A stretch of 40,527 nt of DNA from a virus. The notes under the pieces were generated by a model. It was not told the DNA's origin and did not search any database. It was given only the letters and a program-made list of their open reading frames with translations. This document shows positions 1 through 40,527 of this stretch, one piece after another. The stretch covers positions 1 through 40,527 of the IMG/VR virus record IMGVR_UViG_3300017735_000027; one strand, given 5' to 3'. Positions within the stretch are counted from its first letter, which is position 1; every line of letters starts with the position of its first letter. The position numbers and the translations under genes are program-made.

Positions 1-446
1 ACAAAAGATTGTTCGGTAAAGCAGGTGTAGGACCTACAGCCGACGGCAACGAAATCAAAGTAAACTTTCATAACAACACAGCAGTTAAAGAAGGCTATAT
101 TGTAAAGCAAGTAGGCTCAAAGAAATTTGTATGTGAAGAAATTGAAACAGCAGGACTATTTACTTGTACGCTAACAACTGGTAAATTACCAGCTAACTTG
201 GTAGCAGGTGAAATGTCAATTTCATTCAAAATGGACGATGCAGAAACATACACAGTAAGTAAAATTGCTGGACGTAAAGTTACTTTGTCAGCACCAAGTG
301 GTACAGGTACTAACTTGTATGACGGCAAAAGTGTTCCGTGGAACTTTAGTACATCTGTAGCAGATGGCGCAGCACAAGTTGAAGAAGCTGGTGATGATAA
401 CACATTAATCGGCGCAGATGACGACGACTTTACAGAAGACGCATAA
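1..446 (+). CDS. Virion structural protein, 5'-partial
   Basis: The frame is open from the left edge of the window, so the true start lies upstream; the TTG at 9 is just an internal codon. The visible 145 residues are beta-rich with an acidic C-terminal tail (DDDDFTEDA). The stretch beginning FGKAGVGPTADGNEIKV resembles proteins found near structural genes in marine T4-like phages, from memory and not from a search. No catalytic motif is visible. The downstream gene (458-820) looks like a diverged copy: both share the order VxxQxxSxKF, a Cys-x-L pair, an xEMS block and an aromatic-W-(N/D)-(F/I) strand near the C-terminus. A virion or neck-accessory role is inferred from the neighbourhood. Confidence 0.7.
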   Translation, partial: KRLFGKAGVGPTADGNEIKVNFHNNTAVKEGYIVKQVGSKKFVCEEIETAGLFTCTLTTGKLPANLVAGEMSISFKMDDAETYTVSKIAGRKVTLSAPSGTGTNLYDGKSVPWNFSTSVADGAAQVEEAGDDNTLIGADDDDFTEDA

Positions 447-457
447 GGACTAACTTA

Positions 458-820
458 ATGGAACGACCAGTAAATGTTTTTTGGAATTTTTATAATCTTC
501 TAAAAGATTTGGTCGTTTCTGTAAAACTAGGAAGCTCTAAGGCAACACCGCATGGTAGTGTTTTAGAGCAACTTAGCGATACAAAATTTAAAGTTACTGA
601 TAATAAAGGAAATGAAGGAGTATGCGAACTAGTTAATAAAAGTACAAACGATTTAGATGACAATGAAATGTCACTAATAGGTATTGTATTACATAGTTCA
701 GCATTTGTTTATATTGCTTCAATTGTTAATAACTTAATGATAGATTTTAATAACAGTGAATATAGTTGGGACATACACAATGACTCAACAACAAATGTAT
801 TAATGTTAACAGGGAAATAG
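458..820 (+). CDS. Small hypothetical protein, probable paralogue of the upstream gene
   Basis: A 120-residue protein with an ATG start 11 bases after the previous stop; the sequence aaggac, overlapping the previous stop codon, can serve as its ribosome binding site. I do not recognise a named family. It aligns loosely with the protein ending at 446: SVLEQLSDTKFKV against YIVKQVGSKKFVC, then Cys-x-L, then NEMS against GEMS, then YSWDIHNDS against VPWNFSTSV. It lacks the acidic tail. The hydrophobic stretch around residues 75-95 is too short and too polar for a confident membrane helix. It sits in a run of virion genes and ends four bases before the next start, so co-translation is likely. Confidence 0.65.
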   Translation: MERPVNVFWNFYNLLKDLVVSVKLGSSKATPHGSVLEQLSDTKFKVTDNKGNEGVCELVNKSTNDLDDNEMSLIGIVLHSSAFVYIASIVNNLMIDFNNSEYSWDIHNDSTTNVLMLTGK

Positions 821-823
821 TAA

Positions 824-1879
824 ATGTCAAAGATAGATAAAGTAACCGGAGGCAATTATAAAATTGCAGTTAGTAATGGTGCATCAGGTACTATTACTCT
901 AGACACTACTGACGGTGCTTCTGCTGTTCAAGGAACTGTTATTGTCAATGGTGATCTTGAAGTTAGAGGAACACAAACAACAGTTGAGTCAACAGTTACA
1001 ACTATTGCAGACAATATTATTACGTTAAATGAAGGCGAGTCTGCAGCAGGAATTAGTGCTAGTAATGGGTATATTGCAGGTATAGAAGTTGATAGAGGAT
1101 CACTGCCTACAGCAAGAATTGTTTTCAATGAACAAACACAATATTTTACAGGCGGAACAAGTGGTAATGGAGCATTTAAATTACAAGATGCAACCGGAAC
1201 AACTTTACCATTTACAACAAATAGTATAAACGCAGAAGGAGTGTTATATATTACAACTCCTGCAGCAAGTATTGATGTTAGCGGTACAGTAAACTACGAA
1301 CGTAATATTTTTGAATATGCATTTAATGCTGTTGCAAACGATTTTATTATTACCGATCCTGGAAGCGGTAATGTATTAATAAACAATGATGGATTGGTTA
1401 ATGCAAAAGGTGTTAAAGATTATGTAACATATGCTTTTTCAAATACACTACAACCGGGTATTGCTGATAATGATACAACATTAAGAGCATTAGATGAATC
1501 TACAACAGGTATAGAAAGTACAATTGAAGTAAAAGTCGACAACACGCTAATTGCAAATATATACTCTAATAGATTAGAACTAGCAGATTTAAAAATACAA
1601 AAAAATGAAATATCAACTACAATATCAGATGATAATTTATTTTTATCAGCGCCAGGAACAGGATCAGTTACAGTAAAAGATACGTTTGTAATGACCGGGT
1701 CACCATTTGACGATGACTTATCAGCTAGTCCGGCAGCGCCTGTTAGTGGAATTAAATTATTTTCAAAAGATACCGCCAACAGCGAAGGTAATGTTGGTTT
1801 GTATTATGTAAATAAAAACAATGTAACAGACGAATTAGTAAGTAGAAATAGAGCACTACTGTTCGGAATGCTCTTTTAA
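824..1879 (+). CDS. Tail-fibre-like structural protein
   Basis: A 351-residue protein. Residues about 40-65 carry the phage-fibre motif GDLEVRG..TTVESTVTTIADNIITLNEGE, a repeat-forming beta motif common in tail fibres of marine myoviruses. The rest is low in Cys and rich in Thr, Ser, Asn and Gly, as expected for a beta-structured fibre shaft. Shorter echoes of the GTGSV-type spacer (SAPGTGSVTVKD, near residue 284) also occur in the two large fibres downstream. No enzymatic motif is visible. It begins three bases after the preceding stop and is followed by a small beta-protein gene (1889-2224), a pairing that recurs twice more in this window. Virion attachment is inferred. Confidence 0.75.
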   Translation: MSKIDKVTGGNYKIAVSNGASGTITLDTTDGASAVQGTVIVNGDLEVRGTQTTVESTVTTIADNIITLNEGESAAGISASNGYIAGIEVDRGSLPTARIVFNEQTQYFTGGTSGNGAFKLQDATGTTLPFTTNSINAEGVLYITTPAASIDVSGTVNYERNIFEYAFNAVANDFIITDPGSGNVLINNDGLVNAKGVKDYVTYAFSNTLQPGIADNDTTLRALDESTTGIESTIEVKVDNTLIANIYSNRLELADLKIQKNEISTTISDDNLFLSAPGTGSVTVKDTFVMTGSPFDDDLSASPAAPVSGIKLFSKDTANSEGNVGLYYVNKNNVTDELVSRNRALLFGMLF

Positions 1880-1888
1880 GGAAACAAT

Positions 1889-2224
1889 ATGGCAATCACA
1901 AACGCACAATTAACAAACACACAACTAGATGTTATTACAGTACCAGCAGGAAAAAGATATGCTATTACAAATATAATGGTATGTAATAATAACAGCGTTG
2001 ACGCTGCAAATTTTGATTTACACTTTCTTCCTAGCGGAGTAGCATTAAACAATGCTATAACTAGAATTGTAAACAACTTAGTTTTACCAGCAGGCGAAAC
2101 GTTTACTTTTGACTCAGAAAGAATAGTATTAGAAGAAGGCGACATAGTTAGCTTTGTTGCAGCACCTGACATTGGTGCAAACTTAACTAATCTTTCTGCA
2201 ACAATAAGTTATTTGGAAGTGTAA
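1889..2224 (+). CDS. Small beta-sandwich structural protein, family copy 1
   Basis: A 111-residue protein starting at ATG after an aaggaaac ribosome binding site. The sequence alternates short beta strands: TVPAGKRYAITNIMVCNN, then FDLHFLPSG, then LVLPAGETFTFDSERIVLEEGD, then a final strand ending ISYLEV. The proteins at 8926-9255 and 24582-24902 share the plan: an N-terminal strand leading to V(P/I), a central strand with (C/T)N, an (L/I)xxGxxxxxxxxxVL/I block and a terminal V-I-Y/I-S-Y strand. Each copy lies next to a large fibre gene, which suggests a cap, collar or fibre-tip adaptor. This role is inferred; no family name is certain. Confidence 0.7.
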   Translation: MAITNAQLTNTQLDVITVPAGKRYAITNIMVCNNNSVDAANFDLHFLPSGVALNNAITRIVNNLVLPAGETFTFDSERIVLEEGDIVSFVAAPDIGANLTNLSATISYLEV

Positions 2225-2226
2225 TA

Positions 2227-2760
2227 ATGAGACTAATGAAAGCTCAAAATACAAACAGTAGGACCATTTATGGTAATGGTGTTCAGTATGACATTAACGG
2301 ACAAGTAGTTATTGAAAGTACCAATACTATATTAGTGCCTAAAGGTACAGAAGCACAACGGCCAACAAGTCCTGTTAACGGGCAGATTAGATATAACACA
2401 GATGATGATCAATTTGAAGCATATCAAAACGGTGCTTGGCGAGAATTAAGATTTAAAGAACCAAATCAAGATCCAGGTATAACACAACAAAATTTAGGTA
2501 ATGGTGATGCTGTAGAAACAGTATTTGGACCATTAGCAAGCGGTGATGCAGATTTTCCTGTTCCTGCCGCGGCGCAGAATGTTTTAGTATTTGTTGAAAA
2601 CGTATTTCAAGTAGCAACAACAAACTATACTCTAGAACAAAGCTCAAGTGGTAATCTTGCTGGTCCTAATTCGCCATACGCAGACGGATGGTATTTAAAA
2701 TTTGCATCTGCTCCAGATCTAGCAAAACCTATTACTGTACTACATAACTTTGACAAGTAA
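2227..2760 (+). CDS. Short tail-fibre-like structural protein
   Basis: A 177-residue protein. Residues about 35-75 form a clear fibre module, P(K/A)GTEAQRP..P..GQIRYNTDDDQFEAYQNGAWREL, seen again in five other proteins of this window. The second half (from about residue 85) contains GNGDAVETVFGPLASGDADFPVPAAAQNVLVFVENVFQ, a pattern I associate with phage fibre or adaptor domains; this is recalled, not searched. The start ATG lies two bases after the previous stop. An alternative start is the ATG at 2236 (MKAQNTNS). It is followed by a gap containing a late-promoter-like box, so it probably ends a transcription unit segment. Confidence 0.7.
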   Translation: MRLMKAQNTNSRTIYGNGVQYDINGQVVIESTNTILVPKGTEAQRPTSPVNGQIRYNTDDDQFEAYQNGAWRELRFKEPNQDPGITQQNLGNGDAVETVFGPLASGDADFPVPAAAQNVLVFVENVFQVATTNYTLEQSSSGNLAGPNSPYADGWYLKFASAPDLAKPITVLHNFDK

Positions 2761-2763
2761 TCC

Positions 2764-2771
2764 AATAAATA
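2764..2771 (+). promoter_or_regulatory. Putative T4-type late promoter box
   Basis: The octamer AATAAATA lies in the short gap between two fibre genes, 20 bases before the ATG at 2792. It matches the late-promoter core TATAAATA of T4 and the NATAAATA form reported for cyanophages. A strong ribosome binding site (aaggag) follows at 2781-2786. Confidence 0.55.
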
Positions 2772-2791
2772 CTACTGTATAAGGAGACATC

Positions 2792-5713
2792 ATGGCAGTA
2801 GGTAGAATATCTGGACCGTTATTAGCAGCTAATCTTGAACGTAACGGAATTAACTTAAATGTTAAAAATACATTAAGTGATACATCTCTCCTTCATTTAG
2901 ATGCAACAGCACTTAAATTAGGGTTTAATACTGATGTAACTACAGACGAAATACAAGTATCAGGCATGTCTCAAATGCCTAGCATGATTGCATCTACAGA
3001 ATTAAAGATTGGTAATTTAATTTGGGGAAACGGAAGTAATATTAATTCCTTAGACTCGCCAATAGTATTACAAGCAGCTGTTGGCGGAAGAATAAATCTA
3101 TCAGGGTTCGCAACAGATCAAATTGAAATTAATGATAATAGTATTAAAAGTTATAATACAAATTCAAATATTGATCTAAGACCAAACGGCACAGGTACAA
3201 CAGAAATACCTACTAATTTAGAATTATTTGGAAGTTTACATTCACAATCTAACATTACTTTTGATGGTAATATTACAATAGGTAGTGATGATGAAGATAC
3301 ATTAGTTTTAAACGCAGAAATGACTAATGATCTAAATCCAGGCACAAATAATACCTTGAAATTAGGCAAGGCTGGAAAACGTTTTGGAGAAATTCATCCT
3401 GGTGTTGTTAATGGTCAAGTAATAAATTCTGGTGATATTATCGCTGGCACAGCGAGTATGAACTTACGTGTTGGTAATATATTTTATGTTAGTAAAAACG
3501 GAAACGATTCAGCAGTAGGCGACAGTGTACAAGGTCCTATGCTTACTATTAAAGCGGCACTAGCAAGAGCTGATGCAAGTACACAAGGACCAGTTGAAAT
3601 ACATATATTTCCTGGAGAATACGAAGAAATATTTCCTTTAGAAATACCAACTAACGTAAGTATAGTTGGACATAACATGCGTGGTGTTATTATTAAACCA
3701 ACAGCAGGAACAAATACAAATAACTGTTTCTTAATGAATGGCGAAACAACAGTCCAACATGTTACTATAAAAGATTTCTTTAGTCCAGGGCATGCATTTA
3801 GTTTTGCAACAGATACAGTAGTAACCTCGAGATCTCCCTATGTACAAAACGTATCAGTAATTACAGCAGGCAGTGTAACAAGTGCAAGCGATCCTAGAGG
3901 CTTTGCACAAGGCGATGCAGGTAAAGGCGCATTAGTTGACGGAGCAAATGTTTTAAGTGCTAGTCAAGAAGCAAGCATGCTATTCCATAGCGTTACATTT
4001 ATCACACCTGGAGTTGATGCAATTACAATGACAAATGGTGTTAGAGTTGAATGGCTTAATTCTTTTACATACTTTGCTAACAGAGGATTATATGCTGTTA
4101 GAGGAGTAACTGGTCATTTAAGTACAGACGGATCAACAACACAATTTGGAGCTGAAATTAGATCAATAGGTTCAGCAAATGTTTACGGAAATTACGGAGC
4201 AGTAGCTGACGGTGCAGATACTATTATGTATCTAATACAACACAACTTTGGATATATCGGAAGTGGTAAATTCTTAGACAATGATCCAAGTAGAGCAATA
4301 CAAACTCAAGAAACAAGTGAGCTTAACGGTGGAAATATTTATTTTTCATCAACTGACCATTTAGGTAACTTTAGAGTTGGTGATCAATTTTTTGTTGACT
4401 TAGAAAGCGGCGAATCAAGTATTGTTATTACAGAAGCACAAGTAAATGCACTTAATGGTATTAATGTTACAACTGGTGGATCTACAAGTATTTTAAACGG
4501 CGCACAAGCATCAACAGGCAATCTTATAATCACAAATAATACATTGTTTAGTAGTCCAGGAAGTATTAATGTTGATAGTGCAGCAGGAATAATAAACTTT
4601 TTAGACAATACAAATGTTACTGGTAATGTTGTAATGTCAGGAGATTTTACAATCGGCGGCAGTGCAATAGGATTTGGTAATGATGCTAATGATACAATTA
4701 GTTTTGCACAAGAAATTGATCAAAATATCGTACCAGACATTAGTGGAGCATATAGTTTAGGACTTGCAAGTAAGACTTGGAAAAAGGCTTGGTTAAGTGC
4801 AGCACAATCTGATGATGTTTTAATACAAGATAATTTTATAACAACTACTGAAACAAATAACGATTTAGAATTTAGAGCTCAAAGCACTGGCGCGGTATTA
4901 TTAGAAGATATAGCTGTAGATGAAAATAAACTTTTTACTAGAGCTGATGATTTAAATTTTACTACAAATACTAATTTTAACATAGCAACTACAGGATCAA
5001 TTAAATTGCCTGCAGGTACAGACGGTCAAAGAATCAACGCTGATTCAACCGGAGCACCAGGAATAGGATCAATTAGGTACAGTACAGATTCAAATAGGTT
5101 TGAAGGCCAAACTGTTAATGCACCAATTACATTTAATGGTGTATTTTCATCAAACAGACTAACTAGCGTAACAGCTGATCCTACATCAAACAATATTAGA
5201 TTTATAGTAAACGGAGCAGTAGATGCAATAGATTCTTCTACATTAATGGCAGATATAACAGGCGACAGTATCTTATTTGGAGCTCTTAGTGTAGATGATA
5301 TAAAGCTAGATGGCAACACTATTTCAACAGAAGTATCAAATAGTAATTTACAATTTGCTATGCACGGTGATGGTAAATTTATACAAAAAGATTTAAAAAT
5401 AAAAAATAATATTTTAGAAATTACCGACGGCGGCCCTATGACATTTGTAACAGATGACGGGTATTTTGCATTTAGAGGCGCATCTGGAATTGTTATGCCA
5501 AGCGGTGGCAATGACACTAGAGGTCCTAATCCACAAACGGGTGATACTAGATTTAATGCTAGAGCAGATGTAAAAGCTCTAGAAGTTTATGCTGGAGTAG
5601 ACAACAAAGAAGGTGAATTCCAGGAATGGATTCCGGCTACAGGTGCTGGCGAAAGTGTTACTATAGAGTATCAAGAAGATCAGGTTAATATTTGGTCCAT
5701 TGTACTAGGATAA
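2792..5713 (+). CDS. Large tail fibre with beta-helix core, copy 1
   Basis: A 973-residue protein opening with MAVGRISGPLLAANLERNGINL, shared with the next gene. From about residue 228 (YVSKNGNDS, then GPMLTIKAALARA, HIFPGEYEE, VSIVGHNMRGVII) it carries the entry signature of a DUF1565/pectate-lyase-like right-handed beta-helix; helix rungs continue to about residue 500. Residues about 512-535 hold the fibre motif NGGNIYF.STDHLGNFRVGDQFF. The C-terminal third has repeated GTGxVxxxD.xxxxNxI spacers and two copies of the P.G...R....G..R(Y/F)N module (about 730-770 and 905-935). There is no clear hydrolase active site, so I call it a receptor-binding or shaft fibre rather than an enzyme. The start is fixed by aaggag eight bases upstream of the ATG's context and by the conserved N-terminus. 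Confidence 0.85.
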   Translation: MAVGRISGPLLAANLERNGINLNVKNTLSDTSLLHLDATALKLGFNTDVTTDEIQVSGMSQMPSMIASTELKIGNLIWGNGSNINSLDSPIVLQAAVGGRINLSGFATDQIEINDNSIKSYNTNSNIDLRPNGTGTTEIPTNLELFGSLHSQSNITFDGNITIGSDDEDTLVLNAEMTNDLNPGTNNTLKLGKAGKRFGEIHPGVVNGQVINSGDIIAGTASMNLRVGNIFYVSKNGNDSAVGDSVQGPMLTIKAALARADASTQGPVEIHIFPGEYEEIFPLEIPTNVSIVGHNMRGVIIKPTAGTNTNNCFLMNGETTVQHVTIKDFFSPGHAFSFATDTVVTSRSPYVQNVSVITAGSVTSASDPRGFAQGDAGKGALVDGANVLSASQEASMLFHSVTFITPGVDAITMTNGVRVEWLNSFTYFANRGLYAVRGVTGHLSTDGSTTQFGAEIRSIGSANVYGNYGAVADGADTIMYLIQHNFGYIGSGKFLDNDPSRAIQTQETSELNGGNIYFSSTDHLGNFRVGDQFFVDLESGESSIVITEAQVNALNGINVTTGGSTSILNGAQASTGNLIITNNTLFSSPGSINVDSAAGIINFLDNTNVTGNVVMSGDFTIGGSAIGFGNDANDTISFAQEIDQNIVPDISGAYSLGLASKTWKKAWLSAAQSDDVLIQDNFITTTETNNDLEFRAQSTGAVLLEDIAVDENKLFTRADDLNFTTNTNFNIATTGSIKLPAGTDGQRINADSTGAPGIGSIRYSTDSNRFEGQTVNAPITFNGVFSSNRLTSVTADPTSNNIRFIVNGAVDAIDSSTLMADITGDSILFGALSVDDIKLDGNTISTEVSNSNLQFAMHGDGKFIQKDLKIKNNILEITDGGPMTFVTDDGYFAFRGASGIVMPSGGNDTRGPNPQTGDTRFNARADVKALEVYAGVDNKEGEFQEWIPATGAGESVTIEYQEDQVNIWSIVLG

Positions 5714-5858
5714 CCTAACTAAAATTTCAAATACAACTAAATACTATTAATGCAAAACAGCGACCATTGTTTTGCAGTTACAAACCGCGGTCAACCAGCG
5801 ATAGAAGCATAATGCTTGAACAGGTTGGAGGCACAGGATGCCCGTATAAGGAGAAAAA
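5714..5858 (+). promoter_or_regulatory. Structured 145-base leader between paralogous fibre genes
   Basis: This is the longest non-coding stretch before position 28786. It contains a perfect nine-base inverted repeat (5751-5759 with 5768-5776, eight-base loop), a second possible hairpin (5792-5796 with 5823-5827, enclosing 5805-5808 with 5814-5817), and a third (5830-5833 with 5839-5842) just before the ribosome binding site aaggag at 5848-5853. A weak late-promoter-like ACTAAATA lies at 5736-5743. No run of T follows the first hairpin, so it is not a classical terminator. A regulatory leader RNA is inferred. Two tiny overlapping reading frames are an alternative explanation (see findings). 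Confidence 0.45.
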
Positions 5859-8800
5859 ATGGCTGTAGGTCGCATATCGGGTCCGTTACTTAAATCGAAT
5901 CTAATCCGAAATGGAATAGATTTAGCTTTTGAAACAGATCTTTTATATCTAGATGTAAATAATCAGCGCATTGGTGTTAAGAACTCATCTCCCCAATACG
6001 ATTTAGACATTACTGGTACAATGAGAAGTACTAATATTAATGTTGACAATAATTTAGACATAGCAAATATTAATATAACTGGTAATACAATCAGTACCTC
6101 AGAACAATATTTAAACTTAGGTACTCTTGATAACATTGTTTACCAAAACAAAGCAAGAATTGACGGCATTGACATTCAAGGTAATGTAATAAGCACCAAC
6201 GATTCACATTCAAATTTAGAATTTAGACCAAACGGCACAGGTGAAGTTCATGTACATTCAGATATGAATGTTACAGGTAATATACATGCTACTGGTAATA
6301 TTTCTGCAGACGGCGACATTGTAATTGGTGATGCTGATACTGATAGCATAACAATTAATGCAGAAATAGGAAGCGATCTTATTCCTGACCAAACTGATAC
6401 TTTTAGTATAGGTGAAGTAGGAAAAATATGGAGCGAGGTTCATGCACAAACTTTATTTACTGGACAAATAAACACAACTGATTTATTTGTAAGTGGAATA
6501 GATCTTACTCTTAGACAAGGCAATTTAATTTATGTAAGTGAAAACGGCGACGATACACATTCAGGGACACATCCTCAGGATCCTGTTGCAACTATTAAAC
6601 AAGGATTAAGTTTAGCAACAGCAGGCGATACAGTTTATATTACACCAGGAGTGTACACTGAAGTTTTTCCTTTAACAGTACCAGTTGGTGTTACACTTAA
6701 AGGTGCTGGTATTAGATCAGTTACAATACAACCAACAGCAGGTACAAATACTAATGATGCTATATTACTTAACGGTGAAACAACAGTTGAAGATTTAACA
6801 GTATCAGGATTTTTTAGTCCGGGTTATGCATTTAGATTTGCAAACAATATTACAGTTACGTCAAGGTCACCTTACGTAAAAAATATTACAGTTATTACAG
6901 CAGGTAGTGTAACAACAGCAGAAGATCCAAGAGGGTTCAATCAAGGAGATGCTGGTAGAGGTATTCTAGCTGACGGATCAGTAGCAAATGCATCAAGTAA
7001 AGAAGCAAGTATGTTGTTCCACAGTGTTACATTTATAACACCTGGAGTTGATGCTCTTACAGCAACAAACGGTGTGAGAATAGAATGGCTAAACTCATTT
7101 ACATATTTTGCTAATAAAGGAATACACGCACTTGACGGTGCAACAGGTTTAAAAGGCGATGGTAAAACACGTATTAGACTTAGTGGAATAACAGGCACAT
7201 TTAATGCTGCTGATACAGTTACATTTACATCAACTGATGCAAGTACTGTTGAAACTGTGACAGTTGAAAGTGTTGATAATGATATACTTGTTATTGACGG
7301 GAAGAATACAAACTTTATTGGGTTTGACACAACTCCGCAAAGTATTTCAAACGGCGCAGGTGCAACAGCAACAGTAATAGAAAATGTAGATTTAGCAGAC
7401 TTTGGTGCAGAAATAAGAATGATTGGTTCTGCATGTGTATATGGTAACTTTGGCATTTACGGAGACGGTCCGGGTATTATTGTATATGCAATTGGACAAA
7501 ACTTGGCATACATTGGTAACGGAAAAGAAGTTACTAACGATCCAGGAACAGTTATTCAAGCAAACGAAGTAGTTGAATTAAACAACGCAAAAGTAAGATA
7601 CAACTCAGTTGACCATAAAGGTGATTTTAGAGTTGGTGAATTATTTTATGTAAACCAAGATGACGGTACAGTTAGTTTCACAGCAAATGCACTTACTGTT
7701 GACTTAACAACAGGTGCAACATTTACAACAGGCGGAGATACTAGTTTTATAAACGGATCACGCATTGATGTTGGAAATTTAAGACTAACTGGAAATACAT
7801 TATCAAGTACTGTAGGTGATATTAATCTTAATAGTAGTAGCGGAGCAATTAATCTATTAGACAATGTTGACATTACTGGTAACTTAGATGTTAGCGGTGA
7901 CGTAACTATTGGCGGAAATATTACTATTGGTGATGAAGGTACAGATAGTATAGAAATTGTAGCAGGTATTAATAGTAACCTAGTACCAAGTAGTACAAGT
8001 ACATTTAGTTTAGGAACAAATACAAATACTTGGTCAAAACTTTGGGTATCAGAACTACAAGTTGATGATGTTAATATTAATACAAATGTAATTACAACTA
8101 CATCATCAGATGCAGATTTAGAATTACGTGCAAACGGAACAGGTAGTGTTGTAGCTGAAGGATTTACATTTGAAACAAATAACATTTCAACTACAGGTGA
8201 TATGGTATTTGACGCTGGCTCAGAATTAATTAATTTTAATTCATCTGGAGCAATTAAACTTCCAACAGGAACAACAGCGCAACGAACAAGCGGAGTAGCA
8301 GGGGAACTGCGTTACAATAGCGAATTAGCAAGATTTGAAGGATTTAATGGAACTAATTGGTTTAATCTAAAAGGTGTTGAGGATCTCAACGGAGATACTA
8401 GAATCACAGCTGAATTGACAGAAGGCGCAAACGACGATATAATTAGATTTTATGTTAAAAATGATGTAGTTTTTAGTGTAGATACCAACGGATTTAATGC
8501 AAATCAAATTGAGATAGATAATATCCGCATAGACGGCAATGTGATAAATACTACGTCGGGAGATTTAGACTTAGTTTTATCACCCAACGGAACAGGCTCA
8601 GTTGTAATTGATAATTTTTCTATCAAGGACAACACTATAACACATACAGTACCTCAAGGCATAATGGAGTTCCAAAAAACTGGAGTTAATGCGTATTATA
8701 AATTCGACGGATCATACGGATTAGTTATACCAGTAGGAACATCATTAAATAGACCAGCAACGCCTGAAATAGGCATGATACGTTTTAACACAGCTGATCT

Positions 8801-8915
8801 AAGAGTTGAAGTTTTTGATGGTAGTATATGGACTAGTGTAGCAGGTTTGAGCGGAGCGGTTAGTTCGATCGACGCAACAAACATTGCAATTGAAAATGTT
8901 TTATTTATGGGATAA
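5859..8915 (+). CDS. Large tail fibre with beta-helix core, copy 2
   Basis: A 1018-residue paralogue of the preceding fibre. The N-terminus MAVGRISGPLLKSNLIRNGIDL and the beta-helix entry (YVSENGDDTHSG from about residue 221, PVATIKQGLSLA, YITPGVYTE, VTLKGAGIRSVTI) align closely. It differs by about 75 inserted residues (about 430-508; KTRIRLSGITGTFNAADTV onward), which look like a small beta domain inserted between two beta-helix rungs. The motif DHKGDFRVGELFYV follows at about residue 587. The C-terminal region has LPTGTTAQR..GVAGELRYN (about 805-830) and IPVGTSLNRPATPEIGMIRFN (about 950-975). It is probably a receptor-binding or shaft fibre. Two similar but diverged fibres in tandem suggest duplication followed by specialisation. 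Confidence 0.85.
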   Translation: MAVGRISGPLLKSNLIRNGIDLAFETDLLYLDVNNQRIGVKNSSPQYDLDITGTMRSTNINVDNNLDIANINITGNTISTSEQYLNLGTLDNIVYQNKARIDGIDIQGNVISTNDSHSNLEFRPNGTGEVHVHSDMNVTGNIHATGNISADGDIVIGDADTDSITINAEIGSDLIPDQTDTFSIGEVGKIWSEVHAQTLFTGQINTTDLFVSGIDLTLRQGNLIYVSENGDDTHSGTHPQDPVATIKQGLSLATAGDTVYITPGVYTEVFPLTVPVGVTLKGAGIRSVTIQPTAGTNTNDAILLNGETTVEDLTVSGFFSPGYAFRFANNITVTSRSPYVKNITVITAGSVTTAEDPRGFNQGDAGRGILADGSVANASSKEASMLFHSVTFITPGVDALTATNGVRIEWLNSFTYFANKGIHALDGATGLKGDGKTRIRLSGITGTFNAADTVTFTSTDASTVETVTVESVDNDILVIDGKNTNFIGFDTTPQSISNGAGATATVIENVDLADFGAEIRMIGSACVYGNFGIYGDGPGIIVYAIGQNLAYIGNGKEVTNDPGTVIQANEVVELNNAKVRYNSVDHKGDFRVGELFYVNQDDGTVSFTANALTVDLTTGATFTTGGDTSFINGSRIDVGNLRLTGNTLSSTVGDINLNSSSGAINLLDNVDITGNLDVSGDVTIGGNITIGDEGTDSIEIVAGINSNLVPSSTSTFSLGTNTNTWSKLWVSELQVDDVNINTNVITTTSSDADLELRANGTGSVVAEGFTFETNNISTTGDMVFDAGSELINFNSSGAIKLPTGTTAQRTSGVAGELRYNSELARFEGFNGTNWFNLKGVEDLNGDTRITAELTEGANDDIIRFYVKNDVVFSVDTNGFNANQIEIDNIRIDGNVINTTSGDLDLVLSPNGTGSVVIDNFSIKDNTITHTVPQGIMEFQKTGVNAYYKFDGSYGLVIPVGTSLNRPATPEIGMIRFNTADLRVEVFDGSIWTSVAGLSGAVSSIDATNIAIENVLFMG

Positions 8916-8925
8916 GGAAATATAG

Positions 8926-9255
8926 ATGGCAACCTTTTTTAGAAATGAAGTAGTAAAAAACGTAGGAACAACACCAGTAAAAGTTATTGAAACTAATGGT
9001 GCTACACGAGCAACAGTAATTGGATTAAGTTTTACTAATCTTACTGATAAGTTCGTGTATGTTAACGTTGAACTACAAAGCCAGGATAGTGCAAGAGGAT
9101 TTTATTTAAAAGATTCTATTCTTCCTTCAGGCACAAGTTTACGTGCAGTATCATCCGGCGAAAAATTAATATTAGCAACTAGTAATGCAATGTATGTATC
9201 GTCCACACTCGATGACTCAGTTGATGTTATTATTAGTTACGTGGAGATAACATAA
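8926..9255 (+). CDS. Small beta-sandwich structural protein, family copy 2
   Basis: A 109-residue protein preceded by ataaggaaat. Its strand order (VGTTPVKVIETNG, ATVIGLSFTNLTDKFVYVNVEL, SILPSGTSLRAVSSGEKLILATSNAMYV, VDVIISYVEIT) matches the proteins at 1889-2224 and 24582-24902, although overall identity looks low. Its stop overlaps the next start by one base (TAATG at 9253-9257), so translation of the next gene is probably coupled. Its position next to a large fibre is the same as for the other copies, which supports a fibre-accessory role. This is inference, with no enzymatic features. Confidence 0.7.
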   Translation: MATFFRNEVVKNVGTTPVKVIETNGATRATVIGLSFTNLTDKFVYVNVELQSQDSARGFYLKDSILPSGTSLRAVSSGEKLILATSNAMYVSSTLDDSVDVIISYVEIT

Positions 9256-9689
9256 TGTATTATATAGGAACAACACCAACAGACGTAGCAGCAGGATTTA
9301 TCAAAAGATACTTTTACGGACTACGCAGAAACGAAGATGGAGAATTGTTTTTACAGCAATTAGACCAGTTACGTCTTGGACAAGAAAATGTTGTCATTGT
9401 TAACGATCTTGGTATTGCATCAGAAAACTATCCGGACTTTGAAGAAGGTATTGACTTCCTTGATGGTATTGATATTGATCATGAACAATTATATTCAAAC
9501 CTACGTTATCAACAGTTCAAGTGGGAAAATAGAAGTTTATTATATTACATTGAAGAAGAAACAGGATTTTTTGTACAAAGAATTTCAGAAGCATATACTT
9601 ACCCAGACAAAAACAGTTCTCCGGCTTATGGAGAAGGTAACGATGAAAACGTGCTTACACAATCGAGCAGTGAAAAGATAGGATACTAA
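9255..9689 (+). CDS. Conserved-type virion accessory protein
   Basis: A 144-residue acidic protein, translationally coupled to the previous gene by TAATG. It opens MYYIGTTPTDVAAGFIKRYF and has the aromatic blocks NLRYQQFKWENRSLLYYIEEETGFFV. The pattern recalls a small protein that neighbours fibre genes in T4-like cyanophages, but I cannot name the family. No transmembrane segment, signal peptide or catalytic motif is visible. It ends just before the first giant fibre (ATG at 9691, one base after the stop). An adaptor or assembly role for that fibre is possible but unproven. An overlapping open frame at 9376-9681 is a shadow of this gene. Confidence 0.65.
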   Translation: MYYIGTTPTDVAAGFIKRYFYGLRRNEDGELFLQQLDQLRLGQENVVIVNDLGIASENYPDFEEGIDFLDGIDIDHEQLYSNLRYQQFKWENRSLLYYIEEETGFFVQRISEAYTYPDKNSSPAYGEGNDENVLTQSSSEKIGY

Positions 9690-9690
9690 T

Positions 9691-12600
9691 ATGGCAGAGT
9701 TTAAGTTAGATAGATTTAAGTATACGTGGAAAGGGCAATGGGCTCTAAGTACAGAATACTTAAAAGATGATGTTGTTTATAATGGTGGTAAAAGTTATGT
9801 TTGTATTGTAAGTCATACTTCAAGTACAGAATTCGGAACAGATCTAGCTAGAATATTACCAGGATCAAATCCTCCAGCTCCAGCACCATACTGGATTGTA
9901 ATGACCAGTAGTAAAACGTTTAGCGGCGATTATGAAATTGGCGTAGAGTATATACCTGGTGAAATAGTTTTATTCAATGGTAAATTACATTTATGTATAA
10001 AACCACATACTTCAACTAACTTTGCAGATCAAACAAGCAAATGGGAAGATTTTGGAGACGGAATAGACTTTGTTGGTCCATGGGTTTCTGGTACAGGTTA
10101 TGGAGAAGGCGCATTAGTAAGATATAACGGTATTGTATATCGTTGTAAACTAGCACACGATGCAGGCGCAACACTTGAAGATAATATAAGTGCTAATCCT
10201 AGTTTTAATTGCTGGGATATTTTCCATCCAGGAAAAGAATGGCGCAGTGCTTGGTTAACAAATACATTATACAGAGTAAATGATCAAGTTTCATATGGTG
10301 GCGCAATATACGAATGTAATACTACGCACACTTCTGCAGGCAATGCAATTGATAATACAAACTTTACAATTACATTTCCGGGTACAGGATTTAAAAATGA
10401 GTGGGATTCACTTTCTGTTTACTCCGTTGGTGATATTGTAAGATATGGCGGATTTTTATATAGTGCTATAAACAACAACCAAGACAGTCAGCCTAGTTTA
10501 GTTACAGTGCTAGACGCACAAGGAAAAGTTGTATCACAAGATTTAGGTGGCGACTCGACTATTAACTGGAGAGTACTAGCCAAGAGTAACGATTTTGCAG
10601 GTGACTGGTTATTAGGAAGCGAATATCAAGCAGGTGATATTGTACAACGTGGTGGTTATTTATATGAGGCAGTAAGAGATGTAGGTTTACAAGACGGTAA
10701 AGATAGTGCAAGTACTGACCTTGATCCAGAAGTATGGAACTTACTTGCAAAAGGACAAAGATGGAAAGCTAACTGGAAAACAAATACTTACTATTCAAGA
10801 GGCGATGTAGTTTATTATCTAGGAAGTACATACACTTGTAACTTTGAACATGCATCAGACTTTGAAAAAGCTCCAGGTGATTTTGCTGTAGGTATATACA
10901 ACTATTGGGATTTAACTGTACAAGCAGGACAGCAAGCAGCACTTACAACAAAGGGTGATTTGATAACTTATGGTGCTTGGAGAAAAGACAATTACGAAGA
11001 CGATAGTACACTTGGCGATGCAAGAGTACCAATTGGTGAAACAAATCAAATTTTAAGTGTTACAGCAGAACAAGAAGTATTTTGGCGTAATAGAGATTTT
11101 GAAAACCAAGTTGTGTATGTAGGATTAAATGGTAAAGACCAAGACACATATGGTAGAGAACCTGAAACACCATTCCGCACAGTAAGACATGCGTGTGAAT
11201 GGATCGAAGATAATTTTAATCCTCTAGTACCAACTAAGGTAGCTGTGTCAGCAGGAAGATTTGAAGAGATAGGTCCAATTGCTATTCCAGCAGGTTGTGT
11301 TGTAATGGGAGATGAACTTCGTGCAACAACTATTGCAGCCACAGGACCAATTGCAGCGTATCAAGACGATACAGCCTTTCATAATAATATTATTTCGCAC
11401 TTTTTAGGCATATCACAAAAACTAGTTTTGAACCAAGAAATAGATTCACAAAGCGGAAATCCAATTGAACAAAAAAGAAATTTACCAGTTGGATCAAACG
11501 ATGCTTTTGTTTTAATGGGTGCAAGAAAATTAGATTATTTTAATAGAATTCAATTTATTTCTGCAAGTGGTGCTACAAATCCTACAATGAGTGGTACTAA
11601 TACTTTAAGTACTGACGAAGGGTTAGTAAATTCTGCAGCTATTATAGAGCAAAATAAAGAATATATTGTGCAAGATTGTTTTGGATATATTAGAACAGTA
11701 TTCCCAGATTTTGACGGTGACCTTCTGCGTATTAGAAATGATGTGCAAAGTTTCATACGTGCAATGATAAGAGATTTAAAATACCCAGGAACATACGGAA
11801 CAATAAACGCAGCTAACAGATATGCAAGAGCTATAACAGGTTCTGGTACAACAGACATGTTCTTAGTAAGAGATACAACAGGCTTGCGTCAAATGACTAT
11901 TGAAGGACTAACTGGCGGATTGAATCCTCCAGGAGTTTACGACATTTATCAAAGACCAACAGGTGGTGCATGTGTTGCACTTGATCCAGGTTGGGGACCA
12001 GCAGATGAAAGAGTTTGGATTGCTAACAGATCACCTTACATTCAAGGTGTTACAAACATCGGTGAACGTTGTTATGGTAAAAAAGTAGACGGTGCTTTAC
12101 ACAATGGCGGTAACAAGTCAATGACATCAAATGACTTTACACAAGTACTAAGTGATGGTATTGGCGCACACATATTAAACAATGCACGAGCTGAGCTTGT
12201 GTCAGTGTTTACGTACTATTGTGCAGTTGGATATCTAGCAGAAAGCGGCGGAGTGATACGTGCTACAAACGGTAACAACTCATACGGAAGTTTTGGTGCT
12301 GTGTCAGACGGCAACGATCCTCTAGAAACTCCAGATGCAGGAACAGTAAACAACAGAGTAAACGAAGCTATTGTTGAAAGTGCATTTGCAGGCGGATCTG
12401 CAGATGAATTATTCTTATTCCAATATTCGCATACTGGCGAACAATACACAGAAGCTACAGCAACTATTGTTGGTGCAGGTGATGACGCAACAGTAGAATA
12501 TGTTGATTTTAGAGATGGCGGCGTTCATGAGCCAAGACTTATTAATACTAAAGGTTCAGGTACTGAAGGCGGAAGTGGATTTAAAGTTATAGCAAGTAGC

Positions 12601-15267
12601 GCACAAATTACAGTTGATGCATCAGATAGAATACGTTTGAATGCTAACGATCCAACACAATTTACAGCAGATGTGCAAGGCATGCGTGTTATTATTACAA
12701 GTGGTCGAGGTGCAGGACAATATGCACAGCTTAACGTATTTGATAGTGTAACTAGAGATGTAACAGTAACAAAAGAATCAGACGGTACAGCAGGTTGGGA
12801 TCATATTATTCCAGGTACGGACTTGGTGCCAGATTTTGACTCAACTACTAACTATAGAATTGAAGCAAGTATTATAGCAAGTCACCCAGGGTTTGTTTCA
12901 ACAAACGGAGATTTACCAGCCGCAAGAGAATTCCGCGGAGCAACTTGGGGATATCAAACTGTTGATTATACAAATATTACTGTTGGAATTGGAACAGGTG
13001 AAACTTTTGATGACGAAGCTGTAGCTGCAAGATTTAATGTTCAACGTAAAGGACAGGCATATAATTTAACAAAAGTTGGTTCAGGTGCAGGATATGCAGT
13101 TGGAGATAAACTTACAATCTTAGGAACAGCACTAGGCGGAACAACGCCAGCTAATGACTGTGTTATAGAAGTACTTTCAGTATCAGACGATAGTACAAAC
13201 GCTATTGTAACATTTAGTAGTGCAGGTACACCAAGAGGAAAACGTGCGGTTGCTATCGCAGATCCAAACTTCACAGCATATTCAGATGATGGTACAACTT
13301 GGACAGAAGGTAATTTACCTAACGTAGGTGATTGGAGAAAAATTGTTGCTGGTGAAGATGCATATGTTGCATTAGAAAATAATACTAGCAATGTAGCATT
13401 TAGTTATGATGGAGAAACATGGATTCAAAGAGCATTACCGGGCTCAGATAATTGGGTTGATATTGCTTATGGTGGCGGAAGATTCCTTGCAATAGCTGAA
13501 GGAAGTAATGCTGTTGCAACTAGTACTGACGGACTTACATGGACTTCCGGAACTATACCTGACAGCGATGACTCAACTACAGCACAGTGGCAAAAAGTAG
13601 AATACGGTCAAGGTGCATTCGTTGTATTATCAGGAAGTGATCAGCAATCAGCTGTAACTACTAATGGGTCAGCTTGGACACTTTATTTAAACGCATTGCC
13701 TGCAGGTGAATATGATTGGGCAGGATTTGCATACGGAGATAATAGATTTGTTGGTGTTACATTTAGTGGTAAAACAGTTTACTCTTTAGACAAAGGACAA
13801 ACATTTAAATTAGGAACACAAATACCACAACTTGGTGGCGACGACTTACAAGTAAAAGATTTTATTTACGGTCAAGGTGTGTTTATGGCAATTGGTGATA
13901 AGAGTGCTATTGGTACAGGTGCACCACAATCAGGAGACGAAATTGATAGATGTGCAACAACAGAAGATGGTATAATTTGGACCGAACGTAATATGAATAG
14001 TAACGGTAGATTGTATAGCACATTGTTGTTTGCAAATCCAAACTCAGTAGGAAAGTTTATTGCATTTGGTGATGTTACATCAACCAATGCTTTAAGTATA
14101 ATGACTACAGGCAGACGTGCAAGATTTAAAGCAAATGTTTTCCAAGGTTCGTTTAATAACATATTAATGTGGGATCCAGGTAGCGGATATTCAGATGATA
14201 ATCCTTGTGCATTAACTATTGTTGACACAACATTTGTTACAGGACTTGAAGTAGATATGCGTTATGGTAATGGAGTATTATCTCAACCATCGTTTATTAA
14301 CAGAGGCGCAGGATATAGAACAAGCAGTTCAACTATTACTATAGCAGGCGACGGTTATGCAGATATTATTCCGGAAACAAATGTAGTAGTTATTGACGGA
14401 GTTAATGTTGTTCCAGGACCTGGAGTACAAATTAGATTTTCAACATTACTTGATTTAGCAACTGAAGACCCAGCAGACTTAGCACTTTACACAGGAGTAG
14501 GTATTACTGACTTAGGTGATGACGGTTCTGGTAATAATACTAGAAGTATAAAATTTACAATTACACCTAGACTACGTAACGAAAACAATATGTTACACGG
14601 AACAGCAGTAACATTAAGAAGTGGATATAGTCAGTGTAGAATTACTGGACATGACTTCTTAGATATTGGTACAGGTAATTTTGAAGAAACAAACTATCCT
14701 ACACTATATTCAGGAGGAGCATTTTTTACAAGTGCGCCAGAAAACGAAGTTGAAGAATTAAATGGTGGTAGAGTGTTTTACGTATCAACAGACCAAGACG
14801 GTAACTTTAGAGCAGGTGAACTGTTTAGTGTGCAACAGGCAACAGGTATTGTTACAATTAGTGCTGAGTTCTTTGACTTAGATGGTTTAAGCCAGTTATC
14901 ATTAGGTGGTGTTAGACTTGGTGGTTCAGGAGCTGTAGTAAACGAATTTAGTACTGATGGAACATTTAGTGCTGATTCAAACAATATTATTCCTACACAA
15001 AAAGCGGTAGCAACATTCTTAGCTGATAGATTGTCAGTTGGTGGTTCAGACTTAGAAACAAACGGACTTGTTGCTGGTACTGTAAAAATAGGAACTGATA
15101 CAAACGAAATATCAACAACAACTGATGGATATCTAAATTTTCCAAGAGTTACTAGCTTTGACGGTAAAGATGCAAACAATAATTTAACAGCAATACAAGG
15201 CACAATTATAAGTCAAATGTTGTTTGCAAGAGAATTTATATCAGAAATCCAAGGTGGATCAAGTTAA
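9691..15267 (+). CDS. Giant mosaic tail fibre: binding repeats, beta-helix, beta-propeller
   Basis: A 1858-residue protein. Residues about 12-410 contain seven repeats of the form (G/N/A)xWxxxxxYxxGDxVxYxGxxYxCxxxHTS, resembling CBM5/12-type carbohydrate-binding modules. Near 425 comes the fibre motif TTKGDLITYG...RVPIGETNQIL. A beta-helix begins near 470 (VVYVGLNGKDQDTYG, PFRTVRHACEWI, AVSAGRFEE, IPAGCVVMGDELRATTI). One diverged helical unit lies near 655-705, then the GG..RPTGGA...LDPGWGP block from about 740. Residues about 1180-1477 hold Asp-box repeats (SxDGxTW) typical of BNR/sialidase-like propellers. The C-terminus has GHDFLDIGTGNF (about 1650), NGGRVFYVSTDQDGNFRAGELF (about 1691) and IPTQKAVATFLADR. 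It is probably a distal receptor-binding fibre that contacts surface glycans; no intact hydrolytic site was identified. Confidence 0.85.
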   Translation: MAEFKLDRFKYTWKGQWALSTEYLKDDVVYNGGKSYVCIVSHTSSTEFGTDLARILPGSNPPAPAPYWIVMTSSKTFSGDYEIGVEYIPGEIVLFNGKLHLCIKPHTSTNFADQTSKWEDFGDGIDFVGPWVSGTGYGEGALVRYNGIVYRCKLAHDAGATLEDNISANPSFNCWDIFHPGKEWRSAWLTNTLYRVNDQVSYGGAIYECNTTHTSAGNAIDNTNFTITFPGTGFKNEWDSLSVYSVGDIVRYGGFLYSAINNNQDSQPSLVTVLDAQGKVVSQDLGGDSTINWRVLAKSNDFAGDWLLGSEYQAGDIVQRGGYLYEAVRDVGLQDGKDSASTDLDPEVWNLLAKGQRWKANWKTNTYYSRGDVVYYLGSTYTCNFEHASDFEKAPGDFAVGIYNYWDLTVQAGQQAALTTKGDLITYGAWRKDNYEDDSTLGDARVPIGETNQILSVTAEQEVFWRNRDFENQVVYVGLNGKDQDTYGREPETPFRTVRHACEWIEDNFNPLVPTKVAVSAGRFEEIGPIAIPAGCVVMGDELRATTIAATGPIAAYQDDTAFHNNIISHFLGISQKLVLNQEIDSQSGNPIEQKRNLPVGSNDAFVLMGARKLDYFNRIQFISASGATNPTMSGTNTLSTDEGLVNSAAIIEQNKEYIVQDCFGYIRTVFPDFDGDLLRIRNDVQSFIRAMIRDLKYPGTYGTINAANRYARAITGSGTTDMFLVRDTTGLRQMTIEGLTGGLNPPGVYDIYQRPTGGACVALDPGWGPADERVWIANRSPYIQGVTNIGERCYGKKVDGALHNGGNKSMTSNDFTQVLSDGIGAHILNNARAELVSVFTYYCAVGYLAESGGVIRATNGNNSYGSFGAVSDGNDPLETPDAGTVNNRVNEAIVESAFAGGSADELFLFQYSHTGEQYTEATATIVGAGDDATVEYVDFRDGGVHEPRLINTKGSGTEGGSGFKVIASSAQITVDASDRIRLNANDPTQFTADVQGMRVIITSGRGAGQYAQLNVFDSVTRDVTVTKESDGTAGWDHIIPGTDLVPDFDSTTNYRIEASIIASHPGFVSTNGDLPAAREFRGATWGYQTVDYTNITVGIGTGETFDDEAVAARFNVQRKGQAYNLTKVGSGAGYAVGDKLTILGTALGGTTPANDCVIEVLSVSDDSTNAIVTFSSAGTPRGKRAVAIADPNFTAYSDDGTTWTEGNLPNVGDWRKIVAGEDAYVALENNTSNVAFSYDGETWIQRALPGSDNWVDIAYGGGRFLAIAEGSNAVATSTDGLTWTSGTIPDSDDSTTAQWQKVEYGQGAFVVLSGSDQQSAVTTNGSAWTLYLNALPAGEYDWAGFAYGDNRFVGVTFSGKTVYSLDKGQTFKLGTQIPQLGGDDLQVKDFIYGQGVFMAIGDKSAIGTGAPQSGDEIDRCATTEDGIIWTERNMNSNGRLYSTLLFANPNSVGKFIAFGDVTSTNALSIMTTGRRARFKANVFQGSFNNILMWDPGSGYSDDNPCALTIVDTTFVTGLEVDMRYGNGVLSQPSFINRGAGYRTSSSTITIAGDGYADIIPETNVVVIDGVNVVPGPGVQIRFSTLLDLATEDPADLALYTGVGITDLGDDGSGNNTRSIKFTITPRLRNENNMLHGTAVTLRSGYSQCRITGHDFLDIGTGNFEETNYPTLYSGGAFFTSAPENEVEELNGGRVFYVSTDQDGNFRAGELFSVQQATGIVTISAEFFDLDGLSQLSLGGVRLGGSGAVVNEFSTDGTFSADSNNIIPTQKAVATFLADRLSVGGSDLETNGLVAGTVKIGTDTNEISTTTDGYLNFPRVTSFDGKDANNNLTAIQGTIISQMLFAREFISEIQGGSS
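9724..10930 (+). repeat. Seven-copy W...Y..GD.V..GG..Y.C...H repeat array (first set)
   Basis: Seven protein repeats of about 50-70 residues can be read in the N-terminus of the 1858-residue fibre, beginning WKGQWALSTEYLKDDVVYNGG, SGDYEIGVEYIPGEIVLFNG, GPWVSGTGYGEGALVRYNG, RSAWLTNTLYRVNDQVSYGG, NEWDSLSVYSVGDIVRYGG, AGDWLLGSEYQAGDIVQRGG and KANWKTNTYYSRGDVVYYLG. The repeats are diverged at DNA level, so they are not recent copies. Confidence 0.8.
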
Positions 15268-15277
15268 TGGTAACAAT

Positions 15278-15285
15278 GATAAATA
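15278..15285 (+). promoter_or_regulatory. Putative late promoter box
   Basis: GATAAATA lies in the 36-base gap between two giant fibre genes, 18 bases before the ATG at 15304, in the same position as the other T4-type late boxes. The matching NATAAATA core and its placement in one of the few gaps support it. Confidence 0.5.
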
Positions 15286-15303
15286 CAATAGTGGAGCAGA
15301 TAA

Positions 15304-17544
15304 ATGGCAGAGTTTAAGTTAGGTAGAATTAGATTTGTATGGAAAAGTGAGTGGACAACCGCTACTACATACTTCAAAGATGACGTTGTAGAGTACGGCG
15401 GCAAAATATATATTTGTGTAACAGGACATGATAGTTCAGCAAGTTTCTTTACTGACTTAGACATTGTACCTAGCAAGTGGAACATTATGGCCGATGGCCA
15501 AAAATGGCTAGGCGACTGGCAACCACAAACAGCATATATTAGAGATAATATTGTACGCTACGGTGCTACAGTTTATATCTGTAAAACGGATCATACATCT
15601 GCCGTTGATTCGAGTACAGGTTTAGAACCAGACATTGCTAAATGGGACGTATTTGCTACAGGATTAGATTACAAAGGCGATTGGGCTACAACATATGATT
15701 ACAAAGCAAATGACTTAGTTAAGTACGGCGGCTCAACATATGTTTGTAACACTTACCACATTAGTGCAGCAACTGATACACTAGGACTAGAAGCTGACTT
15801 ATCAAAATGGACAGTATTTAATCAAGGGTTTGATTGGAAAAATGATTGGGCGCCAAGCATACGTTATAAATTAAACGATGTTGTAAAATTTGGTGCTAGT
15901 TTATGGATTGTAAACGCTTATCATACATCACAAGCAACGTTTGCAGCAGACAGTTCAAAATGGACTAAGTTTGTTGAAGGCTTCCAATACGAAAGTGAAT
16001 GGAATGATGCAATTGGTTATCAACCAGGTGACGTTGTACAATTTGGCGGAAATAGTTATATTGCTAGAGAAGACACACTTGGTCCTAAGCCAGGCGATAG
16101 TGGCGGCGTAATTACAGGTGCATCATCAGCAGCTGAAATAGTTATTACAAGTGACTTACACGAACTTAGTAACGGCAAACAAATTAATATTACTGGTGTA
16201 GTTGGTATGACTGATCTTAATAGTTATAACTATTGGGTAGGTGCAGTAACAGCTAACACTTTTAAATTATACACAGATAGAGCATTAACAACAGCAGTTG
16301 ATTCACAGAGCTTTGGTGCATACGTATCAGGCGGTACTTGGGTAACAACAGCAACAGGAACTCCAGAATGGGACTTGTTTGCACGTGGTATGAAATTCCA
16401 AGGAGACTGGGAAGAAGATTCAACAAACAGATACTATTTACAAGGTGACACTGTACGCTTAGGCGGATACATGTATCGTTGTATATTAGGACACAGAACT
16501 CAAACTCCACCAAACACAACTTATTGGGAAAAATTAAGTACAGGTTTTGATTGGAAAGGTAATTGGGCAGATGACGCAACTTATGTATTAGGTGATGTTG
16601 TACGCTACGGTGATAACTCATATGTTTGTATACAAGGACATATTTCTGAAGGTGATGACGGTTCGTCAGGTGATCCAGATGGAACAGGCGGAATTTCTGC
16701 AGCTAATTCAAGACCAGACCAAGATACAACAGGTACATATTGGAATATTATGACAATTGGTACTGAGCAATCAGTATTAACTACAAAAGGCGACATGGTT
16801 TATTACAGTGGCGCAACTCCAGTTAGATTACCAATTGGTCAAGATGGACAAATACTTACAGTAAATTCAAATGGTGTACCAAACTGGGAATTCTTAGGAC
16901 AATCAGTAGATGTATACTATGTTGCAGAACATGGCACTGATGCACCTGCTCCGCTTTACGGAAAAAACATTGATAGACCTTACAAAAGTATTAGATATGC
17001 AGCACAGCAAGTTGAAAGAGGAACTAAAGCTAATGATGCAGCAAGATTATTAGAAATGAATAGACGCTTTATACAACGTGAAATTGTTGAGTGGACTGAC
17101 TACCAAATTGCTAATAATACAAGTCCTTTTACAAGTTCATTTAAATATGATAGTAAAAAATGCGAAAGAGACATGGGTTATATTATAGATGCATTCATTT
17201 ATGATTTAAGACATGGTGGAAATATAAAATCAAGAGAAGTTGCATTATCATATGTAACTGATCCAGGACAATTTTATGCACTAGGTCAAGAAGGCGAAAC
17301 TGTAGCTAGTATTAACTACGGTTTAACACTAATTGAAAAAGTACTACAACAAGCTGCACCAGCAGTTAACTACCAAACAACAAACGGTGATAACTCTACT
17401 AGAGTTGTACCACAATATTTTGAAACAGCACTCGGGGCACAGGATTCGGTTGTGTATGATGGAACAATAAGCGGAAGCAGTTCTGGAGGCACTTACTCAG
17501 ATGAAACACCAGAGGGCGGATATGCCGAGGGCGGAGGATACTAA
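15304..17544 (+). CDS. Fibre N-terminal half: binding repeats and start of beta-helix
   Basis: A 746-residue protein whose first residues (MAEFKLGRIRFVWKSEW) match the start of the 1858-residue fibre. It carries seven W...Y..GD(V/L)V..GG..Y.C repeats (residues about 12-490). Repeat five is interrupted at about 272-348 by a domain reading HELSNGKQINITGVVGMTDLN...VTANTFKLY, the pattern of the E1-FCCH-like domain frequent in phage proteins. TTKGDMVYY follows near 494. The beta-helix entry YYVAEHGTDAP...PYKSIRYAAQQ starts near 536, then one Cys-containing helical unit (about 580-646), then a Gly/Ser-rich tail ending EGGGY. The beta-helix is not completed here: the matching continuation (IIIPAECCIMGDELRSVNV) is at the start of the next gene. 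The two products probably assemble together. Confidence 0.8.
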   Translation: MAEFKLGRIRFVWKSEWTTATTYFKDDVVEYGGKIYICVTGHDSSASFFTDLDIVPSKWNIMADGQKWLGDWQPQTAYIRDNIVRYGATVYICKTDHTSAVDSSTGLEPDIAKWDVFATGLDYKGDWATTYDYKANDLVKYGGSTYVCNTYHISAATDTLGLEADLSKWTVFNQGFDWKNDWAPSIRYKLNDVVKFGASLWIVNAYHTSQATFAADSSKWTKFVEGFQYESEWNDAIGYQPGDVVQFGGNSYIAREDTLGPKPGDSGGVITGASSAAEIVITSDLHELSNGKQINITGVVGMTDLNSYNYWVGAVTANTFKLYTDRALTTAVDSQSFGAYVSGGTWVTTATGTPEWDLFARGMKFQGDWEEDSTNRYYLQGDTVRLGGYMYRCILGHRTQTPPNTTYWEKLSTGFDWKGNWADDATYVLGDVVRYGDNSYVCIQGHISEGDDGSSGDPDGTGGISAANSRPDQDTTGTYWNIMTIGTEQSVLTTKGDMVYYSGATPVRLPIGQDGQILTVNSNGVPNWEFLGQSVDVYYVAEHGTDAPAPLYGKNIDRPYKSIRYAAQQVERGTKANDAARLLEMNRRFIQREIVEWTDYQIANNTSPFTSSFKYDSKKCERDMGYIIDAFIYDLRHGGNIKSREVALSYVTDPGQFYALGQEGETVASINYGLTLIEKVLQQAAPAVNYQTTNGDNSTRVVPQYFETALGAQDSVVYDGTISGSSSGGTYSDETPEGGYAEGGGY
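15337..16780 (+). repeat. Seven-copy W...Y..GD.V..GG..Y.C...H repeat array (second set)
   Basis: The units begin WKSEWTTATTYFKDDVVEYGG, LGDWQPQTAYIRDNIVRYG, KGDWATTYDYKANDLVKYGG, KNDWAPSIRYKLNDVVKFG, ESEWNDAIGYQPGDVVQFGG, QGDWEEDSTNRYYLQGDTVRLGG and KGNWADDATYVLGDVVRYG. The count of seven equals that in the preceding fibre, pointing to a shared ancestral array rather than independent expansion. Unit five carries the FCCH-like insertion. Confidence 0.8.
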
Positions 17545-20500
17545 TGGCTACTAATTTTGCAACTATTTCCAGTTTAGGAAAAATAATTACAGATGCAATT
17601 ACCGCAGGTAATGCAACAAACATTCCGGCAAGAAGCATACGGAAAACATTAATTAAAGTAACAACTGGGCAATATAGAGAAGTACTACCGATTATTATTC
17701 CAGCAGAATGCTGTATAATGGGAGACGAACTTCGTTCAGTTAACGTACAACCAAGAAAGTCTACAAACTCAACACTAACTCCTAAGAGTGATTACAGATA
17801 TACAAGTAAAGCCTTAGAAAGAATTGAGCAAGTTGTTGGTAACGTAGCATCGGGTCTTACAATGACTCCAACTACAGGAAATACTTTAACACAAACAACA
17901 GCATATCCTTACGCAGAAACACCTCAAGCATGGGAAGGCTTAACACGTCAAGTACGTGGTATACGTAGAAACATCGATGCACAATTAGGCGAAAAACTTT
18001 ATGCACAATTTCCTAAGCCATGGGAAATGACAAACGCAAATGCAGGACGTGGGCGCGACTTGTTTTTACAAAATAGAGAATTTATTAAAACAGAAACTAC
18101 AGCATATATTACTGAAAACTATCCAGACTTAAAGTACAGTCGTACTAAGTGTAAACAAGATATTGGATTTATTTTAGATGCTATTGCTTATGACTTAACA
18201 TACGGTGGTAACTGGCAATCAGTTGTTGCAGGTGAAGCATATTACACAGGCGCTGTATTAGAGATTGCAGCAAGTGAAAAAGCGGCAACTATTGCTGCAT
18301 ATGGTTTCATGAAACAGTTAGTACAAACTGTACAGCGTAATATTACAGTAACACCTGTACTACAAACAGATGTAGCACAAATTGCAGGCACTGGCGGTAC
18401 AGCAAGTGAATCAACTACAATTGGTAACTTGTTCGACGATATCACAGACACAATTAACAGTGGTGTAGGAACAGTTGCAGAAGTATATCCAAGTGTTGCA
18501 GGAGCAAATGCTTTAACTTTTGCTGATACAACAGCAATTGACGCAGCAAAAGACCAAGTTGGTGAATATACAATTGACTTTATCAATAAAAACTTTGGTA
18601 GCTTCAAATATGACAGTGGCATTTGTAGACGTGACTTAGAAATACTTTCTGAAGGCGCACAGAATGATACACTTACTGGATCAAACTATCTAGCTATTCA
18701 AGCAGGTAGAGCTTACAGAAGAGAAACATCTGAATATTTACAAGGTGCACAAAAAAGTCAAACTGTTGGTGCAATTAGAAAGTTCCGTGATTTACAATTA
18801 GCTGACTTAACTGATTCAACTTATACAACACGAACAACTTCATTTTATAACGAAGTAATTGATATTTTACAAAATAGCACTACAGCTGAAGATGCATTAA
18901 CTTTTCCAAGTTACAACTCAACAGCAGATGCTGTTAAAGCTAAAAACTTATTAGTATCAAATAGACAGTTTATAATTGACGATGTAGTAAATTATGTTGA
19001 AAATACTTACAATAATCCTCCAGGATCATTTGTATATGATAGAGCACGTTGCGAAAGAGACGTAGCATTTATTGTAGACGGATTATGTCATGATATCATG
19101 TACGGCGGAAATATTGCCCAAGTACGTATTGCTAAATCATACTTTAACTTAAACGGTGCAAGTGTTATTCCAGGTGAAGCAACAGAAACTATTGCAGCAT
19201 ACGGACACTTATCAAGTGTTGCACAAGATGTTATTACTGAAGTTTCAATTACAAAACAAACTGGTAACACACAAACACAAAGTACAAATGGTAATCCTGC
19301 ATCAGCAACTGAAGAAGCATTAATTGTATCATTTATTACTGAAGTTACTAATGCTATTACAGCTGATAATCCAAACGGAATTTCAGCAATTACTGAAGTA
19401 ACAAGTACAGAAACTGGTCAAACAGCTACTGACTATGCATTGTTTGATTCAAATAGAGACGGCCATATTAAAACTACACTACAGTTTGTAACTGACACAT
19501 ATAGTGATTTCAAATTTGATCATGCTAAGTGTACAAGAGACTTAGGATTAATTTTTGATGCCGCAAAATATGATGCATTACTTGGAACAAATATTGCAAG
19601 TATTATTACAGCATTCTCATATCGTAGAAAACCTGCAAGAACAAAAGTAATTGCAGATCAGAAAGATGCAACTATTGCAGCTAATATGTTTGCTATGAGA
19701 GAAATGCAGGCAGTATTATCAAGTGAACAGTGTGAAACAAGTGTACAACTTGAAGAAACATTTGAATGGGTTAACGACACTATTTGGACAGCAAGCTATG
19801 AAGGTGCAAATAAACAAGTTGTAGATCCAGAGATTTATAATGCACAATATCAATTAGAAACTAACAAAGAATGGATTGTACAAGAAGCACTAAATGAAGC
19901 AGATGAATGTTATAAAGCAGCTGTTTCAAAAGTTGAAGCAAATGGTACAGTTACAGTTGCAGATACAAGTTGGTTATCTCCAGGAATGGGGCTTAAACTA
20001 GTTAACTACGATGATAGTACAAACGCTGTAACAGAAGCCGGCGCCGATACAGATACAACATATTATGTAAAATCTATCGAAAGTGATACAACTTTTATTG
20101 CAAGTGATACAGTTAATGGAAGTGCTTTTGCTTTTGATCCAACTGAATCATCTTTCCAATATAACAAAGCCAAATGTCGTAGAGATACTGGGTATTTCTT
20201 AGATGCTGTAGGTTATGATATTACATTAGGAACTAACTACAATGCTGTAACACAAGGTCTTGCTTATCAAAGAGCAAGTGCTAGTGTAGCAAACGGAGCA
20301 CAATTAGCTCAAACAACAGCAGGTATTAACTTTACAAAAGCTAAAGTTGCAGAACTTTACAAAGTAAGAACAAGTACAACAGGCCTATCAAGATCAAATG
20401 CATTCTTTGCAGAAATTGTTGATGTTTTAAACAATGGCGTTGGAAATGCAGATGCAATTACATATCCAGCACCAGCAGGAGCAACAGCAAACACAACTAA

Positions 20501-23500
20501 TGCTGTAGCACAACTAGGTGCTAACAGAGCATTTATGATTGCAGAAATTACAGCATGGATTGCTGTTAACTATCCTTCACTAAGTTACGATGTAGCAAAA
20601 TGTGAAAGAGATGTTGGTTATGTAATTGACGCATTGCGTTATGACATTATGTACGGTGGTACAAGTGCAAGTCATCAAGCAGCAAGAAGCTACTATGTAG
20701 ACGGAGTATACCAAGGCGGTGCTGGCGAAGGTGCAGCAACAGCGGCGGCATACGACAGACTTTCAGTAGTAACTGACGAAGTTATTAGAGAAGTTGCTGT
20801 TACAAAATCTTCAGGAAACGCAGCTAACCAAGATACATCAGGAACAGCAGCTAGTGCAACAGAAGGTACACTTTCTCAAACACTACTACAAATTATTGAA
20901 GATGTAATTACAGACGGCGACTTAGACGGCTTGCCAGCAGCAACATATCCAGATGTAAACGGTGCAACAGCAGACTTAAAAGCGGCTCAAATACAAATTA
21001 AACGTAATGCAGATGATATTGTTATTAAAACTGTAAAATATATTGATAACACATATAGTGCAATGTTTGAAGTTAAAAGTTCATATGTTTATAACAGAAC
21101 ATTGTGTGCAAGAGATGTTAGAGAATATGTATACGGAATGAAATGGGACGCTGCATATTCACGTAACTGGGCTAAAAGATATAACGCTCCGTTGGTGTCA
21201 TATGATACAAATGTATTAGCAGTTGACTACACAGGTTGGTACAGAGCAGCGTTAGGTGCAAGATACTATGCAAATAGTGTTCTTGGATCACAAGAAGAAG
21301 ATTTCTACTACTTACGTAACGGTACTGGTGTTAGATTACAAACAATGGATGGACTACAAGGCGACTTAGGTCCAGCAAACGCTTACGGTACAAGTAGACC
21401 AACAGGCGGTGCGTATGCATCACTTGATCCAGGTTGGGGACCAAAAGATGAGCGTGTATGGATTACAGCACGTTCGCCATACGTACAAAACTGTACAACA
21501 TTTGGTTATGCAGCTGTAGGACAAAAAATTGACGGCGCACTACATGATGGCGGTAACGATTCAATTGTTAGTAACGACTTTACACAAGTTATTAGTGATG
21601 GTATTGGAGCATGGTTGCTTAACAATGGTAGAGCAGAACTTGTGTCAGTGTTTACATACTACTCACATATTGGGTACTTGTGTGAAACAGGCGGAAGAGC
21701 TCGTGCTACAAACGGTAACAACTCATACGGTACATACGGTTCAGTTGCAGAAGGAGTCGATCCAGATGAAACTCCAGTAACAGCAGTTGTAGACAACTCA
21801 ACACAATACAACGCTACAATAAGCAACGTATTTACAGATACTGACGCAATACAACGTTTAGAATATTCACATGCAGGTAATGATTATACTGAAGCAAATA
21901 TTAATATATTTGGCGCAGGAGATGATGAATCATTATTAGCAGATGAATTTAGAGACGGCGCAATAAACAGAATCCAAATTGGTGAAACAATTGAATCACC
22001 TAGTAACGCTGGTGGTACAAACTATACTATCGTATCAAACACAGCGCAGGCTGGAACATTAACAAGTATTAACTTAGCAGCTACAGACGGTAGTATTTCA
22101 AGTGCTTATGTTGGTATGGCAATTTACATCACAGGTGGTGCAGGTACTGGTAACTATGGTTACATTACATCATACAACTCAGGAAGTAAATTAGCAAATG
22201 TTAGTAACAGATATGGAGTTTCAGGATTTAGTCATGTAGTTCCAGGAACAACTATTGTTGCTCCAAACAGTTCTTCAACATATCAAGTTGAACCAAGAGT
22301 TACAATTCCGGCTCCGGCCAATGCTGTAGCAACTGTACAAACTATTGCAACTGACGATTTTAACAACATTGAATTTGTTGAAACAGCAAACACATATGCA
22401 GGTGTTGCAAGTGAATCAAACAGTGACGGTAGCGGTGCAACATTTAATGTTACACGTAACGGTGCAAAATATTATGTAACTGTTGCAAGTGGCGGTAAGG
22501 AATTTACTAGACTATCAACAGTAACTATCAAAGGCGGATTGCTAGGCGGTACAGATGTAGACAACGATATAGTTGTTACAATTACAACAGTTAATGCATC
22601 TGGTGCAATAGTTGACTTTGATTTTGATGGTATTGGACGTAAAGGATACTTTATTGCACTAGCAGATGGTAACTTCTACACAAGTATAGACGGTACTACA
22701 GCAGCAAGTTGGACAGCAATTACTAAAACAGGTGATCACCAAAACATAGCAAGTGCATTATTAAATGACGGTTCAAGTACAGCTAAACCTCATGCAGCAG
22801 TGGCAACTAGAGTAAGCTCAAATGTTGTTAGTGTAAGTGTTGATGATGCATTAGGTACATGGGCAGACAAGACACTTAGCGGTTTAACAGCAGGTACAGC
22901 AATGAATGTTGCAACAGGTTATATTGCATTAGGAACAAATAGATTTGTTGTTACATCAAACTCAGATCAAGATGTTGCTTATTCAGATGATGGTGGAACA
23001 AACTGGTCAACATATTCAACAGCATTACCAGGAACTGGTTATGATTGTTTAACATATGGTAAAGGTTTATTTGTTGCACTTGATTCAGGAAGCACAAATG
23101 CTGTTACATCACCAACAGGTGAAACATGGACAACAGTGACACTTCCTAATAGTAAAACATGGATTGACGTAGTTTGGGGTAACGGAATATTTGTTGCACT
23201 AGCAAGCGACACAGGTGCTAACAACATGGCACACAGTATAGACGGAACAAATTGGGTTGCAGCAAGCACTCCAAATGCAACAGCTACACCAAGTGGTATT
23301 GCATACGGACAAGGTGTATTTGTAATTACATACAGCGACGATGAAACAGTAATAGCTGAGTCGTTTGATGGAGTTAAATGGACTGAAGTTACTGGCTTAA
23401 CTGATATAGGTGAGAAAATAGCGTTTGGTAATCCACATACAATTGGCGCAACAACACCAATAGGTAGATTTGTAAGTGTTGATGATACAAGTAATACAGC

Positions 23501-24566
23501 AAAAACAATTTACAGAGGAGCTCCTGCATTAGGTAGAGCAGGTGTTGCTAACCAGAAAATATTTGAAATTAGAATGACAGAACCAGGATCAGGATACGAA
23601 GGTGCAGCACCTACTATTACAGTTACAGATCCAGGAAACATTGAAGATGTTGTACTAGTTCCAAAAATTAGAAATGGCGCATTAGCTAACCCAACATTTA
23701 TTAACAGAGGTACTAGCTTTATTACAGCTAGTGCAGAAGTTGATGGTCCAACATCAAACGGTGGCGCAGACTTTACACAAAGTGGACAGTTTGTTGCAGT
23801 TAGAAGATTAAGTGCAACACCAGTAAACGGTTCAAACGTTGAGTTTGACAGCTTACCAGGACAGTTCTTTAAACTAGTTAACACAGTTTCACTAGTAGGA
23901 CTTAACGATGGTTCTAAAACAGCGTTCTTACAATTATCACCAGACATGAGTATTACAGATGCTCCAGTAGATGGTAATCCAGTAACAATGCGTATTAGAT
24001 TTAGTCAAGTACGTCTAACAGGACACGACTTCTTAGATATTGGTACAGGAGGATTTACAACTACTAATTACCCTGGCATACCAACTATAGCACCAGACCA
24101 AGCTAAAGAAACCAAAGACGACAATGGCGGAAGAGTGTTCTTTACAGCTACTGACCAAGATGGTAACTTTAGAGTTGGTGACTTGTTTAGTATTGAACAG
24201 GCAACTGGTGTTGCGACATTGAATGCTGAAGCGTTCAACATTGCAGGACTACAAGAACTATCACTAGGTGAAGTTACACTAGGTGGTAACTCTGCAAGTA
24301 TTAGTGAATTTAGTACAGACCCGTTCTTTACAGCTAATAGTGACACAGTAGTACCAACACAGAGAGCAGTGAAAGCATACATTGAAGCCCAAATTGGTGG
24401 CGGTGGTGCTACACTAAACGTTAACAGTGTAACAGCTGGTGACATATTCGTCAACACTAATCAAATTACAACGGTTAGTGGAGAACAGATAAATATAAAA
24501 GCAAATGTAAACTTCACAGGTAGCGTACTTGGTTTACCAATGGCATACAATTACTTTTTAAGATAA
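17544..24566 (+). CDS. Giant fibre C-terminal half: helical-repeat array, beta-propeller, fibre tip
   Basis: A 2340-residue protein whose ATG overlaps the previous stop (TAATG), with GGAGG at 17532-17536 as ribosome binding site. Residues about 50-69 (IIIPAECCIMGDELRSV) complete the beta-helix motif begun in the previous gene. Residues about 172-1210 hold seven units of the form N(R/K)xFIxxExxxYxxxxYxxFxYDxxKCxRDxGxIxDAxxYDxxxGxN. The block RPTGGAYASLDPGWGP begins near 1290. Asp-box-type propeller repeats occupy about 1698-1990 (YSDDGGTNW, HSIDGTNW, ESFDGVKW). The end carries GSGY-type strands, GHDFLDIGTGGF (about 2160), NGGRVFFTATDQDGNFRVGDLF (about 2194) and VPTQRAVKAYIE. Everything after the helical array parallels the 1858-residue fibre. 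It is probably a very large distal receptor-binding fibre. Confidence 0.85.
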   Translation: MATNFATISSLGKIITDAITAGNATNIPARSIRKTLIKVTTGQYREVLPIIIPAECCIMGDELRSVNVQPRKSTNSTLTPKSDYRYTSKALERIEQVVGNVASGLTMTPTTGNTLTQTTAYPYAETPQAWEGLTRQVRGIRRNIDAQLGEKLYAQFPKPWEMTNANAGRGRDLFLQNREFIKTETTAYITENYPDLKYSRTKCKQDIGFILDAIAYDLTYGGNWQSVVAGEAYYTGAVLEIAASEKAATIAAYGFMKQLVQTVQRNITVTPVLQTDVAQIAGTGGTASESTTIGNLFDDITDTINSGVGTVAEVYPSVAGANALTFADTTAIDAAKDQVGEYTIDFINKNFGSFKYDSGICRRDLEILSEGAQNDTLTGSNYLAIQAGRAYRRETSEYLQGAQKSQTVGAIRKFRDLQLADLTDSTYTTRTTSFYNEVIDILQNSTTAEDALTFPSYNSTADAVKAKNLLVSNRQFIIDDVVNYVENTYNNPPGSFVYDRARCERDVAFIVDGLCHDIMYGGNIAQVRIAKSYFNLNGASVIPGEATETIAAYGHLSSVAQDVITEVSITKQTGNTQTQSTNGNPASATEEALIVSFITEVTNAITADNPNGISAITEVTSTETGQTATDYALFDSNRDGHIKTTLQFVTDTYSDFKFDHAKCTRDLGLIFDAAKYDALLGTNIASIITAFSYRRKPARTKVIADQKDATIAANMFAMREMQAVLSSEQCETSVQLEETFEWVNDTIWTASYEGANKQVVDPEIYNAQYQLETNKEWIVQEALNEADECYKAAVSKVEANGTVTVADTSWLSPGMGLKLVNYDDSTNAVTEAGADTDTTYYVKSIESDTTFIASDTVNGSAFAFDPTESSFQYNKAKCRRDTGYFLDAVGYDITLGTNYNAVTQGLAYQRASASVANGAQLAQTTAGINFTKAKVAELYKVRTSTTGLSRSNAFFAEIVDVLNNGVGNADAITYPAPAGATANTTNAVAQLGANRAFMIAEITAWIAVNYPSLSYDVAKCERDVGYVIDALRYDIMYGGTSASHQAARSYYVDGVYQGGAGEGAATAAAYDRLSVVTDEVIREVAVTKSSGNAANQDTSGTAASATEGTLSQTLLQIIEDVITDGDLDGLPAATYPDVNGATADLKAAQIQIKRNADDIVIKTVKYIDNTYSAMFEVKSSYVYNRTLCARDVREYVYGMKWDAAYSRNWAKRYNAPLVSYDTNVLAVDYTGWYRAALGARYYANSVLGSQEEDFYYLRNGTGVRLQTMDGLQGDLGPANAYGTSRPTGGAYASLDPGWGPKDERVWITARSPYVQNCTTFGYAAVGQKIDGALHDGGNDSIVSNDFTQVISDGIGAWLLNNGRAELVSVFTYYSHIGYLCETGGRARATNGNNSYGTYGSVAEGVDPDETPVTAVVDNSTQYNATISNVFTDTDAIQRLEYSHAGNDYTEANINIFGAGDDESLLADEFRDGAINRIQIGETIESPSNAGGTNYTIVSNTAQAGTLTSINLAATDGSISSAYVGMAIYITGGAGTGNYGYITSYNSGSKLANVSNRYGVSGFSHVVPGTTIVAPNSSSTYQVEPRVTIPAPANAVATVQTIATDDFNNIEFVETANTYAGVASESNSDGSGATFNVTRNGAKYYVTVASGGKEFTRLSTVTIKGGLLGGTDVDNDIVVTITTVNASGAIVDFDFDGIGRKGYFIALADGNFYTSIDGTTAASWTAITKTGDHQNIASALLNDGSSTAKPHAAVATRVSSNVVSVSVDDALGTWADKTLSGLTAGTAMNVATGYIALGTNRFVVTSNSDQDVAYSDDGGTNWSTYSTALPGTGYDCLTYGKGLFVALDSGSTNAVTSPTGETWTTVTLPNSKTWIDVVWGNGIFVALASDTGANNMAHSIDGTNWVAASTPNATATPSGIAYGQGVFVITYSDDETVIAESFDGVKWTEVTGLTDIGEKIAFGNPHTIGATTPIGRFVSVDDTSNTAKTIYRGAPALGRAGVANQKIFEIRMTEPGSGYEGAAPTITVTDPGNIEDVVLVPKIRNGALANPTFINRGTSFITASAEVDGPTSNGGADFTQSGQFVAVRRLSATPVNGSNVEFDSLPGQFFKLVNTVSLVGLNDGSKTAFLQLSPDMSITDAPVDGNPVTMRIRFSQVRLTGHDFLDIGTGGFTTTNYPGIPTIAPDQAKETKDDNGGRVFFTATDQDGNFRVGDLFSIEQATGVATLNAEAFNIAGLQELSLGEVTLGGNSASISEFSTDPFFTANSDTVVPTQRAVKAYIEAQIGGGGATLNVNSVTAGDIFVNTNQITTVSGEQINIKANVNFTGSVLGLPMAYNYFLR
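18072..21175 (+). repeat. Array of Cys-containing helical repeats (seven units)
   Basis: Units start near 18072, 18550, 18958, 19449, 19861, 20521 and 21006. Each ends with a K/R-C-x-R-D...D(A/G)xxxDxxxGxN signature: KCKQD, ICRRD, RCERD, KCTRD, KCRRD, KCERD, LCARD. Two subtypes can be read. Type A (YGGN, then an AxYG or AAYD stretch) occurs at 18072, 18958 and 20521. Type B (TGSN or LGTN, then an AYxR stretch) occurs at 18550, 19449 and 19861. The last unit is degenerate. An additional type A unit lies at 17057-17222 in the upstream gene. Unit 19861 contains an inserted beta domain of about 80 residues. Confidence 0.75.
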
Positions 24567-24581
24567 ACGGAGAAAAAGAAA

Positions 24582-24902
24582 ATGGCAACAGGAATATTAG
24601 GAACAGCAGATTTAAGTGCAGCGGCAAACACCACTGTGTATACTGTACCTGCGGATACATTTGCAGTTGTAACTGTTAATGTAACAAATAGAAACACAGC
24701 ATCAAGAGATGTAAGGGTAGCAATATCAGCTGCTGGTACACCAACTAATGCTGAATATTTAGAATTCGATACCGAATTACTAGGAAATGGTAGTCTAGAA
24801 CGAGGCGGAATAGTGTTAGATGCAACTAAAAATGTTGTAGTATATTCTAATAGTACTGACGTAAATGTTGTAGTGTATGGTATAGAAACAGCAACAGCAT
24901 AA
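24582..24902 (+). CDS. Small beta-sandwich structural protein, family copy 3
   Basis: A 106-residue protein after a good ribosome binding site (acggag). The strand plan TVYTVPADTFAVVTVNVTNRNTASRDVRVAISA, FDTELLGNGSLERGGIVLDATKNVVVYSNSTDVNVVVYGIE parallels the proteins at 1889-2224 and 8926-9255. It follows the giant fibre, as copy 2 follows the second beta-helix fibre, so the pairing of fibre and small protein is consistent. A GATAAATA box at 24488-24495, inside the preceding gene, could serve as its late promoter. A cap or adaptor role is inferred only. Confidence 0.7.
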   Translation: MATGILGTADLSAAANTTVYTVPADTFAVVTVNVTNRNTASRDVRVAISAAGTPTNAEYLEFDTELLGNGSLERGGIVLDATKNVVVYSNSTDVNVVVYGIETATA

Positions 24903-24912
24903 AGGAGCAGAC

Positions 24913-25614
24913 ATGCGCAGAATTAACACAGGAACAGTTGGAAGACCTCTACTAGCACGATTAGTGAGTGTTGACAACAAACTATCAAGTCTTGTTCCGA
25001 ATGAAAATATTACCATTGAACCAAATGGATCAGGTGATGTTGTTATCCCAGCAGGCCCTCAGTTACTAGTACAAAATACTACACAAAGTACAACTACAGC
25101 AACAGGTGGACTAATACTTGATGGTGGTATAGGTGTAGCTAAAAATGCTTATGTTGGTGGCGCTATAAATGTCGCAGGAACGCTAACATCACAATATTTA
25201 ACAGCATCAGCATCAACGCATATGACAATACCTCAGGGTACAACTGCACAACGCCCCGGCTCTCCGTCCGAAGGCTTTGTAAGGTTTAACACTGATTATG
25301 GTCATTTAGAATGGTACAATGGTTCAAGTTGGACAGTAGGTGGATTTCAAAACATTGCTGTTACAGGTGGAAGAACAACATTAAGTTGGCAAACAAACTG
25401 GGTACAAGGTAACCACACAGTTACACTACCAAGTTCGCCAGCACAAGGTGATAGAGTTAGATTTTTCTTAGTAAGTGGATCAAACTTTACAGTAGCACGT
25501 AACGGTAAACTAATTAACGGTGATTCGTCTAACCTAACAGTTACTACAGAAGATGCAGCGTTTGAAATGGTGTTCCACAATAACACCTACGGATGGCGTA
25601 TCTTTACAATCTAA
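24913..25614 (+). CDS. Short tail-fibre protein
   Basis: A 233-residue protein. The N-terminus MRRINTGTVGRPLLARLVSVDNKL is followed by the fibre motif QSTTTATGGLILDGGIGVAKNAYVGGAINV (about 55-88), then the module IPQGTTAQRPGSPSEGFVRFNTDYGHLEWYNGSSW (about 107-141). The last 90 residues form a beta-rich tip (TTLSWQTNW, HTVTLPSSPAQGDRVRFFLV, AAFEMVFHNNTYGWRIFTI) typical of small phage-fibre caps. The ATG follows aaaggagcag. It immediately precedes the three Cys/Gly-rich genes, so it may be the stalk on which one of those proteins sits. This is inference. Confidence 0.75.
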   Translation: MRRINTGTVGRPLLARLVSVDNKLSSLVPNENITIEPNGSGDVVIPAGPQLLVQNTTQSTTTATGGLILDGGIGVAKNAYVGGAINVAGTLTSQYLTASASTHMTIPQGTTAQRPGSPSEGFVRFNTDYGHLEWYNGSSWTVGGFQNIAVTGGRTTLSWQTNWVQGNHTVTLPSSPAQGDRVRFFLVSGSNFTVARNGKLINGDSSNLTVTTEDAAFEMVFHNNTYGWRIFTI

Positions 25615-25629
25615 TAGGAGCAAAGTTGA

Positions 25630-26412
25630 ATGGCAACTTACGATAGTTATAAAAAAGTTACAAGTGAGCAAATCATTGATGGCACAGTTACCGAAGATAA
25701 AATGGGAACTGGGGTTCGTCATAGACTTTGTACTAAGTGGCTAATCGGTGATGCATGTCGTTGTTCATCAGGTTGCTGTTGTTTATGGACTGCGCCAGGT
25801 TGTACTAGAAAAGTACAATTCGAATTATGGGCGTCAGGCGGCAATGGTAGTGGTGCTTGTTCTTGTAACAGATGTCATCATTTCCAGGGCGCAGGCGGCG
25901 GCTCTTATAACCAAAAATCAATTACTACAGCACCAGGTTGCACATATAGAATGTGTGCAGGCGGAGTGTACAGATGTTTGAGTAGAAACTGTTCTTCTTG
26001 TAATGGATGTATTTCATATGTTTGCGGATACAACGCTTGTAACCTATGTACAGTAGGCGGACGTTGCGGCAATGCTAACACAGACTGGTCAAACTATTGT
26101 TTCAGTTGTTGGGGTTGTTGTATTGGACCAGGATGCGGTACAGGTAGAGGACAAATGCACATCATGAGTCACATTGGTGTGTTTACAGGAATTTACAACT
26201 GTCACTGTCACCATCAGTATATGAGACCAACGGCAGCACCAATGTTAGGTGGTAACGTTTCACAAGGTATATCAGTATGTTGGGTACGTTGCGGTTGTTG
26301 GATTGCACCTCCAGGACACGGTGGACAAAGTGCTCAATCAACTTATTGTGGTCGTTGTTGCGGTCAAGGCGGAACAGGTGGTCCAGGAGTAGTAAAATTA
26401 ACATTTACGTAA
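25630..26412 (+). CDS. Cys/Gly-rich virion-type protein, copy 1 (33 Cys)
   Basis: A 260-residue protein with 33 cysteines by hand count. The N-terminal 30 residues (TYDSYKKVTSEQIIDGTVTEDKM) resemble a fibre attachment segment. The remainder follows the outline of a phage glycine-rich tip domain: an entry strand LWTAPGCTRKVQFELW leading to SGGNGSG, and an exit GQGGTGGPGVVKLTFT. Cys replaces many loop positions: CRCSSGCCC, CSCNRCHH, GCTYRMC, VYRCLSRNCSSCNGC, CHCHH, CWVRCGC, YCGRCCG. His residues flank several of them. No signal peptide is present. It could be a disulfide-locked adhesin or a metal-binding tip. The identity of the underlying glycine-rich family is recalled, not searched. The track start ATG is supported by aggagc eight bases upstream. 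Confidence 0.75.
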   Translation: MATYDSYKKVTSEQIIDGTVTEDKMGTGVRHRLCTKWLIGDACRCSSGCCCLWTAPGCTRKVQFELWASGGNGSGACSCNRCHHFQGAGGGSYNQKSITTAPGCTYRMCAGGVYRCLSRNCSSCNGCISYVCGYNACNLCTVGGRCGNANTDWSNYCFSCWGCCIGPGCGTGRGQMHIMSHIGVFTGIYNCHCHHQYMRPTAAPMLGGNVSQGISVCWVRCGCWIAPPGHGGQSAQSTYCGRCCGQGGTGGPGVVKLTFT

Positions 26413-26422
26413 GGAATTATTA

Positions 26423-27202
26423 ATGGCAAGTTATGCAAGTTATAAAAAGGTACACGGCGACCAAATGGTTAATGGAACATTAACCGATAATGATATTAAT
26501 TCAAATACATTAAATAATTATGGTGTAAAATGGATATCAGGTGTACCTTGCAGATGTAGCGGCGGTTGCTGTTGCAACTGGACTGTACCTACTGGAGTAT
26601 GCAGATTAACTGTAGACTTATGGGGAGCTGGAGGCAATGGCTCAGGTTCATGTTCGTGTAACAGATGTCATCACTTTAAAGCAGCCATGGGCGGAAGTCA
26701 TAATACCAAAACATTAGGCACAAGACCGGGCTGTACATACAGTTTATGTGCTGCTGGCGTATATAGATGTTTAAGTAGAGAATGTGTAGGATGTAACGGA
26801 TGTACAACTTATGCAAATGGATATAACATGTCAGGCTTTTGTGCTTGCGGTGGTTACAGAGCTGAAGCAAATACTTCATGGTCAACGGCTTGTTTCTATA
26901 CAAATGCATATTGTAGATGTCCAACACACAACAATGGCGAAATGTATGTTGTTCCAAACAATCCAGGATGGTCAACAGCGTCAGGATACTGTCATTGTCA
27001 TACACAAGAAATACACCAAGGTGTTGCACCAATTATTGGGGGAATAAGTACACAAGGCATTAGAGAATGTTGGATACGTTGTGGTAACTTTAGTGTACCA
27101 TACGGAACTGGCGGACAAAGTGCAATGAATACTTATTGCGGACGTTGCTGTGGCCAAGGCGGCACTGGAGGCGGCGGCTTAATTAGAGTAACATATATTT
27201 AG
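26423..27202 (+). CDS. Cys/Gly-rich virion-type protein, copy 2 (27 Cys)
   Basis: A 259-residue paralogue of the previous gene, ten bases downstream, with aaggaatt as ribosome binding site. It keeps the N-terminal MASYASYKKVHGDQMVNGT segment, CRCSGGCCC, WTVPTGVCRLTVDLWGAGGNG, CSCNRCHHF, GCTYSLCAAGVYRCLSREC, CHCH, CWIRCG and YCGRCCGQGGTGG. It has the fewest Cys of the three (27): the Cys before residue 35 is absent, and the Cys-rich central variable region is thinner. The exit strand is GGGGLIRVTYI. The variable centre (about residues 140-205) differs most between copies, which is where a receptor-contacting surface would be expected. Confidence 0.75.
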   Translation: MASYASYKKVHGDQMVNGTLTDNDINSNTLNNYGVKWISGVPCRCSGGCCCNWTVPTGVCRLTVDLWGAGGNGSGSCSCNRCHHFKAAMGGSHNTKTLGTRPGCTYSLCAAGVYRCLSRECVGCNGCTTYANGYNMSGFCACGGYRAEANTSWSTACFYTNAYCRCPTHNNGEMYVVPNNPGWSTASGYCHCHTQEIHQGVAPIIGGISTQGIRECWIRCGNFSVPYGTGGQSAMNTYCGRCCGQGGTGGGGLIRVTYI

Positions 27203-27210
27203 GAACAAAA

Positions 27211-28020
27211 ATGGCAAGTTATAGAAGTTATAAAAAAGTTACAGGAGCACAAATAGCTGACGGGGCAGTTGATACTAACAGCCTGGCGGCAGGAGTGAGA
27301 GACAACTGGTGCGTGAAATGGACATGGGGAAATCCGTGTAGATGTTCAGCAGGATGTTGTTGTCTATGGACAGTACCTAGTCAAGTACGTAACTTAAACT
27401 TTGAACTATGGGGTGCTGGCGGAAACGGAGCAGGAGCATGCTCATGTAACAGATGTCAACACTTTGGACCTCCAGGCGGCGGAGCATACACAAGTAAATC
27501 TATAACTTCAACAGCCGGTTGTACATATAGAATGTGTGCAGCAGGTGTTTATAGATGTTTAAGTAGAGAGTGTAACGGCTGTAATGGTTGTTCATCATTT
27601 GTATGCGGTGCAGGACTTTGTGTTTGTGCATGCGGCGGACAAAGAGGTTGTGCAAACGGTTCTTGGACAGATTCATGTTATTCAAGTATGCCATATTGTG
27701 TTCGACCAGGATGTAACGGTACAAGTGCAAGTGGAGACTATGTAGGTTATACACACGGTGGTAACTTCCAAGGTGCTTCATCATATATGTATCCAGGTGG
27801 TGCTTGTCACTGTTGGAAACACATAGGACACTCAACAGGTGCTGTAGGACTTAATACAGGTTCACCTGAACAAAACTCAAACTACTGCTGGATACGTTGT
27901 GGTTGCTGGATAGCACCATACGGGCAAGGTGGTCAAAGTGCAACATCAAACTATTGCGGTAGATGCTGTGGCCAAGGTGGCACAGGCGGACCGGGATTAG
28001 TCAAACTAACTTTTTACTAA
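27211..28020 (+). CDS. Cys/Gly-rich virion-type protein, copy 3 (31 Cys)
   Basis: A 269-residue paralogue, eight bases after the previous stop. It begins MASYRSYKKVTGAQIADGAV and holds 31 cysteines: CRCSAGCCC, CSCNRCQHF, GCTYRMCAAGVYRCLSREC, CVCACGG, CHCW, CWIRCGCW, YCGRCCGQGGTGG. The exit strand is GPGLVKLTFY. At least about 21 Cys positions align across all three copies by eye. It is the longest copy, with extra residues in the central variable region (about 165-205; GYTHGGNFQGASSYMYPGG). A late-promoter-like double box lies directly downstream, so this gene closes the Cys-rich block. Confidence 0.75.
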   Translation: MASYRSYKKVTGAQIADGAVDTNSLAAGVRDNWCVKWTWGNPCRCSAGCCCLWTVPSQVRNLNFELWGAGGNGAGACSCNRCQHFGPPGGGAYTSKSITSTAGCTYRMCAAGVYRCLSRECNGCNGCSSFVCGAGLCVCACGGQRGCANGSWTDSCYSSMPYCVRPGCNGTSASGDYVGYTHGGNFQGASSYMYPGGACHCWKHIGHSTGAVGLNTGSPEQNSNYCWIRCGCWIAPYGQGGQSATSNYCGRCCGQGGTGGPGLVKLTFY

Positions 28021-28021
28021 G

Positions 28022-28033
28022 AATAAATAAATA
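28022..28033 (+). promoter_or_regulatory. Putative double late promoter box
   Basis: Two overlapping AATAAATA octamers (28022-28029 and 28026-28033) lie in the 36-base gap, 23 bases before the ATG at 28057, followed by aggagag as ribosome binding site. They match the T4-type late promoter core. Confidence 0.55.
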
Positions 28034-28056
28034 GTAATACAGGAGAGAAATATATT

Positions 28057-28785
28057 ATGCCAATGATACAATTTAACTACACTTATAACGTTCCAAACGA
28101 ACTATGTGTAGACCATACTTTTACTGATGGAAATACAAGAACAGCTCAGTATGACGGACCTGATAAACTTTTCTTCATTGTAAACAATGCTACAAACAGA
28201 GAAGAATTAGGACCTATCACAGAGATTGAAAAAAACGACGGAAGACCAATTCCAGATGATTGCAGATATGTAGAAATAGATTGCACAGAACATCCAGAAC
28301 TGTGTCAATTACGTGGGCCGGTAGTTGATGAAATGGAAGAAGATCATACTGGTGAAGCAACACCAACAGGAGCAACTAAGATTACAGGATATGCAGGATT
28401 TACATATCAAACACCTGTGCTACCATATCAGTTTTTACATGATGATCAAGTAACATTTGCCGAAGATGGCACACCAACTATTCCAGTCAAAGAACCTAGA
28501 GATTATATTATGGGTGTTGATGTTGGAAGAGACATTACTTGGGATGATGTTAGAGCAAAACGTAATCAATTCTTAAAAAATAGTGATAGTGAAATCACTG
28601 ATGATATGCCTGCAGCACTGAGAACAGAGTGGGAAACATATCGTCAACGACTACGTGACTGGCCAACAGTAATGCAAAATGCAAATGTTCCGCCAATAAT
28701 GGCGTACTATATGGAACCAATTCAAGTTGGTGCAGATCCAGAAACAGGAATGATTGATCCAGACTCAGATTCAATCGTAATGTAG
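28057..28785 (+). CDS. Probable tail-fibre assembly chaperone
   Basis: A 242-residue protein. The C-terminal part (about 168-208) reads ITWDDVRAKRNQFLKNSDSEI, then WETYRQRLRDWP. This is the recognisable core of the phage tail assembly chaperone family (VRxxRNxxLxxSD...WxxYRQxLRDxP; Pfam family Phage_tail_APC), usually found beside tail-fibre genes. The N-terminal 150 residues are less familiar: an acidic, beta-rich region with CRYVEIDCTEHPELCQ. In this class the N-terminus often contacts the fibre and the C-terminal motif is conserved. Its position right after the fibre and Cys-rich genes suggests it assists folding or trimerisation of one of them. It has its own late-type promoter box and is followed by a terminator. 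Confidence 0.75.
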   Translation: MPMIQFNYTYNVPNELCVDHTFTDGNTRTAQYDGPDKLFFIVNNATNREELGPITEIEKNDGRPIPDDCRYVEIDCTEHPELCQLRGPVVDEMEEDHTGEATPTGATKITGYAGFTYQTPVLPYQFLHDDQVTFAEDGTPTIPVKEPRDYIMGVDVGRDITWDDVRAKRNQFLKNSDSEITDDMPAALRTEWETYRQRLRDWPTVMQNANVPPIMAYYMEPIQVGADPETGMIDPDSDSIVM

Positions 28786-28797
28786 TAAACAAATTTT

Positions 28798-28830
28798 AAA
28801 GCGAGTGTAACAGTAGTTGCATTCGCTTTT
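28798..28830 (+). terminator. Rho-independent terminator
   Basis: The sequence aaagcgagtg (28798-28807) pairs with cattcgcttt (28820-28829), allowing one G-T pair, with a 12-base loop; the 3' arm ends in a TTTT tract (28827-28830). It lies 13 bases after the stop of the chaperone-like gene and insulates the sugar cassette. Confidence 0.75.
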
Positions 28831-28852
28831 CCACCTCATTTGAAAAAACCTC

Positions 28853-28860
28853 AATAAATA
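28853..28860 (+). promoter_or_regulatory. Putative late promoter box upstream of the sugar cassette
   Basis: AATAAATA lies 53 bases before the TTG start at 28914, in the gap between the terminator and the first cassette gene. It is the same octamer as in the other gaps. Confidence 0.45.
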
Positions 28861-28862
28861 TC

Positions 28863-28891
28863 TTGTATAATCACTAATATGGTGTTATAAT
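28863..28891 (+). promoter_or_regulatory. Putative sigma70-type promoter of the sugar cassette
   Basis: TTGTAT at 28863-28868 and TATAAT at 28886-28891 are separated by 17 bases, a good host-type -35/-10 pair. A small dyad (28882-28886 with 28893-28897) overlaps the -10. With the late box just upstream, this would let the cassette be transcribed early as well as late. Confidence 0.5.
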
Positions 28892-28913
28892 AAACACTAT
28901 AAGGAGTTTTAAT

Positions 28914-29936
28914 TTGACAAGATCTACAGCATTTTTTATTAACGGCGGAGCAGGAAGAGTGATATGTTCCTTGCCAGCATTTGAACTATATGAAAAAGAA
29001 AATCCAGACGATGACTTTATCATTGTATGTGAAGGTGGTATGGACTTTTATAAAGGACATCCTACTCTACACAATAGAGCATATGACCATTGGCATAAAG
29101 GATTATTTGAAGAACATATCAAAGATAGAAATTGTGTAACACCAGAACCATATAGGGTTTGGGAATATTACAATCAAAAATGTGATTTAGCACAAGCATT
29201 TGATATTGATATTAATAACAAAGGATTACGTAAAGTTGGTGATCCAAAAATATATGCTAACAAGCAAGAAATTGTACAAGCTGCAACCATTGTTGAAGAA
29301 ATAAAACAAGGTACTGGTAAAGATAAAGTATTAGTAGTACAGCCATTTGGAAGAACAACCGAAACACACGGCGACTTTATTGTAGATCCAACTAGTAGAA
29401 GTTTTCAACTAAACAATATTGTAGATATTATTAACATACTAAAAAAAGAATACGCAATAATTATAATGAGCGAAATCCCAGTTCCGCTAGAAGAAACAGA
29501 AAATAAACAATATCCAGTAGCACAGCCACAAATACCAGATCTACGTATTTGGTCAAGTGTAATTGATGTAGCTGATCACTTTTTAGGATGTGATAGTTTG
29601 GGACAACATATGGTAAAAGCGTTAGGCGGAAGTGCAACTATTATAACAGGATCAACATATCCTATTAATATTTCTTACCCAGATGATCCTAAGTTTGATA
29701 TTATAGACGTAGGTGACGGGAAACGTGTATATGCGCCAATACGTTTAACTATGGAAGAAGAACAAGATAGACACAACGATGAAGTTATGGAACTAACAAC
29801 AAAACAAATAGATGAAATTTGTAATAGTGTAAGAAAACATTTAGGCAAAGGTGCAACAACAAAAGTACCTGAAACTAAAAAACAAATGTCTAAACTAGTA
29901 CCAGGAAATGCAAATTTAGTTGGAGATAAAAAATAA
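28914..29936 (+). CDS. GT9-like glycosyltransferase, possible heptosyltransferase
   Basis: A 340-residue protein with a TTG start, fixed by AAGGAG at 28901-28906 seven bases upstream and the absence of a better ATG. The N-terminus FFINGGAGRVICSLPAFELY matches the GxGD-like opening of GT9/heptosyltransferase proteins. Late in the chain, DHFLGCDSLGQHMVKALGGSATIITGST mirrors the F-x-G-x-DSGxxHxAxAxGxxxxxLxG-T nucleotide-sugar site of that family. The length fits the family (about 320-350). The C-terminal 40 residues are Lys-rich. The canonical DSG reads DSL here, so activity or donor may differ. Transfer of heptose from ADP-heptose is inferred from the HldE, HldD and GmhB genes downstream. Its stop overlaps the next start by one base. 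Confidence 0.65.
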   Translation: MTRSTAFFINGGAGRVICSLPAFELYEKENPDDDFIIVCEGGMDFYKGHPTLHNRAYDHWHKGLFEEHIKDRNCVTPEPYRVWEYYNQKCDLAQAFDIDINNKGLRKVGDPKIYANKQEIVQAATIVEEIKQGTGKDKVLVVQPFGRTTETHGDFIVDPTSRSFQLNNIVDIINILKKEYAIIIMSEIPVPLEETENKQYPVAQPQIPDLRIWSSVIDVADHFLGCDSLGQHMVKALGGSATIITGSTYPINISYPDDPKFDIIDVGDGKRVYAPIRLTMEEEQDRHNDEVMELTTKQIDEICNSVRKHLGKGATTKVPETKKQMSKLVPGNANLVGDKK

Positions 29937-31741
29937 TGAGTCAATGGATTGCTGCAATTACAAGAGGACACAACGGAGGCGTATGTTTACTAAAAGATGG
30001 CGAAATTGTATTTGCTATTGAAGAAGAAAGATTAAGTAGACAAAAATATGATGGCGGTCCTTATGCGGCTATGGTTAAAATTTTAGATTACACTGACAAG
30101 ATTGATTTTTTAGTTATTGCACATACTCAACCAGTTTCAGAAACAGCAGGCAAAGTAGACTTTACAGGAGACGATGTCTATACAGGACTTGCACGTAAAC
30201 TAGGACTAATTGATAATAGTCCAAGCATAGATGTATTAAATCATCCACAAGTAGTTGACCTAAGTCATATACATCATAAACTACATGCCGCATGTGCATT
30301 TTACAGAAGCGGATTTGAAACAGCAACAGCAGTTATTGTTGACGGCGCTGGTACATTTATTCCTACACAAATGGACGGCTGGGATAATATGTTATACGAA
30401 TTAGAAAGTATTTTTACATGTGAATACCCATATAATATAAAAACTATCTGGAAACACTTAGGTGGCAATGGCCCATTCAGAGCTGCATATGTTCCTAATA
30501 TGACTAGTGAAAAGTTTGATGAAGAAGGCACACACGAAGTTATTATTGATGACGGAGCAGGCATTGTTAAAGCATACGAAGCTGTAACACAGTATTGCGG
30601 ATTTAGTGCAATCGAAGCAGGTAAAACTATGGGATTATCACCGTATGGCAAACCTAATGCTAATATTCCTCCTTTATATCATAAAGCTGGCGGAGATTGG
30701 ACCGTAGCAAATGCTAACTTAATTAGGCCAACTTATCCAAATGGTGCTTTAGTAAATGAAAACTTTTTTAAAGAATTACACACACCAGAAGGAACAATGC
30801 AAGACAAACTTGTTGATCTCGAAAATAGAAGAGATTTAGCATATGCATTACAAAGTGAAAGTCAAGAACAAGTACTCAAATTAATTTTAGATGCTGTAGA
30901 ACGTACAGGCAATAAAAACGTTGTAGTAAGTGGCGGTTATGGACTTAACTGTGTTGCTAATTATTACTATTTAGACACCTTAAAAGATATGGATATTAAT
31001 TTATATGTTGAGCCAGTATCTAGTGATGCAGGAACAGCAATTGGTGCAGCATTTATTGCATATCATCAAACATCGCAAAATAAAGAAGTACTACCATTTG
31101 GTGAAAGTTTATATTTAGGTTTGCCTTGTGATTATACAAGCGAACAAATAACTGCAACAGCTGAAAAATATAATGCTACGCTAGAAACAACAGATGTAGA
31201 ATCAGTTGTAAAACTTATGTGCGATAAAAATATTGTAGCAATGTTTCAAGGACGTTCAGAATCAGGACCACGTGCATTAGGTAACAGAAGTCTTATGTAC
31301 GATCCAACAGATCCTAACGGTAAAGATCATGTCAACAAAGTTAAACGTAGAGAATACTTCCGTCCGTTTGCTGGTACTATATTAGCAGAACATGCAGAAG
31401 AATGGTTTGACATGCGTGGAATGAAAGAATCACCGCATATGATGTATGCAATGAATTGCCAACCAGGCATTGGTGAAAAAATTCCTAGTATTATACATGT
31501 TGACGGCACATGCCGTATACAAACAGTAACAAGAGAACAGAATCCATTATACTATGACTACATTAATGAATTCTATAAACAGACAGGTGTTCCTATTATA
31601 TTCAACACATCATTTAACTTAGGCGGAGAACCTTTAGTTGAAACATTAGATGATGCTTTTAGAACTCTTGCTAATAGTGACATTGAATATCTGTACATAG
31701 CAGAACACGGAATTTTAGCAAAGGTAGAAAATGTTAGTTAA
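29936..31741 (+). CDS. NodU/CmcH-family O-carbamoyltransferase
   Basis: A 601-residue protein, full length for the family. It shows the ASKHA-like opening ITRGHNGGVCLLKDGEIVFAIEEERLSRQK, the HxxHHKLHAACAFYRSGF metal/YrdC-type His cluster (about 101-117), GLSPYGKP (about 231-240), VVSGGYGLNCVANYYY (about 330), SSDAGTAIGAAF, and the C-terminal carbamoyltransferase block QGRSESGPRALGNRSLMYDP with REYFRPFAGTIL. These enzymes move a carbamoyl group from carbamoyl phosphate through carbamoyl-AMP to a sugar or antibiotic hydroxyl. Here the acceptor is probably the glycan made by the neighbouring genes. It overlaps the upstream gene by one base and the downstream gene by 11 bases, so it is tightly co-translated. 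Confidence 0.92.
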   Translation: MSQWIAAITRGHNGGVCLLKDGEIVFAIEEERLSRQKYDGGPYAAMVKILDYTDKIDFLVIAHTQPVSETAGKVDFTGDDVYTGLARKLGLIDNSPSIDVLNHPQVVDLSHIHHKLHAACAFYRSGFETATAVIVDGAGTFIPTQMDGWDNMLYELESIFTCEYPYNIKTIWKHLGGNGPFRAAYVPNMTSEKFDEEGTHEVIIDDGAGIVKAYEAVTQYCGFSAIEAGKTMGLSPYGKPNANIPPLYHKAGGDWTVANANLIRPTYPNGALVNENFFKELHTPEGTMQDKLVDLENRRDLAYALQSESQEQVLKLILDAVERTGNKNVVVSGGYGLNCVANYYYLDTLKDMDINLYVEPVSSDAGTAIGAAFIAYHQTSQNKEVLPFGESLYLGLPCDYTSEQITATAEKYNATLETTDVESVVKLMCDKNIVAMFQGRSESGPRALGNRSLMYDPTDPNGKDHVNKVKRREYFRPFAGTILAEHAEEWFDMRGMKESPHMMYAMNCQPGIGEKIPSIIHVDGTCRIQTVTREQNPLYYDYINEFYKQTGVPIIFNTSFNLGGEPLVETLDDAFRTLANSDIEYLYIAEHGILAKVENVS

Positions 31742-32372
31742 TGGAAAAGAAGCAAAAGACTTATCTGGAATAGATTTAGCACAGGATCAAATGATTGTTA
31801 TTGATGATTTGTTCCCACAATATATTATTGAACACACGCATGACTTAGTGTTTAACGGTTACAATTGGTTTTATGGACACACAAGCAACTATCCGGAAAA
31901 TCCAAAAACAGATGTAGGTGCTATACCAGATTGGCCGGAAGTTCCTGCATTCAAACAACAAATTTATCCTCCACAAAGTCCTACAGCAAGCGACTCAGTA
32001 TGGAGCATGATTTATAATGCTGTAGCACAACTGATTCCATTTGAATTAGAAGTAGGTGAAATATTAGTTAACGGACAACAATTTATACACAATACTACAC
32101 CACATTCTGATTGTGATTGTGACAACGGCATTAGTTGGATCTACTATGTAAACAGAGAATGGAAAGAAGAATGGGGTGGAGAAACTGTAATTCAATTAGA
32201 CGGCGAATGGAAAAAAGTTTATCCTAAGCCAGGACGTGTTTTCTTATTCAAAGGAAAAATTCCACATCACGGAAATCCACCAAACGATTCTTACAAAGGA
32301 TTACGTGCAACACTTGTGTACAAAACAATGAGAGCTCAACCATTACCAGCGGCCCAACCCTGGAGAACATAA
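31731..32372 (+). CDS. 2OG-Fe(II) oxygenase-like protein (HxD type)
   Basis: A 213-residue protein. The candidate metal site is H125-S-D127, with the distal His at 179 or 180 (KIPHHGNPP) and Arg192 (GLRATLVYKT) for 2-oxoglutarate. The surrounding strands WIYYVNREWKEEWGGETVI and PKPGRVFLFKG fit the double-stranded beta-helix of the family. It begins inside the end of the carbamoyltransferase gene (11-base overlap). Its opening MLVNGKEAK resembles MIVNGKTQG of the oxygenase at 35849, suggesting related subfamilies. The substrate is unknown: a sugar, a fibre side chain or a nucleotide-linked intermediate are all possible. Confidence 0.75.
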   Translation: MLVNGKEAKDLSGIDLAQDQMIVIDDLFPQYIIEHTHDLVFNGYNWFYGHTSNYPENPKTDVGAIPDWPEVPAFKQQIYPPQSPTASDSVWSMIYNAVAQLIPFELEVGEILVNGQQFIHNTTPHSDCDCDNGISWIYYVNREWKEEWGGETVIQLDGEWKKVYPKPGRVFLFKGKIPHHGNPPNDSYKGLRATLVYKTMRAQPLPAAQPWRT

Positions 32373-32887
32373 TGCGACACGAAATCTTTAGTGTTCCTGT
32401 ATTCATAGACACTGTTGATTTAGAAAAAATTAACATAAGTGATGAAGAAACTGAGCCAACATGGCTTAGCGAAACACCTAGTACATTTACAAAAGAACAT
32501 AAAATTGCACCCGAAACATTTGAATATCTAGTAAGCATTATTTCAAAAAACTTAGAACATTTAGTTGGACCTAATCCAAGATTTGGACCTATATGGCGTA
32601 ACAAGTATAAAGAAACAGATTGGCAAGATATACACATACACCCAAATAGTGCTTGGAGTTTTGTAATATATGAAACTGTTGAAGAATCAAAAACTGTGTT
32701 TATGAATCCTATGTTTAAAGATATACAAAATCATTTAGGCACAAACGTTGAAGGGTTTCCTTTAGATTTTAGACCAGAATTAAAAACAGGAGATATAATT
32801 ATATTTCCTAGTTTCTTAGAACATTATGTACGACCAGGATCTGTTGGAGCAACTATTAGTGGTAACATATATATGGACTACGAATGA
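32372..32887 (+). CDS. 2OG-Fe(II) oxygenase-like protein (HxH type), copy 1
   Basis: A 171-residue protein of the phage/marine-bacterial putative 2OG-Fe(II) oxygenase class. Candidate ligands are H88 and H90 (QDIHIHPNSAWSFVIYE) and H151 (FPSFLEHYVRP). The usual final R-x-S-x-S-x-N strand reads VGATISGNIYM, with no Arg at the expected place, so 2-oxoglutarate binding may be altered. The block LKTGDIIIFPSFLEH is diagnostic of the family. It is joined to the previous gene by a one-base overlap and to hldE by an ATGA overlap (32884-32887). Confidence 0.7.
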   Translation: MRHEIFSVPVFIDTVDLEKINISDEETEPTWLSETPSTFTKEHKIAPETFEYLVSIISKNLEHLVGPNPRFGPIWRNKYKETDWQDIHIHPNSAWSFVIYETVEESKTVFMNPMFKDIQNHLGTNVEGFPLDFRPELKTGDIIIFPSFLEHYVRPGSVGATISGNIYMDYE

Positions 32888-34020
32888 AAGTATTAGTAAT
32901 TGGCGATGTCATTATTGACAAATATATTTACGGCACATCTACACGTATTAGCCCTGAAGCCCCTGTACCTGTAATAACTTATATTGAAGAAAAAGAAACA
33001 AGTGGCGGCGCAGGACTTGTATACGAAAACTTAAAAAGTTTAGGTGTTGATGTAGAAATGTATGACACACTAGAAGATCATAGTGTAAAAACTAGGATTA
33101 TTTGTGATGGGCATTACATAACACGTATAGACGAAGATAAAGATGCAGACTCAAATGCTGTGCTACAAAGAATAAAACAAGCAGACTTTTCAGCCTATGA
33201 TATTGTTGTTCTAAGTGATTACGACAAAGGCACATTAGACAATGCTAAAAAAATTATAAAGCATATTAATAAATTTAATTGTAAAGTAATTGTTGATCCA
33301 AAACGCTATGCACACGACTACGAAGGTGCTTGGTTAGTTAAGCCTAACAACAGTGAATATACTAAGTTTGAGTTTGATGAATGGCAAGGCAATATTATTA
33401 CTACTGATGCAGGACATAGTGTAAGTGCAACAATAGATGATAAGGAATATACTGTACCTGTTAATAACCTAGAAGTAGCAGACGTAACAGGCGCAGGTGA
33501 TTGTTTTATGGCTGCATTTGTTTATAGTTTGACAAAGAATTATACACATAAAAAATGTTTAGAAATTGCTGTTAAAGGATCAACTGAAAGTGTCAAACAT
33601 GCAGGTACATATATACTCAAACAAGAGGATGTAGAAGATACTGTAGTGTTTACTAATGGTGTGTTTGATATACTACATATTGGTCATTTAAAGCTTCTTA
33701 GACACGCTAAAACGCTTGGAAATAGACTTATAGTGGGTATTAACAGCGATAGTAGTGTCAAGCGGTTAAAAGGCGATTTAAGACCCATTAACGGAGAAGA
33801 CACCCGCAAGGAAAGCCTCTTAGAGCTTGGTTTTGTAGATGAAGTTATTGTGTTTGAAGAAGATACACCTTTAGAAGCAATTACCAAATTAGAGCCAGAT
33901 ATTATAGTCAAAGGCGGCGACTATACGTTTGATACTGTAGTAGGAAACCATCTTGCCAAGGTTGTTATTTTTCCTACAGTTGAAGGACATAGCACAACAA
34001 GGATGATAAATGATTTATGA
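32884..34020 (+). CDS. hldE: Compact bifunctional heptose kinase/adenylyltransferase HldE
   Basis: A 378-residue fusion. Residues 1-250 are a PfkB-type sugar kinase: GDVIIDKYIYG, RISPEAPVPV (identical to the segment I recall in E. coli HldE), VVLSDYDKG, DPKRY and the catalytic DVTGAGDCF (200-208). Residues about 254-378 are a cytidylyltransferase-fold adenylyltransferase: TNGVFDILHIGH (HxGH at 265-268), GINSDSSVKRLKGD, FEEDTP, KGGDY and STTRMI. Known HldE phosphorylates D-glycero-D-manno-heptose 7-phosphate at C1 and later adenylylates heptose 1-phosphate to ADP-heptose; GmhB acts between. E. coli HldE is about 477 residues. Here the kinase domain is shorter and the inter-domain linker is almost absent, but all signature motifs remain. 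It overlaps both neighbours. Confidence 0.92.
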   Translation: MKVLVIGDVIIDKYIYGTSTRISPEAPVPVITYIEEKETSGGAGLVYENLKSLGVDVEMYDTLEDHSVKTRIICDGHYITRIDEDKDADSNAVLQRIKQADFSAYDIVVLSDYDKGTLDNAKKIIKHINKFNCKVIVDPKRYAHDYEGAWLVKPNNSEYTKFEFDEWQGNIITTDAGHSVSATIDDKEYTVPVNNLEVADVTGAGDCFMAAFVYSLTKNYTHKKCLEIAVKGSTESVKHAGTYILKQEDVEDTVVFTNGVFDILHIGHLKLLRHAKTLGNRLIVGINSDSSVKRLKGDLRPINGEDTRKESLLELGFVDEVIVFEEDTPLEAITKLEPDIIVKGGDYTFDTVVGNHLAKVVIFPTVEGHSTTRMINDL

Positions 34021-34528
34021 TATTTTACCTACTAAAGTATATGTAAAGCAAGCAGAAAAATTTGATGCTATACAAAAAGAAGTTGAAACAGCTATAGCTA
34101 AAAGTGAGTTTGGTTATCAACCCGAGTGGGGCAAAACTGTAAAATTAAGTAACTTTAAAGATTGGTCAAATTGCATTATTGATCGATGTGAAATGACATC
34201 TTTAAAAGAAGAGATATATAATTCAGTATGTGATTATGCACAGCGCGAATTGCGTTACGTATGTAATTCTTGGATAGCAAAATATGATAAAGGAGACTAT
34301 GCACAAATACATAGTCATTATCCTGCAACATATTCGGGGTGCTACTATTACGACATTGGCGACATTGATAGTTGTCATTTCTTTTTCGATAATGATTATA
34401 ATAGATGCCAGTTAGCTGTTGAAAATGGACATATCATTATTTTTCCAAGTCATTTAAAACATGGGGTTACTACTAACGAAACAGATAATTCAAAATTTAC
34501 TGTTGCATTTAATTTAGCTGTGTATTAA
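34010..34528 (+). CDS. 2OG-Fe(II) oxygenase-like protein (HxH type), copy 2
   Basis: A 172-residue protein. The candidate ligands are H101 and H103 (YAQIHSHYPATYSGCYYYD) and H151 (IIIFPSHLKHGV). The last strand SKFTVAFNLAVY has Lys where Arg is usual in this group. The plan and length match the proteins at 32372 and 35849, which suggests a within-cassette family. It starts 11 bases before the hldE stop and ends nine bases before hldD, being wedged between two heptose genes. That placement favours a role in the same product, but the substrate cannot be read from sequence. Confidence 0.75.
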   Translation: MIYDILPTKVYVKQAEKFDAIQKEVETAIAKSEFGYQPEWGKTVKLSNFKDWSNCIIDRCEMTSLKEEIYNSVCDYAQRELRYVCNSWIAKYDKGDYAQIHSHYPATYSGCYYYDIGDIDSCHFFFDNDYNRCQLAVENGHIIIFPSHLKHGVTTNETDNSKFTVAFNLAVY

Positions 34529-34537
34529 GGGATTAAC

Positions 34538-35344
34538 ATGAAGATATTAATAACAGGACATAAAGGATTTATAGGACAAAATATGATGTCTTATTTAGAA
34601 TCTAAACACGAAGTTGCAGGCTATGATTTTAATCCAGAACAATTACCTTTGGTAAAAGACTATGATTGGGTTATACACCTAGGAGCAATTAGTAGTACAA
34701 CTGAAACTGATGTTGACAAAGTTATATTACACAACTACGAATTTACTAAATGGCTCTATAATCAATGTAATGCTTATAAAGTAAACATGCAATATGCATC
34801 AAGTGCAAGTGTATATGGCGATACTAGACACTTTACTGAGTCTGGTCCTAGTGATCCAAAAAGTCCATATGCTTGGAGTAAGTATTTGTTTGATAGATGG
34901 ATAGGCGGAATGAATCCACAAATTACAATACAAGGATTTCGTTACTTTAATGTTTATGGCCCTAACGAAGATCACAAAGGTGAACAAGCAAGTCCTATAC
35001 ATAAGTTTACACAACAGGCAAAAACTGGTAAAATTAAATTATTTGAGAATAGTGAGAATTACAAGAGAGACTTTGTATGCGTAAGTGATATATGCGAAGT
35101 GCATGAAAAAATGCTTGACATTAATGAAAAAGGTGTATATAATATAGGGACTGGAACTGCTATTAGTTTTCAACAAGTTGCTGACTTAGTTGCAAATAAG
35201 TATAATTCTAACATTGAATATATACCTATGCCAGATAACTTAAAAGGCCAGTACCAAGAATACACATGTGCTAACTTAGATAGTTTAAGTACAGTAGTAA
35301 AGCACAAATTTAAAAGTGTAGAGGAGTATGTAAATGGATGTTAA
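34538..35344 (+). CDS. hldD: ADP-L-glycero-D-manno-heptose 6-epimerase HldD
   Basis: A 268-residue short-chain dehydrogenase/epimerase. The Rossmann motif is GHKGFIG (residues 7-13); the catalytic tyrosine motif is Y111-A-W-S-K115. Family-specific segments identify it as HldD/RfaD rather than a generic epimerase: HLGAISSTTETD, QYASSASVYGD, GFRYFNVYGPNEDHKG.QAS, NYKRDFVCVSDI, YNIGTGTAISFQQVAD, IEYIPMPDNLKGQYQEYT. All have close counterparts in E. coli HldD as I recall it. The enzyme converts ADP-D-glycero- to ADP-L-glycero-D-manno-heptose. It is somewhat shorter than the about 310-residue bacterial enzyme. A ribosome binding site (aaggg) precedes the ATG; the stop lies 11 bases inside the next gene. 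Confidence 0.92.
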   Translation: MKILITGHKGFIGQNMMSYLESKHEVAGYDFNPEQLPLVKDYDWVIHLGAISSTTETDVDKVILHNYEFTKWLYNQCNAYKVNMQYASSASVYGDTRHFTESGPSDPKSPYAWSKYLFDRWIGGMNPQITIQGFRYFNVYGPNEDHKGEQASPIHKFTQQAKTGKIKLFENSENYKRDFVCVSDICEVHEKMLDINEKGVYNIGTGTAISFQQVADLVANKYNSNIEYIPMPDNLKGQYQEYTCANLDSLSTVVKHKFKSVEEYVNGC

Positions 35345-35852
35345 TTTAATTATTACAGATGATTTCTTAGCAAATCCTGACCATGTCAGAGAGCAGGTAT
35401 TGAAAATTCCTTTTGATCGAACCGGTGGGTTTCCGGGTGTACGAAGTGACGGAGCCGACGAAGAATACCAAAGATATGTTCAACAAAAAATAACAGCAAT
35501 AATGGGTGTTAAAATTGATAGTTGGAAAATGGATAGTTTTTCTTTTCAGTTATGCACTGAGGACGTTGAAACTTGGGTACACAAAGACAAAGATGCTCAA
35601 TGGGCAGGTGTATTATATCTTACACCAAACGCTCCGCAAGAAGCAGGAACAGGAATATTTACTGAAACCAAGCCAGGCGAATTTGAACTACAAGATGCTA
35701 TTGCTAACAAATATAATAGACTAGTACTATATCGAGGAGATTTATTACATCGTAGTTTGTTATCCGGATTTGGTAATAGTATTGAAACAGGAAGATTAAC
35801 ACAAGTATTTTTCTTCGATATTGATGGCGATCCCGGAGGCGGATGGGAATGA
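35334..35852 (+). CDS. 2OG-Fe(II) oxygenase-like protein (HxD type, short)
   Basis: A 172-residue protein. The candidate site is H83-K-D85 (TWVHKDKDAQWAGVLYLTP), distal H139 (LYRGDLLHRS) and R154 (TGRLTQVFFF). The segment AGTGIF after the first strand and the NKYNRLVLYRGDLLH block recall a family of small phage and marine-bacterial proteins of unknown substrate with the 2OG oxygenase fold. It overlaps hldD by 11 bases and the next oxygenase by an ATGA junction. It is the second HxD-type member of the cassette, distinct in sequence from the 213-residue one. Confidence 0.75.
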   Translation: MDVNLIITDDFLANPDHVREQVLKIPFDRTGGFPGVRSDGADEEYQRYVQQKITAIMGVKIDSWKMDSFSFQLCTEDVETWVHKDKDAQWAGVLYLTPNAPQEAGTGIFTETKPGEFELQDAIANKYNRLVLYRGDLLHRSLLSGFGNSIETGRLTQVFFFDIDGDPGGGWE

Positions 35853-36487
35853 TTGTAAATGGAAAAACCCAAGGCATGTGGCCTACTTGGATGTATGAAG
35901 CCAAAGTAGAAACACACGAAGAAATTTATAAAGAGTTTTCGCCTTGTTTAGACGATGACAGCTTCTTTGAAGATACATGGATATATGGCAGTTGCCGTAG
36001 TAGTATTAGAAGCAAAAAAAATGATGCTCTGCCTTGGCAAGTATTTTTTGAAAACATTAGACCGTATACACAACAGTATTTTGATGATATGCAACCTATG
36101 ATGCCATATAGTATCAGTTGCGAAGAGTTTTGGGTAAACACTTACAAAGAACACGACTATCAAGAAATACACGACCATGCATTTCCTGGACGTACAATAA
36201 GTGCTGTATATATTTTAGAATTACCTGAAGGTGATGACATTGGCGGACAATTAGTTCTAGACTGTCCAAACTATAATATTATACAGTCGTCAGGAATGGA
36301 GCAAATTTTTAATCAATGGCAATACCAAAGATTTATTCCTGAGCTAGAGCCGGGCAAATTAATATTATTCCCCAGTTGGATACCACATTATGTTTTACCT
36401 AACAAAACAAACAAAAGGCGTGCTACTATAGCAGCCAATTTTAAAATAGAGGCGGCAACACATGACGAAACTGAACGGCTTAGTTGA
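35849..36487 (+). CDS. 2OG-Fe(II) oxygenase-like protein (HxH type), copy 3
   Basis: I choose the ATG at 35849: it forms an ATGA overlap with the preceding stop, lies nine bases after GGAGG (35835-35839), and gives MIVNGKTQG, similar to the start of the oxygenase at 31731. The ATG at 35843 is too close to GGAGG. The product is 212 residues. Numbered from 35849, ligands are H108 and H110 (YQEIHDHAFPGRTISAVYIL) and H180 (LFPSWIPHYVLP), with Arg in KRRATIAANF, the intact family ending. Its end overlaps the cupin start by 26 bases. It is the most canonical of the three HxH members. Confidence 0.8.
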   Translation: MIVNGKTQGMWPTWMYEAKVETHEEIYKEFSPCLDDDSFFEDTWIYGSCRSSIRSKKNDALPWQVFFENIRPYTQQYFDDMQPMMPYSISCEEFWVNTYKEHDYQEIHDHAFPGRTISAVYILELPEGDDIGGQLVLDCPNYNIIQSSGMEQIFNQWQYQRFIPELEPGKLILFPSWIPHYVLPNKTNKRRATIAANFKIEAATHDETERLS

Positions 36488-36824
36488 AAAAGGTTGGGGT
36501 AGCGAAACAATATTTGCCACCAATGATTTATATTGCGGTAAACTACTAAATTTTAATCAAGGCGCCAAATTTAGCATGCATATGCACAAAGAAAAAGATG
36601 AGACATGGCATGTGCTAAGTGGTAGCTTTATATTGAAAACAATAGATACAACTACAGCAGATACTAATGTTGAAACACTAAATGCAGGAGATACAAAACA
36701 TATTCCTCCTATGTTACCTCATCAACTTATGTGTGTAGAAGCAGGTTCTATTATTGAAGTAAGCACACCCGATAGTGTTGAAGATAATTATAGAGTTGAA
36801 AAGGGTGATAGCCAAAATGTCTAG
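36462..36824 (+). CDS. Small cupin (sugar isomerase/epimerase-like)
   Basis: A 120-residue single-domain cupin. Cupin motif 1 reads FSMHMHKEKDETWHVLSGSF (the two His and the Glu that bind metal), and motif 2 reads HIPPMLPHQLMC. The opening EKGWGSETIFATNDLYCGKLL resembles the cupin half of type II mannose-6-phosphate isomerases (VExPWGxExxxxxxxxY..K.L). A role in sugar-phosphate isomerisation, or simply as a metal-binding sugar protein, is plausible; isomerase activity by this domain alone is not certain. The start is defined by a GAGG box near 36450 and lies within the end of the previous gene. Confidence 0.75.
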   Translation: MTKLNGLVEKGWGSETIFATNDLYCGKLLNFNQGAKFSMHMHKEKDETWHVLSGSFILKTIDTTTADTNVETLNAGDTKHIPPMLPHQLMCVEAGSIIEVSTPDSVEDNYRVEKGDSQNV

Positions 36825-37629
36825 AACATTGTTTATTGGTTGTAGTCATACTATGGGTTACCAAGGATTTCTTTCTGGTAGAAACAAAGAAGAATCTACT
36901 CAACCTAATACATGGGGAACTAACAACTATGCAGAATTTTACAGTAAAAATAATAATAAAAAATGTGTAATTATGGCAAGTGCTGGTACAGGAAACAGAT
37001 CTTATCCTAGATTTTTAGCACACGCATTTAATACATACGATGACATTGACGAAGTTTTTATACAAAGTACATACTGGGGTAGATTCCCTATTGTTATTAA
37101 TCCGGATCTAAATCCTACAGAAATATTTCCTGTAGATTTTTTCTTACAAAAAGATTCAAGTGACGAACTTGCTGATAGGTGGAGTATAGCATTGAGTGTA
37201 GATAACAAATATCTTGAACATTATCATAAACCTCAACCACAGGATTGGGAAATGTTTCCATACAATAGAGATACATTGCCTTGGGTATCTGAACCTGATA
37301 CAAGACGTAGTTCTCATATGTATTTTCAAATGTGGCATTATCAAAATACACATTTAGAACAAGAAGATTATTTTAAAGATATTGCTATTTGTGATAGTAT
37401 TTGTACTAATAACAATGTACCAATGTACGTCTGGAATATCAATAATAGATGTTTTATACCAAAAGAAACAGGTAACTACTATACACAATTAAATAAAACA
37501 AAGTTTGCCAGTCAAAATGCCGAAACATTCTTTAATAAGAAGTTTGAAACATTAGACGGTGAACATTATACTGAAGAAGTACATAAACAAATTGCTGAAC
37601 AGTATATACCAATGCTAAAGGAACAATAA
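36817..37629 (+). CDS. SGNH/GDSL-like hydrolase
   Basis: I choose the ATG at 36817 (MSRTLFIGCSHTMGY) over an upstream TTG at 36775. It has aaggg about ten bases upstream, overlaps the cupin by only eight bases, and starts right at the conserved first strand. The product is 270 residues. Block I is FIGCSHT, with the candidate nucleophile Ser10; a Gly/Asn turn appears in ASAGTGNRSYPRF; a block V-like ending is LDGEHYTEEVHKQIAEQYIP, with an Asp-x-x-His pair. This fits the SGNH fold, which includes esterases and acetyltransferases acting on glycans. Acting on acetyl or other ester groups of the cassette's product is inference. Confidence 0.6.
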   Translation: MSRTLFIGCSHTMGYQGFLSGRNKEESTQPNTWGTNNYAEFYSKNNNKKCVIMASAGTGNRSYPRFLAHAFNTYDDIDEVFIQSTYWGRFPIVINPDLNPTEIFPVDFFLQKDSSDELADRWSIALSVDNKYLEHYHKPQPQDWEMFPYNRDTLPWVSEPDTRRSSHMYFQMWHYQNTHLEQEDYFKDIAICDSICTNNNVPMYVWNINNRCFIPKETGNYYTQLNKTKFASQNAETFFNKKFETLDGEHYTEEVHKQIAEQYIPMLKEQ

Positions 37630-37630
37630 A

Positions 37631-38200
37631 ATGGAATTTACAGGAATAGAAGAATACCCAAACATATTTGAAAAAGAATATTGTGAAGAGATTATAAAAC
37701 ATTTTAATGTTATGGCACAGAGAGAAGTTGTTCGTCCTAATCATGGCGAAGCAAGTAGTGACGATAGAGTAGTTTTTGATTGGGCGCATACACAAAATCA
37801 ATATCATTACGACTTTGGGTTATGTGATTATTTTTATAAAAAAATGCACGAAGTTTACACTACACAATATATAGAAAAATATACAATGCTAAAACAAAGT
37901 GAACAACATAGTCCGAAAGGGATGAGTGTGCAACGCACACGGCCGCATCAAGGATATCACGCCTGGCATGCTGAAGCATCAGATCAAAGTAGTAGCACAA
38001 GAGTTGTTAATTACATGTTATATCTTAACGATGTTGACGAAGGCGGCGAAACAGAATTCCTATATCAAGGCAAAAAAATAGCACCTGAACAAGGTAAAGT
38101 TGTAATTTTTCCTTGTGGTTTCACATTTCCTCACAGAGGTAATCCTATATACAAAGGTGAAAAATATATTATAACAGGTTGGTATACCTATGATAGATAA
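37631..38200 (+). CDS. Prolyl-4-hydroxylase-type 2OG-Fe(II) oxygenase
   Basis: A 189-residue protein with the P4Hc outline: YHAWHAEASDQSSSTRVVNYMLYLNDVDEGGETEF, then APEQGKVVIFPCGFTFPHRGNP, then KYIITGWYTYD. Candidate ligands are H113, E115 (HxE in place of the usual HxD) and H168; K178 would bind 2-oxoglutarate, as in prolyl hydroxylases. This subfamily is common in T4-like marine phages. The start lies one base after the previous stop, with aaaggaaca as ribosome binding site; the end overlaps GmhB by 11 bases. The substrate could be a fibre protein proline or a sugar carrier. Confidence 0.85.
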   Translation: MEFTGIEEYPNIFEKEYCEEIIKHFNVMAQREVVRPNHGEASSDDRVVFDWAHTQNQYHYDFGLCDYFYKKMHEVYTTQYIEKYTMLKQSEQHSPKGMSVQRTRPHQGYHAWHAEASDQSSSTRVVNYMLYLNDVDEGGETEFLYQGKKIAPEQGKVVIFPCGFTFPHRGNPIYKGEKYIITGWYTYDR

Positions 38201-38786
38201 ACATAAAGTTGTAACAGCAGCTCCTACACTTCCAACACAATGCGTAATTGGTTTAGATAGAGACGGGGTTATTAATAGAGATTTAGGTACATATGTAAAG
38301 TCAGCAGATCAATTTGAGCCTATTGAAGGAAGTTTAGAAGCTGTAGCAAAATTACGTAGACTAGGACATCGTATTGTAATACTTACAAATCAAGGGGGTA
38401 TTGCTAAGGGCGTATTAACAAACGAACAAGTTGAATCAGTACACGAACACATGCTAAACTTATTTGGTGAAGCAGGTTGTCCTAGTATTGAAGGCATATA
38501 CTACAGTGAAAGTAGTTTAAAAAATGATATGTTTGCAAAGCCGAATGCAGGCATGTTCAAACGCTGTGCAAAAGAAATAAAAGGGGTGAAATGGTCTCGA
38601 GGATTTTACGTAGGTGATAAAATGAGTGATCTAAAGGCTGCTATGAAAGTTGGTGCTAGGCCTGTACTCGTAAGAACAGGTTATGGTCTAGAAACTGAAA
38701 AACAGCTAAATAAGTATACATACAAGGAAATTAAAAAGAAAACCTATGTATTTGACAGTTTAGCTGACTTTGCAGATCAGTTATAA
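38190..38786 (+). CDS. gmhB: Heptose-1,7-bisphosphate 7-phosphatase GmhB, zinc-loop-less
   Basis: A 198-residue HAD-IIIA phosphatase. Motif I is LDRDGVIN with D23 and D25; motif II is LTNQGGIAKG (T66); motif III is K117 (FAKPNAGMF); motif IV is VGDKMSDLKAA (D143). The segments GIYY, KPNAGM and VLVRTG follow E. coli GmhB closely. GmhB removes the C7 phosphate between the two HldE steps. The Cys/His zinc loop of bacterial GmhB, between GIYY and the motif III Lys, is replaced by a shorter loop, SESSLKNDMFAKP, with no Cys or His. It is the last cassette gene, and its stop codon overlaps a late-promoter box. A histidinol-phosphatase-type HAD is a less likely alternative. Confidence 0.87.
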   Translation: MIDKHKVVTAAPTLPTQCVIGLDRDGVINRDLGTYVKSADQFEPIEGSLEAVAKLRRLGHRIVILTNQGGIAKGVLTNEQVESVHEHMLNLFGEAGCPSIEGIYYSESSLKNDMFAKPNAGMFKRCAKEIKGVKWSRGFYVGDKMSDLKAAMKVGARPVLVRTGYGLETEKQLNKYTYKEIKKKTYVFDSLADFADQL

Positions 38787-38792
38787 TAAATA
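38785..38792 (+). promoter_or_regulatory. Putative late promoter box
   Basis: AATAAATA overlaps the last two bases of the GmhB stop codon and lies 27 bases before the ATG at 38820. It marks the return from cassette to virion genes. A strong ribosome binding site (aggag) follows at 38808-38812. Confidence 0.55.
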
Positions 38793-38819
38793 TATATGTA
38801 ATTTTTATAGGAGAAATAT

Positions 38820-39152
38820 ATGCCATATGCAGTTAAAAAACCACATCCAAGTAAAGAGGGTGTAATGCTTTATCATACTTGGGATCCAGACGGAGATGGA
38901 TACGAAGAAATTCGTAAATTTCCAGACGAAGCAAAAGCAAATGAATTTGCAGCTTTGCACTCAGGTGCGGTAGTAGAAACAATTGGTTATGAAATTGACC
39001 AAACAGACGACATGATAGCTGAAAGATATGCACAGTCGATTGATCCAGCAAGACCAGAAGGTAGTGTTACTCTTACATCTAATAGTGAAGCAGAACATAA
39101 ATTTGAAGCTGGTGCAATTACAGCATTTACAGCTCACGGCATTTTAGGTTAA
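38820..39152 (+). CDS. Small hypothetical protein
   Basis: A 110-residue acidic protein that I do not recognise. It opens MPYAVKKPHPSKEGVMLYHTW, includes DPDGDGYEEIRKFPDEAKANEFAALH, which may be a small alpha/beta fold, and ends with SEAEHKFEAGAITAFTAHGILG. The DPDGDGYEE stretch resembles a calcium-loop (DxDGDG) but stands alone, so it is not enough for an EF-hand call. It has its own late-type promoter box and ribosome binding site, and is followed after ten bases by a fibre gene, so a virion or fibre-accessory role is likely. Confidence 0.6.
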   Translation: MPYAVKKPHPSKEGVMLYHTWDPDGDGYEEIRKFPDEAKANEFAALHSGAVVETIGYEIDQTDDMIAERYAQSIDPARPEGSVTLTSNSEAEHKFEAGAITAFTAHGILG

Positions 39153-39162
39153 GGATTAATCT

Positions 39163-40440
39163 ATGGTCTTACCTGTAGCTCCCGTATTCGATAGAGTTAG
39201 ATTAGTACCACGCCCGAACGATTTTTTAAACAGAAACGTTGGTGCAAGTGGCGAGCTTTTCTACGAAAAAGAAACAAAAACCTTAAGAGTTTATAATGGA
39301 CTTAGTCGAGGCGGCTTTGAAATAGTTAGCCAAGATAGGTTACGTGTTAATGCGGCTAATGCCGAAGTTGCTACAGTAAAATACAATGTTACAATTGGTA
39401 ATGACGGCGTAAGTAACAAATATATATTTAATGCGGGTGCAGAATATGCACCTGAATTAAGTTTTGTTGTAGGATATACATATCTTTTTGATCAATCAGA
39501 CCAAACAAATTTATACTATCCAAACGCAGAAGGCGGTGCAATAAACCAGCATCCACTAAACTTTAGTGCAGATAATGTAAACGGAGTATTAGGCGGCGGT
39601 ACAGCATATTTAGAAGGTGTAGTTTATAAACTAGAAGGATTAGAAGTTTCACAAGCTCTTTACAACAGTAATTTTTCACGTGCAGTAAAACGGGAAGTAC
39701 AGATTACTGTTACATCATCAACTCCTACAGCATTATACTATTGGTGTACACAGCATCTTAATATGGGTTCTACTATTGAAATAGGAGCACCTGGGGCAGG
39801 AAGCGGCGCAAGTTTAGAAGTAAGTGATACGGCTCCAGAAAATCCTAATGCAGGCAGTATTTGGTACAACAGTACATCAGGATTTTTATATGTTTACATA
39901 GAAGACGCAGACAGTAGTCAATGGGTACAACCTGTTGCAGGTAATGTATTCAGCGGAGCGTTTACAGACTTAACAGCTACGCCAACAACACTTGCAGGGT
40001 ACGGCATTACAGATGCGGCATTGTCAACAGACATACCAACAAGTTTAACAGACTTAGGAATATCTGATGGTAGTGCGACACAAGTACTTACTACAGATGG
40101 CGCAGGAAACTTTACATTTGAAGATGCCGCAGGCGGATCATCATTTGATCAAAATTTAAACACAACTGACAGTGTAACTTTTGCAAGTATCAGTTCACCT
40201 ACTTTTTTAAATAGCGGAACTGGTGTTACTAATCTAACAAGTGCAAGTACTTTAACATTACAAGCAGTAGACGCTGTAGTTGTAACAGGTGCTCCTTTTA
40301 GATTACCAAGTTTTACAAACGCACAACGAGATGCACTTACAGCAAGTAACGGTGATATGATATACAACACCGAAGATAATAAAATTCAATCTTACATTAA
40401 TGGAGTATGGCGCAGATTAGACGATTCGGGAATAGTGTAA
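39163..40440 (+). CDS. Tail-fibre-like structural protein
   Basis: A 425-residue protein with several phage-fibre modules in order: GASGELFYEKETKTLRVYNG (about 27-46), a beta-rich body with NYKY-type strands, SDTAPENPNAGSIWYNSTSGFLYVYIEDADSSQWV (about 225-259), TPTTLAGYGITDAALSTDIPT (about 275-295), SLTDLGISDG..TQVLTTDGAGNFTF, and a terminal LPSFTNAQRDALTASNGDMIYNTEDNKIQSYINGVWRRL. The last is the same G.(M/I)xYNT..nk.q.Y.NG.W module as in the fibres of 2227-8915 and 24913. A virion fibre role is well supported by these modules; the receptor is unknown. The start follows aaggatta. Confidence 0.75.
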   Translation: MVLPVAPVFDRVRLVPRPNDFLNRNVGASGELFYEKETKTLRVYNGLSRGGFEIVSQDRLRVNAANAEVATVKYNVTIGNDGVSNKYIFNAGAEYAPELSFVVGYTYLFDQSDQTNLYYPNAEGGAINQHPLNFSADNVNGVLGGGTAYLEGVVYKLEGLEVSQALYNSNFSRAVKREVQITVTSSTPTALYYWCTQHLNMGSTIEIGAPGAGSGASLEVSDTAPENPNAGSIWYNSTSGFLYVYIEDADSSQWVQPVAGNVFSGAFTDLTATPTTLAGYGITDAALSTDIPTSLTDLGISDGSATQVLTTDGAGNFTFEDAAGGSSFDQNLNTTDSVTFASISSPTFLNSGTGVTNLTSASTLTLQAVDAVVVTGAPFRLPSFTNAQRDALTASNGDMIYNTEDNKIQSYINGVWRRLDDSGIV

Positions 40441-40441
40441 T

Positions 40442-40527
40442 ATGGAAAAAGAATACGTAGTAATTGTAAAAGCCGATGTTGATCTTGAAGCCTTTGATGC
40501 CGAAGTAGCAGCTGATACAGGTGCAGG
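40442..40527 (+). CDS. Unidentified protein, 3'-partial
   Basis: An ATG at 40442, one base after the previous stop, opens a frame that runs off the right edge. The 28 visible residues begin MEKEYVVIVKADVDLEAFDAE. The strand-helix start recalls small proteins with a subtilisin-propeptide-like beginning that occur near fibre genes in marine T4-like phages, but too little is visible to decide. Confidence 0.5.
   Translation, partial: MEKEYVVIVKADVDLEAFDAEVAADTGA

Follow-up and report, generated by a model that had tools for sequence, protein, structure and literature searches.

Three consecutive genes, located in a window of 40,527 nucleotides of viral DNA (the whole stretch that was analysed), encode proteins that a structural model and sequence comparison support as cysteine-packed forms of the glycine-rich phage fibre-tip domain. 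These proteins, here A, B and C, are read, with a probability of about one half, as distal fibre-tip adhesins of a T4-like marine phage that would be folded by a chaperone and stapled by disulfide bonds after lysis; the resemblance of fold, the gene context and the conservation of the cysteines were computed. Phage fibre tips determine which cells get infected, and a tip domain with about 30 cysteines in ordered trios was not found described in the open-licence literature; the trio is apparently an undescribed variant of a known fibre-tip domain.

Three cysteine-rich genes within a tail fibre cassette

The trio lies among the following features:

17544..24566, + strand: giant tail fibre protein, presumed shaft (2340 aa; tail fiber families phrog_9851, 4527 and 5342)
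24582..24902, + strand: fibre-associated protein, usual upstream cassette member (106 aa; phrog_11338 tail fiber, E 4.4e-13; among the matches listed, 84 of the 99 complete loci have it)
24913..25614, + strand: immediate upstream neighbour of the trio, with a weak fibre or virion likeness (233 aa; PHROG matches mostly of unknown function)
25630..26412, + strand: Cys-rich Gly-rich tip protein A, slot 1 (260 aa, 33 Cys; PHROG 4205, E 3.5e-38)
25630..25659, + strand: N-terminal tag of A, resembling those at 26423-26452 in B and at 27211-27240 in C
26423..27202, + strand: Cys-rich Gly-rich tip protein B, slot 2 (259 aa, 27 Cys; PHROG 4205, E 6.1e-46; Gly replaces Cys at alignment column 34)
27211..28020, + strand: Cys-rich Gly-rich tip protein C, slot 3 (269 aa, 31 Cys; structure modelled)
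28057..28785, + strand: Tfa-like chaperone of tail fibre assembly (242 aa; 31 bits to PF16778 Phage_tail_APC at a cut-off of 26.6; also matches phrog_9740 and PHROGs for tail fibre assembly)
28914..29936, + strand: cassette member of the T4-GC 302 family, possibly heptosyltransferase-like (phrog_8954, unknown function)
29936..31741, + strand: NodU-type carbamoyltransferase, cassette member (PF16861 and PF02543 above cut-off; the NodU model below its cut-off)

The cysteine numbers, counted by hand in an earlier note made from the sequence, agree exactly with the translated reading frames. Over the whole proteins cysteine accounts for 10 to 13% and glycine for 16 to 18% of the residues, against 0 to 4.1% cysteine in the 29 other genes of the window. 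Pairwise identities among A, B and C in the MAFFT alignment are 128/258, 149/259 and 132/258 (about 50 to 57%); the shared cysteine skeleton proposed in the earlier note is present, with 24 common columns instead of the roughly 21 given there. The motifs listed in that note were also found, but they are not uniform, the entry motif being slightly varied in A (LWASGGNG) and the exit strand deviating in B (GGGGLIRVTY). Likewise, dense cysteine pairs do occur, but mostly at the level that composition predicts: in comparison with shuffled sequences CC is as frequent as expected, CxxC reaches 7 in A versus 4.1 expected (nominal p 0.09), and CxC, not raised in A, comes to about double the shuffle mean in B and C (nominal p about 0.035).

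The order of the cassette is fibre, 106-aa protein, Cys-rich genes, Tfa-like chaperone, heptosyltransferase-like gene and carbamoyltransferase, and the PHROG 4205 proteins of relatives occupy the same position in it. Among the matches listed, with neighbours scored as present anywhere within the locus, the Tfa-like gene occurs in 98 of the 99 complete loci, and of the 88 loci that extend at least 3.5 kb downstream, 86 contain both the heptosyltransferase-like and the carbamoyltransferase gene. Three orthologues of the 28914..29936 protein (L112, L128 and L130) give weak GT9/heptosyltransferase matches, below the cut-offs, and the window protein itself gave none. The findings also point to a possible role for a PHROG family that has no assigned function and link it to a sugar-modification cassette. 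The near-constant company of the two enzyme genes could also mean that the cysteines are sites of glycosylation or of another modification by their products; this is hardly probable at all, since the same enzymes fit the modification of host surface glycans and the cysteine conservation appears far denser than such sites would require.

The model of the Tfa-like protein had no significant PDB match in the fold search, which speaks neither for nor against a likeness to the fold of the Pam3 chaperone gp25 or of the Tfa protein of Mu; its sequence profile retrieved only 2kz6 (E 8e-4) from the PDB. Promoters and terminators near the genes did not rise above shuffles, and psbA is present in just one of 6 records in one set and one of 17 in another.

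Predicted fold and kinship with known fibre tips

The best structural match of the C model (pLDDT 72.9, pTM 0.71) is gp24, the fibre of cyanophage Pam3 (PDB 7ypx, 7yfw), the predicted fold and the Pam3 protein both comprising a TNF-like and a glycine-rich domain. In particular, 7ypx is the top PDB match in Foldseek (E 1.6e-7), followed by the Bxb1 tail tip and the ALK/LTK glycine-rich domains, and VIA aligns 195 residues to 7ypx_A (model residues 31-269) with Z 17.6 and rmsd 2.9; the TM-score against Pam3 is 0.52, at moderate model confidence. The glycine-rich (TG) domain of ALK/LTK, matched by VIA with Z 8 to 10, belongs to animal receptors and has only the fold in common. The BFVD list opens with relatives from S-CAM3 and P-SSM2 and continues with glycine-rich or collagen-like proteins of phages and giant viruses.

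By sequence, the window proteins share the entry strand of Pfam Gly_rich_2 (PF21722) but are far richer in cysteine; they gave no match to it at E<=1 and stay below its curated score. Their homologues do fall in this glycine-rich phage tip family: S-SSM7 proteins score 28.7, 25.6 and 23.5 bits (the last one 25.1 with its neighbours in frame) at a cut-off of 24.3 bits, one Sf-FS3 protein passes with 25.2 while the second gene fails with 17.3, and array proteins of S-CAM1, S-CAM3 and the loci L130 and L135 pass as well. The best S-SSM7 and Sf-FS3 places are 52 to 56% identical to the window proteins. PHROG 4205 matches the window proteins over their full length; this family and PHROG 35878 include S-CAM and P-SSM2 proteins, and the library gives no function for them. 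PDB sequence searches yielded no convincing relative, and NCBIfam returned nothing for seven array proteins except one meaningless match at E 5.4. Cys-poor Gly_rich_2 domains occur in related genomes, and hhalign relates the profile of the window family to them weakly (Prob 52% and 7.5%). The idea of the earlier note that cysteines were placed on a phage glycine-rich tip scaffold is therefore upheld by the Pam3 match of the modelled monomer, by the homologues above the Gly_rich_2 cut-off and by these Cys-poor relatives. The same Cys-poor domains, together with the low cysteine content of the other window genes, led to the rejection of chance or compositional bias as the source of the cysteines.

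A, B and C would be the distal-tip, receptor-contacting subunits of the tail fibre, each with a short N-terminal tag, presumed to be a shared docking peptide that attaches it to the fibre, followed by a TNF-like and a glycine-rich domain of the Pam3 kind; the downstream Tfa-like protein would fold them. Pam3 gp24, which has gp25 as chaperone just as the Tfa-like gene adjoins the trio, is a single protein whose homotrimer carries a long helical bundle at the N-terminus, whereas here there are three genes, a short tag and, near the N-terminus of the C model, only short helices (4-6, 12-14 and 22-24). The Pam3 tip domain contains 39% glycine, more than twice the overall share of the window proteins. 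The polyglycine adhesin gp38 of Salmonella phage S16 and of T2 is likewise a glycine-rich fibre-tip protein and is encoded by a separate tip gene; it is absent from the Foldseek and VIA rows for the C model, an absence that speaks neither for nor against a polyglycine sandwich fold. S16 gp38 is compared as a glycine-rich tip in the Pam3 paper, in whose main text the words cysteine and disulfide are absent (PMC9608196).

A role outside the virion, for example that of a Cys-rich protein which buffers metal or redox state during infection, either inside the cell or after secretion, would agree with the unusual cysteine content, and no virion proteomics for a trio-bearing phage was found in the literature (the proteome reported by Sullivan et al. 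2010 is that of S-SM1; PMC3037559); the predicted fibre-tip fold and the position between the fibre genes and the fibre chaperone gene make such a role quite improbable.

Conserved cysteines as possible disulfides or metal ligands

The cysteine skeleton, whose lack of conservation would, according to the earlier note, have refuted its proposal, is kept in homologues: 19 cysteine columns are conserved at >=0.99 among 111 distinct full-length proteins (the 128 collected, minus one truncated protein, L032, and identical copies), and the 29 Cys-majority columns have a mean conservation of 0.916, below tryptophan only. All window cysteines are retained in comparison with six close loci (L001, L003-L007), though dS is 0.3 to 1.8; the cysteines are held by selection. 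The variable centre described earlier is also recognizable, residues 151-225 having an average conservation of 0.50 to 0.65, although residues 16-30 vary more (0.39).

In the preferred reading, cysteine sits at many loop positions, and lysis into oxygenated water would lead to the stapling of neighbouring loops by disulfides, giving a rigid and resistant tip whose variable outer part would contact the host. In the Pam3 tip the loops are described as stacked about 5 A apart, and the chaperone gp25 binds this tip (PMC9608196). Tail proteins cross-linked by disulfides, for which reduction is required, are reported for Agrobacterium phage Milano; these are other proteins, and the structural proteins of Milano contain 2.1% cysteine versus 10 to 13% here (PMC10811340).

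A few coupled changes of cysteines weakly favour Cys pairs. In 111 of 111 proteins cysteine stands at either column 141 or column 162 and never at both, and for columns 132 and 137 of slot 1, 9 of the 21 window-type loci have cysteine at both and the remaining 12 at neither; very few evolutionary events stand behind each observation. One tree implies two events for the 141/162 swap; on the slot tree the two switched groups are joined (support 89), and a single event may then be enough, which slightly lowers the confidence in the disulfide reading. Identity between B and C is not locally raised, and gene conversion between them was rejected as the cause of this exchange. The total of cysteines is odd in 61 of the 111 proteins, so that exclusively intramolecular pairing would leave free thiols. 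Phage assembly takes place in the reducing cytosol, DsbA was not found in nine related records in which controls were detected, and glutaredoxins occur in six of the nine; these points were counted against the disulfides.

The same fibre-tip proteins could instead use their cysteines and the CHC motif to bind zinc, copper or an iron-sulfur centre, resulting in a metal-loaded tip. CHC is present in 128 of 128 homologues with its His invariant, a CCC run is also invariant, and these features suit metal as well; moreover, metal binding would accept cysteine totals of either parity, the raised CxC in two of the three proteins and the 141/162 exchange, readable as a moved ligand. Nevertheless, this reading is rather doubtful, because the remaining cysteine spacings are near shuffle expectation and no metal-binding family was matched in the Pfam and NCBIfam searches. 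T4 gp37 and marine phages are reported to carry an HxH iron motif (PMC11705849); here HxH appears in only 51 of 128 homologues, and the link to iron-carrying marine phage tails suggested in the earlier note is not supported. Existing isolates would allow a test for redox hardening or metal loading of marine phage tips.

Stable trios and the possible heterotrimer

Exactly three Cys-rich copies are found in about 95 of the 99 complete loci among the matches listed. The automatic count gave 96 loci with three genes, two with two (the P-SSM2 types L046 and L055) and one with four (L125), and was corrected by eye for L127, where more Cys-rich reading frames are visible than the profile found; L128, with five genes, was not scored as a complete locus. 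The complete loci include near-identical contigs, five duplicate loci having been removed beforehand. The homologue scan covered the best 80 of at least 313 relatives (at least 600 stretches) and gave 76 loci, four on contigs already in the set; with this coverage and Cys-rich queries for profile and scan, Cys-poor relatives may be under-sampled. T4-like phages that have diverged widely, isolates from Synechococcus and Prochlorococcus among them, keep the ordered trio.

On a tree of 29 diverse representatives of 116 triplets, three L127 rows included, the slot labels need 13 changes versus 41.7 in shuffles. The relation of the window slots to the SSM7 slots differs between trees: slot 2 of both lineages is united on another tree (support 1.0), and the slot tree joins window slots 2 and 3 (support 89). 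Ordered triads appear in several separate clades, and the N-terminal tag is common to the paralogues in most, not all, lineages. The dN/dS of A, B and C against nine loci is 0.06 to 0.21; selection on the trio is purifying. Stable slots and purifying selection leave unsupported the earlier proposal that the triplication reflects recent host-range diversification. More generally, it is unlikely that the three proteins form interchangeable homotrimeric tips by which the phage broadens or changes its host range: receptor-binding genes often diversify, and the variable segment 151-225 and the modest identity of the paralogues agree with such a use, but the slot stability, the low dN/dS, the nearly constant number of three and the tags common within most lineages disagree with it.

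These features would be explained if A, B and C were three different chains of one obligate heterotrimeric tip, disulfide-locked within and between chains, an arrangement put forward tentatively. It would account for the near-constant three, the stable slots, the ordered triads in separate clades and the shared tags, and existing isolates would allow a test of whether the phage builds such a tip. C1q, which also has A, B and C chains, offers a comparison for the proposed tip. Column 34 is cysteine in 42 of 42 slot-1 and 39 of 43 slot-3 proteins and glycine in 43 of 43 slot-2 proteins, as a staple between A and C would require.

The trio and its relatives

Three adjacent genes of the window, which is a 40.5 kb virus record and probably a fragment, encode proteins with 33, 27, and 31 Cys in 260, 259, and 269 residues:

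25630..26412, (+), Cys-rich protein, slot 1
26423..27202, (+), Cys-rich protein, slot 2
27211..28020, (+), Cys-rich protein, slot 3

ORF translation and alignment confirmed the Cys counts and motifs of the earlier note, small variations aside, with 24 Cys columns common to the three proteins; the Cys content of the 29 other counted window genes is 0 to 4.1%. All three match PHROG 4205, a family of unknown function, along their full length (E 3.5e-38 to 6.1e-46), and none matched Pfam on its own sequence.

A first scan of IMG/VR returned 40 loci, and a second at least 76, four of them on contigs already found before; this second scan used a DNA pattern without a Cys requirement, but the query was itself Cys-rich. 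Four isolate records were matched full-length (S-SSM7 twice, S-SSM6a, and Sf-FS3), and distant Cys-rich genes occupy the same position in P-SSM2, S-CAM1, and S-CAM3. A scan of a genome collection added three loci (L137, L138, and L139). Their MAG contigs bear the labels Actinomycetota, Rhodobacteraceae, and Flavobacteriales but are probably misbinned phage DNA, since they carry the phage cassette. T4-type gp23 was found in 11 of 20 tested records, and a search of the window's own record gave none. In 375 members of at least 200 aa, collected with a profile grown from a window protein, Cys amounts to 4.4 to 12.7% (median 10.3%), the first window protein being among the highest. A 488-aa member with 46 Cys occurs in L121 and L123 (6988-8454), and L128 carries a tandem run of five Cys-rich genes whose products have 36, 33, 37, 33, and 21 Cys. 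S-SSM7 is annotated with a CDS, SSSM7_117 (L041 16542-16871), that overlaps its third Cys-rich gene and is possibly spurious.

The glycine-rich scaffold and the role of the cysteines

The proposal that Cys was placed on a phage tip scaffold is supported by homologues and by a predicted structure. The cut-off of the glycine-rich fibre-tip domain Gly_rich_2 (PF21722) is passed by three array proteins of S-SSM7 and by one of the two listed for Sf-FS3, viruses whose best places show 52 to 56% full-length identity to the window proteins, and by one array protein each of S-CAM1, S-CAM3, L130, and L135; several other array proteins tested alongside these four fell below it. For the third protein, an AlphaFold2 model was built (45 sequences; pLDDT 72.9, pTM 0.71), and its top structural match is the fibre of cyanophage Pam3 (E 1.6e-7, TM 0.52; Z 17.6 across 195 residues), followed by the Bxb1 tail tip and ALK/LTK glycine-rich domains. 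The counterpart region in Pam3 is described in PMC9608196 as a receptor-recognising TNF-like and glycine-rich tip with the chaperone gp25 bound. P-SSM2 (PSSM2_126) and the contig of L020, a relative of the window, have Gly_rich_2 domains in which roughly one Cys was counted by eye, so the Cys density is a trait of the trio branch and not of the fold or genome. The trio is a real and conserved variant of the glycine-rich fibre tip. It is apparently undescribed, since searches of the open-licence literature found no account of glycine-rich tips packed with Cys. Sullivan et al. 2010 (PMC3037559) includes the S-SSM7 genome and gives the measured virion proteome as that of S-SM1.

Conservation reaches 99% or more at 19 Cys columns in an alignment of 111 distinct proteins. 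Columns 141 and 162 exclude each other, with a Cys at one or the other in 111 of 111 proteins and two exchanges on one tree and possibly one on the 29-triad tree; the slot-1 columns 132 and 137 were gained jointly (both Cys in 9 loci, neither in 12); and column 34 is Cys in 42/42 slot-1 and 39/43 slot-3 proteins and Gly in 43/43 slot-2 proteins. These joint changes and the slot pattern weakly fit Cys working in pairs, although the odd Cys number of 61 of the 111 proteins opposes simple pairing. Typical values of disulfide geometry are compatible with a spacing of about 5 Å. They would suit the tip loops of Pam3, spaced by about 5 Å according to PMC9608196. The Cys could instead bind metal, for which the invariant CCC and CHC are suitable and CxC is nominally above expectation in two of the three window proteins; however, the remaining Cys spacings are close to shuffle expectation and HxH is present in just 51 of 128 proteins. 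Disulfides, which would form between Cys of the tip once the cell is lysed, are favoured with moderate confidence, tail disulfides having a precedent in phage Milano (PMC10811340).

Slots, tags, and the surrounding cassette

The usual order is fibre, 106-aa protein, another small protein, three Cys-rich genes, Tfa-like chaperone (window 28057..28785, assigned by a PF16778 match), heptosyltransferase-like gene (a label from weak matches of orthologues), and carbamoyltransferase. Exactly three Cys-rich genes are present in 96 of 99 complete loci by script, or 95 after by-eye correction of L127, with two in P-SSM2 types and four in L125; from this architecture a heterotrimeric tip made of the three proteins is a serious possibility. 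The chaperone gene is found in 98/99 complete loci, the 106-aa gene in 84/99, and both enzymes in 86 of 88 loci with at least 3.5 kb downstream. A fold search with the Tfa-like model obtained no significant PDB match. The two enzymes (window 28914-31741) may alter the receptor of the tip, as in superinfection exclusion, or glycosylate the fibre. Two Tfa-like genes occur in L130, L132, L133, and L136, one between Cys-rich genes 1 and 2 and one after 3. Acidithiobacillus phage AcaML1 has a tail fiber-like gene that distantly matches (33%) the 106-aa protein (window 24582-24902).

When 29 diverse triads (87 rows) are placed on one tree, the gene-order labels 1, 2, and 3 require 13 changes versus 41.7 in shuffles (0/200 as low); the slots are old inside the large S-CAM-type clade. 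The window/SSM7, L130/L135, and L132/L133/L136 groups each have their own slot set, which implies that triads arose repeatedly or became homogenised; the middle genes of the window and SSM7 are united in one tree (support 1.0) and apart in the 29-triad tree. In most lineages the paralogues have a common N-terminal tag, unlike across clades (MASYxSYKKV-like for the window with SSM7, LRxLL for the S-CAM group). Mean within-genome scores are 36.0 in the window clade, 18.5 in the S-CAM clade, and 10.7 and 10.4 in others, and comparisons between clades score 5.6 to 6.1; L130/L135 form the exception, with a within-genome score of 3.8. This distribution suggests that the paralogues dock to one common partner via the tag. 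The dN/dS of the three genes versus nine loci is 0.06 to 0.21, indicating purifying selection. Stable slots, tags kept within lineages, and purifying selection thus count against the host-range diversification put forward in the earlier note, taken as recent, despite the variable residues 151-225. An extra C-terminal tail (YCSCW, then two Cys) is present in the slot-2 proteins of L047, L048, L050, L053, L063, L075, L084, and L103; the slot-1 and slot-3 proteins of these loci showed no such tail.

Elsewhere in the window, CBM_5_12 carbohydrate-binding modules are matched five and seven times in fibre-region proteins at 9691-15267 and 15304-17544. The region 31731-38200 is an oxygenase-rich sugar-modification cluster, with five 2OG-Fe(II) oxygenase genes (starts 31731, 32372, 34010, 35843, and 37631) interspersed among genes for heptose kinase/adenylyltransferase-like, epimerase, and cupin proteins, and a HAD gene after them.
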